Assembly (NCBI GenBank): GCA_016282155.1 | Contig: JAEEJY010000014.1 | Span: forward strand, 1 to 45,078 | Length of the DNA stretch: 45,078 nucleotides | Direction: 5' to 3' | Origin: Caryophanales bacterium | GTDB lineage: Bacteria; Bacillota_I; Bacilli_A; RF39; UBA660 | Shown: piece by piece, positions 1 to 45,078 of the stretch | Numbering within the stretch: position 1 is the first letter of the stretch | How the letters are laid out: each line of letters starts with the position of its first letter | Position numbers and translations under genes: made by a program | Notes under the pieces: model-generated | Database searches by the model: none | What the model saw: only the letters and a program-made list of their open reading frames with translations | What the model was told of the DNA's origin: nothing

Positions 1-105
1 GAAGCTCACCAAGCATTTATTGAACAACAATTAATTGGTCGTTATGGTGGAGATATTCATGAATTATTAAAACACTGGGGTACTTATTCATATACTGGAT
101 ATTAA
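1..105 (+). CDS. C-terminal end of an unidentified protein (5' end outside window)
   Basis: An open frame enters from the left edge in frame 1 and gives 34 residues ending LLKHWGTYSYTGY before a TAA at 103-105. The fragment is rich in aromatic residues and His. I do not recognise the family from so short a piece. It is real rather than a chance frame because a clear terminator hairpin begins at its stop codon and a new promoter follows. Confidence 0.55.
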   Translation, partial: EAHQAFIEQQLIGRYGGDIHELLKHWGTYSYTGY

Positions 106-130
106 AAAACAATCTTATGATTGTTTTTTT
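104..130 (+). terminator. Intrinsic terminator after the first partial gene
   Basis: An 11-bp inverted repeat (104-114 with 119-129, loop TTAT) ends in a run of seven T. It starts inside the stop codon of the upstream gene. The T-tract is followed within two bases by the -10 region of the next gene. Confidence 0.8.
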
Positions 131-131
131 A

Positions 132-140
132 TGTTATAAT
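132..140 (+). promoter_or_regulatory. Extended -10 promoter of 158..1087
   Basis: TG-T-TATAAT, a perfect extended -10. No -35 box is visible at the usual distance, because that place is occupied by the terminator of the preceding gene. Confidence 0.6.
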
Positions 141-157
141 TTAGATAGGTGGGTTTT

Positions 158-1087
158 ATGTTTATAGATAATTTAAAAGCAGGTATGCATTATAAACTAT
201 ATAAAAGACGTAATGTATACGATAAGATGGTTGTAGAAATTAAAAATGAATATATTCCGGATTTAGAATATAAAGATATTATTCTTGAGTTTTTAAGTGC
301 GCTTAAAGAATCTGAAAGAATAGTATTCTTAAATAATCTTAAGAATATAAAGATAATTAATTCTAATGATGATTTTGAATTTAGAAAAGGTATGGTTTCT
401 GGTGGTGGATACGATATTTATAACAATATTATTTATATAAATCCAAAAACTGCTCATAAAACTTTATATCATGAATTATTTCATGTAGCTACATCCACAT
501 TTGATCATAAACATAAAAAAGCTTATAGTGGTTTTTACCAATGTAAAAATGTTTCTATAGGTAGAGCTTTAAATGAAGGTTATACACAGTATATTACGGA
601 ATCTACTTTTGGGGATAAAGTTCAAAAAGTATATTCTTATGATGTTAGTGTTATGAAAAGAATAGAAATGCTTGTTGGTAAAGGGAACTTACGTAGATTA
701 TACTTTGGGATGGATTTAAAAGGATTAATAAAAGCTTTAGAAGAATATGCTAATTATGATGATATAATCAATTTTATTAAAACTTTTGATATGGTCCATG
801 ATATCTTGAATTCTGATAATTTTTATAATTTATCTGAAGGATATGTAGTTAATAATTTAGTAAAAATAAATAAATTTTTATTTAAGATGTATATTATTAA
901 ATATATAGATGAAAAAGGATGTATTAATCCTGATGATCCAGAATTAATTGAATTCTTAACAAATACAAATTTATATGCTTCAACAAGTACAAAAATATAT
1001 GACTTAAATTGTCATGAATTAGTAAATATTGTATTAGGTGAAGTAGCTGATGAAATGGAAAAGGCAAAAGTTAATATAATTGATTAG
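158..1087 (+). CDS. Putative zinc metallopeptidase (HExxH), family not recognised
   Basis: 309-residue protein without a signal peptide or membrane segment, so probably cytosolic. HELFH at residues 105-109 matches the HExxH zinc site. A second conserved-looking motif, NEGYTQY, starts at residue 139, so Glu140 could be the third zinc ligand as in gluzincins. The C-terminal half is helical and I cannot assign it. The frame opens at a GTG at 149, but that GTG lies inside the ribosome binding site AGGTGG, so ATG 158 is the likely start. Stop and next start are 8 bases apart, so it forms a two-gene operon with 1096..1596. Peptidase activity is inferred from the motifs; substrate unknown. Confidence 0.6.
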   Translation: MFIDNLKAGMHYKLYKRRNVYDKMVVEIKNEYIPDLEYKDIILEFLSALKESERIVFLNNLKNIKIINSNDDFEFRKGMVSGGGYDIYNNIIYINPKTAHKTLYHELFHVATSTFDHKHKKAYSGFYQCKNVSIGRALNEGYTQYITESTFGDKVQKVYSYDVSVMKRIEMLVGKGNLRRLYFGMDLKGLIKALEEYANYDDIINFIKTFDMVHDILNSDNFYNLSEGYVVNNLVKINKFLFKMYIIKYIDEKGCINPDDPELIEFLTNTNLYASTSTKIYDLNCHELVNIVLGEVADEMEKAKVNIID

Positions 1088-1095
1088 GTGGGTTT

Positions 1096-1596
1096 ATGGA
1101 AATATTAAAATCAATGAATCATAATGATTCAGTAATAATTGAAATACAATTTGATGCCGGGAAAGTTCGTATATCATACGAAGGCAATTTTGATTTATAT
1201 ATTGCGTATAAATCAAAAAATGTTCTTGAAGAAGAATATAGAGCTTTTCTAATTGCTAAAGAAGACTCTATCTATCCAATGTTTGATAAAGTCTATAATG
1301 ATTTGCAAAAAAGAAGGTATATTGGCGATAAATTATTCGTTGATGGAAACATGGAGTGGCATTCTGATGAGGCGCCTTACGAAAGTGCGAGTGTTCTAGG
1401 ATTAGAAAAATGTGAAGGTGGATATGTTCTTTCTTTTAAAAGAGGCGATGTATGTGGCTTTCCAACATTTGGAGTTCGCATAAGTACTAGTGGTAGCCGT
1501 TATGGTTATGCTTATATCGATTTTATGAATTTTTATCGAACATTAGTTGATACTAAATTTAATGAAAAAGGTAAGGTAATTAACTTAAAAAAATAG
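1096..1596 (+). CDS. Hypothetical protein, 166 aa
   Basis: I do not recognise this protein. It is soluble, acidic in the first two thirds, with a Gly/Ser/Tyr-rich C-terminal part (GVRISTSGSRYGYAYIDF) that looks like beta structure. No signal peptide, no membrane helix and no obvious catalytic motif is seen. The start ATG has AGGTGG seven bases upstream. The gene follows the HExxH protein by 8 bases and no promoter lies between, so the two are co-transcribed and may work together. It ends at a terminator hairpin. Confidence 0.6.
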   Translation: MEILKSMNHNDSVIIEIQFDAGKVRISYEGNFDLYIAYKSKNVLEEEYRAFLIAKEDSIYPMFDKVYNDLQKRRYIGDKLFVDGNMEWHSDEAPYESASVLGLEKCEGGYVLSFKRGDVCGFPTFGVRISTSGSRYGYAYIDFMNFYRTLVDTKFNEKGKVINLKK

Positions 1597-1605
1597 ATTT
1601 TTTAT

Positions 1606-1643
1606 GTCAAGTATTATATTTTTATTTTACTTGATTTTTTTTT
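1606..1643 (+). terminator. Probable intrinsic terminator after 1096..1596
   Basis: TCAAGTA (1607-1613) pairs with TACTTGA (1628-1634) across a 14-base AT loop, followed by a run of nine T. The stem is short and the loop long, so it is weaker than other terminators here. Confidence 0.5.
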
Positions 1644-1644
1644 G

Positions 1645-1653
1645 TGCTATAAT
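1645..1653 (+). promoter_or_regulatory. Extended -10 promoter of the aldo/keto reductase gene
   Basis: TG-C-TATAAT begins two bases after the T-tract of the preceding terminator. No convincing -35 box. A strong ribosome binding site (AGGGAGGGG) precedes the ATG at 1689. Confidence 0.6.
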
Positions 1654-1688
1654 TAATTTAGAATAGAGTAAATAGGGAGGGGCATTTT

Positions 1689-2579
1689 ATGGAATATGTG
1701 ATATTAAACAATGGTGTTAGAATGCCTAAAGTAGGGTTTGGTGTATACCAAATACCTAAGCAAGATACAGAGAGATGTGTATTAGATGCTATTAAAGCAG
1801 GATATCGTTTATTCGATACTGCCCAAAGTTATTTTAATGAAGAAGAATTAGGTAGAGCTATTGCTCGTAGTGGTATTGCTCGTAAAGAATTCTTTATTGT
1901 AACAAAAGTGTGGCTAGATAATTATGGATATGCTAAGTGTAAGAAATCTGTAATGGATTCAATGCGTCGCCTTAAGATGGGTTATATCGATTTAGTATTA
2001 CTTCATCAACCTTATGGTGATTATTATGAAGCATATCGTGCTTTAGAAGATTTATACCAACAAGGATATATTAAAGCAATCGGTGTATCTAACTTTGCTC
2101 CTGACCGTTTAGCAGATATCTGTTTATTTGATCGTACAGTTGTACCTCAAGTAAATCAAATTGAAGCTAATGTTCTAAATTCCCAAGAAGAAGCTCATAA
2201 GAATATGCAAGAGTTTGGTGTACAAATGCAAGCTTGGGCTCCATTTGGTGAAGGAAAAAATAATATGTTTAATAACTCTGTTTTAGTTAATATAGCTTCT
2301 GCTCATAATAAAACAGTTGCACAAGTAATCTTGCGTTTTATGATTCAAAGAGATATACCAGTATTATGTAAGACTACTCATTTTGAAAGAATGCAAGAAA
2401 ATATAAATATTTTTGATTTTGAATTAACTGAAGATGAAATGAATAAGATTTATGCTTTAGATGAAGGTAAGAGTTTATTCTTTAATCATGATGATCCAAA
2501 GACTGTTAAATGGTTTGATAAAACTGTTAAATCAGTACGTGAAAATATGCCTGGTGAAAAAGGCGAAGAAGAATTATAA
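1689..2579 (+). CDS. Aldo/keto reductase (diketogulonate-reductase-like)
   Basis: 296-residue NAD(P)H-dependent oxidoreductase of the aldo/keto reductase superfamily, a cytosolic TIM barrel that reduces aldehydes and ketones to alcohols. The catalytic tetrad is complete: Asp43 and Tyr48 in DTAQSY, Lys73 in VTKVW and His106 in LLHQP. Other family signatures are GVYQIP near the N-terminus and GVSNF after the fifth strand. Length is normal for the family. It stands alone between its own promoter and terminator. The exact substrate cannot be told from sequence; general detoxification of reactive carbonyls is a common role for this subgroup. Confidence 0.93.
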   Translation: MEYVILNNGVRMPKVGFGVYQIPKQDTERCVLDAIKAGYRLFDTAQSYFNEEELGRAIARSGIARKEFFIVTKVWLDNYGYAKCKKSVMDSMRRLKMGYIDLVLLHQPYGDYYEAYRALEDLYQQGYIKAIGVSNFAPDRLADICLFDRTVVPQVNQIEANVLNSQEEAHKNMQEFGVQMQAWAPFGEGKNNMFNNSVLVNIASAHNKTVAQVILRFMIQRDIPVLCKTTHFERMQENINIFDFELTEDEMNKIYALDEGKSLFFNHDDPKTVKWFDKTVKSVRENMPGEKGEEEL

Positions 2580-2602
2580 AAAAGGGTTACTCCTTTTTTT
2601 TT
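2578..2602 (+). terminator. Intrinsic terminator after the aldo/keto reductase
   Basis: AAAAAAGG (2578-2585) pairs with CCTTTTTT (2592-2599), followed by more T. It begins in the stop codon of the reductase gene. Confidence 0.7.
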
Positions 2603-2604
2603 GC

Positions 2605-2633
2605 TTGAAAAATAGGGCTATTTAGTATATACT
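2605..2633 (+). promoter_or_regulatory. Promoter of the ABC exporter operon
   Basis: TTGAAA, 17-base spacer, TATACT. It starts only a few bases after the preceding terminator T-tract. The ribosome binding site GAAAGGAT precedes the ATG at 2660. Confidence 0.7.
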
Positions 2634-2659
2634 TATATAGTCTTAGAAAGGATGATTGT

Positions 2660-4417
2660 ATGTTTAAATTATTTAAAAGATTTACAGGCAAGGAAAAACT
2701 TCTATTTATAGTTTGTTGTTTACTTGTTGTATTTCAAGTAGATGTTGAACTTAAAATGCCTGATTATATGAGTGAAATAACAAGACTTATTGAGACTGAA
2801 GGAAGTACAATGAGTGATATCCTACGTAATGGAGGATATATGCTTCTATGTGCTTTATTATCTGTTATTTCAATGATTATTGTTGGCTACTTATCTAGTT
2901 TATTATCCGCATCTTTTTCTAAGAATATTAGAAAAAGTATTTTCTCTAACGTTACTAAGTTTAGTATGGAAGAGATTAATAAATTTAAGACAAGTAGTTT
3001 AATAACTCGTACTACTAATGATATTACTCAAATAGAGACAATTATTAGTATGGGTTTACAAATGGCTGTTAAGGCACCAGTAATGGCTATTTGGGCAATT
3101 ACTAAAATAATAAATAAGAGCATAGCTTGGAGTATGCTTACTCTAGGATGTGTAGTTATATTATTAAGTATTGTTATATCTTTAATGCTAGCTGTTGTAC
3201 CTAAATTTAAAATAGTTCAAAAGTTAGTTGATAAGGTAAATGGTGTTACAAGAGAAAACCTAACTGGTATTCGTGTTATAAGAGCATTTAATGCTGAAAA
3301 GTTTGAAAGTAATCGCTTTGAAGATGTAAATAGTGAACTTACTAATACAACATTATTTATTGATAAGAAGTTTGCTATCTTTGATCCAGCTATTAATATA
3401 GCGATGCATACTTTAATATTAGGTGTATATATTATTGGAGCAATCTTAATCGAAAATGCTGGGATGAGTGATAAACTTACATTATTTAGTAATATGATTG
3501 TTTTCCAATCATATGGAATTCAAGTTATTATGTCATTCTTATTCTTAACAATGATATTTATGATGTATCCAAGAAGTCAAGTATCTGCAATGCGTATTAA
3601 CGAAGTATTAGATGAAGTACCAAATATTAAAGATGGTAGTCATTTTGGTGATACTTTAGAATTTGGTACTATTGAATTTAAAAATGTTAGTTTTAAATAT
3701 CCTGATGCTGATGAATGTATCTTAGAAAATATTTCATTCTCAGTTAAAGAGGGGGAAACAGTTGCCTTTATCGGTTCAACTGGTAGTGGTAAATCTACAT
3801 TAATTAACTTAATACCAAGATTCTATGATGTAACAGAAGGAGAAATCTTAATTGATGGTGTTAATATTAAAGAATATCCATTAGAAGATTTATATAACAA
3901 AATAGGATATGTTCCTCAAAAAGCAGTTATGTTTACAGGTAGTGTTAAAGATAATGTTATTTATGGAACAAAGAATGGTAAAAAAGCAAGTAATTTAGAT
4001 ATGAAGAAAGCTTTAAAAGTAGCACAAGCTGACTTTGTAGAAAAAATGGAAGATAAAGAAAAATCCCATATTGCAAGAGGTGGTACTAATATTTCAGGCG
4101 GTCAAAAACAAAGACTTGCTATCGCAAGAGCTGTAGCTCGTAAACCAGAAATATATATCTTTGATGATTCATTTAGTGCCTTAGATTATAAGACTGATTT
4201 AGTTCTAAGAAAAGAATTAAAGAAATATACAGGAAAGGCAACTAATTTAATTGTTGCCCAAAGAATTGGTACAATTATGCATGCGGATAAAATTATTGTT
4301 TTAGAAGCAGGTAAATGTGTTGGTATGGGAACACATAAAGAATTAATGAAGAATTGTGAAGTATATAAAGAAATCGCTTTATCACAATTAAGTAAGGAGG
4401 AATTAGAAAATGCCTAG
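2660..4417 (+). CDS. ABC exporter half-transporter with degenerate ATP site (BmrC-like)
   Basis: 585 residues: an N-terminal six-helix transmembrane domain (about residues 10-310) and a C-terminal ATPase domain. Walker A is GSTGSGKS at 372-379 and the signature ISGGQ lies at 478-482. Two key residues are non-canonical. The catalytic Glu after Walker B is Asp503 (IFDDS), and the switch His is Gln534 (VAQRI). This pattern is known for the inactive half of heterodimeric multidrug exporters such as BmrCD, LmrCD and TM287/288. The stop overlaps the start of the partner gene by 8 bases. Export of drugs, lipids or peptides is likely; the substrate is unknown. Confidence 0.92.
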   Translation: MFKLFKRFTGKEKLLFIVCCLLVVFQVDVELKMPDYMSEITRLIETEGSTMSDILRNGGYMLLCALLSVISMIIVGYLSSLLSASFSKNIRKSIFSNVTKFSMEEINKFKTSSLITRTTNDITQIETIISMGLQMAVKAPVMAIWAITKIINKSIAWSMLTLGCVVILLSIVISLMLAVVPKFKIVQKLVDKVNGVTRENLTGIRVIRAFNAEKFESNRFEDVNSELTNTTLFIDKKFAIFDPAINIAMHTLILGVYIIGAILIENAGMSDKLTLFSNMIVFQSYGIQVIMSFLFLTMIFMMYPRSQVSAMRINEVLDEVPNIKDGSHFGDTLEFGTIEFKNVSFKYPDADECILENISFSVKEGETVAFIGSTGSGKSTLINLIPRFYDVTEGEILIDGVNIKEYPLEDLYNKIGYVPQKAVMFTGSVKDNVIYGTKNGKKASNLDMKKALKVAQADFVEKMEDKEKSHIARGGTNISGGQKQRLAIARAVARKPEIYIFDDSFSALDYKTDLVLRKELKKYTGKATNLIVAQRIGTIMHADKIIVLEAGKCVGMGTHKELMKNCEVYKEIALSQLSKEELENA

Positions 4418-6488
4418 ACCTAGTATGAAACAAGAAAAAGCTAAAAATTTCTCCCTTGCTATTAAAAGATTATTAAGTATGTTAGGAAGTAAGCTAAAAG
4501 CTGCTTTAATAGTGGCAACTATTTTAGCTACTATTAGTAGTTTATCTGGAGTAGTAGCTCCTAATATTCTATCTAAATTAGCTGATCAAATCACAGATGG
4601 TTTAATTCCTAATACGAAAGCAATCGAAGAAGTATATGAAAAAATGTATGAGTCTTTATATAAAAATATTGATCGTGTTGTATTATTAAGTGATACTGAT
4701 AAAAAAGCTATGCTTAATAATGAAATTAATAAGGTTAGTGATGAAGGATTATTAATCTTACTTGATGATATTAAATATGATAATAAAAAAATATCTAAAA
4801 AAGATATTGTTAAGAGTATGCGTCTTACAACAAGCGCTAACTATGATAAAAATGAAATGGTAAAATTAATTGATAAATTACCAAAAAGTGTTTATGAAAT
4901 AATAAGACCAAAAATAAATATGGAAAAAGTTAAATTCTTTAGTATTGTTTTAGGTTTAATATATGTAATTAGTGCTTTATTTGGATATATTGAAGCTTAT
5001 ATAATGGCTATTATATCTAATAAGTTTAGTAAGAATTTAAGAACTAAAATATCACATAAAATCAATAAGTTACCACTTAGATATTTTGACAGTCATGAGA
5101 CAGGAGATATCTTATCAAGAATAACTAATGATGTTGATAGTATTGGTATGAACTTAAATAGAAGTATATCTAGTTTAATAACTAATTTTACTTTATTCTT
5201 AGGAACATTAATAATGATGTTTGTAACATCACCAATAATGGCTTTAACAGCTTTAGGCGCAACTATTATTGGTATTCTATTTAGTGGTATTTTACTTAAA
5301 AAATCACAAAAATATTTCATTAAGCGTCAAGAAAAACTTGGAGACTTAAATGGATATATTGAAGAAATATATTCTGGATTAAATGTTGTTAAAACATATA
5401 ATGCCACTGAAGAAGTAAATGATGAATTTGATAAGATAAATGAAAAATTATATTTATATAATCGTAAGAGTCAATTCTTATCAGGAATTATGCAACCAAT
5501 AATGCGTTTTGTAGGTAACTTTGGTTATGTAGCTGTATGCGTAGTAGGTGCTTTACTTACTATGAAGGGAAGTATTACTATCGGTACTATTGTTGCCTTC
5601 ATGATATATATTCGTTTATTTACAAATCCACTTTCTCAAATTGCAGGTTCTTTAACTGGTTTACAATCAGTAGTGGCTGCTAGTGAAAGAGTATTTGAAT
5701 TCTTAGATGAAGAAGAATTAACAAGTGAAAAAGATATAACAAAGAAATTAGAAATTAAAGATGTAAAAGGTTCAATCGAATTTAAACATGTTAAATTTGG
5801 ATATGATAAAGATAAAACTGTCATTAAAGATTTTAATGTTAAGATTAAACCGGGTGAGAAAGTAGCGATTGTTGGTCCTACCGGAGCTGGTAAGACTACA
5901 ATAGTTAACTTACTTATGAAGTTCTATGAAATTAATGAGGGTGAAATCTTAATTGATGGTATTTCAACTAAGGATTTAACTCGTGAAAATATTCATGATT
6001 TATTTGTAATGGTTCTTCAAGATACATGGTTATTTGACGGAACTATTAAAGAGAATATTCGCTTTAATAGTGACGCTAGTGATGAAAAGATTAAAGATGC
6101 ATGTAAGACAGTAGGTATAAATCATTTTATTAAAACTTTACCTAATAATTATGATTCTTTAGTAGCGGATAATGACGCTATTTCTGGAGGAGAAAAACAA
6201 CTTCTTACAATCGCAAGAGGTATGATTAAAGATACACCATTCTTAATCTTAGATGAAGCTACAAGTAATGTAGATACAAGAACTGAAGAATTAGTTCAAA
6301 AAGCTATGGATCAATTAACTGTAGGGAAAACATCATTTATCATTGCCCACCGTTTATCAACAATAAAAAATGCTGATCTTATCTTAGTAATGAAAGATGG
6401 CGATATTATTGAAACAGGTAGTCATGATAAATTAATGAAACAAAATGGGTTCTATGCTGAATTATATAATAGTCAATTTGAACTATAA
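4410..6488 (+). CDS. ABC exporter half-transporter, catalytically complete partner (BmrD-like)
   Basis: 692 residues, about 100 longer than its partner. The ATPase domain has canonical Walker A GPTGAGKT (489-496), signature ISGGE, catalytic Glu616 in LILDEAT and switch His647 in IIAHRL. The extra length lies between the first and second transmembrane helices (about residues 62-175), a charged, helix-rich insert predicted to sit outside the cell. BmrD-type subunits are known to carry such an extracellular domain. The start overlaps the preceding gene by 8 bases and uses its AAGGAGG ribosome binding site, so translation is coupled and an equal ratio is likely. With 2660..4417 it should form a heterodimeric exporter. 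Confidence 0.92.
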   Translation: MPRPSMKQEKAKNFSLAIKRLLSMLGSKLKAALIVATILATISSLSGVVAPNILSKLADQITDGLIPNTKAIEEVYEKMYESLYKNIDRVVLLSDTDKKAMLNNEINKVSDEGLLILLDDIKYDNKKISKKDIVKSMRLTTSANYDKNEMVKLIDKLPKSVYEIIRPKINMEKVKFFSIVLGLIYVISALFGYIEAYIMAIISNKFSKNLRTKISHKINKLPLRYFDSHETGDILSRITNDVDSIGMNLNRSISSLITNFTLFLGTLIMMFVTSPIMALTALGATIIGILFSGILLKKSQKYFIKRQEKLGDLNGYIEEIYSGLNVVKTYNATEEVNDEFDKINEKLYLYNRKSQFLSGIMQPIMRFVGNFGYVAVCVVGALLTMKGSITIGTIVAFMIYIRLFTNPLSQIAGSLTGLQSVVAASERVFEFLDEEELTSEKDITKKLEIKDVKGSIEFKHVKFGYDKDKTVIKDFNVKIKPGEKVAIVGPTGAGKTTIVNLLMKFYEINEGEILIDGISTKDLTRENIHDLFVMVLQDTWLFDGTIKENIRFNSDASDEKIKDACKTVGINHFIKTLPNNYDSLVADNDAISGGEKQLLTIARGMIKDTPFLILDEATSNVDTRTEELVQKAMDQLTVGKTSFIIAHRLSTIKNADLILVMKDGDIIETGSHDKLMKQNGFYAELYNSQFEL

Positions 6489-6489
6489 T

Positions 6490-6518
6490 TTGCAAAAAAA
6501 CCAATTTTGTGCTAGAAT
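6490..6518 (+). promoter_or_regulatory. Promoter of 6543..7043
   Basis: TTGCAA, 17-base spacer, TAGAAT with the extended TG-C in front. It begins right after the ABC gene stop. No terminator hairpin is visible between the two, so read-through from the ABC operon is possible. Confidence 0.6.
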
Positions 6519-6542
6519 AATCCCTGCTTAAGGGGGGATAGT

Positions 6543-7043
6543 ATGAAAAAGTATAAAGTTGATAGAAGTAATATTTATGTAGGAACAGTAGTAATTCCTA
6601 AAGATGTTGAGGTATTAGAAAACGGTATTGGACATATCGTATGCTATAAACCAGTTAGATCAATAATGTATAGTGTTGGTTATTACCGTGATACAGTAGA
6701 TTTATTAAATAAGGATGTATCACACTATCCAATCGAAGGGTATGTTGATGATACTGAATTATCAAATGCTGAATATGCAGTTATTGAAGATTTCAAATTA
6801 GAAGAATTATTAGTTAAATTAGGTTACCCTGAACAATTAACTAGTGGTGATTTAAAAAGAGCTAGAAAACAATTATTTAGAACTAAAGATATTGAAGAAT
6901 TAAAATATTATAAATCATTCTTTGGTAGAAAAGAACAATCTGCCTATGATAAACACCGTGATTTATCTTTAGCGGACGCTATTATAAATCATTCTAGTAC
7001 AAATCAATTTGTTAAGACAAAAGGGGAAATAAAAAGGAGTTAA
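6543..7043 (+). CDS. Hypothetical protein, 166 aa
   Basis: I do not recognise this protein. It is soluble, with a beta-rich N-terminal half (IYVGTVVIPKDVEVLENG) and a helical, basic C-terminal half containing many Lys and Arg. No signal peptide, membrane segment or known catalytic motif is seen. The ribosome binding site is an unusually strong AGGGGGGAT, with a small CCCT/AGGG hairpin that could partly cover it. The last codons and the TAA form part of the terminator stem. It has its own promoter, so it is probably a single-gene unit. Confidence 0.6.
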   Translation: MKKYKVDRSNIYVGTVVIPKDVEVLENGIGHIVCYKPVRSIMYSVGYYRDTVDLLNKDVSHYPIEGYVDDTELSNAEYAVIEDFKLEELLVKLGYPEQLTSGDLKRARKQLFRTKDIEELKYYKSFFGRKEQSAYDKHRDLSLADAIINHSSTNQFVKTKGEIKRS

Positions 7044-7057
7044 TTAACTCCTTTTTT
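7031..7057 (+). terminator. Intrinsic terminator overlapping the end of 6543..7043
   Basis: An 11-bp perfect stem (7031-7041 with 7046-7056, loop AATT), with T-tract. The stop codon at 7041-7043 is inside the hairpin. The T-tract runs directly into the rubrerythrin promoter. Confidence 0.85.
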
Positions 7058-7058
7058 A

Positions 7059-7067
7059 TGTTATAAT
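7059..7067 (+). promoter_or_regulatory. Extended -10 promoter of rubrerythrin
   Basis: TG-T-TATAAT, starting one base after the terminator T-tract. The place of a -35 box is taken by the terminator stem. AGGAGG follows as the ribosome binding site of the ATG at 7086. Confidence 0.65.
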
Positions 7068-7085
7068 GTTTTTAGGAGGCTAGTT

Positions 7086-7625
7086 ATGGAATTAAAAGGA
7101 AGTAAAACAGAACAAAATTTAATGAAAGCTTTTGCTGGTGAAAGCGAAGCAAGAAATAAATATACATATTTTGCATCTAAAGCAAAAAAAGATGGATATG
7201 AACAAATAGCTGCTATTTTTGAAGAAACAGCAAATAATGAAAAAGAACACGCTAAAATGTGGTATAAAGAATTAAATGGAGGAAGTATTCCTAGTACTTT
7301 AGAAAATCTTGAAACTGCTGCTAACGGCGAAAACTATGAGTGGACAGATATGTATAGTGAATTTGCTAAAGTAGCACGTGAAGAGGGCTTTGAAGATATC
7401 GCTAAGAAATTTGAAGGTGTTGCAAAAATTGAAAGAGAACATGAAAATAGATATCGTAAATTAATTGAAAATATTAATAATGAATTAGTATTCTCAAATG
7501 ATGGTGATACTATTTGGGTATGTCGTAACTGTGGACATGTTGTTATTGGACCTAAGGCTCCAGAAGTATGCCCTGTATGTAATCATCCTCAAAGTTATTT
7601 TGAAAGAAAAGCAACTAACTATTAA
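7086..7625 (+). CDS. rbr: Rubrerythrin
   Basis: 179-residue non-haem iron peroxidase that reduces hydrogen peroxide in the cytosol of anaerobes. The N-terminal ferritin-like four-helix domain (about 1-135) carries the Glu/His di-iron motifs: [13 protein letters not shown] and the later EREHENRY. The C-terminal rubredoxin domain has two Cys pairs, in CRNCG and CPVC, which bind one iron. Length is slightly under the classical 191-residue protein. It stands as a single gene with its own promoter and terminator. Its presence points to an anaerobic or oxygen-sensitive host. Confidence 0.96.
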
Positions 7626-7654
7626 AAAAGGAAAACATTTGTTTTCTTTTTTTT
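7624..7654 (+). terminator. Intrinsic terminator after rubrerythrin
   Basis: GAAAAC (7631-7636) pairs with GTTTTC (7641-7646), and the stem extends through a G-U pair and an A-T run to about 13 bp, ending in a long T-tract. Confidence 0.8.
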
Positions 7655-7666
7655 ATTTTTGAAATA

Positions 7667-7675
7667 TGTTATAGT
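7667..7675 (+). promoter_or_regulatory. Extended -10 promoter of 7692..8207
   Basis: TG-T-TATAGT, 16 bases before the ATG. No -35 box at the correct distance (only T-tract). Confidence 0.5.
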
Positions 7676-7691
7676 GTTAGAGAGGGATATT

Positions 7692-8207
7692 ATGAACAAG
7701 AGATTAATACTTATTCCTTTAATAGGAATAATTCTAACACTTGGGGTTGTCGTTTATACTTCTTTAAGAAAAATAGAAGTTAAATTTGTATATAATAATG
7801 ATTCAACTATTTCTAGTGTAACTGAGAAATTTGAAAAAAATTCAAAAGTATCTTTACCTAATATTGAAAAAGAAGGTTATGTTTTAAAAGGATGGTTTCA
7901 TGATGATGAACAAGTAACAGATAATGTTGTTTATTCAAGTGATACAGTTCTTGAAGCACGTTGGCTTAAAGTATGTAAGGTAAAATATGTTTATGAAGAT
8001 AATGAAGAAGAAGAAAAAATAATTGAAAATAATACAGTTAATCTTCCAAAAGTAGAAAAGGAAGGTTATATAATAAACTGGTATGATGAATCAGATAACT
8101 TAGTAGATAATAAAACAAAAGTTACTAAGGATATGGTTATTACTGCTAAATATAAAAAAATAGAAGTAGAAGAAGTTAAAGAAGAAAAGGAAGATAAGGA
8201 TATATAA
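7692..8207 (+). CDS. Membrane-anchored protein with two InlB B-type repeats
   Basis: 171 residues. One hydrophobic N-terminal segment (about 4-22) should anchor it in the membrane with the rest outside. Two repeats of the InlB B-repeat/Flg_new type follow (about 26-90 and 95-152): each has a beta strand start (VKFVYN, VKYVYE), a LPNIEKEGY or LPKVEKEGY core and an ending like VLEARW or ITAKYK. These small beta domains occur in cell-surface proteins of Listeria and Firmicutes. The C-terminus is a run of Glu and Lys. An earlier in-frame TTG at 7659 lies in the promoter; ATG 7692 with GAGGGAT is preferred. No sorting motif is present. Confidence 0.75.
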   Translation: MNKRLILIPLIGIILTLGVVVYTSLRKIEVKFVYNNDSTISSVTEKFEKNSKVSLPNIEKEGYVLKGWFHDDEQVTDNVVYSSDTVLEARWLKVCKVKYVYEDNEEEEKIIENNTVNLPKVEKEGYIINWYDESDNLVDNKTKVTKDMVITAKYKKIEVEEVKEEKEDKDI

Positions 8208-8221
8208 TCTTTATCTTTTTT
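8191..8221 (+). terminator. Intrinsic terminator overlapping the end of 7692..8207
   Basis: An 11-bp stem (8191-8201 with 8207-8217, one G-U pair, 5-base loop) and T-tract. The stop codon lies in the loop and right arm. Confidence 0.75.
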
Positions 8222-8235
8222 AATTAGCTTAAATT

Positions 8236-8244
8236 TGATATAAT
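8236..8244 (+). promoter_or_regulatory. Extended -10 promoter of 8261..8542 and 8535..10238
   Basis: TG-A-TATAAT, 17 bases before the start codon, with AGGTGG between. No good -35 box. Confidence 0.55.
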
Positions 8245-8260
8245 TATAATAGGTGGTAGT

Positions 8261-8542
8261 ATGGAAACTATATTTATTACTTTAGAATCACTTACTAGTA
8301 GGAGAGAATTTCTTCTAGATTTAGCAAATAAGAAAATCTTAATTGATAATGAAAGAGAAAAAACTCTTACTGATGATATTTTAAAAGGGCTTTATAATTT
8401 TATTGATCAAAGTGAATATGGAGATGATATGATTGATGCTCCGACAATCACAGTAACAATAAATTTAAGTAACTTTAAAAAAGTGATAACTTCTAAAAAT
8501 TATTATTTATTTAAGATATGGATGAATAAAGTAGATGCTTGA
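8261..8542 (+). CDS. Hypothetical protein, 93 aa
   Basis: A small soluble acidic protein that I do not recognise. No signal peptide, Cys or known motif is present. It starts at an ATG preceded by AGGTGG and ends in TGA at 8540-8542, overlapping the next start by 8 bases. The tight coupling with the HExxH protein suggests that the two act together, for example as partner, inhibitor or chaperone; that is only an inference from position. Confidence 0.6.
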   Translation: METIFITLESLTSRREFLLDLANKKILIDNEREKTLTDDILKGLYNFIDQSEYGDDMIDAPTITVTINLSNFKKVITSKNYYLFKIWMNKVDA

Positions 8543-10238
8543 TGTTATCAAGAATAAGATAAATGGAAGAGATACTTTAGAAGTAAAAAAAGATTTAATA
8601 ATTCATAGTTTCGCCGAATACTATAATATTTCATGTGAAGAATTAGAAAGAAAATTCTTTAAAGAAACTTTAATAGTACCACTATACCGCTCAGAAGATG
8701 TTTTAAAAGATATTCAGTATGCTTTATTTGATAAAATGGATAAGATGCATACTATTATGGAACAATATGATGATGAGAGATTAAAAGTTCCATTATTTAA
8801 GTGGGGTCAATTAAAACAGTTTGAACTTAATATGGAAAGATTAACATATGTTATGTTATTTCTTTCAATAACTAGAAGTAATGTGCGCTATGAAGAAATA
8901 AGAGATAAAGCAGTTGATATTATCAATACTTACATGGGCTATAATTTAAGTGCTCAAGAAATAGAAAAGGCTAAAGATAATAATGAATTTGATTATATAA
9001 TTGAGCCTGCTAAAGCTTTAAGAAGTTCTTACGATGAATACTTAGAATTAATTAAATTAACTACTCCATATAAGACAGAAGAAGAAATTAATATTAGTGC
9101 TTGTGAAGAAATAGAATTTAAAAAACTAAAACAGTTATATGAACCTATAAAAGATCGTATTCCAAAGGAAGAACAAGAAATCTTTGAAGCTTGTGAAACT
9201 TTAGAAGATGTTTTAGAAAATGCTTGTAATTTAAAAACAATAAAGTTTTACTGTGGATTAAGTTTTGTAAATAGGGATTATACCCCAGTATTTTTAAAAT
9301 TTATGGGGCCTAACCAAAATAGAATAAAGCAAAATAAATTAGCTAAAGAGTATGGTAAAACTGTAGAACAGTTACAAGAAGAAGTTCAAGATGATTTCTT
9401 TAAACGTCAAAATAAAATATATGAAATAATACTTAAATCTTTTAAGGAAGAATATATTAAAGTTGATAAAGAAATAAATAGAGTAAGGAATTATTTTGAA
9501 GGCTATAATTTCATGATTATGGATAAAGATAGATATGCTAATATAGTAGCGAATAGAACAAATCTTGGAGGAAATGTTATCTTTGATTTTGAAGTAAGTA
9601 GAAATGTAATGATTCCAATATTAATGGTAGACTTAAGTCCAGAAAGAATAGTTGATAGTAGTTTGATTCATGAATTAAACCATCGCTTAGAAATGAATAT
9701 AACAAATACTACCCCAGATCAAATAGATTTTATGTGCGGTTGGCAAAAGGGAGTAGCTAAAAATAATTGTTCAATATCTGGTGATAGATGCCGTGCTATA
9801 AATGAAGCAATCAATCATAAAATAACGGAAGATATAATAGCTATTATGCGTGGTAAGGGAAGATATATATTTGATAATCCTGAACCAATATTAGATCAAG
9901 GTAAAAGATATCATAGTGCCTATGAAACTCAGTTTCCAGTAATAAATGAATTCTTTGAAACTTATAAAGAAGTTATTAAAGAAAGTCGTTTAAAAAATGA
10001 TTTAAATATTATTTATGATGCTGTAGGTAAAGAAAACTTTGAAGCTTTAAATAGTTTGGTTGATGAATATGAAAAATATTTCAAGCAACATAGTTTTTAT
10101 AAATTAAAAGCTGCAATTAAAAAGAAAAAAGATATACCTGAGTGTCAACAATATGAAGAATACATGAAACGTAAAAATGAAATACTTCAAAATATGTATG
10201 AATTTGAGAATAGTAGAAAACAAACACAAAAATACTAA
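8535..10238 (+). CDS. Large putative zinc metallopeptidase (HExxH), family not recognised
   Basis: 567 residues, largely helical and highly charged, with no signal peptide, so probably cytosolic. HELNH at 379-383 fits the HExxH zinc site. NEAINHKITEDI starts at Asn423, so Glu424 lies 41 residues after the zinc histidine and could be the third ligand, as in gluzincins. Four Cys lie between or near these motifs (MCGW, NNCS, RCRA and others), which is unusual. The N-terminal 370 residues have no fold I can name. The ATG overlaps the stop of 8261..8542 and has no good ribosome binding site, so translation is likely coupled. Peptidase activity is inferred from motifs only. Confidence 0.6.
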   Translation: MLDVIKNKINGRDTLEVKKDLIIHSFAEYYNISCEELERKFFKETLIVPLYRSEDVLKDIQYALFDKMDKMHTIMEQYDDERLKVPLFKWGQLKQFELNMERLTYVMLFLSITRSNVRYEEIRDKAVDIINTYMGYNLSAQEIEKAKDNNEFDYIIEPAKALRSSYDEYLELIKLTTPYKTEEEINISACEEIEFKKLKQLYEPIKDRIPKEEQEIFEACETLEDVLENACNLKTIKFYCGLSFVNRDYTPVFLKFMGPNQNRIKQNKLAKEYGKTVEQLQEEVQDDFFKRQNKIYEIILKSFKEEYIKVDKEINRVRNYFEGYNFMIMDKDRYANIVANRTNLGGNVIFDFEVSRNVMIPILMVDLSPERIVDSSLIHELNHRLEMNITNTTPDQIDFMCGWQKGVAKNNCSISGDRCRAINEAINHKITEDIIAIMRGKGRYIFDNPEPILDQGKRYHSAYETQFPVINEFFETYKEVIKESRLKNDLNIIYDAVGKENFEALNSLVDEYEKYFKQHSFYKLKAAIKKKKDIPECQQYEEYMKRKNEILQNMYEFENSRKQTQKY

Positions 10239-10242
10239 AATA

Positions 10243-10271
10243 TTTACTAATAAAAAAAAGTATGTTATACT
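10243..10271 (+). promoter_or_regulatory. Promoter of the Pro/Val/Glu/Ala-repeat protein gene
   Basis: TTTACT, 17-base spacer, TATACT with the extended TG-T in front. A near-perfect AGGAGG precedes the start codon, so strong expression is expected. Confidence 0.65.
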
Positions 10272-10304
10272 TAATTTATATTAGAAGACTAGGAGGTAAA
10301 TAGT

Positions 10305-10826
10305 ATGAATGAAAATAATAATATACCAACAACACCAGTTCCAGATGTAACTCCAGTTACACCTGTAGTAGAACCAACAGTAGCACCTGCACCTACTCCA
10401 GTAGTTGAGGCTCCTGTAGCACCAGCTCCAGTAGTTGAGACTCCAGTAGTAGAAGCACCTACACCTGTAGTAGAAACTCCAGTTGTAGAACCAACTCCAG
10501 TAGTTGAGGCTCCAGTTGCTGAACCAGCACCTGTAGTTGAAGCACCTGTTGCTGAACCAACTCCAGTAGTTGAAGCTCCTGTAGCTGAGGCACCAGCAGT
10601 TGAGGCACCTGTAGCTGAGGCTCCAGTAACAGAAGCACCTGTTGCAGAAGTAGCTCCTGTAGCTGATACAGTTCCTGCTGATTTAAATCAAGCTGCTACT
10701 GAACAAGCTCAACCTGCAGAACCTTCAAAAAGAGCTAAATCAAATGCTATAGCTAAAGTTGTTATTGTTATTGGTTTACTTGCTTTAGCAGGTTTAGGAA
10801 TTGCATATTACTTTATGATGAATTAG
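10305..10826 (+). CDS. Pro/Val/Glu/Ala repeat protein with C-terminal membrane anchor
   Basis: 173 residues. Residues about 5-130 are an unstructured repeat of units such as APVVEAPVAEP, made almost only of Pro, Val, Glu, Ala and Thr. A Lys/Arg-rich stretch (SKRAKSNAIAK) leads to one hydrophobic helix (about 150-170) and the protein ends MMN. There is no N-terminal signal peptide. The topology is therefore a tail-anchored membrane protein with the repeat on the cytosolic side, or possibly the reverse if the helix acts as a signal anchor. Function is unknown. Repeat number is likely to vary between strains. Single-gene unit with strong promoter and terminator. Confidence 0.7.
   Translation: MNENNNIPTTPVPDVTPVTPVVEPTVAPAPTPVVEAPVAPAPVVETPVVEAPTPVVETPVVEPTPVVEAPVAEPAPVVEAPVAEPTPVVEAPVAEAPAVEAPVAEAPVTEAPVAEVAPVADTVPADLNQAATEQAQPAEPSKRAKSNAIAKVVIVIGLLALAGLGIAYYFMMN
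10371..10660 (+). repeat. Degenerate coding repeat (PVVEAPVAE-type units)
   Basis: Tandem imperfect units of about 24-36 bases such as CCAGTAGTTGAGGCTCC recur through the gene, encoding Pro-Val-Val-Glu-Ala/Thr/Pro units. The local base composition is clearly higher in GC than the surroundings because of Pro and Ala codons. Confidence 0.75.
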
Positions 10827-10852
10827 AAAGCTTATATGCTTTCTTTTTTTTT
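10825..10852 (+). terminator. Intrinsic terminator after the repeat protein
   Basis: AGAAAGC (10825-10831) pairs with GCTTTCT (10838-10844), followed by a T-tract of nine. Confidence 0.85.
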
Positions 10853-10873
10853 ACGTTTAATAGACATAGGCAT

Positions 10874-10903
10874 TTGCTTTTTACCTTGTTTTTATTGTAT
10901 AAT
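10874..10903 (+). promoter_or_regulatory. Promoter of the hydrolase, Mur ligase and ddl operon
   Basis: TTGCTT, 18-base spacer, TATAAT. Followed by AAGGTGAT as the ribosome binding site of the ATG at 10920. Confidence 0.6.
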
Positions 10904-10919
10904 TATAAAGGTGATAGTC

Positions 10920-11648
10920 ATGATTTTTAAGACTAATGATGTAGATATTAATTATATCAATTATGGTAAAAAAGGAAAGAATATTATTTTATTACATGGA
11001 TGGGGTCAAAATATTGAAATGATGCAACCAATAGGTGACTTCTTATCACTTGAAAATAATGTTTATATTTTAGATTTACCAGGACATGGTAGATCAACAG
11101 AACCTACATATGCTTGGCAGTTAATAGATTTTGTTAACGCCTTAAATGAATTTGTTAAAAAGAATAAGATAAAAAATCCTATTTTAATAGGTCATTCATT
11201 TGGTGGTGAAATCGCTTTATTATATGCAAGTATGTATGAAGTTGAAAAACTAGTTCTTTTAGATAACCCATATCGTCCTATTAAGAAAGTAGGATTAAAG
11301 ACTAAAATATTAAAACTAGCTAAAAAAATTCCTGGTTTAAATAAGTTTGAGGAATTTGCTAAAAGACATATGGGTAGTGAAGAATATCGTAATGCTTCAA
11401 AAATAATGCGTGAGATTTTAGTTAATTCGGTTAATTCTGATATTACTGAAGACGCTAAGAAAGTAAAAGCACCTACAATTATAATTTGGGGAACTTTAGA
11501 TAGTGCTGTTCCTTATAGTGATGGGGTATACTTAGAAAGCATCATGCATGATGCTGGTCTTATTACATATGAAGGATGTACACATTATGCTTATTTAGAA
11601 AGACTTGATCAAACTAATAATGTCATTCGTACATTTATAGGAGGTTAA
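10920..11648 (+). CDS. Alpha/beta-fold hydrolase
   Basis: 242 residues, a complete cytosolic alpha/beta hydrolase. The oxyanion strand is LLHGWG near residue 27, the nucleophile elbow is GHSFGG (Ser catalytic), the acid is Asp in WGTLDSAVP, and the His is in CTHYAYLE near the C-terminus. An in-frame open stretch extends upstream to 10836, but it crosses the promoter; ATG 10920 with AAGGTGAT five bases upstream is the start. One base separates its stop from the Mur ligase ATG, and that gene's ribosome binding site lies inside the hydrolase's last codons. Substrate unknown; the context suggests a link to cell-envelope metabolism. Confidence 0.88.
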   Translation: MIFKTNDVDINYINYGKKGKNIILLHGWGQNIEMMQPIGDFLSLENNVYILDLPGHGRSTEPTYAWQLIDFVNALNEFVKKNKIKNPILIGHSFGGEIALLYASMYEVEKLVLLDNPYRPIKKVGLKTKILKLAKKIPGLNKFEEFAKRHMGSEEYRNASKIMREILVNSVNSDITEDAKKVKAPTIIIWGTLDSAVPYSDGVYLESIMHDAGLITYEGCTHYAYLERLDQTNNVIRTFIGG

Positions 11649-11649
11649 T

Positions 11650-13245
11650 ATGGAACTATTATTAGAATTATTATCTCTAGTACCATGTTTTATGTACTTT
11701 ATGTTAAAGAGTAGTAGTGCTTTACATATGTTACAACAAAACTGGTATAACGATGGAAATAGATATATTGGTTGGATACTAAAAAACATAAATAAAGTAT
11801 TTGTTGAAGTAGATTTATTCTTTGTAGTTTTAGGAATAACAATATTCTTAGAACCTAAATTTAGTATTATTCTATTTGAAATATTTTATGCTGTATGTTT
11901 CTTTATGTATAAAAATAAAAAAGAAAAAGAGCAAGTTAAGAAACCTTTAGTATATACAAAAAGAGTTAAGAGAATTATCTTAACTGAAATATTATTATAT
12001 GCATTATTAAGTTATATTTTAATTAGTTTTATAAATGTTGCTAATATCTATATAATTTATTTAATCTTAGGTTTATTCGTATACTTAACTTACATAGTTG
12101 TATTGCTTGCTAATACAATTAATATACCTATTGAAAAGATGGTTGGTAAGTATTATATGCGTAAAGCTAAAAACAAACTTGCTAGTATGAGTAACTTAGA
12201 TGTTATTGGTATTACAGGTAGTTATGGTAAAACAAGTAGTAAGAATATTTTAAATGATATTTTAAATGTTCGTTATGATGTTTTAGCAACACCTAAGAAC
12301 TTTAATACACCTAATGGTTTAATGATAACAATCAATAATTACCTAGATAAATTTACTAATTTATTTATTGCTGAAATGGGTGCCTTTAAAGAGGGAGAAA
12401 TAAAAGAGTTATGTGACTTTGTTCACCCTAAATATGGTATTTTAACTAAAATAGGTACTGCCCATATGGATAGTTTTGGTAGTCAAGAAAATATCCAAAA
12501 AGGTAAGTTTGAATTAATTGAATCATTACCTAGTGATGGGGTAGGTATTTTAAATGCTGATGATCCATTACAAGTATCATATGAACTTAAAAATAAATGT
12601 CATATTATTTGGATTGGTATTGATAATGATGCTGATGTAAAAGCAAGTAATATTAAAATGACTTATCAAGGCATGAGTTTTGATGTTACATTTAAAGGGG
12701 ATAAAACTAAATATAAATTTGAGACTAAGTTATTAGGAGTTCCTAATGTATATAATATCTTAGCAGGTATAGCGTTAGGTTCATACTTAGGAATTAGTAA
12801 AGAAGAATTAATTCGTGGTGTTAAAAAAGTTAAATCAATTGAACACCGTTTAGAACTTAAAAAATATTTAGATATTAATATTATTGATGATGCTTATAAT
12901 TCAAATCCTGTAGGATCAAAGATGGCTTTAGATGTATTAAATTTAATGCCTGGTAAAAAGATAATTGTTACTCCAGGAATGATTGAATTAGGTAAAGAAG
13001 AATATAAATTAAATATGGAATTTGGTCGTCATATTGCGGAAGTTTGTGATGAAGTTATCTTAGTAGGTGAAGAGCAAACTAAAGCTATTTATGATGGACT
13101 TATGGATAAAAAATATAATAAAGAAAAAATTTATATTATTAACGATGTTAAAATAGCATTTAATTTAATGCGTGAATTAAAAGGTAAGGAAGAAACATAT
13201 TGTTTACTTGAAAATGACTTACCAGATATATTTAATGAGAGGTAG
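11650..13245 (+). CDS. Membrane-anchored MurF-like Mur ligase
   Basis: 531 residues. The first 170 hold four or five hydrophobic helices (about 3-18, 53-90, 112-155). The rest is a Mur ligase central and C-terminal domain: ATP loop TGSYGKTSS at 189-197, NFNTPNG, the AEMGA strand, KIGTAHMDSFGS, LNADDP, EHRLE and DDAYNSNP. These match MurF, which adds D-Ala-D-Ala to the UDP-MurNAc-tripeptide in peptidoglycan synthesis. The usual MurF N-terminal substrate domain is missing and the membrane domain takes its place. The neighbour ddl supplies D-Ala-D-Ala, which supports a MurF role. An alternative is a ligase acting on a lipid-linked cell-wall precursor. Confidence 0.85.
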   Translation: MELLLELLSLVPCFMYFMLKSSSALHMLQQNWYNDGNRYIGWILKNINKVFVEVDLFFVVLGITIFLEPKFSIILFEIFYAVCFFMYKNKKEKEQVKKPLVYTKRVKRIILTEILLYALLSYILISFINVANIYIIYLILGLFVYLTYIVVLLANTINIPIEKMVGKYYMRKAKNKLASMSNLDVIGITGSYGKTSSKNILNDILNVRYDVLATPKNFNTPNGLMITINNYLDKFTNLFIAEMGAFKEGEIKELCDFVHPKYGILTKIGTAHMDSFGSQENIQKGKFELIESLPSDGVGILNADDPLQVSYELKNKCHIIWIGIDNDADVKASNIKMTYQGMSFDVTFKGDKTKYKFETKLLGVPNVYNILAGIALGSYLGISKEELIRGVKKVKSIEHRLELKKYLDINIIDDAYNSNPVGSKMALDVLNLMPGKKIIVTPGMIELGKEEYKLNMEFGRHIAEVCDEVILVGEEQTKAIYDGLMDKKYNKEKIYIINDVKIAFNLMRELKGKEETYCLLENDLPDIFNER

Positions 13246-13251
13246 ATAGAA

Positions 13252-14451
13252 ATGAAAATAAAATTAGGAGTTATATTTGGAGGATGTTCTGTTGAACATG
13301 AAGTAAGTATAATATCAGCTGTTCAAGCTATGCAATCAATGGATACAGAAAAGTACGATATTATACCAATCTATATTGATAAAGATAGAAACTGGTATAC
13401 AGGTAAGATGTTAATGGATATCGAAGTATACAAAGATTTTGAAGATTTAAAAAAATATGCTAAGAAAGTAGCTATGTATAAAAAAGATGGTAAATACTAT
13501 TTACAATCTTTAGGATTATTCAAAAGATTAGTAGAAGAATTAGATATTGTTTTCCCAATTGTTCATGGAGCAAATGTGGAAGATGGAACACTTGCTGGAT
13601 ACTTAGATACAATTGGTATTCCTTATGTAGGACCTAATGTTTTAGGAGCGGCTTTAGGACAAGATAAAGTTGTTATGAAACAAGTATTTGATGCTTGTAA
13701 TATTCCTATTGTTGATTATGTTTGGTTCTTTGATGCAGATTATTTAAATGATCCAGCTAATTACCAAAAACAAATTAAAAAGATGGGATATCCTGTTATT
13801 GTAAAACCAGCTACATTAGGTAGTAGTGTAGGTATTACTGTTGTTAAAGAAGAAGCTCGTTTAGATGAGGCTATCATGGAAGCAATTACTTATGATAAAA
13901 AAATCGTAGTTGAAAAGATGGTGCCTAATTTAGTAGAAGTAAACTGTAGTGTTGTAGGTAACTATGAACACCAAGATGCTTCAGTACTTGAAGAAGTAAT
14001 GAGTAGTGATGAATTCTTAACTTATAAAGATAAATACTTAGGAAATGGTAAAAAGACAGGTAAGTCTAAAGGTATGGCTTCAACTTCAAGAATCGTACCA
14101 GCTCGTTTAACAGACAAGATGACTAAAGAAGTACAAGATGTTGCTAAAAAAACTTTTAAAGCTTTAAACTTAAGTGGTATTTGCCGTATCGATTTCTTAA
14201 TTGATAAGAAAGAAAATAAAGTATATGTAAATGAACCTAATACAATTCCAGGATCATTATCATTCTATTTATGGGAACCAACAGGTAAAAAATATAGTGA
14301 TTTACTTGATGAAGCAATCACTAGAGCTATTAAAGACTATAAAGCTAAGAATAAGAAAGTATTCTCTTTTGATACAAATATTCTTTCAAACTTTAATGGT
14401 ACTAAAGGCGCTAAAGGTTTAAAAGGAATTAAAGGTGGAAAATTAAAATAA
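13252..14451 (+). CDS. ddl: D-alanine--D-alanine ligase
   Basis: 399 residues, ATP-grasp enzyme that joins two D-Ala for peptidoglycan. Family marks are VIFGGCSVEHEVS at the N-terminus, FPIVHGANVEDGT, the ATP-grasp stretch VIVKPATLGSSVGI, and the C-terminal ICRIDFLID with VNEPNTIPG. The omega loop reads TYKDKYLG; a Tyr in this KY position is typical of D-Ala-D-Ala rather than D-Ala-D-Lac specificity. The last 20 residues are a Gly/Lys tail (GTKGAKGLKGIKGGKLK) that goes beyond the usual fold. Six bases after the Mur ligase, same operon. Confidence 0.95.
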   Translation: MKIKLGVIFGGCSVEHEVSIISAVQAMQSMDTEKYDIIPIYIDKDRNWYTGKMLMDIEVYKDFEDLKKYAKKVAMYKKDGKYYLQSLGLFKRLVEELDIVFPIVHGANVEDGTLAGYLDTIGIPYVGPNVLGAALGQDKVVMKQVFDACNIPIVDYVWFFDADYLNDPANYQKQIKKMGYPVIVKPATLGSSVGITVVKEEARLDEAIMEAITYDKKIVVEKMVPNLVEVNCSVVGNYEHQDASVLEEVMSSDEFLTYKDKYLGNGKKTGKSKGMASTSRIVPARLTDKMTKEVQDVAKKTFKALNLSGICRIDFLIDKKENKVYVNEPNTIPGSLSFYLWEPTGKKYSDLLDEAITRAIKDYKAKNKKVFSFDTNILSNFNGTKGAKGLKGIKGGKLK

Positions 14452-14478
14452 AAAAGATTCTTAACGAATCTTTTTTTT
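14451..14478. terminator. Bidirectional terminator between ddl and popT
   Basis: AAAAAGATTC (14451-14460) pairs with GAATCTTTTT (14466-14475). It has A-tract and T-tract on the two sides, so it works for both convergent genes. The popT stop codon (14461-14463, minus strand) lies in the loop. Confidence 0.85.
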
Positions 14479-15336
14479 GTCTTTTAATTTATCTAATCCT
14501 ACAACAATTAATCCACCTAAGATAAATGTAATTATTGAAGTTAAGATATTTATTTTTGTATATATTTTAATATTAGTAGGGAAGATTACTATTGCACTAG
14601 CAAGAATTAATCCAAAGATAAAACTCATTGTATTATCTTTATGTTTTTTAAGTAAACTAGATACTAGTTTAGCACTTCCTATAACACCTATTAATACACC
14701 AATACCAATAAATAAGATTGGAATATATATTTTTAAATCAATTGTAGTTACATTAGCTACATATCCTTTAAATAAATGATACCATCCAAGGACTAGTAAG
14801 ACCATTGATCCTGATATACCAGGGAAGATCATTGTTGCTCCACTAATAGCTCCTAGTAAAACTAAAGATAATAAATAAATAATATTTAAATCTTTTGCTA
14901 GTAATTCATTTAATGAAACGATATTACCGTTTTCTCCCGGAGAGAAAATAGCCAAGGCAGCAATCAAAATAATTCCTATACAAAAATATACATAGTTAAT
15001 ATTTTTATTTTTCATTTCTTCTTTTTTTAAAGAAGGAAGACTTAGAATTATGAATCCTGCAAATAAAGATATTGTTTGTAGTTCAAAATGAACGAATAAG
15101 TAATTTAATAATTTAGCAAAGCATACTAATCCAACACCAACACCAACAAGTACTTGTAAGATAAATACTCCTGATTTTACTTTGTCTTTAAATTTAGATT
15201 TAGTATCAAAGATATTGGCTATTTCATGCATAAACTTATCAAATAACCCTAAGATAACTAAGATGGTACCTCCTGAGATACCGGGAATAATGTTAGCGAT
15301 ACCAACACCAACACCACTTAAAAAATTTCTTAACAT
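14461..15336 (-). CDS. popT: DUF368 undecaprenyl-phosphate translocase (PopT family)
   Basis: 291-residue integral membrane protein with eight or so helices. The N-terminal GIANIIPGISGGTI and the internal GATMIFPGISGSM are the paired glycine-proline motifs of the DUF368 family. Members of this family (PopT) recycle undecaprenyl phosphate across the membrane for wall synthesis. It is the only minus-strand gene here and converges on ddl, another wall gene. A divergent promoter lies at 15352-15380, and AGGTGATAAT precedes its ATG. The family assignment is firm; the lipid role is from characterised homologues. Confidence 0.9.
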   Translation of the reverse strand: MLRNFLSGVGVGIANIIPGISGGTILVILGLFDKFMHEIANIFDTKSKFKDKVKSGVFILQVLVGVGVGLVCFAKLLNYLFVHFELQTISLFAGFIILSLPSLKKEEMKNKNINYVYFCIGIILIAALAIFSPGENGNIVSLNELLAKDLNIIYLLSLVLLGAISGATMIFPGISGSMVLLVLGWYHLFKGYVANVTTIDLKIYIPILFIGIGVLIGVIGSAKLVSSLLKKHKDNTMSFIFGLILASAIVIFPTNIKIYTKINILTSIITFILGGLIVVGLDKLKDKKKIR

Positions 15337-15351
15337 ATTATCACCTAATTA

Positions 15352-15380
15352 ATGATAACATTTTTTCTTTTAAGTGTAAA
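15352..15380 (-). promoter_or_regulatory. Promoter of popT (minus strand)
   Basis: Read on the minus strand: TTTACA, 17-base spacer, TATCAT with the extended TG-T. It diverges from the promoter of the AI-2E family gene. Confidence 0.65.
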
Positions 15381-15386
15381 CTTACC

Positions 15387-15415
15387 TTGTCAAAAAAATA
15401 GATTTGTTATAAGAT
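15387..15415 (+). promoter_or_regulatory. Promoter of the AI-2E family gene
   Basis: TTGTCA, 17-base spacer, TAAGAT. An overlapping extended -10 (TG-T-TATAAG) and a TATAAT at 15416 make the exact -10 uncertain. Confidence 0.5.
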
Positions 15416-15433
15416 TATAATAGGAGTGATAAT

Positions 15434-16579
15434 ATGAAAGATGAAGAAAAGAAAGTATCAAAAAATAAACTTGATGTTGAAGGTTTAAATGTCATTATTG
15501 GAATATCGAAAAAGATATTTAAAATAGGTTATGTTATTTTAATTATCTTAGGTATATATGCTTTTATAAAATTAGGAAAAGAAATGGGTGTATTTAAAAC
15601 AATTCTTTCTATTTTAAAAGTAATATCTCCATTATTTGTAGGTATTGTAATAGCGTGGTTATTTAATCCAATAATAAAATGGTTAGAGAAAAAGAAAGTT
15701 CGTCGTAGCTTAGCAACAACTGCAGTATTTATTGTATTTATTGGATTATTAGCATTAATAGTTGGTACATTTATTCCAACATTATATACCCAAGTTCAAG
15801 ACTTTGCTTCGACAGTTCCAAATATCATGAATAAATTACAAAAATGGTTTGTCTCATTTATTAATTCATTCGATGGTATAGCAGGAATTAATGTAGCGAA
15901 TATTAAGACTGAAGTATTAACTAAAATTGAAAATTTAGGAACTAGTTTAGTATCAGGATTACCTGAAACTATAATATCAGCTGTTTCAAGCTTCTTCTCA
16001 GGAGTTGGAATCTTTGTTGTTGGTTTAATTATTGCGTTCTTCTTATTATTAAGTTTTGAAGATATGAATCAATTAATTGGATTCTTACCAAAGAAAGCTA
16101 AAAAAGTTACTAAAGAATTATTAGATGAAGTAGATGGAGCTTTAAGAACTTTTGTAACAGGTTCAATTATTGACTGTTTACTAATATTTGTAATTACATC
16201 AATCGGTTTAAGTATTGTTGGACTTAAAGCACCATTATTATTTGGTTTATTCTGTGGTATAACAAATATTATTCCATATGCTGGACCATATATTGGTGGA
16301 ATTCCAGCAGTAGTAGTTGGATTCTCCCAAGGAATTACAACAGGTATATTAACATTAATCGTAATTGGAATTATTCAATTCTTAGAAGGAAACTTCTTAC
16401 AACCAGTAATTTTATCAAAGACTACAAAATTACATCCAGTTACAATTATGTTAGGATTGTTAGTAGGTGGCCATTTATGGGGAATTCCAGGTATGGTAAT
16501 ATCTACACCAATAATTGCGGCAATTAAAGCAGTAGTATTGTATTTTGATAAAAAGTATGATATATTAAAGTTCGATTAA
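15434..16579 (+). CDS. AI-2E family transporter (PerM/YtvI-like membrane protein)
   Basis: 381 residues. A charged N-terminal tail is followed by about eight transmembrane helices in the layout of the AI-2E exporter family (former DUF20): helices at about 30-50 and 60-85 with AWLFNPIIKWLEKK, then one at 95-115, an extracellular segment to about 180, and the C-terminal helix block with IPYAGPYIGGIPAVVVG and GNFLQPVI, both highly conserved in the family. Members have been linked to ion or small-molecule efflux; a true autoinducer role is rare and cannot be claimed here. Start ATG has AGGAGTGAT in front. A promoter for the next transcript lies inside its last codons. Confidence 0.9.
   Translation: MKDEEKKVSKNKLDVEGLNVIIGISKKIFKIGYVILIILGIYAFIKLGKEMGVFKTILSILKVISPLFVGIVIAWLFNPIIKWLEKKKVRRSLATTAVFIVFIGLLALIVGTFIPTLYTQVQDFASTVPNIMNKLQKWFVSFINSFDGIAGINVANIKTEVLTKIENLGTSLVSGLPETIISAVSSFFSGVGIFVVGLIIAFFLLLSFEDMNQLIGFLPKKAKKVTKELLDEVDGALRTFVTGSIIDCLLIFVITSIGLSIVGLKAPLLFGLFCGITNIIPYAGPYIGGIPAVVVGFSQGITTGILTLIVIGIIQFLEGNFLQPVILSKTTKLHPVTIMLGLLVGGHLWGIPGMVISTPIIAAIKAVVLYFDKKYDILKFD
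16538..16566 (+). promoter_or_regulatory. Promoter of the Ala T-box operon, inside the previous gene
   Basis: TTGTAT, 17-base spacer, TATATT with the extended TG-A. It lies within the last codons of the AI-2E gene, and the T-box starts only three bases after that gene's stop. Confidence 0.55.
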
Positions 16580-16582
16580 ATC

Positions 16583-16770
16583 AATGAGGAAGAAAAGTAA
16601 GGTATTTTATACTATGTAGAGACTTAATGTTTGGTGAAAATTAAGAGTATGGTACTTGAAAGCTACTTCTAAGTGGAATGTAAACATTCTCGGGTAATAC
16701 CGTTATGCAAATTAAGTAAAAATTAGGATGGTACCACGACTCTTTCGTTCCTAGGAAGAGCGTGGTTTTT
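16583..16770 (+). promoter_or_regulatory. T-box riboswitch, alanine specifier GCU
   Basis: The leader begins with the T-box stem I motif AATGAGGAAGA. The specifier loop GAAA-GCT-A-CTTC places the codon GCU (Ala) at 16662-16664, followed by a purine as is usual. The T-box antiterminator motif AGGATGGTACC lies at 16725-16735; its UGGU can pair with the ACCA end of uncharged tRNA-Ala. A competing terminator stem (ACCACG at 16733-16738 with CGTGGT at 16761-16766, then T-tract) ends the element. The same alignment gives GUA for the valS leader at 43693, which supports the reading. It controls 16788..17345 and alaS. Confidence 0.92.
16733..16770 (+). terminator. Conditional terminator of the Ala T-box
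   Basis: A long hairpin with outer stem ACCACG/CGTGGT and inner CTCTT/AAGAG ends in a T-tract. It shares bases with the T-box antiterminator. Confidence 0.85.
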
Positions 16771-16787
16771 ATTTTAGGAGGGATAAT

Positions 16788-17345
16788 ATGGAATTTATAA
16801 GTAAAAATCCAAAAGTATTTATATTATGCGGTAAAAGTGGTAATGGAAAAACATTTTTATCGGAAATTATGAAAGATATTTTCAAAGAAAAAAATGAAAG
16901 TACAATTTGTCTTGCGTATGCTGATCAATTAAAAGAATATGCTAAACATATTACGGATTGGGATGGTAAAGAAGAAACTAAACCTCGTGAGTTACTACAA
17001 CAATTAGGTTCATCTTTAGTAAGAGGTAAATTAAACGATAAGACTCTTTTAATAAGAAGAGTTATGGAAGACATAAGTGTTTATGCTTATTTCTTTGATA
17101 ATGTTATTATTACTGATGCAAGATTTGCTCCTGAAATAGATATGATAAAAGAAAAATATAAAGATGCTGTAAGTATTCATTTATATGGAAGAGATAACTT
17201 ATCTCTAACAGAAGAACAAAGAAAACATGATACAGAAACATCTTTAGATGATTATAATAATTATGATTTTACTATTGATAATAGTGGTAATAAAGAAGAT
17301 TTAATTAATAAAATAAAAGATGTTTTAAAAGAGATAGGAGAATAA
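16788..17345 (+). CDS. P-loop kinase resembling deoxynucleoside monophosphate kinase
   Basis: 185 residues. Walker A GKSGNGKT at 15-22 opens a small kinase fold. Later motifs VIITDARFAPEID and HDTETSLDDY resemble those of phage-type deoxynucleoside monophosphate kinases, where the DxRF strand and the H-x-x-E-x-SLD lid region are typical. The likely reaction is phosphate transfer from ATP to a (d)NMP in the cytosol, but the substrate is not certain. It lies between the Ala T-box and alaS, with two bases to the alaS start region, and has AGGAGGGAT as ribosome binding site, so its expression should rise on alanine tRNA starvation. This pairing is unusual. Confidence 0.75.
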   Translation: MEFISKNPKVFILCGKSGNGKTFLSEIMKDIFKEKNESTICLAYADQLKEYAKHITDWDGKEETKPRELLQQLGSSLVRGKLNDKTLLIRRVMEDISVYAYFFDNVIITDARFAPEIDMIKEKYKDAVSIHLYGRDNLSLTEEQRKHDTETSLDDYNNYDFTIDNSGNKEDLINKIKDVLKEIGE

Positions 17346-17347
17346 TT

Positions 17348-19099
17348 ATGAATTTAAAAGATTTATATATAGATTTTTTTGTAAGTAAAGGACATAAACA
17401 AATACCTAGTGCTCCTGTAGTACCAGAAAATGATCCTTCAGTATTATTTAATACAGCCGGTATGCAACCATTAATCCCATATTTAATGGGACAACCTCAT
17501 CCATATGGAACTAGATTATGTGATTACCAAAAATGTGTAAGAACTAATGATTTAGATAATATTGGGGATACTTATCATCATACATTCTTTGAAATGTTAG
17601 GTAACTGGAGTTTAGGAGATTATTTTAAAGAAGAATCAATTACTTGGAGTTTTGAATTATTAACTAAAGTATTAAATATTCCTGTTGAAAGATTAGCGGT
17701 AACTATCTTTAAAGGAAATGATATTATTCCATTTGATCAAGAAGCTCATGATATGTGGATTAAAATGGGTATTAGTGAAGATAGAATAGTACCTACAGAA
17801 GATGATAATTTCTGGATAGCTGGTGAAACAGGACCTTGTGGACCTGATACAGAAATTTTTTACTGGCGTAGTAATGATCCAATCCCAACAAAATTTGATA
17901 CTGAAGATGAACGTTGGGTAGAAATTTGGAATAATGTATTTATGCAATATAATAAAAAGGCTGACGGTACAGTTGAAGAATTACCTAAGAAGAATGTTGA
18001 TACAGGTATGGGGCTTGAAAGAGTTGCTGCTGTTTTAGAAGGAGTAACAGATAATTATAAATCAAGTGTATGGACTCCTGTAATTAAAAAAATAGAAGAA
18101 ATAACAAACTTACCTTATGAAGGCAATGAAAAATCAATGCGTATTATTGCTGACCATTTACGTACAGCTATCTTTATTTCGGCCGATCCAGCTGGTATTA
18201 AACCTTCTAATACTGATCAAGGTTATATCTTAAGAAGATTAATTAGACGTGCTATTCGTCATGCTAAGAAATTAAATATTGATATTAATAGTAATTGGGA
18301 AGAAGAAATTGCTTTAGTAATTTTATCTTTATATGATAAATACTATAGTGAATTAAAAGATAATAGAGAAGTTGTTTTAGAAGTACTTAAAAATGAAAAA
18401 ATTAAATTTAATCGTACTCTAGAAAAAGGATTAAGAGAATTTAATAAAGTATCAGATAAAGATATTGATGGTATAACAGCATTCCATTTATTCGATACTT
18501 ATGGATTCCCAATTGAATTAACTGAAGAAATGGCTAAAGAGTTAGGCATTAAAGTTGATGTTGAAGGATATAAAGCTAAATTTAAAGAACACCAAGAATT
18601 ATCAAGAACTAATAGCGCTGGTAAATTTAAAGGTGGTTTAGCAGGTAACTCAGAAATTGAAACTAGATATCATACAGCAACCCACTTATTAAATGCTGCT
18701 TTAAAAGTAGTAGTTAATAAAGATGTTCATCAAAAAGGTTCAAACATAACTGATGAACGTATGCGTTTTGACTTTAGTTGTGATCATAAGTTAAGTGATG
18801 AAGAAAAAGCTAAAACTGAAGCTTTAGTAAATGAATGGATTAAGGCCGGTCTTGATGTAACAGTAGAATCTATGAGTAAAGAAGATGCTATTAAGTCCGG
18901 AGCTGAATGCATGTTTATTGAAAAATATCCAGATGTAGTTACTGTATACTCTATTGGTAATAGTGAATATGGTATTGTTTCTAAAGAATTATGTGGTGGT
19001 CCTCATGTTAAAAATACAAGTGAATTAGGACATTTCCATATTGCTAAAGAAGAAGCAAGTAGTGCTGGCGTAAGAAGAATAAAAGCTATCTTAGATTAA
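17348..19099 (+). CDS. alaS: Alanyl-tRNA synthetase, short form lacking the C-terminal (C-Ala) domain
   Basis: 583 residues against about 875 for most bacterial enzymes. The catalytic class II domain is complete (FNTAGMQPLIPYLMG, HHTFFEMLGNWSLGDYF, GMGLERV, RIIADHLRTAIF). The middle domain carries the tRNA-binding region (GYILRRLIRRAIRH). The editing domain is also complete, with zinc ligands in HTATH and CGGPH. The protein ends at IKAILD, right after editing; DHHA1/C-Ala is absent. No remnant of it follows, since a terminator overlaps the stop. The motif QPHPYGTRLCDYQKCVRT differs from the usual bacterial wording and recalls the short AlaRS of Patescibacteria (recollection, not a search). 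AGGAG precedes the ATG. Confidence 0.93.
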   Translation: MNLKDLYIDFFVSKGHKQIPSAPVVPENDPSVLFNTAGMQPLIPYLMGQPHPYGTRLCDYQKCVRTNDLDNIGDTYHHTFFEMLGNWSLGDYFKEESITWSFELLTKVLNIPVERLAVTIFKGNDIIPFDQEAHDMWIKMGISEDRIVPTEDDNFWIAGETGPCGPDTEIFYWRSNDPIPTKFDTEDERWVEIWNNVFMQYNKKADGTVEELPKKNVDTGMGLERVAAVLEGVTDNYKSSVWTPVIKKIEEITNLPYEGNEKSMRIIADHLRTAIFISADPAGIKPSNTDQGYILRRLIRRAIRHAKKLNIDINSNWEEEIALVILSLYDKYYSELKDNREVVLEVLKNEKIKFNRTLEKGLREFNKVSDKDIDGITAFHLFDTYGFPIELTEEMAKELGIKVDVEGYKAKFKEHQELSRTNSAGKFKGGLAGNSEIETRYHTATHLLNAALKVVVNKDVHQKGSNITDERMRFDFSCDHKLSDEEKAKTEALVNEWIKAGLDVTVESMSKEDAIKSGAECMFIEKYPDVVTVYSIGNSEYGIVSKELCGGPHVKNTSELGHFHIAKEEASSAGVRRIKAILD

Positions 19100-19111
19100 G
19101 ATAGTTTTTTT
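19081..19111 (+). terminator. Intrinsic terminator overlapping the alaS stop
   Basis: CTATCTTA (19085-19092) pairs with TAAGATAG (19096-19103), extended by A-T pairs, then a T-tract. The alaS stop codon is in the right arm. Confidence 0.85.
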
Positions 19112-19120
19112 CATATTTTA

Positions 19121-19129
19121 TGGTATAAT
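19121..19129 (+). promoter_or_regulatory. Extended -10 promoter of the pilin cassette
   Basis: TG-G-TATAAT, ten bases after the alaS terminator, with the T-tract at the place of a -35 box. AGGTGA follows before the ATG. Confidence 0.65.
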
Positions 19130-19145
19130 TATACTAGGTGAGAGT

Positions 19146-20138
19146 ATGAAAAAAGGTTTTACATTAATTGAGTTACTAGCGGTAATCATTATTCTTGGAA
19201 TTATAGCTTTAATAGCTATACCTGTAATTGGAAATATTATTGATGAAGCAAGAGTAGGGACAGCGGAACAAAACGCTGTTAGTTTTGTTGACACTGTTGA
19301 TAAACAAATAACTATTAATTCGATGAATTCTAATAGCGCTGATGATATTAATGATGGAACTTATACTGTCCCTTTAGATTTTAAATATAATGTTAAAATA
19401 AAAGGACAAACACCAACTAGTGGCTGGTTAGAAGTTAGTGATGGTAGTGTAAGTAAATATTCTCTAGTAGTTGGTGGCTATACAATTACATACAACGGAA
19501 TTAGTAAATCAATCGTTGAAGGTACAGTTGTATCTAACCAACCTAAAATAATATATCGCTATAGTAGTGATGAATTATATGTAGGGGATAAGATAGATTT
19601 AAAAAACAAAAAAATCACTTCGCATCATGTGTGGAGTGATAGTCAAAATAAATATATTGACCCTAATATAACAAATAATATGGTAGGTATCTATTCAACA
19701 AACTTAGATGACGTATTAACTGTTTCAACAAATTATAATGGTGATTCAGTAGCGGAAAGAAACAGTGTTGTTTACTTAAAACATACTGTTGATGAAGAAG
19801 GTATCATTACAAAATCTGAAACATGCGTAAAAACTTCATGGGGAACATTCTGCCAAACTGGAGGCGAAGGTGTATTTAACTCAACTAACGGGCAATGGAA
19901 TGATTCTAAATATGCAGCTAAGAAAAATACAATGTTAGATTTTTATAAATGGAATACAAGTACTAATACATCAGAATATAGTGGTTTTTCTTGTAGTGTG
20001 TATTCTTCAGATTCATACTGTATAAATGTTGCAGAAGGATCTTATATTCATTCGATAGGAGATGCATATTCATTTGATTATGCTGCTCATGTTAATTGTG
20101 GCGTATATGCAAATGGACGTTCTAAGTGTTGGGAATAA
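19146..20138 (+). CDS. Type IV pilin-like protein 1
   Basis: 330 residues. MKKG-FTLIELLAVIIILGIIALIAIP is a textbook class III (prepilin) signal: cleavage after Gly4, Phe at +1 and Glu at +5 of the mature protein, followed by the hydrophobic assembly helix. The mature part has a coiled segment and then a large C-terminal extracellular domain with several Cys, including SETCVKTSWGTFC and four or five more near the end. It shares the order of blocks YRYSSDELYVGDKIDL, GIYSTNLDDVLTVS and the SWG-C motif with the next gene, so the two are paralogues. First gene of a three-gene cassette; the assembly ATPase, platform protein and peptidase are not in this window. Confidence 0.85.
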   Translation: MKKGFTLIELLAVIIILGIIALIAIPVIGNIIDEARVGTAEQNAVSFVDTVDKQITINSMNSNSADDINDGTYTVPLDFKYNVKIKGQTPTSGWLEVSDGSVSKYSLVVGGYTITYNGISKSIVEGTVVSNQPKIIYRYSSDELYVGDKIDLKNKKITSHHVWSDSQNKYIDPNITNNMVGIYSTNLDDVLTVSTNYNGDSVAERNSVVYLKHTVDEEGIITKSETCVKTSWGTFCQTGGEGVFNSTNGQWNDSKYAAKKNTMLDFYKWNTSTNTSEYSGFSCSVYSSDSYCINVAEGSYIHSIGDAYSFDYAAHVNCGVYANGRSKCWE

Positions 20139-20154
20139 AGAAAGGTAGATAGAT

Positions 20155-21192
20155 ATGAAAAAAGGTTTCACGTTAATAGAATTGCTAGCGGTTATCTTAA
20201 TACTAGGAATAATAGCTTTAATCGCTGTACCTGCAGTTAGTAATATAGTTGAAGATGCTAAAAAAGGAGCAACAGAACAAAGCGTTAATCAATTTATTAA
20301 TGCTATTGATAAACAAATAGCGATTAATCAAATGAATTCTGATCCAACAGATGATATTAATGATGGAACTTATGATATACCTTTAGATTCTAAATATAGA
20401 GTTAAATTAAAAGGACAAACTCCAACTGATGGTTGGGTAAAAATAGAAGATGGTAATGTTAGTGAATACTCTCTAGTAATAGGAGATTATACAGTATCAT
20501 ATGATGGTACTAATAAGACAATTACAGAAGGAAATGTACAAAAATTAGGGCCAGCAGTAGTTTATAGGCTTAGTAGTGATTTCTTATTTATTGGTGATAA
20601 AATAGATTTAGTAAATAAAACAATAACAAACTACACAAAGTTTAATTATATTGGAAATAAAGATCATATTGATGTGCCAACGAATGAAGATTTTATCAAT
20701 GTTCCAACAGATAAAACAAAACCAATGACTGGTATTTATTCAACAAATATAGATGATGTTTTGACTGTGTCAATTAAACCGGATGGAACACCAGTAGGAA
20801 GTAAAAATAACATAAATTATCTAAAACATACAATAGATGAATATGGAATAATAACTAAAACCGAATTATGTAATATTACGTCGTGGGGAACACTATGTAG
20901 AGAATCATACGCAACATATAATGAAGAAACTAAAAAATGGATAAATAATAAATATGAAGAACAAGTAGTAGAATTATCGAATTTTTATAAATGGGACAGC
21001 AAAACGTCCACATCGGCATATGAAGGTGTAACAGATATGAATGGAACATACGGAACAGATACAGGACAAACCGGGTTTTCTGTTCGTTATTTTGTTGGAT
21101 CTGATAGTGCTGTAGTATATGATAATGGCTATATTGATGCACGTGGCTCATTTTCTTGTGAAATTTACTATGGTGCGTCTTCGTGTTGGTAA
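20155..21192 (+). CDS. Type IV pilin-like protein 2
   Basis: 345 residues. The prepilin signal MKKG-FTLIELLAV is followed by an assembly helix and an extended C-terminal domain. It is a diverged copy of the previous gene: TDDINDGTYDIPLDSKYRVKLKG parallels its counterpart, as do the blocks around VYRLSSDFLFIGDKIDL, IYSTNIDDVLTVS and ITSWGTLC. It has fewer Cys and a longer middle insert (residues about 165-190). The ribosome binding site is AGAAAGG, 16 bases after the first pilin stop, with no promoter between. Likely a minor pilin or pseudopilin subunit exposed on the surface. Confidence 0.85.
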   Translation: MKKGFTLIELLAVILILGIIALIAVPAVSNIVEDAKKGATEQSVNQFINAIDKQIAINQMNSDPTDDINDGTYDIPLDSKYRVKLKGQTPTDGWVKIEDGNVSEYSLVIGDYTVSYDGTNKTITEGNVQKLGPAVVYRLSSDFLFIGDKIDLVNKTITNYTKFNYIGNKDHIDVPTNEDFINVPTDKTKPMTGIYSTNIDDVLTVSIKPDGTPVGSKNNINYLKHTIDEYGIITKTELCNITSWGTLCRESYATYNEETKKWINNKYEEQVVELSNFYKWDSKTSTSAYEGVTDMNGTYGTDTGQTGFSVRYFVGSDSAVVYDNGYIDARGSFSCEIYYGASSCW

Positions 21193-21247
21193 CTGGCTCG
21201 GCTGTAAAAATTAATAAAAATAATATGAAAAGGATGGTGTATCCTAT

Positions 21248-22588
21248 ATGAAAAAAGGTTTTACATTAATAGAATTAATGGCGGTAATTGTTATTTTAGG
21301 TGTTATTGCCTTAATAATGGTTCCGGTAACAAGTAATATGATATCTAAAGCAAGAGAAAAATCTGCTTTAGAATCAGCTCAAAACTATCTTAAATTATTA
21401 GGACAAGAACTATCTTTAGGAGAAATGGAAGACAATTCTTTAGAAGATGGTGAATATACTATTGATGATATTAATGAAACAGATATTGTAGTTAAAGGTA
21501 ATAAACCTGACAGTGGTAGTATCAATATAACTGACGGTAAAATAGGAGATTCAGTTTTAGTATTTGGTGACTATACTTTTAACTGTCGTAAATATAAATG
21601 TACTGCGGGTGAACTTGAATTAGAAGAACCTGATGTAGAAATAATCTTTAATGATGAAAATCATAATGGAGAAAGAGATTTCGGTGAAACTATAAGTATC
21701 GGTGATGAAGAATTCTATATTATTTCCTTTGATGAGAGTACACATAAGACTAGAGCTTTAGCTAAATATCCACTTAACGTAGGATATGAATTATCTAAAG
21801 ATGGTGAAAAAGAATTTGTTAATAACAATGATGTAGCGTATTATTCTGATTTCGGTGGAATTTCTTTAAGTGGTGTTACTCATACTAAATTAAAACCGTC
21901 ATCTATAAAGCAAGATTCGAGTATAGCTGGAGCTATAATAAAATTTAGTTCTAATTTTTCTACGTCAACAATCAGAGCAAAAGGTGTTATTAATTTTGAA
22001 AGAACTTCTACGGCAGTAACAGTAGATGATGATTTTAATGTTGAGAATTATTCTTCCTACTGGATTAATGCTAGTGGTAACTTGCTATCTAAGTATGGTT
22101 CTAGTTATCCAGCAAATGTGTATGATAGTAATAGTAATATATATTCATATATTAATGAATATGTTGAAGGATTAAAAAATATCACGCAAGAAGAAATAAC
22201 AGGGGATCTTTTAAAACTCGATGAAATGATAGGGCATGGATGTGAAATTGAAATTACCGAAGATACAGGTGATAGTGATAATGGACCTTCTGCAACGTGT
22301 ATGAAAGGTAGGATATGTACTCAGGAAGATGTGGATGATGCACAAATATATCCTGATGCTAATATGAATCCTGTAACATGTACATCAGTTGGTCAAAAAA
22401 TAGTGGATAACAGCAGTGATTTGTTTTTTGGGTCATCATATTGGTTAGGTACGGCTAGTAGTGCGACTGAAGTTTATGCTACATTCTCTTTAGAAAGCGG
22501 TGGAATGCCGTATGATATGCTTAATATTATTCCAGTGCCACCATTAGCGGCATACTATTTTGCTGTTCGACCAGTTATAGAATTCTAA
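21248..22588 (+). CDS. Type IV pilin-like protein 3 with DUF6273-like C-terminal domain
   Basis: 446 residues. The prepilin signal MKKG-FTLIELMAVIVILG is followed by a helix and a 100-residue stem. From about residue 135 a separate domain begins (FGETISIGDEEFYIISFDE) and ends with SYWLGTASS and FAVRPVIEF. This ending is typical of lectin-like/DUF6273-type surface domains of Firmicutes. The SD sequence AAAAGGAT lies in a small perfect hairpin (21231-21245), which could lower translation relative to the first two. The larger tip-like domain suggests that it caps a pilus or pseudopilus; this is inference. Confidence 0.8.
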   Translation: MKKGFTLIELMAVIVILGVIALIMVPVTSNMISKAREKSALESAQNYLKLLGQELSLGEMEDNSLEDGEYTIDDINETDIVVKGNKPDSGSINITDGKIGDSVLVFGDYTFNCRKYKCTAGELELEEPDVEIIFNDENHNGERDFGETISIGDEEFYIISFDESTHKTRALAKYPLNVGYELSKDGEKEFVNNNDVAYYSDFGGISLSGVTHTKLKPSSIKQDSSIAGAIIKFSSNFSTSTIRAKGVINFERTSTAVTVDDDFNVENYSSYWINASGNLLSKYGSSYPANVYDSNSNIYSYINEYVEGLKNITQEEITGDLLKLDEMIGHGCEIEITEDTGDSDNGPSATCMKGRICTQEDVDDAQIYPDANMNPVTCTSVGQKIVDNSSDLFFGSSYWLGTASSATEVYATFSLESGGMPYDMLNIIPVPPLAAYYFAVRPVIEF

Positions 22589-22593
22589 TTATA

Positions 22594-22622
22594 TTGGAAA
22601 ATAATTTTATTCATGATATAAT
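22594..22622 (+). promoter_or_regulatory. Promoter of the ireB operon
   Basis: TTGGAA, 17-base spacer, TATAAT with extended TG-A: one of the best promoters in the window. It separates the conserved ireB-ruvX block from the pilin cassette. Confidence 0.75.
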
Positions 22623-22652
22623 AAATTTGTATTCATATTAGAGGTGATTTAT

Positions 22653-22892
22653 ATGGGTGAAACAAAGATTTATAATGCTAAAGACTTTCAAGAAGCTGCT
22701 ATTATTAAAACAGTTAAAGAGGTAGCAGATAACTTGTTAGAGAAGGGATATGATCCTGTTAATCAAATAGTAGGTTATTTAATGAGTGGGGATCCTGGCT
22801 ATATATCAAGTTATAAAGAAGCACGTAAAAAAATAACTAAAATTGATCGAACTAAAGTACTAGAAGTAATCGTTAAAGAATTTATTAAATGA
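22653..22892 (+). CDS. ireB: IreB family regulatory protein (UPF0297/DUF965)
   Basis: 79 residues. The sequence GETKIYNAKDFQ, VADNLLEKGYDPVNQIVGYL, SGDPGYISSYKEAR is diagnostic for the IreB/YrzL family. In Enterococcus IreB is phosphorylated by the PASTA kinase IreK and acts in regulation of cephalosporin tolerance through peptidoglycan synthesis. A GTG at 22644 is in frame but lies in the ribosome binding site GAGGTGATTT; ATG 22653 is the start. Next gene ruvX overlaps by four bases (ATGA). Order ireB, ruvX, DUF1292 is the same as in Bacillus. Confidence 0.95.
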   Translation: MGETKIYNAKDFQEAAIIKTVKEVADNLLEKGYDPVNQIVGYLMSGDPGYISSYKEARKKITKIDRTKVLEVIVKEFIK

Positions 22893-23314
22893 GATACTTA
22901 GGTTTTGATTTAGGAACACGTACTTTAGGTATTTCAATAAGTGATGAAACTAAAACTATAGCGAGTATATTAACAACTATTCGTTTTAATGATTCGGAAT
23001 ATGAATCAATTATTCCAGAAATAAAAAAAATAATTGAAGAGCACAATGTTGAAAAGATAGTTTTAGGTTTGCCAAAGAATATGAATAATACAATGGGAGA
23101 TAGAGCCGAAACAACTATTAAGTTTAAAGAATTAGTTGAAAAGGAATTAAATATACCTGTTGTTTTACAAGATGAAAGATTAACAACAGTTGCGGCTCAT
23201 AATTATATGCTTGCAGCTGATGTGTCGAGAAAGAAAAGAAAAGAAAGAGTAGATAGGCTATCAGCTAATATCATACTTCAAACATATTTGGATATAGAGA
23301 AAGGAAGAAAATAA
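22889..23314 (+). CDS. ruvX: Holliday junction resolvase-like RuvX (YqgF family)
   Basis: 141 residues with an RNase H-like fold. Conserved points are the first catalytic Asp in LGFDLGTRTLGIS, the VLGLPKN strand, the QDERLTT motif and the C-terminal DRLSANIILQTYLD. Members process 5' pre-16S rRNA ends and have been proposed as Holliday junction resolvases. The ATG overlaps the ireB TGA, and no separate ribosome binding site is needed. Length is normal. Confidence 0.95.
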   Translation: MRYLGFDLGTRTLGISISDETKTIASILTTIRFNDSEYESIIPEIKKIIEEHNVEKIVLGLPKNMNNTMGDRAETTIKFKELVEKELNIPVVLQDERLTTVAAHNYMLAADVSRKKRKERVDRLSANIILQTYLDIEKGRK

Positions 23315-23315
23315 A

Positions 23316-23594
23316 ATGGAAGAAAAAATGACTTTTAAAGCAGTAAATAATGAAGGAAAAGAAGTAGAATGTGAAGTATTATTTACTTTCGAATCAGAAG
23401 AAACAAATAAAAATTATATGGTTTATACTGATAACACTACAGATAGTGAAGGTAATGTTAAAGTATATGCTTCAATATATGATCCTGAAAAACCAGAAAG
23501 CGAACTAATACCAATTGAATCAGAAGCTGAATGGAAAATAATCGAAACAATCTTAGAAGAAATTCAATCAGAAGTAAAGGATAGTGCTAATTAA
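23316..23594 (+). CDS. DUF1292 family protein (YrzB-like)
   Basis: 92 residues, acidic and soluble. FTFESEETNKNYMVYTDN, the following VYASIYDP and the WKIIETILEEI end match the DUF1292/YrzB family, which stands after ruvX in most Bacilli. Function is not established. It starts one base after ruvX. Its end overlaps a hairpin (23583-23608) with T-tract, which may reduce read-through into mltG. Confidence 0.88.
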   Translation: MEEKMTFKAVNNEGKEVECEVLFTFESEETNKNYMVYTDNTTDSEGNVKVYASIYDPEKPESELIPIESEAEWKIIETILEEIQSEVKDSAN

Positions 23595-23608
23595 TACGCA
23601 CTTTTTTC
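23583..23608 (+). terminator. Weak terminator-like hairpin between the DUF1292 gene and mltG
   Basis: AGTGC (23583-23587) pairs with GCACT (23598-23602), then six T. The stem is only 5 bp and the loop 10 bases; no promoter follows before mltG, so it would act as an attenuator if at all. Confidence 0.35.
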
Positions 23609-23610
23609 TT

Positions 23611-24687
23611 ATGAAAAGTTTATTAAAAAAAATAATATTTTTAGTAGGTGTATTAGTTGTTCTTACAACTATAGGATGTGTATGTTTATATAATTACTAT
23701 ACTTCACCTGTTGATAAAAATAATAGTGAAAATCTAAGATTAGAAGTAAACAAAAATGATACTTTTTATAGTATTGGAGATAAACTTACCAGTTTAGGTT
23801 TAATTAGAAATAGTTTTATTTATAAAATACAAATAAAATTAAAGAAACCAAATAATTTACAAGCTGGTGTTTTTGAATTAAATAAAGCAATGAATTTAGA
23901 TGAAATAATTGATACTTTAAATAGTGGTTCAAAGATTAATGGTACATTAATCAATATAACTATTAAAGAGGGATTAAATATTAGAAAGCTTGCTAAATTA
24001 ATAGATGAAAAAACTGAAAATACTTACGATGATGTACTTAGTAAAGTAAGTGATAAAACTTATCTTAATAATTTAATTAGTAAATATTGGTTTTTAAACG
24101 AAGATATTTTAAATACAAGTATCTATTATCCTTTAGAAGGATATTTATTCCCAGATACATATCAAATATCAACTAAATTTAGTGTTGAAGAAATATTTAA
24201 AGTATTACTTGATCAAACAGATAAAGTTTTAAGTAAATATAAAAACCAAATTACAAGTAGTAAATTTAGTATTCATCAAATAATGACTCTTGCTTCAATT
24301 ATTGAATTAGAAGCAGGTAACGCTAATGACCGTAGTGGGGTAGCGGGAGTATTTGTAAATAGAATTAATGCTCGTATGGCATTAGGTAGTGATGTAACTA
24401 CATATTATGCTTTAAAGATTGATGATTTTTCACATTCTTTAACTAAATCAGAATTAAATACATGTAATAATGGATATAATACAAGATGTAGTAGCAAACT
24501 AGGTTTACCTGTAGGTCCTATATGCTTACCGGGAGAAGAATCTATAAAAGCAGCTATTAATCCTACAAGTCATAGTTACTATTACTTTGTTGCTGATAAG
24601 ACAGGTAAGACATATTTAACAAGTAATTATAGTGAACATAATCGAATAATAAATGAATTAAAGAATAAAGGTTTATGGCAAGCATAA
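23611..24687 (+). CDS. mltG: Endolytic murein transglycosylase MltG (YceG-like)
   Basis: 358 residues from ATG 23611. One N-terminal membrane helix (about 6-30), a LysM-like region, then the YceG domain. The catalytic Glu is Glu232 in ASIIELEAG; EGYLFPDTY, GSDVTTYYAL, LPVGPICLPGEESIKAAINP and YYYFVADKTG are conserved in the family. It cuts nascent glycan strands in the membrane. Start is uncertain: ATG 23611 has no ribosome binding site, while an in-frame GTG at 23584 has AAAGGA only two bases upstream. Position after the DUF1292 gene is as in Bacillus (yrrL). Confidence 0.92.
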   Translation: MKSLLKKIIFLVGVLVVLTTIGCVCLYNYYTSPVDKNNSENLRLEVNKNDTFYSIGDKLTSLGLIRNSFIYKIQIKLKKPNNLQAGVFELNKAMNLDEIIDTLNSGSKINGTLINITIKEGLNIRKLAKLIDEKTENTYDDVLSKVSDKTYLNNLISKYWFLNEDILNTSIYYPLEGYLFPDTYQISTKFSVEEIFKVLLDQTDKVLSKYKNQITSSKFSIHQIMTLASIIELEAGNANDRSGVAGVFVNRINARMALGSDVTTYYALKIDDFSHSLTKSELNTCNNGYNTRCSSKLGLPVGPICLPGEESIKAAINPTSHSYYYFVADKTGKTYLTSNYSEHNRIINELKNKGLWQA

Positions 24688-24694
24688 ACCTTTT
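24667..24694 (+). terminator. Intrinsic terminator overlapping the mltG end
   Basis: An 11-bp perfect stem (24667-24677 with 24683-24693) around the mltG stop codon, with only four T before the next -10 region. Confidence 0.75.
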
Positions 24695-24695
24695 G

Positions 24696-24704
24696 TGTTA
24701 TAAT
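24696..24704 (+). promoter_or_regulatory. Extended -10 promoter of trmR
   Basis: TG-T-TATAAT directly joined to the mltG terminator T-tract. Confidence 0.6.
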
Positions 24705-24720
24705 GTGTGTGGTGATTTTT

Positions 24721-25296
24721 ATGAGTATTAAAGAAATGGAAGAATATGCTAAAATTAATAATGTTCCAATTATGGAAAAAGAAGGTATTGAATTCTTAAC
24801 TAAATATATTAAAGAGAATAATATTAAAAATATTTTAGAAATAGGAACAGCGATTGGTTATTCAGCTATTCGTATGTGTTTAGTAGATGATAGTATTACA
24901 GTTACTACTATTGAAAGGGATAAAATTAGATATGATGAAGCTATCAAAAATATTAAGGCATTTAATATGGAAGATAGAATTAATGTTATATTTGGTGATG
25001 CTTTAGAAGTAGAAGTTAGTGGCGAATATGATTTAATCTTCATTGATGCAGCTAAATCTCAATCAATTAAATTCTTTAATAGATATGAAAAATTACTTAA
25101 GGAAGATGGAACTATTATCACTGATAATATAAATTTCCACGGATTAACTTTTAGTAAGGAACCTGCTCCTAGTAGAAATCTAAGACAAATGATTAGAAAA
25201 ATTCATGATTATTTAGATTTTCTTAAAGATAATAAAGAATATACATCAAGATATGAAAATATAGGGGACGGTTTAATGATAAGTAAAAGAGTTTAG
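24721..25296 (+). CDS. trmR: tRNA 5-hydroxyuridine methyltransferase (TrmR/YrrM, O-methyltransferase family 3)
   Basis: 191 residues. The SAM-binding motif ILEIGTAIGYSAI, the acidic TIERD, and FIDAAKSQ are those of the family 3 O-methyltransferases. In Bacillus YrrM (TrmR) methylates 5-hydroxyuridine at the wobble position of tRNA to 5-methoxyuridine. The same neighbours, trhP1 and trhP2 (which make the hydroxyl), lie downstream, which supports this role. ATG 24703 is in frame but lies next to the promoter; ATG 24721 with GGTGAT upstream is preferred. Confidence 0.88.
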   Translation: MSIKEMEEYAKINNVPIMEKEGIEFLTKYIKENNIKNILEIGTAIGYSAIRMCLVDDSITVTTIERDKIRYDEAIKNIKAFNMEDRINVIFGDALEVEVSGEYDLIFIDAAKSQSIKFFNRYEKLLKEDGTIITDNINFHGLTFSKEPAPSRNLRQMIRKIHDYLDFLKDNKEYTSRYENIGDGLMISKRV

Positions 25297-25307
25297 TACT
25301 CTTTTTT
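25285..25307 (+). terminator. Intrinsic terminator overlapping the trmR stop
   Basis: AAAAGAGT (25285-25292) pairs with ACTCTTTT (25298-25305), T-tract to 25307. The stop codon is in the loop. Confidence 0.8.
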
Positions 25308-25309
25308 CT

Positions 25310-25337
25310 TTGATTTTTCTTGTATAAGTGATATAAT
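25310..25337 (+). promoter_or_regulatory. Promoter of 25366..26118
   Basis: TTGATT, 16-base spacer, TATAAT with the extended TG-A. Confidence 0.65.
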
Positions 25338-25365
25338 ACTTTAACATTTAGAAAGAGGAATTATT

Positions 25366-26118
25366 ATGGCATTAAAGAACTTATATCGTTTTCAAGGATT
25401 AGCGTCTTTTAAATCAATTGATTTATCGGAAAGAGAAATTAATCTAGTTAAAGATAATAATTATGTGTATATTTCGAAGAGTTACGATCATCATGCATAT
25501 TTTACTTATAAAAGAATGCGTAAACTTTTACAGGAATTATCACGTACGGAACTAGATATTAATTTTTCTAATGCCTTACTTCGTGATACACGTTATTATC
25601 ATAAGATGCAGGAAATAGTTGCAAATTCTGATAGAGTTACTAATATGGAATCTCTTTCTTTTAAAGTAGTTCCTTCATTTATGGAATTACTTGATAAAAA
25701 TAGTTGCTATAATGAAAAAAAAGAAAAAAATAATTCTTTAGAGAGAGTTGACCGTAAAGTGTTTGGTGGGGGATATGGTCTTTCGAAAGAATGGTTAGAA
25801 CTTCTTAATTATTTAACTTTAGTTTATTCAGTTAAAGATATTTCAAGAAATAATTTACTTGTTTTACTTCGTCGTATAAGAGAGGGAATGTATTCAATTC
25901 CAGAAATACCTGCTTTTTTAAATGAAGGTAGAAGTGAATACATTAATAATGTTATATTATCACCATTTAATAAATATGAGATAAGAAGAGCGATGGAAAA
26001 TATCTATGATGCTGGAGCTTATAACGAAGATAGTGAGTTCGGTAAACACCCAACTTTAACAATAAAAAAAGTATGTAATGAGTATTTAGATGCTCGCTAT
26101 GAACTTTTTAATAAATAG
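25366..26118 (+). CDS. Hypothetical protein, 250 aa, inserted in the trmR-trhP cluster
   Basis: I do not recognise this protein. It is soluble, basic, helical and rich in Arg, Tyr and Asn. Two parts are joined by a Lys/Asn linker (around residues 117-130) that is encoded by long A-runs. Visible but unassigned motifs are FGGGYGLSKEW and RIREGMYSIPEIPAFLNEGRSEY; the second, with two Glu, recalls Fic-like or helical regulatory proteins but lacks the Fic motif. It has its own promoter. In Bacillus no such gene sits between yrrM and yrrN. A ribosome binding site (AGAGGAAT) supports the start. Confidence 0.6.
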   Translation: MALKNLYRFQGLASFKSIDLSEREINLVKDNNYVYISKSYDHHAYFTYKRMRKLLQELSRTELDINFSNALLRDTRYYHKMQEIVANSDRVTNMESLSFKVVPSFMELLDKNSCYNEKKEKNNSLERVDRKVFGGGYGLSKEWLELLNYLTLVYSVKDISRNNLLVLLRRIREGMYSIPEIPAFLNEGRSEYINNVILSPFNKYEIRRAMENIYDAGAYNEDSEFGKHPTLTIKKVCNEYLDARYELFNK

Positions 26119-26147
26119 TTGAATTTTATAAGAAAATGATATATTAT
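26119..26147 (+). promoter_or_regulatory. Promoter of trhP1-trhP2
   Basis: TTGAAT directly after the preceding stop codon, 17-base spacer, TATTAT. Confidence 0.6.
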
Positions 26148-26177
26148 GTTTTATATTAGAAGATAAGAGGTGATCTT

Positions 26178-27029
26178 ATGAAAAAAATTATTATGCCAAA
26201 TAGTATTAAACAAATTAATGATTTAACTAAATACTATGATGGTGTTATTATCGGTCTTAGAGATTACGCTATTAATATGCCAGTTACTTTTAGTATGGAA
26301 AATATTAAAGAAATTACTAAGATATGTAAAGATAATAATAAAGAAGTATTTATTGCGTTAAATAAGAATATGCAAAATAAAGATATTCCTTATTTAAAAG
26401 ATATTTTAAAAGAAATAGATACTTTAAATATTGAAGGAATATTATACTATGATATTGCTTTAGTTAATTTAAAAGATGAATTAAAAATAAATACTCCTTT
26501 AGTATGGAGTCAAGAGCATTTAACAACAAATTATTTAACTTGTGATTTTTGGAATATGTATGGTGCTAAGTATGTATATCTATCTAGTGAAATAACACTA
26601 GATGAAATTAATGAAATAGCGGAAAATACTAAAGCCCTTACAATGGTAAATATGTTTGGTTATTTACCTATGTTTGTATCTAAAAGACATTTAGTAAAAA
26701 ATTATTTAGATACTTTTAATATTAAAGATGATAGTAAGATTAATTATTTATATAAAGAGAATTATTTATATCAAATAATCGATTCAGATTTAGGAACAAT
26801 CGCATATTCGCATAGTGTCCTAAACGGAATACAAGAGTCTTTAGATATTAAGACAGATTATATTGTTTTAAATAGTTTTAGTATACCAGACGATATTTTT
26901 AGTAAAGTAGTAGAAATGTTTTATACTGTGGATAAGTCTAATGTTTTAGAATATAAAGAAAGAATAGATAGTATGTTAGATACTGATTTAGGTTTTCTAT
27001 ATAAAGAAACTATCTATAAGGTGAAATAA
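26178..27029 (+). CDS. trhP1: U32 family tRNA hydroxylation protein, short subunit (TrhP1/YrrN)
   Basis: 283 residues, a TIM-barrel-like protein of the U32 family without the Cys cluster of its partner. GVIIGLRDYAINMPVTF near the N-terminus and VWSQEHLTTNYLTCDFWNMYGAKY in the middle match the YrrN branch. Together with YrrO it is needed for hydroxylation of wobble uridine 34 in Bacillus tRNAs, using prephenate. The annotation as a peptidase is historic. The start has GAGGTGATCTT upstream. Stop and next start overlap by one base (TAATG). In Bacillus, yrrM comes directly before it. Confidence 0.85.
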   Translation: MKKIIMPNSIKQINDLTKYYDGVIIGLRDYAINMPVTFSMENIKEITKICKDNNKEVFIALNKNMQNKDIPYLKDILKEIDTLNIEGILYYDIALVNLKDELKINTPLVWSQEHLTTNYLTCDFWNMYGAKYVYLSSEITLDEINEIAENTKALTMVNMFGYLPMFVSKRHLVKNYLDTFNIKDDSKINYLYKENYLYQIIDSDLGTIAYSHSVLNGIQESLDIKTDYIVLNSFSIPDDIFSKVVEMFYTVDKSNVLEYKERIDSMLDTDLGFLYKETIYKVK

Positions 27030-28231
27030 TGGTCGAACTACTAGCTCCCGCAGGAGATTTAGAAAGATTAAAAGTTGCTTTTATATATGGCGCTGATGCT
27101 GTATATATTGGGGGACCTAGTTTAGGTCTAAGAGCAAACGCTATTAATTTTACATTAGACGAAATAGAAGAAGGATGTAAATTTGCCCATAATTTAGGTA
27201 AAAAAGTCCACGTAACAGTAAATATTGCCTTACATAATAAGGAAATACCAGAAGTAGTAAATTATTTAAAAGAATTAGAAAAAAGAGGCGTAGACGCTAT
27301 TATTGTTAGTGATCCGGGTATTATGAAACTTGCTTTAGATAATACATCTTTACAAGTTCATGTATCAACTCAGGCATCTACTTTAAATGTCGAAGCAGTT
27401 AAATTCTTTAAGAAATTAGGTGCTAAGAGAGTAGTTCTTGCTCGTGAAGCAAGTAAAGAAGAAATTAAAGAAATTATTGATAATGTTGATATTGAAATAG
27501 AGACATTTATTCACGGAGCTATGTGTTCTTCTTATAGTGGTAGATGTGTATTATCAAATTTCTTTACTGGAAGAGATGCTAATAGAGGTGGATGTGCTCA
27601 AATATGTCGTTGGGATTTTGATTTACTTGACGAAAATAAAAATCCTTTAGCTGGTGATAAACCATTTACTTTCTGTACAAAAGATTTAAGTAATTTAAAG
27701 AATATTGAAGAAATGATAGATTTAGGTATATCATCATTTAAGATTGAAGGTAGAATGCGTTCAATATACTATATTGCTACTGTAGTAGGCGTATATAGAA
27801 GAGCAATTGATGCTTATTTAAAACATAATTATAAATATGATAGTCATGATGAAGTAGTATTACGTAATGTAGCTAATCGTGATTCAATAAGTCAGTTCTT
27901 TAATGGTAATTATGGTAAAGAAAGTCAGTATTATAATGGTAGAGTTGAATTATCAAATCAAGACTTCTTAGGACTGGTAAAAGCATATGATAAAGAAACA
28001 CATACTGTTACTTTAGAACAAAGAAATTATTTTAAAAAAGGTGACTTAGTAGAATTCTTTGGACCTAATACTTATTTTAAGTATCAAATAGATGAAATAA
28101 TCGATGAAGATGGTAATAGTATTGATGTCGTTAGACATCCAAAACAAATTGTTAAACTGCATGTAGATAATGAACTTCATGAGTTTGATATGATGCGTAT
28201 AAATAGTGTTGACAAACAAAATAATTTATAG
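27029..28231 (+). CDS. trhP2: U32 family tRNA hydroxylation protein, Cys-cluster subunit (TrhP2/YrrO)
   Basis: 400 residues. ELLAPAGDLERLKVAFIYGADAVYIGG opens the U32 barrel. The family signature HGAMCSSYSGRC holds Cys166 and Cys173; Cys189 and further Cys in GGCAQICRW and FTFCTKDL complete the set that binds an iron-sulfur cluster. A C-terminal beta domain (FGPNTYFKYQIDEI) follows. With TrhP1 it forms 5-hydroxyuridine in tRNA, the substrate of TrmR. The greA promoter overlaps its last codons. In Bacillus udk follows, but here greA follows directly. Confidence 0.9.
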   Translation: MVELLAPAGDLERLKVAFIYGADAVYIGGPSLGLRANAINFTLDEIEEGCKFAHNLGKKVHVTVNIALHNKEIPEVVNYLKELEKRGVDAIIVSDPGIMKLALDNTSLQVHVSTQASTLNVEAVKFFKKLGAKRVVLAREASKEEIKEIIDNVDIEIETFIHGAMCSSYSGRCVLSNFFTGRDANRGGCAQICRWDFDLLDENKNPLAGDKPFTFCTKDLSNLKNIEEMIDLGISSFKIEGRMRSIYYIATVVGVYRRAIDAYLKHNYKYDSHDEVVLRNVANRDSISQFFNGNYGKESQYYNGRVELSNQDFLGLVKAYDKETHTVTLEQRNYFKKGDLVEFFGPNTYFKYQIDEIIDEDGNSIDVVRHPKQIVKLHVDNELHEFDMMRINSVDKQNNL

Positions 28232-28237
28232 TATTAT
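28209..28237 (+). promoter_or_regulatory. Promoter of greA
   Basis: TTGACA (consensus), 17-base spacer, TATTAT. The -35 box and spacer lie inside the last codons of trhP2. Confidence 0.75.
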
Positions 28238-28275
28238 TTTGCTTGTTATATGAAAACAATTTAGAGGTGAAAAAA

Positions 28276-28752
28276 ATGGCAGATAAAAAAGAAATATATT
28301 TAACTGAAAAAGGGTTAAATGAATTAAAAGAAGAATTAAATGAATTAAAGAATGTTAAAAGACCAGAAAACATTCAAGCTTTAAAAGAAGCTAGAGCTCT
28401 AGGAGATTTATCTGAAAATGCAGAATATGATGCAGCCAGAAATGAACAAGCAGTAATTGAAAGCAGAATTCAAGAATTAGAAGTAATGCTTGAAAACGCA
28501 GTTGTTATTACTGAAGTTAAAACAGATACAGTTGGATTAGGTACAAAAGTAACTATTAAATTTATAGATGATAATGACACAGATACATATGACATAGTAG
28601 GAACTAAGGAAGCAGATCCATTTGAAAATAAAATTTCTAATGAATCACCAATTGCTAAAGCTATTATTGGTAAAAAAGTTGGTGAAGTTGCTACTGTAAC
28701 TACTGAAACTGATAGTTATGATGTTGAAGTATTAGAAATAAAAGCACAATAA
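28276..28752 (+). CDS. greA: Transcription elongation factor GreA
   Basis: 158 residues. N-terminal coiled coil (about 1-75) with ARALGDLSENAEYDAARNEQ, the conserved tip that enters the RNA polymerase secondary channel and whose acidic residues stimulate transcript cleavage. C-terminal FKBP-like domain ends SYDVEVLEI. Length is standard. An in-frame ATG at 28243 lies upstream, but it is before the ribosome binding site AGAGGTGA, which points to ATG 28276. Confidence 0.96.
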   Translation: MADKKEIYLTEKGLNELKEELNELKNVKRPENIQALKEARALGDLSENAEYDAARNEQAVIESRIQELEVMLENAVVITEVKTDTVGLGTKVTIKFIDDNDTDTYDIVGTKEADPFENKISNESPIAKAIIGKKVGEVATVTTETDSYDVEVLEIKAQ

Positions 28753-28765
28753 TTTGTGCTTTTTA
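28741..28765 (+). terminator. Intrinsic terminator overlapping the greA stop
   Basis: AAAGCACAA (28741-28749) pairs with TTGTGCTTT (28754-28762), loop TAAT containing part of the stop, short T-tract. Confidence 0.8.
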
Positions 28766-28766
28766 C

Positions 28767-28795
28767 TTGTAAAAAAAGGTATTTTAGTATATACT
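28767..28795 (+). promoter_or_regulatory. Promoter of tig
   Basis: TTGTAA, 17-base spacer, TATACT, one base after the greA terminator. Confidence 0.65.
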
Positions 28796-28821
28796 ATTTA
28801 TGTTTTGAGAGGAGAATTTTA

Positions 28822-30075
28822 ATGAGTAAAAATGTTAAAGAATTAACAATCAAAGTAGAAGGTAAGGAATGGAAAGACGCTATTGATGCTGCATTTGAGA
28901 AAGCAAATAAAAAAGTAAAAATAGATGGTTTCCGTCCAGGAAAAGCTCCAAAAGAAGTATTTTTAAAGAAATATGGTGTTGAAGCTTTATATATGGATGC
29001 TGCAGACAGTGCTTTAGAAGCAGCATATAGAAAAATGTTTGAAGATAACAAAGATTTAGAATTAGTTGCTCAACCTGAAGTAAATATCTTAGCAATTGAT
29101 GAAAATCATGTTGAATTCAAATTTGTATTAACTACTAAACCTGAAGTTAAATTAGGTAAATACAAAGGATTAGGAGTTAAAAAAGAAACTGTTAAAGTAA
29201 CTAAAAAAGAAGTAGATGAAAGAATCGAACAAATTAGACATAGATATGCAGAAAACGTTACTAAAGAAGAAGGTAATGTTGAAAATGGTGATATCGCTGT
29301 TATCGATTTCGAAGGATTCAAAGATGGTGTTGCTTTCCCAGGCGGTAAAGGAGAAAACTACAGTTTAGCAATTGGTAGTGGTTCATTTATCCCAGGATTT
29401 GAAGAACAATTAATCGGTATGAAAAAGGGAGAAGAAAAAGAAATCGAAGTAACTTTCCCTAAAGATTATCATGCTGAAGAATTAAAAGGAGCTAAAGCCA
29501 CTTTTAAAGTAAAGGTAAATGAAATTAAAGAAGTAGTATATCCAGAAATTAATGAAGATTTATTTGCTGATATGGGAGCTACTGATATTAAAACTGAAGA
29601 AGAATTTAGAAAACAACTTGAAGAAACAATTAAAGTTGCTAAAGAACAAGAAGCTGAAAATAAATACATTGATGATTTATTAGCAGCAGCAGCTAAAGAA
29701 ACTAAGATTGATGTTCCTGAAGCTATGATTCACGAAGAAGCTCATAGAATGGTTCACCAATATGAAGAAAACTTAAGAATGCAAGGTTTAACATTAGAAC
29801 AATTCTATCAATATACAAATTCTAATGAAGAAGCTTTAATTGATCAAATGCATGATGAAGCTAAAAATAGAGTAGTTTATAGATTAATTCTTGAAGCTAT
29901 CGTTAAAGCTGAAAAGATTAAAGTAACTGATAAACAAGCTGAAAAAGAAGCTGAAGAAATCGCAACTAAATATCAAATGAAAAAAGAAGATTTCTTAAAA
30001 ACTATGGGTGGCTTAGAAATGATTAAATATGATTTAGAAATGAAAGCTGCTATGGACGTATTAAAGAGTGAATAA
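28822..30075 (+). CDS. tig: Trigger factor (ribosome-associated chaperone, prolyl isomerase)
   Basis: 417 residues in the usual three parts. The ribosome-binding tail has GFRPGKAPKEVFLKKYG. The FKBP-type isomerase domain (about 150-240) contains GDIAVIDFEGFKDG and GSGSFIPGFEEQL. The helical arm and C-terminal domain follow. It binds at the polypeptide exit tunnel and folds new chains. An in-frame upstream stretch from 28756 covers the promoter and is rejected; ATG 28822 with GAGAGGAGAAT upstream is the start. The gene is immediately upstream of the type VII locus but has its own terminator. Confidence 0.97.
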   Translation: MSKNVKELTIKVEGKEWKDAIDAAFEKANKKVKIDGFRPGKAPKEVFLKKYGVEALYMDAADSALEAAYRKMFEDNKDLELVAQPEVNILAIDENHVEFKFVLTTKPEVKLGKYKGLGVKKETVKVTKKEVDERIEQIRHRYAENVTKEEGNVENGDIAVIDFEGFKDGVAFPGGKGENYSLAIGSGSFIPGFEEQLIGMKKGEEKEIEVTFPKDYHAEELKGAKATFKVKVNEIKEVVYPEINEDLFADMGATDIKTEEEFRKQLEETIKVAKEQEAENKYIDDLLAAAAKETKIDVPEAMIHEEAHRMVHQYEENLRMQGLTLEQFYQYTNSNEEALIDQMHDEAKNRVVYRLILEAIVKAEKIKVTDKQAEKEAEEIATKYQMKKEDFLKTMGGLEMIKYDLEMKAAMDVLKSE

Positions 30076-30089
30076 TCACTCTTTTTTCT
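30063..30089 (+). terminator. Intrinsic terminator overlapping the tig stop
   Basis: AAAGAGTGA (30063-30071) pairs with TCACTCTTT (30076-30084), loop ATAA includes the stop, T-tract to 30086. Confidence 0.85.
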
Positions 30090-30108
30090 TTTATTTTAGT
30101 AATAGTTA

Positions 30109-30117
30109 TGTTATACT
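30109..30117 (+). promoter_or_regulatory. Extended -10 promoter of essC
   Basis: TG-T-TATACT, 29 bases before the GTG start. A -35 box is not convincing. Confidence 0.55.
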
Positions 30118-30145
30118 ATTTATAGTAGAATAAAGGGTGGTTATA

Positions 30146-33100
30146 GTGAAACTATATGTAGCAAGCAGTAAAAGAATAACTAAATACACTTTGCCAATTA
30201 AATTGGAAGAGTTTTTTTCTGTTGAATATCAACCTGATAACACTCGTGAAAAATATCCTATTACCATCATTTCTAACGAAACAGGTAAATGGTATTTAAA
30301 GAGTAATGGTAGTGTCGATATTGTTTCAAAAGATTCGGTAATTGATGAAGCAGAATTAATTGAGTATCGCTGCTACTTTGCTAAATTAATTGGTATTGAT
30401 GGATATACAATTATTTATGCTATGCCTGATTATGAAGCAGAATTATATAGTTTAGATTATAAACCTTTAAATAAAATTACAATCGGATCAAATAGTGATG
30501 CTAATATTTATTTTAATCATCCATTAATTGAAAAAGAGCATGCAGTTATCACTAAAGAAGATGACGGGTATAGTATTAAAGCAAGTGATAATGCTCGTAT
30601 AATGATGTTTGTTAATGATAAACAAGCTAAATATAAAAAATTAAAATACGGAGATATTATTTTTATTAATGGTTTAAGAATAATATGGTTACCAAATTCA
30701 TTTAAAATAAATAATCCAGGAAAACAAATACTTGTTAAAGGAATTGATCCTTACTTAGTAAAAGGGGAAACTAATAATGCTGGAACAACTCCCGTAAGTG
30801 ATGAAGAAGCAAGTAAAGAATTATATCGTGAAGATGATTATTTCTATCATATTCCTAAAATTGAAGAAGTAATTGAAGAGAAGACTATTGTTATTGACCA
30901 ACCTCCATCAGGAGAAAAGGGTGGTGAATTACCAGCAATATTCTCTATTGGAGCTTCTCTTACAATGTTAGCCTCATCATTTGTTATGGGTTACAGTTTA
31001 TATAATAATCTTCGTTCTGGTAAAACAATAATGGACTGTTTAGGACAAATTGTTATGTTAGTAGCGATGCTAATAAGTAGTTTAATTTTACCAAGATTAT
31101 TAAGTTTATATACTAAACGTTTAAAGAAAAAACGTGAGAAGTATCGTCAACATAAATATAAAAAATATTTAGCGGATAAAACTAAAGAAATTGAAGATGA
31201 AATTGCTTTAGAAGAAAAGATACTTAACGAAAATAATGATGACACAGCTAAATGTATTGAAGTAGTATCAAAAGTAATAAAGAGTAATATTTGGAATAGA
31301 GAAATAGTAGATGATGATTTCTTAAATATAAGTTTAGGAGTAGGAGATATTCCGATTAAATTTAATATTCAATCTCCTGAAGAACACTTTACTTTAGATG
31401 AAGATAATTTATTTACGGATGTTCTTAAAGTAGTAGAAGATCATAAATATCTACATAATGTTCCAATTATGTTTGATTTTAGAACTAACAACATTAGTTC
31501 AATGATATTTAATTGTAGTTATCGTAATGACTATGTTAATGAAGTAATGTTAAAGTTTGCTACATTCCATAGTGGATCAGATTTAAAGATAATTATTTTA
31601 ACTGATAAGGCTAATGAGTCTTACTGGTCATATGCTAAAATACTTCCACATTGTTGGAGTGAAGATAAGAGTTTAAGATTCTTTGCATCTAGTTTAGAAG
31701 AAGCTAATGAAATATCTTCTTATTTAGATACCGAATTTAAAAATCGTAAGGAAGAAGCAGCTAATAACAAAGATGAAAATGCCGATAAAAAAGATATTTA
31801 TAAAAACTACAGTCCTTATTATTTAATAATCACAGATAATTATTTAAATTATAAGAACTTACAAATTATTTTAGATATCTTAAAAGAAAAGAATAACTTA
31901 GGTTTTTCTATTCTTACAATGGCTGATTCAATGAAATATCTACCTAATAGATGTGCTAATTTTATTGAAATTAGTGATACTAATAGTTGTATTTTAACTA
32001 AGAAGGTAGATTCTAAATCACAAATTAAATTTAGAAATAGTGACTTCCAAAATATTGATATGGAAGGTTTATGTACGAAGTTAGCTAATATTCCATTAAT
32101 GCCTAAAGATGGATTAAAAGAGCTTCCTACATCACTTTCATTCCTTGAAATGTTTAAAGTTTCAAAGATTGAACAATTAAATATTTTAAATAGATGGCAA
32201 ACTAATAATCCAGTTACATCATTATCAACAGTAATTGGTGTTCATAGTGACTTAGAACCATTTAAACTAGATTTACATGAAAAATTCCATGGACCACACG
32301 GATTAATAGCTGGTTCTACTGGATCTGGTAAATCAGAATTTATAATTACATATATTTTATCTTTAGCAATTAACTATCATCCTTATGAAGTTCAATTTGT
32401 TCTAATTGATTACAAGGGTGGTGGACTTGCAGGTGCTTTCTTAAATAAAGAAACAGGAGTTAAATTACCACACTTAGTTGGTACCATAACAAACTTAGAT
32501 ACTAGTGAAATGAATCGTACTTTAGTATCTATTAATAGTGAGTTAAAACGTCGTCAAAGAGTATTTAATGCTACTAAAGATGCTTTAGGAGAAAGTACAA
32601 TTGATATTTATAAATATCAAAGATTATACCGTGAAGGTAAAGTTAAAGAACCAATGGCTCATCTATTTATTATCAGTGATGAGTTTGCGGAACTTAAAGC
32701 TCAACAACCAGACTTCATGGATGAATTAATATCAACTGCCCGTATAGGTCGTTCTTTAGGAGTTCACTTAATCCTAGCAACACAAAAACCTAGTGGTGTA
32801 GTTAATGATCAAATTTGGTCAAACTCTAAATTTAAAGTTTGTCTTAAAGTACAAGATCGTTCTGATTCAATGGAAATGCTTAAGAAACCTGATGCTGCAA
32901 GTATTAAAAATGCAGGACGTTTCTATTTACAAATTGGTTATGATGATTACTTTGATATTGGTCAATCAGGTTGGGGTGGTGCTAAATACGTACCATCAAA
33001 TAAGATTGTTAAAAAACTTGATGAATCAATTGGTTTTGTAAATAATACAGGTTATGTGATTAAGAGCATTGATGAAGAAGAAAAAGAAAAAGAAACAACT

Positions 33101-34765
33101 GTAGATTTAGGAGATCAATTAACTAATATAGTTAAATATATTTATAATCTAGGTGTTAAAAATAATTTAAAAACAAATAATTTATGGTTAGATAAAATCC
33201 CTGAATATATTTTTGTAGAACAATTAAAACAAAAATATGGATATAAAGCAATGCCATACGTTATTAATCCAATTATTGGTGAATATGATAGCCCAGCTTC
33301 CCAATATCAAGGTTTATTAACTTTAGATTTAACAAATAAAGGTAATACCCTTATTTATGGACAAAGTGGTTCGGGTAAAGAAAATTTATTATGTACTTTA
33401 ATTTGGAGTATCATTACAACTCATACTCCAGAAGAAGTAAATATCTATGTTATTGACTGCGGAGCTGAGATGCTTAAGATGTTCTACCGTATTCCACATG
33501 TAGGAGATGTCGTAACAAGAGAAGAAACTGAAAAAGTAACTGGTATATTTGAAAAAGTATATGAAGAAATTGAAAGAAGAAAAGATTTATTTGCTGACTA
33601 TGCTGGTAGTTATGTTAATTACTGCGCTAATAGTGGTAAGAAACTTCCTTTAATTACAGTTATTATTAATAATTATGATAATTTTATTGAAAACTTTGCT
33701 AAACTCGGTGAAGATGTTATGTCTTTATATCGTGAGTGTAGTAAATATGGAATTGTATTTGTTGTTACAGCGGTAAGTACGCAAGCAGTTCGTATGCGTA
33801 TGAGTCAATATTTTGATAACTTTATAACTCTTCAACTTCCTAAAGATGAAGATTATCGTAATAACTTTGATGTAAAGAGGGGATTAATCCCAGCAAGAAT
33901 ATTTGGTCGTGGACTTGTTAAGTTAGATAATGAATTCTTTGAATTCCAAACTGCTTACTTCTGTAATCCAAACCAAATGAGTCAAGTTATTAAGATGGCT
34001 GCTGATAAATTAGCACCAGCTTATAAAGTTAAAGCCGATAAGATTATGGTAATTCCTAACTCCGTAGGATTAAACAAAGTTATGCCATTCTTAGAAGGAT
34101 ATATGGCTATGCCAATAGGATATGATATTGATAAGAAAGAGATTGTTAAGTATAACTTTGTTAGTGATCGTATTAACATGATTTTATCTAATGAAATGTC
34201 AATTCATATGGAACTTGTATATGCGGTTATCCGTATGCTTACAACAATTCCAAATACAAATATTATGATTGTCGATTTTGTAAATGCTGTTGATCGTTCT
34301 TTTGATAAGGTAAAAGTATTTAAAGAATCATTTGATGAAGTATTAATTGCGATAGCTAAACAATTAAAAGTTGATAAAGAAGCTAAGACAAAGAATTTCT
34401 ATATCTTTGTAGCTCCGGGAGCAATGAAGTTTAAACTTCGTGATGAAACTAAGCAAATAGTTAATGAAATGTTTAGTAATGCTAATGCTCTTGAAAATAA
34501 TTTCTTCATCTTTGCGGATGATTACGATGATATTAAGAACCTTAAAGTCGAAGAATGGTACCGTACAAATGTAAATACAAGCAATGGTATTTGGATGGGT
34601 GATGGTGTTGGTTCTCAAATGGCTATTAACATAACTAATTTAACATTAGAGGATCGTAAATTAAATTATCCATGTATGGCGTTTATGGTTAATAATGGTC
34701 GTAAAAAGAATATTAAATATATCATAGATGAAGATCTAGTAGTAGGTGATACTAATGAAAAATAA
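30146..34765 (+). CDS. essC: Type VII secretion ATPase EssC (FtsK/SpoIIIE family)
   Basis: 1539 residues, the motor of type VIIb secretion in the membrane. The N-terminus has a beta-rich first FHA-like region and a second FHA domain (about 110-185; ITIGSNSDANIYFNHP, HAVI). Two membrane helices lie at about 265-320. The first FtsK-type ATPase has canonical Walker A GSTGSGKS at 723-730 and the LIDYKGGG Walker B. In the second, Walker A reads GQSGSGKE (1072-1079), with Glu instead of Ser/Thr. The third has no Walker A, as is usual for EssC. Start is GTG 30146, since the GTG at 30137 lies inside the ribosome binding site AAAGGGTGG. Overlaps esaB by 11 bases. Confidence 0.95.
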   Translation: MKLYVASSKRITKYTLPIKLEEFFSVEYQPDNTREKYPITIISNETGKWYLKSNGSVDIVSKDSVIDEAELIEYRCYFAKLIGIDGYTIIYAMPDYEAELYSLDYKPLNKITIGSNSDANIYFNHPLIEKEHAVITKEDDGYSIKASDNARIMMFVNDKQAKYKKLKYGDIIFINGLRIIWLPNSFKINNPGKQILVKGIDPYLVKGETNNAGTTPVSDEEASKELYREDDYFYHIPKIEEVIEEKTIVIDQPPSGEKGGELPAIFSIGASLTMLASSFVMGYSLYNNLRSGKTIMDCLGQIVMLVAMLISSLILPRLLSLYTKRLKKKREKYRQHKYKKYLADKTKEIEDEIALEEKILNENNDDTAKCIEVVSKVIKSNIWNREIVDDDFLNISLGVGDIPIKFNIQSPEEHFTLDEDNLFTDVLKVVEDHKYLHNVPIMFDFRTNNISSMIFNCSYRNDYVNEVMLKFATFHSGSDLKIIILTDKANESYWSYAKILPHCWSEDKSLRFFASSLEEANEISSYLDTEFKNRKEEAANNKDENADKKDIYKNYSPYYLIITDNYLNYKNLQIILDILKEKNNLGFSILTMADSMKYLPNRCANFIEISDTNSCILTKKVDSKSQIKFRNSDFQNIDMEGLCTKLANIPLMPKDGLKELPTSLSFLEMFKVSKIEQLNILNRWQTNNPVTSLSTVIGVHSDLEPFKLDLHEKFHGPHGLIAGSTGSGKSEFIITYILSLAINYHPYEVQFVLIDYKGGGLAGAFLNKETGVKLPHLVGTITNLDTSEMNRTLVSINSELKRRQRVFNATKDALGESTIDIYKYQRLYREGKVKEPMAHLFIISDEFAELKAQQPDFMDELISTARIGRSLGVHLILATQKPSGVVNDQIWSNSKFKVCLKVQDRSDSMEMLKKPDAASIKNAGRFYLQIGYDDYFDIGQSGWGGAKYVPSNKIVKKLDESIGFVNNTGYVIKSIDEEEKEKETTVDLGDQLTNIVKYIYNLGVKNNLKTNNLWLDKIPEYIFVEQLKQKYGYKAMPYVINPIIGEYDSPASQYQGLLTLDLTNKGNTLIYGQSGSGKENLLCTLIWSIITTHTPEEVNIYVIDCGAEMLKMFYRIPHVGDVVTREETEKVTGIFEKVYEEIERRKDLFADYAGSYVNYCANSGKKLPLITVIINNYDNFIENFAKLGEDVMSLYRECSKYGIVFVVTAVSTQAVRMRMSQYFDNFITLQLPKDEDYRNNFDVKRGLIPARIFGRGLVKLDNEFFEFQTAYFCNPNQMSQVIKMAADKLAPAYKVKADKIMVIPNSVGLNKVMPFLEGYMAMPIGYDIDKKEIVKYNFVSDRINMILSNEMSIHMELVYAVIRMLTTIPNTNIMIVDFVNAVDRSFDKVKVFKESFDEVLIAIAKQLKVDKEAKTKNFYIFVAPGAMKFKLRDETKQIVNEMFSNANALENNFFIFADDYDDIKNLKVEEWYRTNVNTSNGIWMGDGVGSQMAINITNLTLEDRKLNYPCMAFMVNNGRKKNIKYIIDEDLVVGDTNEK

Positions 34766-35009
34766 AATCTTAGTAGAAATAATTATTCCTAAAATAGATG
34801 AAAGATATAATTTATTTATTCCTGTTAATAAAAGAGTTGGTAAAGTAGTATTACTTATCAATAAAGCCATATTTGAAATGTCTTCCGGACGTTATCAAAT
34901 AAGTGATACAGTATCTTTATATAATCGTGAAACAGGAGAAAAATATGATCCTAATAGTATGATATATGAAACTAATATTCGTAATGGCGCAATATTAGTA
35001 TTGGACTAG
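34755..35009 (+). CDS. esaB: EsaB/YukD ubiquitin-like type VII secretion protein
   Basis: 84 residues with ubiquitin-like fold expected (LVEIIIPKIDERYNLFIPVNKRVG, then DTVSLYNRETGEKYDPN and ending RNGAILVLD). Length and pattern match EsaB/YukD, a small cytosolic regulator/component of type VIIb machines. Start ATG 34755 has TAGGTGAT upstream; an in-frame GTG at 34746 lies within that site. Translation is coupled to essC by an 11-base overlap. A terminator encloses its stop, so essC-esaB is a two-gene transcript. Confidence 0.88.
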   Translation: MKNKILVEIIIPKIDERYNLFIPVNKRVGKVVLLINKAIFEMSSGRYQISDTVSLYNRETGEKYDPNSMIYETNIRNGAILVLD

Positions 35010-35034
35010 TTTACACTAGTCCTTTTATTTTTTT
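35003..35034 (+). terminator. Intrinsic terminator after esaB
   Basis: GGACTAGT (35003-35010) pairs with ACTAGTCC (35015-35022), loop TTAC, T-tract with one A. The esaB stop is in the left arm. Confidence 0.85.
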
Positions 35035-35045
35035 TCTAAATAAAG

Positions 35046-35057
35046 TATACTTATAAT
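35046..35057 (+). promoter_or_regulatory. Probable -10 region of 35071..36630
   Basis: TATACT (35046) and TATAAT (35052) lie close together before AGAGGGTGATAAG and the ATG. No clear -35 box. Confidence 0.4.
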
Positions 35058-35070
35058 AGAGGGTGATAAG

Positions 35071-36630
35071 ATGATAAGAAGAATTAAAATTTTTTCTATC
35101 GATAAATTTAAAACAAAACAAAAAATGTTTAAGGTAGCATTTGCTGGTACTATAGCGGCTGCTGTATTATCAGGATGTTCTTCTAGATTTGGTAGTTATG
35201 AAACACATATTGATACACCAGTTACATACGAAACTAATGTTGATGATTATGCTAATAACATGACTAATACTTATGAAGAAATAGATTTAGGTAAGTATAA
35301 TTCCTTAATAGGAACAGGAGCTTATCTAGATAGTGAAGATGTCGCTAGTGAAATAGCAAATATTGATAATATCAAGGTGACATATGCTGGTAGTGAAACA
35401 TTTGGTATTGATGAAGCTTTAGCTAATTATAGTAAAGTAGATCGTAGTGATAATAGTAGTAATTTTAGTATGACAACAGATGAGTTAGTTAAAATAGTTA
35501 AAGCTAATAATAGTAAATACTTACAAGAAACTGGTACTAAGTACTATGAAGAATTAAAAGATAAAGATTTAGAACAAATATGTACTTATATTATGAATAC
35601 TGTTAATTACCAAACAAGTAAAACAAATATATCTACCGGTAATTTACAGAATAAACTTAATAATTTAAAAGTACTTAGTTATTCTAGTTTTGGATATGCT
35701 TTTAATAATCCAGCTGAAGATATTATCGCAGTTAATATGAAAGGCATAGACTCAATAGATAAAGATAATGCTTTAGAAAGAATTATCTCCCATGAATCAA
35801 ACCATTTTCTTCAAGCAGATCAAAAAGGGGATAGCTATGAATATGGTTATGGTACAGGATATCGTTTTAATGACGGTAATACTGGTATGCAAAATGAATT
35901 CTTATATGAAGTAAGTGCGGAAAGTATGGCTATGGAACAATTAAATGATGATGGAATACTTTTATATGAAAATGCTTTAAGAGGATTAAATGCTATCAAA
36001 TCATCTTATATCTTAAGTGGTGATGCTTTAGAATTAGAACATTTATCATTCCAAAACGATATAAATAAAGTTTATGATTACTTTAATTGTGAAACAGAAG
36101 AAGATAAAATGGAAATTCTTAATATGTTAAATGCCTATAATTTAACTAAGGATTTTCCTAGTGCTAAAGAATATTTTGAAGCACAAAATATGAATACATC
36201 GGCTAAAGAAGAATATAAGAATAGTTTATCAAGTAGTATTGCTACTACTTTATCAAAGAATTTTTATAAAGATTTAGCACACAAATTAGAAAATAGAAAT
36301 GACTATTTACTTAAAGATGTATTCTCCGTAGTTAGAATGCAAGAAATGAGTGTTATATATGATAGATCGGGTAATTCCGAAGAGTTTGTAGCTAATTATA
36401 ATGTTATGCAAGATGAACTATTTAATGATATAGCGGAAAATATGGGTGTTGATTATCAAGATATTAAATCTGCTTATATGGAATACGTAAATAGTATGAC
36501 TTCATATCAACCATCTAGTTTATTAAGTGAAGAAGAAAATAATTATATGAATAAGCTATATAACTCAATAGGTGGATATGTTAATACTAATACATTTAGT
36601 GTTCAAAGCGAATACACCCATAAAATGTAA
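35071..36630 (+). CDS. Lipoprotein with HExxH motif, putative extracellular zinc peptidase in the type VII locus
   Basis: 519 residues. An unusually long basic N-region is followed by a hydrophobic stretch and lipobox LSGC (Cys36), so the protein should be a lipid-anchored outer-surface lipoprotein. HESNH at 241-245 gives an HExxH zinc site; Glu280 or Glu284 in EVSAES lies about 40 residues on and could be the third ligand. I do not recognise the family. Most of the rest is helical. It lies between esaB and the WXG100 genes, in the same direction, so it may process secreted substrates or open the wall for the machine; this is inference. Signal and motif are seen directly; activity is not shown. 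Confidence 0.7.
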   Translation: MIRRIKIFSIDKFKTKQKMFKVAFAGTIAAAVLSGCSSRFGSYETHIDTPVTYETNVDDYANNMTNTYEEIDLGKYNSLIGTGAYLDSEDVASEIANIDNIKVTYAGSETFGIDEALANYSKVDRSDNSSNFSMTTDELVKIVKANNSKYLQETGTKYYEELKDKDLEQICTYIMNTVNYQTSKTNISTGNLQNKLNNLKVLSYSSFGYAFNNPAEDIIAVNMKGIDSIDKDNALERIISHESNHFLQADQKGDSYEYGYGTGYRFNDGNTGMQNEFLYEVSAESMAMEQLNDDGILLYENALRGLNAIKSSYILSGDALELEHLSFQNDINKVYDYFNCETEEDKMEILNMLNAYNLTKDFPSAKEYFEAQNMNTSAKEEYKNSLSSSIATTLSKNFYKDLAHKLENRNDYLLKDVFSVVRMQEMSVIYDRSGNSEEFVANYNVMQDELFNDIAENMGVDYQDIKSAYMEYVNSMTSYQPSSLLSEEENNYMNKLYNSIGGYVNTNTFSVQSEYTHKM

Positions 36631-36648
36631 AACGCTTGACAGAATATA

Positions 36649-36677
36649 TTGCGATATAAATAAATATATGTTATATT
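36649..36677 (+). promoter_or_regulatory. Promoter of the WXG100 gene cluster
   Basis: TTGCGA, 17-base spacer, TATATT with extended TG-T. A consensus TTGACA at 36636 has no -10 at the right distance. A 36-base leader leads to GAGGTGAT and the TTG start codon. Confidence 0.6.
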
Positions 36678-36713
36678 TTGGATAAGATAGATTGCTAGTA
36701 TAGAGGTGATATA

Positions 36714-37031
36714 TTGGAAAACATAAGTGGAGTTAATGATCAAAAAGTTGATCTACTTATTAAGGATATTTATTCTTATTATGATCGTATAAGAGAAATA
36801 TTTAATGAAGTTGAAAACATTATGGATAGTACAAGTACTTTCTATAAGTCAGATACTGCTAATTTAATAAGACATGAATTCCAACAATATAAAGATAAGT
36901 TCTATATTGCAGGCAAAAATATCCTAAGTTATGCCGATGACATGGAAAAAGTTAAGAAAAACTACGCTAATAGAGTAGTAGAAGCAACAACTTATTTAAA
37001 AGTCAAAGGTGAAGAAAGGTACGGGAAATAG
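36714..37031 (+). CDS. WXG100-like small helical protein (no WxG motif)
   Basis: 105 residues, two helices joined by a short turn, which is the WXG100 layout. The turn region reads STFYKSDTANLIRHEF, so the Trp-x-Gly of the family is missing. The size, position as first gene after the cluster promoter, and helical pattern suggest a partner of one of the other Esx-like proteins or an Lap-type adaptor. Start codon is TTG with GAGGTGAT seven bases upstream, which is rare here. Low-confidence family assignment. Confidence 0.6.
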   Translation: MENISGVNDQKVDLLIKDIYSYYDRIREIFNEVENIMDSTSTFYKSDTANLIRHEFQQYKDKFYIAGKNILSYADDMEKVKKNYANRVVEATTYLKVKGEERYGK

Positions 37032-37040
37032 GAGGTATTT

Positions 37041-37358
37041 ATGAGTACAGGTTCAAGTGAATTAGGAATTTCAAGTTTAACAACTGGTATATCAAGATCA
37101 GGTATGGCTCAATATGAAGAAGATTTAAAAACTAATGTTTTAACAAATGTTAAGACAAAAATTGAAGATGTTGAGGCAGTCATCACAGCTATTAATGGCG
37201 GATGGCAAGGTGAATCTCGTGATAAATTCTTAAAAGATTTTGAAAAAGTAAGAAAAACTCTTGTTGAAGATTTAGAAAAAGAATACAAAGATGTTCAAAA
37301 TCGTTTAGATGAATTACAAGATAATTACTTTAGACAAGATAAAGATTTATATAACTAA
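37041..37358 (+). CDS. WXG100 family secreted protein (EsxA-like)
   Basis: 105 residues. The WxG motif is in GGWQGESRD, between two long helices. The C-terminus has YFRQD, fitting the YxxxD/E signal used for type VII export. These are the classic marks of EsxA-type substrates that leave the cell as helical dimers. The N-terminal 20 residues are Ser/Gly-rich. AGGAGG lies well placed for its ATG, and the first gene of the cluster is ten bases upstream. It is the best candidate for the core Esx substrate of this locus. Confidence 0.88.
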   Translation: MSTGSSELGISSLTTGISRSGMAQYEEDLKTNVLTNVKTKIEDVEAVITAINGGWQGESRDKFLKDFEKVRKTLVEDLEKEYKDVQNRLDELQDNYFRQDKDLYN

Positions 37359-37373
37359 AATAGGAGGAATAAT

Positions 37374-37859
37374 ATGGGAAGTTTTTCAACAGAAGCAACT
37401 CGTGCTTCACAAATAGAAACAAGCGCTGCAGTTAGTAATTTTACTGGTGAAAGAGAAGGAACAAGATCTGGATATGCTGGTGGTGGATTATTTGGAAACA
37501 GTAATGTATCTAGTGATTATGACGTAGTTGGTATTAATGCAACTAAAGTACCAGGAATGCGTGATGCTATTAGAACATATGTTAAAAATATCCAAGATTA
37601 TTTAGATCAAATTGGTGCTAATACTTCATCTTCACAAGCTGGAGCCATCCAAAATGAAGATGTAAAAGCTGCTGTAGATAAATATATTGCTGCAGTTAAA
37701 GAATATGCTCAAAATTTAGTATCATATATTTTGACATTCAGCGATAAATTAAAAGACGTTCAAGACGCTTGGGAAAAACAAGCCAAATCTATGGCTGGAA
37801 ATATCGATTCAGCTGCTGGTGGATTTGGTACTTCAGGCGGATATACAGAAAAATTATAA
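37374..37859 (+). CDS. Small helical type VII-associated protein with Gly-rich ends, 161 aa
   Basis: 161 residues. A disordered Ser/Thr/Gly-rich N-terminus (with RSGYAGGGLFGNSN) leads to two helices (about 60-85 and 105-145) and a Gly-rich C-terminus. DAWEKQAKSMAG near the end has a Trp but not the WxG turn. I cannot name its family. Ribosome binding site TAGGAGGAAT is among the strongest here, so high expression is expected. It may be a secreted substrate or structural partner of the EsxA-like protein 15 bases upstream. Confidence 0.6.
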   Translation: MGSFSTEATRASQIETSAAVSNFTGEREGTRSGYAGGGLFGNSNVSSDYDVVGINATKVPGMRDAIRTYVKNIQDYLDQIGANTSSSQAGAIQNEDVKAAVDKYIAAVKEYAQNLVSYILTFSDKLKDVQDAWEKQAKSMAGNIDSAAGGFGTSGGYTEKL

Positions 37860-37862
37860 TAA

Positions 37863-38183
37863 ATGATTGATGCATTAAGACACGAAAAAGCAAGATATCA
37901 AGTTTTATATGATGCTGTAAAAAATGTCGCAGGAAAAATTAGACAAAGTAGTTCTAATCTAGATGGGGCAGTTAACGGAATAAGGGATGCTTATAATGTT
38001 AATGATGAGGCTTACGATAAGGGCAAAATAAGAATTACTAAAGAAAGATTAAATAGTAAGGCAAGTGAACTTACAGGTTCTATTATGCCAATGATAAGTA
38101 ATAAGATTAGTTCAATCGAGGCAGAAATCTCACGTCTAGAGGAAGAAGAAAGAAGAGCTTTAGAAGAAATGATGAAAAACTAG
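37863..38183 (+). CDS. Coiled-coil type VII-associated protein (DUF5082-like)
   Basis: 106 residues, almost entirely helical with two long coiled segments and a Glu-rich end (SRLEEEERRALEEMMKN). The pattern resembles the DUF5082/YwqI-type small proteins that accompany LXG toxins in type VIIb loci. No LXG toxin is found in the window. The ATG follows the preceding stop by three bases and has no ribosome binding site, so translation should depend on coupling. The stop is inside a terminator hairpin. Confidence 0.55.
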   Translation: MIDALRHEKARYQVLYDAVKNVAGKIRQSSSNLDGAVNGIRDAYNVNDEAYDKGKIRITKERLNSKASELTGSIMPMISNKISSIEAEISRLEEEERRALEEMMKN

Positions 38184-38201
38184 ACTTGTCTAGTTTTTTA
38201 A
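38175..38201 (+). terminator. Terminator inside the type VII gene cluster
   Basis: A 10-bp stem (38175-38184 with 38189-38198, loop CTTG) and T-tract of six. The next ATG is at 38214 and no promoter fits in between, so this should act as a partial terminator that lowers expression of the downstream genes. Confidence 0.7.
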
Positions 38202-38213
38202 TTAGGAGGATGT

Positions 38214-38504
38214 ATGGAAGTATATATTGATACAGATAAAGTTAATAATGCTGGTAAAGATATTATGATGTTATCGAATGATCTAAACTCAGCTATTGAT
38301 GAAATGTTTAATCGTTTAACTTTAATGTCATCAAAAACTCATGAATGGGTTGGCGATAGTACTTTAAAGTATGAGAAGGCTTGCAAAGTAGATAAAGAAG
38401 AATATGTTGAACTTAAAAATGAAGTATATAATTTAGGTAAATTTTTAACTGATATCGCAAATAGTTATGATGTTACTGTTAAGAAAGATGAGTACAGAGG
38501 ATAA
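38214..38504 (+). CDS. WXG100-like protein
   Basis: 96 residues with two helices. The turn has HEWVGDSTLKYEKA, containing Trp-Val-Gly, the WxG motif. The C-terminal helix ends DVTVKKDEYRG; YVELKNE gives a YxxxxxE rather than the exact export signal. TTAGGAGGATGT is a strong ribosome binding site. It overlaps the next gene by one base. Probably a second Esx-type protein or a partner for the cluster. Confidence 0.75.
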   Translation: MEVYIDTDKVNNAGKDIMMLSNDLNSAIDEMFNRLTLMSSKTHEWVGDSTLKYEKACKVDKEEYVELKNEVYNLGKFLTDIANSYDVTVKKDEYRG

Positions 38505-38812
38505 TGCGTTTAAGTTTTAATAGTGATAGAGTTAATAATCCTGTAATTAATAGTTTAACAAATACAATAGATACTTTAAGTGATGCGATTAGACAAGCTA
38601 GTAGTTTAGATATACCGGGAGGCTTTTCTGGAGCTTCTACTTTAGCTAATTTAGATAATTTTTTAGAAGCAGAAAAAGATAAACTTGTTTATGCTAAAGA
38701 ATGGGCAGAAACTAGTATTAGAGACTATACTAATCTGGAAGATGAAATATTAAGGAATACTAAAACAGTTACTCCTAGTCCAGCTAAAATAAGAGAAAGC
38801 AATATTAAGTAA
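38504..38812 (+). CDS. Hypothetical type VII-associated small helical protein
   Basis: 102 residues, no recognised family. A first helix (about 10-35), a Gly/Ser turn (PGGFSGAST) and a second helix (about 48-88) give a WXG100-like hairpin without the Trp. It ends with a Pro-rich tail. The ATG overlaps the upstream stop (TAATG), which implies that the two proteins are made in equal amounts and may pair. The end lies in a terminator stem. Confidence 0.6.
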   Translation: MRLSFNSDRVNNPVINSLTNTIDTLSDAIRQASSLDIPGGFSGASTLANLDNFLEAEKDKLVYAKEWAETSIRDYTNLEDEILRNTKTVTPSPAKIRESNIK

Positions 38813-38826
38813 ATATTGCTTTTTTT
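38796..38826 (+). terminator. Intrinsic terminator ending the WXG cluster
   Basis: AAAGCAATATT (38796-38806) pairs with AATATTGCTTT (38812-38822), T-tract to 38826. The stop codon falls in the loop region. Confidence 0.85.
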
Positions 38827-38833
38827 AATATCT

Positions 38834-38839
38834 TATAAT
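38834..38839 (+). promoter_or_regulatory. Probable -10 of 38875..39942
   Basis: TATAAT after the terminator T-tract, with AAGGGAG before the ATG. No clear -35 box. Confidence 0.4.
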
Positions 38840-38874
38840 ATAATATTTTTATAAGAGTAAAAGGGAGTATATAT

Positions 38875-39942
38875 ATGAATAAAACAGGAATATTACCTAT
38901 AGGTACAGTAGTAAATGCAAGAAAAAAATTATATATGATAACAGGATATTTTACATATGCTTATGATAATGGTATTAAGAAATATGATTATTCAGCATGT
39001 TTATATCCATCAGGATTTGAAACAACAGGTTTAAATAGTAATGAAATCCTTGATGTAGTATTTGAAGGGTATAAGGATAATATATTTAATACTTTTAAAG
39101 ATGAACTTGAAAGTAATGTCTTAACTTCACCAGTTCCAAGTGAGCCTACAAAAGTAGATATTTATTTTGATGAAAACGGTGTTGTTGTAAGTGATGGTAC
39201 TACAAAGAAAATAGAAGATGAAAAATATCGTAAATTAGTAGAGAATCCTTTTGTCACAAGTTTTAAAGAAACTAAGAAAGAAGAAGTAGATAAAAATTCT
39301 TCTAACTGGCCTATATTTAAAGATATACAATTTGATAGTGAAGGTAATGTAATTGTTGCTGAAGAATATGGTAAAATTGATATTCCTTCCGATTTAGGAG
39401 TTTCATTTGAAGAAGATAGTGTTGTTTTAAGTGGAAGTAGTGAAAAGAAAACTGAAACAACAATTAGATTTGATGAAAATGGTACAGTAATATCTGATAC
39501 TGTAAGTTCTAAAAATACTAATAGTAATGGAACAACTAACCGTACACAAAATATAAATATTAAATTTGATAGTGAAGGTAATGTAATTAGTGATAATACT
39601 CCAGTTGTTAGATCTTTAGAAACTAAACTTGATAAAGATGGTAATGTTCTTGAAAATAAAGAAATTAAAAAAGATACTTTAAAAGGTTTGACTTTTGATG
39701 AAAATGGTTTCGTTATTGAAGCCCAAAAAGAAACTAAACCTAAAGAAGAATATATGTTTGATGAAAATGGTTTTGTAATTTCTCCAGCTAAGGAAGAAAA
39801 ACCAAAAGAAGAAGTTAAAGATGAAATCATGTTTGATGAAAACGGATTTGTAATATCTACAAAAAAGGCTGAGAGTAAAGCGGAAGCTAAAAATGAAACT
39901 CCAAGCTGGTATGATGAATTTGATGGTGAATTATTTGGGTAG
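38875..39942 (+). CDS. DUF4176-like protein with C-terminal FDENGxVIS repeats
   Basis: 355 residues. The first 75 (ILPIGTVVNARKKLYMITGY, KYDYSACLYPSG, VVFEGYKD) match DUF4176, a domain found next to type VII genes and LXG toxins. The rest is a tail of eight clear copies and one degenerate copy of a short unit: FDENGVVVS, FDSEGNVIV, FDENGTVIS, FDSEGNVIS, LDKDGNVLE and three FDENGFVI. Spacers are Lys/Glu-rich. No signal peptide or membrane helix. The Asp/Asn/Gly turns could bind Ca2+ or a partner; that is speculation. It closes the type VII locus, with its own terminator. Confidence 0.75.
   Translation: MNKTGILPIGTVVNARKKLYMITGYFTYAYDNGIKKYDYSACLYPSGFETTGLNSNEILDVVFEGYKDNIFNTFKDELESNVLTSPVPSEPTKVDIYFDENGVVVSDGTTKKIEDEKYRKLVENPFVTSFKETKKEEVDKNSSNWPIFKDIQFDSEGNVIVAEEYGKIDIPSDLGVSFEEDSVVLSGSSEKKTETTIRFDENGTVISDTVSSKNTNSNGTTNRTQNINIKFDSEGNVISDNTPVVRSLETKLDKDGNVLENKEIKKDTLKGLTFDENGFVIEAQKETKPKEEYMFDENGFVISPAKEEKPKEEVKDEIMFDENGFVISTKKAESKAEAKNETPSWYDEFDGELFG
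39154..39870 (+). repeat. Coding repeat: eight or nine FDENGxVIS-type units
   Basis: Units of the form [FL]D[ESK][NDE]G[NTVF]V[IVL] occur about every 20-60 residues. The last three copies are nearly identical and closest together, so the array probably grew at its 3' end. Confidence 0.75.
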
Positions 39943-39959
39943 TAAAACTACCCTTTTTA
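39937..39959 (+). terminator. Intrinsic terminator at the end of the type VII locus
   Basis: GGGTAGT (39937-39943) pairs with ACTACCC (39947-39953), then five T. nadK starts 18 bases later with no clear promoter, so some read-through may supply nadK. Confidence 0.75.
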
Positions 39960-39975
39960 TGTAAGAGGTGATATA

Positions 39976-40776
39976 GTGATTAAGAATATTAAACTATTTT
40001 ACAATGATGAAGAAAAAACTAAAAAGGCGGCTAGTATTGTTAAAGAAAAATTAATCGCAAATAAGTTTAAAATAGTTGAAGAAAATTATGATCTTGCTAT
40101 TGCTATAGGTGGCGATGGAGCTTTTCTTCGTATGGTAAGGAGAACTAATTTTAATAGTAATATTTTTTATGTAGGAATAAATACAGGTACACTAGGATTT
40201 ATTCAAGAAGTAACAATGGATAATTTAGATGATTTTATTGAGGCTTTAAAGCGCAGTAAATATCGTATTGAAAAAGTAGGTATTCAAGAATCAGATATTT
40301 ATTGTAGTGAATACCAAGATAAAGTATATTCTTTAAACGAAATTATAGTTCGTGATGTTAATTTAAAGATTGCTAAATTAACTATTAAAATAGATGGTGA
40401 TTTACTAGAAAGATTTATTGGTGATGGTGTTTTAGTATGTTCTAGTTTTGGTTCAACAGGGCATAATATTAGTTATGATGGTGCTATTATGTATAATTCT
40501 ATGGGAGCCTTACAACTAACACCAATCGCTCCATTAAATTCCAAAGTATATCGTACAATATTTAATTCAGTAATAATTCCAGAACATAAAAAGATAACTA
40601 TTGAACCGGATAACGAAAATGTCCTTGTTACAATAGATGGCGAAAATAGAGAATATATGGGTGTAGTTAAGATTGAAACAGGTATTGGTAATAAGTCAAT
40701 TAAATGTTTAAGATTAAGCTATTATTCATTCCCTAATAAAGTAAATGAAAAACTTCTAGGAAGAGGTTATAATTAA
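39976..40776 (+). CDS. nadK: NAD kinase
   Basis: 266 residues. GGDGAFLRMVRR carries the conserved GGDG motif; INTGTLGF, the NE in LNEIIVRD and GDGVLVCSSFGSTGHNISYDGAI are further family blocks. It phosphorylates NAD to NADP in the cytosol. Length is normal for Firmicutes. Start is GTG 39976 with GAGGTGATATA upstream. No clear promoter lies in the short gap after the preceding terminator. Confidence 0.96.
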   Translation: MIKNIKLFYNDEEKTKKAASIVKEKLIANKFKIVEENYDLAIAIGGDGAFLRMVRRTNFNSNIFYVGINTGTLGFIQEVTMDNLDDFIEALKRSKYRIEKVGIQESDIYCSEYQDKVYSLNEIIVRDVNLKIAKLTIKIDGDLLERFIGDGVLVCSSFGSTGHNISYDGAIMYNSMGALQLTPIAPLNSKVYRTIFNSVIIPEHKKITIEPDNENVLVTIDGENREYMGVVKIETGIGNKSIKCLRLSYYSFPNKVNEKLLGRGYN

Positions 40777-40800
40777 AACTATCTTTGATAGTTTTTTTCT
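40775..40800 (+). terminator. Intrinsic terminator overlapping the nadK stop
   Basis: AAAACTATC (40775-40783) pairs with GATAGTTTT (40787-40795), loop TTT, T-tract. Confidence 0.85.
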
Positions 40801-40808
40801 TTGTTTAA

Positions 40809-40837
40809 TTGAAAAATAAGACATTTTATAATATAAT
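40809..40837 (+). promoter_or_regulatory. Promoter of the ybeY-cdd-era-recO operon
   Basis: TTGAAA, 17-base spacer, TATAAT. Confidence 0.7.
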
Positions 40838-40858
40838 TAAAGAGGAAAGTGTGAGTTA

Positions 40859-41308
40859 ATGAACAAGATAGAAATTTTTAATGAAACAAATAGAGAAATT
40901 AAAGAATTAGATGAAGTAAGAAGAGTTATTGATGTTGCAATTAAACATCAAAAACTAGATAATTTAGAATTTAATATTATTATTGTGGATAATGAATATA
41001 TTCATAATCTAAATAGAGAATATCGTGGGATAGATCGTCCTACAGATGTTATTAGTTTTGCTTTAGAAGACAATAAAGATTTTGTCGAAGTTGATCATCG
41101 TATTTTAGGAGATATTTATATATCTGTTGATAAAGCTTTAGAACAAGCTGAAAGTTATGGACATAGTTTTAAAAGAGAAATATGCTTTTTAGCCGTTCAT
41201 GGTTTTTTACACCTATTAGGATATGATCATACTTTATCTAAAGAAGATGAAAAAATAATGTTTGATTTACAAGATGAAATAATGCTTGAAGCGAATATAT
41301 TAAGATAA
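40859..41308 (+). CDS. ybeY: Endoribonuclease YbeY
   Basis: 149 residues. The zinc motif HGFLHLLGYDH gives His114, His118 and His124. DRPTDVISFAL and LGDIYIS are further family blocks. It matures the 3' end of 16S rRNA and takes part in ribosome quality control. In Firmicutes it stands with cdd, era and recO, as here. The ribosome binding site (AGAGGAAAG) is farther than usual from the ATG, but no other start fits. Confidence 0.96.
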   Translation: MNKIEIFNETNREIKELDEVRRVIDVAIKHQKLDNLEFNIIIVDNEYIHNLNREYRGIDRPTDVISFALEDNKDFVEVDHRILGDIYISVDKALEQAESYGHSFKREICFLAVHGFLHLLGYDHTLSKEDEKIMFDLQDEIMLEANILR

Positions 41309-41319
41309 GGGGAGGACTT

Positions 41320-41712
41320 ATGAAAGAAAGATTATTAGAATTAGCTAAAAATTCTTATGCACCATATTCAAATTTTAGAGTAGCCTCAATACTTGTAATG
41401 AATGATGGTAAAGAATTTTATGGTGTTAATGTAGAAAATGCTTCTTATGGAGCAAGTATTTGTTCAGAAAGATCTGCTATTGTATCCGCTGTATCAGCAG
41501 GATACAAAAAAGGGGACTTTAAAGAACTACATGTAATGTGTGTAGATAGTAATAAGATAAGTACTTGTTGCTTTAACTGTCGCCAAGTAATTAGTGAATT
41601 TTTTGATGAAAATGCTAAAATATATTGCTATGATAAAAATGGTGATAGGGAAGAATATACAGTTAAAGAATTATGTCCATATCCATTTAGTGAGGATGAT
41701 TTAAATGCGTAG
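41320..41712 (+). CDS. cdd: Cytidine deaminase
   Basis: 130 residues of the homotetrameric type. Zinc site: Cys48 and catalytic Glu50 in CSER, then Cys84 and Cys87 in CCFNCRQ, where the usual Pro before the first Cys is replaced by another Cys. APYSNFRV near the N-terminus and the substrate motif NVENASYG are typical. It deaminates cytidine and deoxycytidine to uridine in pyrimidine salvage. Overlaps era by 8 bases. Confidence 0.95.
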   Translation: MKERLLELAKNSYAPYSNFRVASILVMNDGKEFYGVNVENASYGASICSERSAIVSAVSAGYKKGDFKELHVMCVDSNKISTCCFNCRQVISEFFDENAKIYCYDKNGDREEYTVKELCPYPFSEDDLNA

Positions 41713-42592
41713 TGGATTTGTTAGTTTAGTAGGAAGACCTAATGTAGGTAAATCAACTTTACTTAATAGTATTATTGGTAAAAAAATAGCGATTACTTCT
41801 AATAAACCACAAACAACACGTAATATAATTCAAGGTATCTATAATGAAGATGATACGCAAATAGTATTTGTTGATACTCCCGGTATTCATAAACCTAATC
41901 ATAAATTAGGAACTTATTTAAATAAGCAAGCTTATTATTCAATTGATGATGTAGATATTATTTTATTCTTAATAGATGCTACTCAAGCTTGCGGGTCAGG
42001 AGATAAGTTTGTTCTTGAAAGAATTAAGAATACTAATAAACCAGTTATCTTAATAATTAATAAGATTGATAAATTAACAAAAGAAGAATTATTTAATAAA
42101 ATTAATGAATGTAAAGATTTATATGATTTTAAAGAAATAATTCCAGTATCTGCTCTTAAGAAAGATAATGTTAAAGAAGTAGTAAAAGTACTTAAAAATT
42201 ATTTACCGGAATCAGTACAATTCTATGATACAAATACTTCAACAAATAAGAGTATGGAATTTTTAATGAGTGAAATGATTCGTGAAAAAGTATTTAATCT
42301 TACGGAAGAAGAAATACCACATTCCGTAACTTGTTATATAGAAAATATTGAAAAACATAATAATGCTTTTCAAATAAATGGGGTAATAGTTGTAGACCGT
42401 GATTCAGTTAAAAGAATTATTATTGGTAAACAAGGAAATAAGATAAAAGAAATAGGAATGCAAGCTAGACGTGATATAGAAGAATTACTAGGTAAAAAAG
42501 TATATCTTGAACTATACGTTAAAACTATTAAAAAATGGCGTGATCGTGATAAGTATCTTGCGGAATTTGGTTTTAACGATTTTGAAGCGTAG
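41705..42592 (+). CDS. era: GTPase Era
   Basis: 295 residues. G-domain motifs: GRPNVGKST (G1), the PQTTRN switch region, DTPGIHKP (G3), NKID (G4) and SALK (G5). A C-terminal KH domain (about 200-290) has IIIGKQGNKIKEIG. It binds the 3' end of 16S rRNA and assists 30S assembly. The start ATG lies in the end of cdd. Length is standard. Confidence 0.97.
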   Translation: MRSGFVSLVGRPNVGKSTLLNSIIGKKIAITSNKPQTTRNIIQGIYNEDDTQIVFVDTPGIHKPNHKLGTYLNKQAYYSIDDVDIILFLIDATQACGSGDKFVLERIKNTNKPVILIINKIDKLTKEELFNKINECKDLYDFKEIIPVSALKKDNVKEVVKVLKNYLPESVQFYDTNTSTNKSMEFLMSEMIREKVFNLTEEEIPHSVTCYIENIEKHNNAFQINGVIVVDRDSVKRIIIGKQGNKIKEIGMQARRDIEELLGKKVYLELYVKTIKKWRDRDKYLAEFGFNDFEA

Positions 42593-42600
42593 GAGGATAT

Positions 42601-42846
42601 ATGAGAGAAATTAAAGTAGGTAAAAAATATCGCCATTTTAAAGGTAATGACTATGAAGTTATCGCTATTGCGTATGACTCAGAAACTAATAATGATCTTG
42701 AACCAAGAAAATTAGTTGTTTATAAAGCTTTATATGGTGATAATAAAATATGGGTAAGAGACTATGCTATGTTTGCGTCACTAGTTGATAAAGAAAAATA
42801 TCCGGATATTAAGCAAGAATATCGTTTTGAAGAAATAAATGACTGA
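42601..42846 (+). CDS. DUF1653 family protein
   Basis: 81 residues. VGKKYRHFKGNDYEVIAIAYDSET and LVVYKALYGDNKIWVRDYAMF match the DUF1653 pattern of small beta-rich proteins. Function is not known. The ATG follows era by eight bases with AGGAGGAT in front, and it overlaps recO by 8 bases, so it is an insertion between era and recO in the same operon. Confidence 0.88.
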   Translation: MREIKVGKKYRHFKGNDYEVIAIAYDSETNNDLEPRKLVVYKALYGDNKIWVRDYAMFASLVDKEKYPDIKQEYRFEEIND

Positions 42847-43570
42847 AGATATAGGAATCGTAATTAGTGAATTAGATTATGGAGAAACAAGTAAGATAAT
42901 AAATGTTTTAACACGTACTTATGGAGTAATAGGAATGCATGCTAAAGGAGCACGTACAATGAAAAGTCCATTACGTAGTGTTAGTACAAAACTTACTTAT
43001 GGAAAGTTTTATTTCCGTTACCATAAAGATAAACTATCAATTTTAACTAATGTTGATGCACTTAATAGTTTAAAGAATATTAAAAAAGATATTACAAAAA
43101 TAAGTTATACTTCATATTTAATAGAACTTGCTAGTCAAGTAGTAAAACAAAATAATGAGTATGAAAAAATATTTGATTTACTTATAAATACTATTTTAAA
43201 AATTGAAGAGGGATTTGATCCTCTAGTTCTAACAAATATCTTGGAACTTAAATATTTAGAATTTTTAGGAGCTTTACCAATCTTAGATGCCTGTAGTGTT
43301 TGTGGTAAAACTACTAATATCGCTACAATATCAAGTTTTAAAGGTGGCTACTTATGTAGTGATTGTTTAAAAGATGAAAAAATAGTATCTGAGAAAACAA
43401 TTAAATTAATTCGTATGTTTTATTATGTAGATATAAGTAAGATTGAAAAGTTAGATATAAGTGATAGTGTTAAAAATGAAATAAATATGTTTCTTGATGA
43501 TTATTATGATCGTTATACAGGATTATATTTAAATACTAAATCATTTATTAAAAACTTAAGTAAATTATAA
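42839..43570 (+). CDS. recO: DNA repair protein RecO
   Basis: 243 residues. An N-terminal OB fold begins VISELDYGETSKIINVLTRTYG with AKGARTMKSPLRS. A helical part follows, with two Cys pairs, CSVCG and CSDC, that form the zinc finger. RecO loads RecA onto SSB-coated single-stranded DNA with RecR. Last gene of the operon; no terminator is visible before the valS promoter just after its stop. Confidence 0.94.
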   Translation: MTEDIGIVISELDYGETSKIINVLTRTYGVIGMHAKGARTMKSPLRSVSTKLTYGKFYFRYHKDKLSILTNVDALNSLKNIKKDITKISYTSYLIELASQVVKQNNEYEKIFDLLINTILKIEEGFDPLVLTNILELKYLEFLGALPILDACSVCGKTTNIATISSFKGGYLCSDCLKDEKIVSEKTIKLIRMFYYVDISKIEKLDISDSVKNEINMFLDDYYDRYTGLYLNTKSFIKNLSKL

Positions 43571-43572
43571 TA

Positions 43573-43601
43573 TTGACAAAAATAGGTCTAAACATTATAA
43601 T
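43573..43601 (+). promoter_or_regulatory. Consensus promoter of the valS T-box
   Basis: TTGACA, 17-base spacer, TATAAT: a perfect consensus. Transcription should begin near 43608, at the start of the T-box. Confidence 0.85.
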
Positions 43602-43607
43602 TGTTGT

Positions 43608-43826
43608 AATGCGATGAGGAAGAGGAGTAAATACTTAAGTATTTATAGAGAGTTAACGTTTGGTGAAAGTTAACAATATAAGAGTATTGAAGGTAGCTTC
43701 GGAGTGACTATCTAAGTAAATAGGATAGAACGGTTAATCTCGTTATCGATTAGAGATATATCGAAAGATATAAGTAAGGTGGTACCGCGACTATTCGCCC
43801 TTATAGGGTGATGGTCGCTTTTTTAT
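43608..43826 (+). promoter_or_regulatory. T-box riboswitch, valine specifier GUA
   Basis: Stem I begins GATGAGGAAGAGGAGTAA. The specifier loop GAAG-GTA-G-CTTC puts GUA (Val) at 43693-43695. The T-box motif AAGGTGGTACCGCGA lies at 43776-43790; UGGU can pair with ACCA of uncharged tRNA-Val. A terminator (stem GCGAC with GTCGC, T-tract) ends the leader. Valyl-tRNA synthetase follows, which confirms the reading. Confidence 0.95.
43786..43826 (+). terminator. Conditional terminator of the Val T-box
   Basis: GCGAC (43787-43791) pairs with GTCGC (43814-43818), with an inner GCCC/GGGT stem and T-tract. Confidence 0.85.
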
Positions 43827-43843
43827 TTAGAAAGGGTGATATT

Positions 43844-45078
43844 ATGCTAGATACTAAGTATAATCCAAGTGAAGTAGAGAAAGATAAGTATCAAGAATGG
43901 AAAGATAAAGGATATTTTGAAGCAGGAAAGAATAAGGGTAAAGATCCATATTGTATCGTTATTCCACCTCCAAATGTAACAGGTAAATTACATATAGGAC
44001 ATGCTTATGATGTAGCGTTACAAGACGCAATTATTCGTTATAAGAGAATGCAAGGATTTGATACTTTATGGCTTCCAGGTATGGATCATGCTGCTATCGC
44101 AACTGAAGCTAAAGTTGTTAAGAGATTAAAAGATAAAGGTATTGATAAATACGAATATGGTAGAGAAAACTTCTTAAATGCTTGTTGGGATTGGACTCAT
44201 GAATATGGTGGACATATTCGTGATCAATGGGCTGCTATGGGAGTATCTGTAGATTATACAAGAGAAAGATTTACATTAGATGAAGGATTAGCTAAAGCAG
44301 TTAATAAAGTATTTATTGATTACTATAATAAAGGATTAATTTATCGTGGTGAAAAGATAATTAACTGGGATCCTGCTGCGCAAACAGCTTTATCAAATGA
44401 AGAAGTAGTGTATTCTGAAGAAAAGAGTGCTTTCTATCATTTAAAATATAAGATTACTGGTAGTGAAGAATACTTAGATGTTGCAACTACAAGACCAGAA
44501 ACTTTATTTGGTGATACAGCAGTTGCGGTTAATTCCGAAGATGAAAGATACCAAAAATATATTGGTAAAACAGTTGAATTACCATTTATGAACAAATCAA
44601 TCCCAGTTATTGCGGATGAACATGCTGATATGGAAAAAGGAACTGGTGTAGTTAAAATTACTCCAGCACATGATCCTAACGACTTTGAAGTTGGTAATAG
44701 ACATAACTTAGAACGTATTTGTATTATGAATGATGATGCAACTATGAACGAAAATGTACCAGCTAAGTATCAAGGTATGACAAGAGAAGAATGTAGAGAA
44801 GCTGTTCTTGAAGATTTAAAAGCCGCAGATTTATTACTTGAAATTGAACCTCTTGTTCATGAAGTAGGACATAGCGAGAGAACTGGTGTAATGGTTGAAC
44901 CAATGATTAAAGAACAATGGTTTGTTAAAATGGATGGCTTAGCTAAGATGGTTCTTAATACCCAAGACGATAAAACTAAAAAAGTAAACTTTGTTCCTGA
45001 AAAATTTGAAAACACTTTAAGAAGTTGGATGACTGATACTCATGATTGGTGTATTTCAAGACAATTATGGTGGGGTCA
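43844..45078 (+). CDS. valS: Valyl-tRNA synthetase (3' end outside window)
   Basis: The first 411 residues are present and the frame is open to the window edge. The class I HIGH motif is in [33 protein letters not shown] follows, and the editing domain has the [15 protein letters not shown] block. The KMSKS motif lies beyond the edge. It charges tRNA-Val. Start ATG has AAAGGGTGAT upstream, 18 bases after the T-box terminator. Controlled by valine tRNA starvation through the T-box. Confidence 0.96.

What the first reader, a model, noticed from the sequence alone, without database searches (positions are those of the whole stretch)
30146..39942. Reduced type VII secretion locus without EsaA, EssA, EssB or an LXG toxin
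The sequence shows EssC, an EsaB-like protein, WXG100-like genes and a DUF4176 protein in one run bounded by tig and nadK. Known type VIIb machines also need the membrane proteins EsaA, EssA and EssB. None is here, and no LXG or other polymorphic toxin with its immunity gene is seen. Either the missing parts are elsewhere in the genome or this is a variant machine. The lipoprotein peptidase and repeat protein may take over some roles.
Basis: partly seen in the sequence, partly recalled or inferred. Interest (0 to 1): 0.65.

Follow-up and report, generated by a model that had tools for sequence, protein, structure and literature searches.

The report
Type VII secretion locus lacking EsaA/EssA/EssB
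A gut-associated lineage of small-genome uncultured bacteria carries a protein-export machine built around the usual motor (EssC), its small helper EsaB and small WXG-type cargo proteins, but none of the three membrane partners that the textbook Bacillota version needs; such pared-down variants are known, but this one fits none of the published subtypes and sometimes brings its own surface-anchored metallopeptidase.

Summary
The window carries EssC, a ubiquitin-fold EsaB, six small WXG100-like proteins, a DUF4176 protein and a membrane-anchored HExxH...ExxAE peptidase, between tig and nadK. EssB, EssA, EsaA and LXG profiles find nothing in the rest of the genome. This is not a split or half-sequenced cluster: 89 of 193 relatives have EssC and none has EssB; EsaA-like hits that were checked are YhgE/Pip proteins, and EssA-like hits fall in kinase transmembrane segments.

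The lineage's EssCs form one clade with its own marks: ATPase domain D1 is intact in 71 of 71, D2 is non-canonical in all 71, and the FHA lacks the phosphothreonine motif. In S. aureus, D2 Walker residues hold EssC to EsaA/EssA/EssB and FHA2 binds EssB, so both contacts look relaxed here. The peptidase plus six WXG-like genes recur beside one EssC subclade.

T7SS without EsaA/EssA/EssB is already published (T7SSc-T7SSj). This one matches none of those subtypes on the features tested, and its genome shows no kinase or PP2C match, so I call it a new variant of a known kind. How export works with EssC as the only conserved membrane part is inferred, not shown.

The parts
30137..34765 (+). essC: FHA, two transmembrane helices, ATPase domains D1-D3 (1542 aa)
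   Evidence: TIGR03928 948 bits over cut-off, FHA PF00498 residues 114-175, FtsK_SpoIIIE 176 bits; hydrophobic segments about 265-285 and 296-318
30476..30661 (+). FHA domain of EssC without the phosphothreonine-binding motif
   Evidence: strict pThr motif in 0 of 60 family EssCs
32312..32335 (+). D1 Walker A GSTGSGKS, intact
   Evidence: K, S, D and E of D1 Walker A/B conserved in 71 of 71 family EssCs
33359..33382 (+). D2 Walker A GQSGSGKE: Glu in place of Ser/Thr
   Evidence: residue after the Walker Lys is E/D in 65 of 71 family EssCs; canonical D2 in none; T7SSb references read GKS
33668..33670 (+). D2 Walker B Asn 1178 in place of Asp
   Evidence: N in 66 of 71 family EssCs; D in T7SSb references L218 and L219
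34755..35009 (+). esaB-like, ubiquitin fold
   Evidence: found in 51 of 61 EssC loci; AlphaFold pLDDT 96; Foldseek to EccD Ubl of ESX-5, TM 0.71-0.78; weak YukD hits in 13 of 34 orthologues
35003..35022 (+). terminator-like hairpin closing essC-esaB
   Evidence: 8-pair stem plus T run
35071..36630 (+). membrane/lipid-anchored HExxH...ExxAE (gluzincin-like) peptidase, 519 aa
   Evidence: H241, E242, H245, E280, A283 and E284 invariant in five aligned members; lipobox LSGC; nine of the ten best family hits lie within about 7 kb of an EssC
36714..37031 (+). WXG100-like (ESAT6_2 type) small protein
   Evidence: NF035934 E=1.3e-6, below cut-off; conserved place in the module
37041..37358 (+). WXG100 protein, likely the EsxA equivalent
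   Evidence: PF06013 32.2 bits, cut-off 27.3
37374..37859 (+). 161 aa WXG-like protein with N-terminal extension
   Evidence: family with L042, L077, L082, L088; iterated profile joins the WXG-like set
37863..38183 (+). 106 aa WXG-like protein
   Evidence: conserved place in the module; TIGR03930 E=0.04 only
38214..38504 (+). 96 aa WXG100-like protein (EWVGD)
   Evidence: NF035934 E=7e-4, TIGR03930 E=0.007
38504..38812 (+). 102 aa WXG-like partner
   Evidence: conserved place in the module; iterated profile
38875..39942 (+). DUF4176 protein with a C-terminal run of DENG-type repeats
   Evidence: PF13780 43 bits, cut-off 25, residues 6-69
39937..39953 (+). terminator-like hairpin closing the second unit

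Best explanation
A type VII protein-export system in which EssC is the only conserved membrane component. Shown from sequence: EssC with intact D1, degenerate D2 and an FHA without pThr residues; EsaB; six WXG-like proteins; DUF4176; an extracytoplasmic metallopeptidase. Inferred: EssC hexamerises, its transmembrane helices form the pore, EsaB docks on the ATPase as the EccD ubiquitin-like domain does in ESX-5, D1 powers export, D2 is a structural ring that no longer needs to hold EsaA/EssA/EssB, and the WXG-like proteins leave as folded dimers, pairing with each other because no large toxin lies in this cluster. In this EssC subclade the anchored peptidase works outside the membrane, either processing exported proteins (as mycosin does in T7SSa) or opening a path in the wall (as EssH does in S. 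aureus).
For: EssC over cut-off in 89 of 193 relatives, EssB over cut-off in 0. Positive control: EssB and EssA are recognised in G248 of the same phylum and in B. subtilis. EsaB in 51 of 61 EssC loci, WXG-like proteins in 45, and no membrane-protein family in more than a few. WXG100 and EssC co-occur (51/6/38/98, Fisher p 8e-16). D1 intact in 71/71, D2 non-canonical in 71/71. PMC9436818 reports that D2 Walker mutations cost S. aureus EssC its hold on EsaA, EssA and EssB, and that FHA2 is needed for EssB. The peptidase module recurs with conserved content in G000, G155, G117, G130, G109, G054, G080 and G164. Intact frames and terminator-like sites.
Against: No secretion has been shown. In S. 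aureus the D2 Walker residues are required for secretion (PMC9436818), so a machine with degenerate D2 must differ or fail. A partner encoded elsewhere cannot be excluded: nearly all relatives (188/193) have a Ser/Thr kinase, mostly of about 590 aa, although none is found in this genome. Degenerate D2 does not track EssB absence strictly: L220 and L178 show no EssB but keep a canonical D2. The six-member WXG assignment partly rests on iterated profiles of short helical proteins, which can drift.
Confidence: 0.62

Rival explanations
1. The cluster is split: EsaA, EssA and EssB are elsewhere in the genome or were lost from the assembly.
For: The genome is a 39-contig draft, 92.3% complete.
Against: 0 matches for all three in the genome. 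None of the 89 EssC-positive genomes has EssB over cut-off. The three EsaA-like hits examined score above the YhgE/Pip cut-offs, and the 15 hits do not track EssC. EssA-like hits share contig, strand and frame length with the ~590 aa kinases where compared.
Confidence: 0.02
2. A different, unrecognised membrane partner encoded away from essC (for example the ~590 aa PrkC-like kinase, in the way TscD/TsdD may stand in for EssB) completes the machine.
For: The published c-j subtypes have extra parts (PMC11217815); the FHA fold is kept, so something probably binds it; 188 of 193 relatives carry a kinase.
Against: The kinase is as common without EssC and is not found in G000, G008, G117 and G137, which have EssC; the FHA lacks pThr residues. 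The assemblies are drafts.
Confidence: 0.3
3. A derived T7SSd/e-type system that lost its kinase, TsxI and phosphatase.
For: A Coriobacteriales EssC (L173), beside a large protein with a C-terminal transmembrane helix, EsaB and WXG100, falls inside this EssC clade and shares the degenerate D2.
Against: L173 is a long branch, its locus has EsaB (absent from T7SSd), it was not typed against published T7SSd/e EssCs, and no TsxI, TsxD or TsxF is seen here.
Confidence: 0.2
4. A decaying, non-working remnant.
For: Three partners missing; D2 degenerate.
Against: Full-length frames in almost all relatives, the D2 changes are themselves conserved, D1 is invariant, cargo genes diversify and co-occur with EssC.
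Confidence: 0.04

Closest known systems
T7SSb (Bacillus subtilis Yuk, Staphylococcus aureus Ess)
   Same: EssC with FHA and two transmembrane helices, EsaB, WXG100, and DUF4176 in the gene cluster
   Different: no EsaA, EssA, EssB or LXG; D2 Walker A and B degenerate; separate EssC clade
T7SSc-T7SSj (PMC11217815)
   Same: EssC/TsxC, EsaB/TsxB and WXG100 without EsaA/EssA/EssB
   Different: no kinase, PP2C phosphatase, second FHA protein, vWA or DUF5050 part beside essC here; FHA present (unlike c, g, h), without pThr motif (unlike d, e, j); EsaB present (unlike d)
Mycosin MycP of T7SSa
   Same: membrane-anchored, extracytoplasmic protease coded with the motor
   Different: subtilisin-type serine protease in all ESX systems; here an HExxH metallopeptidase in one EssC subclade
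EssH of S. aureus T7SSb (PMC13059805)
   Same: exported envelope enzyme dedicated to a T7SS
   Different: CHAP-domain wall hydrolase needed to place EsaA, which is absent here
Agathobacter rectalis plasmid EssC locus (L220)
   Same: EssC, EsaB and WXG100 annotated; no EssB, EsaA or EssA annotated
   Different: FHA on a separate protein, canonical D2, other EssC clade, Imm59 genes

Membership tests
T7SSb | EssC ATPase with N-terminal FHA | tested here: met
   TIGR03928 948 bits; one FHA called by Pfam
T7SSb | EssB/YukC | tested here: not met
   PF10140: 0 in own genome, 0 of 193 over cut-off
T7SSb | EsaA | tested here: not met
   TIGR03929: 0 in own genome; relatives' hits that were examined are YhgE/Pip
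T7SSb | EssA | tested here: not met
   PF10661: 0 in own genome; relatives' weak hits lie in kinase frames where compared
T7SSb | EsaB ubiquitin-like protein | tested here: met
   fold and profile evidence
T7SSb | canonical Walker A/B in D1 and D2 | tested here: not met
   D1 71/71, D2 0/71
T7SSb | LXG substrate | tested here: not met
   PF04740: 0 in own genome, 1 of 193 over cut-off, in a 114 aa frame
T7SSc | TsxC without FHA, plus kinase, PPM phosphatase, vWA protein | tested here: not met
   FHA present; PF00069 and PF13672 0 in own genome
T7SSd | no EsaB; kinase; TsxI | tested here: not met
   EsaB present, no kinase found, no large exported protein in the cluster
T7SSe / T7SSj | pThr-binding FHA on TsxC, kinase, phosphatase, DUF6382-FHA protein | tested here: not met
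   FHA motif absent; no kinase or PP2C match; no second FHA protein in the cluster
T7SSf | PPM phosphatase, DUF6382-FHA, TadZ-like AAA+ | tested here: not met
   none in the cluster; PP2C_2 0 in own genome
T7SSg / T7SSh | TsxC without FHA, next to Tad pilus genes | tested here: not met
   FHA present; flanks are tig and nadK
T7SSi | EspG-like and kinase-like membrane partners | tested here: inconclusive
   no Pfam match in the cluster; EspG-like fold not searched genome-wide
T7SSc-j clades | position of EssC in the published tree | not tested
   published TsxC sequences were not on hand; only local references used

The most novel reading that the evidence does not exclude
A complete type VII exporter whose only membrane subunit is EssC: the partner-binding D2 has been turned into an inert structural ring in step with the loss of EsaA/EssA/EssB, so a single ATPase plus EsaB moves WXG-type cargo across the membrane of a walled bacterium.
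Probability: 0.3. Interest if true: 0.75.

Novelty: new variant of a known kind. Interest (0 to 1): 0.52.

Why it matters
It shows that many members of a lineage of small-genome Bacilli carry the motor of T7SSb without the parts that are essential in S. aureus and B. subtilis, and it ties that loss to two changes in the motor itself (D2 Walker residues, FHA pThr site). That makes an open question directly testable: what EsaA/EssA/EssB do that EssC cannot, and whether EssC alone can form the pore.

Tried and rejected
Split cluster: rejected by genome-wide profiles. EsaA hits at E down to 1e-21 looked promising, but the three scanned are YhgE/Pip proteins. EssA hits at the cut-off are transmembrane segments in the frames of ~590 aa kinases where compared. 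Absence of EsaA because the cell has no wall: the window codes for a Mur-type ligase, a D-Ala-D-Ala ligase and an MltG-like protein by my reading of the sequences, and RF39 genomes mostly keep wall genes (PMC10868615); that the window is RF39 is my inference, not a tool result. Peptidase fold: AlphaFold with two rows gave pLDDT 42, not used. Large neighbours of EssC in relatives have no recognisable toxin domain in Pfam. A Clostridia sample centred on L178 was not accepted by the tool.

Full report
What is there. Between trigger factor and NAD kinase the window has one co-directional run of ten genes: essC (30137-34765), esaB-like (34755-35009), a lipobox-bearing peptidase (35071-36630), six small helical proteins (36714-38812) and a DUF4176 protein (38875-39942). 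Terminator-like hairpins follow tig, esaB and the DUF4176 gene, which suggests two transcription units, essC-esaB and the rest. EssC scores 948 bits against the T7SSb EssC model. EsaB has no Pfam match on its own, but its orthologues touch YukD and its confident model (pLDDT 96) matches the ubiquitin-like domain of EccD in ESX-5 among other ubiquitin folds.

Are the missing parts really missing? EssB, EsaA, EssA and LXG profiles give no match in the window's genome. The genome is 92% complete, so one genome alone would not settle it. Over 193 genomes of the order (all one family in this sample), 89 have EssC over its cut-off and none has EssB over its cut-off. EsaA-like hits in 15 genomes do not follow EssC (Fisher p 0.6), and the three scanned score above the YhgE/Pip cut-offs. 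EssA-like hits are transmembrane pieces; where compared by contig and position (G045:C23, G012:C74, G088:C6, G189:C19, G116:C37) they sit in the same ~590 aa frame as a Ser/Thr kinase. EssB and EssA are recognised where they exist: in B. subtilis, and in G248 of the same phylum, where EssA, EsaB and EssB survive next to a transposase-like gene and no essC was found. So the absence is a property of the lineage.

What stays. In 61 EssC neighbourhoods, EsaB is present in 51, WXG-like proteins in 45 and DUF4176 in 20; no membrane-protein family recurs in more than a few. Some loci reduce to EssC, EsaB and two proteins of about 60-80 aa (for example L065, L068). WXG100 proteins follow EssC across genomes (51 with both, 6 WXG100 only, 38 EssC only, 98 neither; p 8e-16).

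The motor itself has changed. In all 71 EssCs of the lineage the D1 Walker Lys, Ser, Asp and Glu are kept, while none keeps a canonical D2: the residue after the Walker Lys is Glu or Asp in 65, and the Walker B Asp is Asn in 66; T7SSb references keep GKS and Asp. The FHA keeps its general pattern but not the phosphothreonine motif (0 of 60). In S. aureus, mutating the D2 Walker residues stops EssC from binding EsaA, EssA and EssB, and FHA2 is needed for EssB (PMC9436818). The match between those results and this lineage is suggestive. It is a correlation on one clade, and two loci elsewhere without EssB (L220, L178) keep a canonical D2, so loss of EssB does not force the change. S. aureus also needs the D2 Walker residues for secretion, so the machine here must work differently at that step, or D2 is kept for its shape.

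The peptidase module. The window's peptidase belongs to a family with HExxH and a downstream ExxAE and an N-terminal signal or transmembrane segment (one copy, L238, reads HESGGH). A profile search over 193 genomes finds it in 20, and nine of the ten best hits lie within about 7 kb of an EssC, in several genera; the tenth (G054) sits with the same six WXG-like genes on a short contig. On the EssC tree nine of ten linked copies fall in one 12-row clade (SH-aLRT 99; 4 changes against 9.6 in shuffles, 0 of 500 as low). The same module without the peptidase occurs in L088. Weaker relatives of the peptidase elsewhere in the genomes are not near an EssC. It is thus a module of one sub-lineage, not a general replacement for EsaA/EssA/EssB.

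How it probably works. EssC is taken to form the hexameric pore and motor with EsaB docked on its ATPase part, driven by D1; the WXG-like proteins are the cargo; the peptidase acts outside the membrane on cargo or on the wall. The anatomy is shown; the pore, the direction of transport and the peptidase substrate are inferred.

Place among known systems. Garrett, Higginson and Palmer (PMC11217815) describe eight subtypes, T7SSc-T7SSj, that lack EsaA/EssA/EssB. That makes the absence known in kind. The window fits none of the eight on the features that could be tested: FHA present, EsaB present, no pThr site, and no kinase, PP2C phosphatase, second FHA protein, vWA or DUF5050 part beside essC; no Ser/Thr kinase or PP2C_2 match was found in its genome. 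T7SSi could not be fully tested. Published TsxC sequences were not on hand, so the tree position against them is untested. A Coriobacteriales EssC (L173) with a T7SSd/e-like neighbourhood falls inside the clade, on a long branch, so a link with d/e remains open. No paper in the searched library describes a T7SS in this lineage.

Limits. Relatives are draft metagenome assemblies; gene calls in relatives come from a simple ORF script; assignment of the shortest WXG-like proteins rests partly on iterated profiles; the lineage name (probably order RF39) is inferred from record titles and genome size, not given by a tool; the trees are quick trees without the mixture model.

Noticed in passing
window 19146-22588: Three consecutive prepilin-like proteins (GFTLIELLAVI-type N-termini) with differing C-terminal parts, without pilus assembly genes recognised beside them in the window.
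   Followed up: no
window 17348-19099: Alanyl-tRNA synthetase-like frame of only 583 aa, shorter than usual.
   Followed up: no
window 10305-10826: Small protein of Pro/Val/Ala/Glu repeats (PVVEAPVAEPTP) with a C-terminal transmembrane helix.
   Followed up: no
L208 8216-11525: G248: EssA, EsaB and EssB kept next to a transposase-like gene, with no essC found: probably a broken T7SSb in the same phylum.
   Followed up: partly
L209-L217: Another family (f14) has EssCs of about 1200-1270 aa with, in most loci, a 640-710 aa protein just upstream (lipoprotein signal and Ig-like C-terminus by eye in L209): possibly a further T7SS subtype with its own surface partner.
   Followed up: partly
L220 7365-11793: Agathobacter rectalis plasmid: EsaB, separate FHA protein, EssC and WXG100 with Imm59 genes; no EssB, EsaA or EssA annotated.
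   Followed up: partly
L222: A record labelled 'Bacteriophage sp.' (MT835518.1, human faeces) carries an EssC locus of this lineage's kind; more likely a bacterial contig than a phage.
   Followed up: no
L083: G055 has two EssC loci close together, one with essC split into two frames.
   Followed up: no
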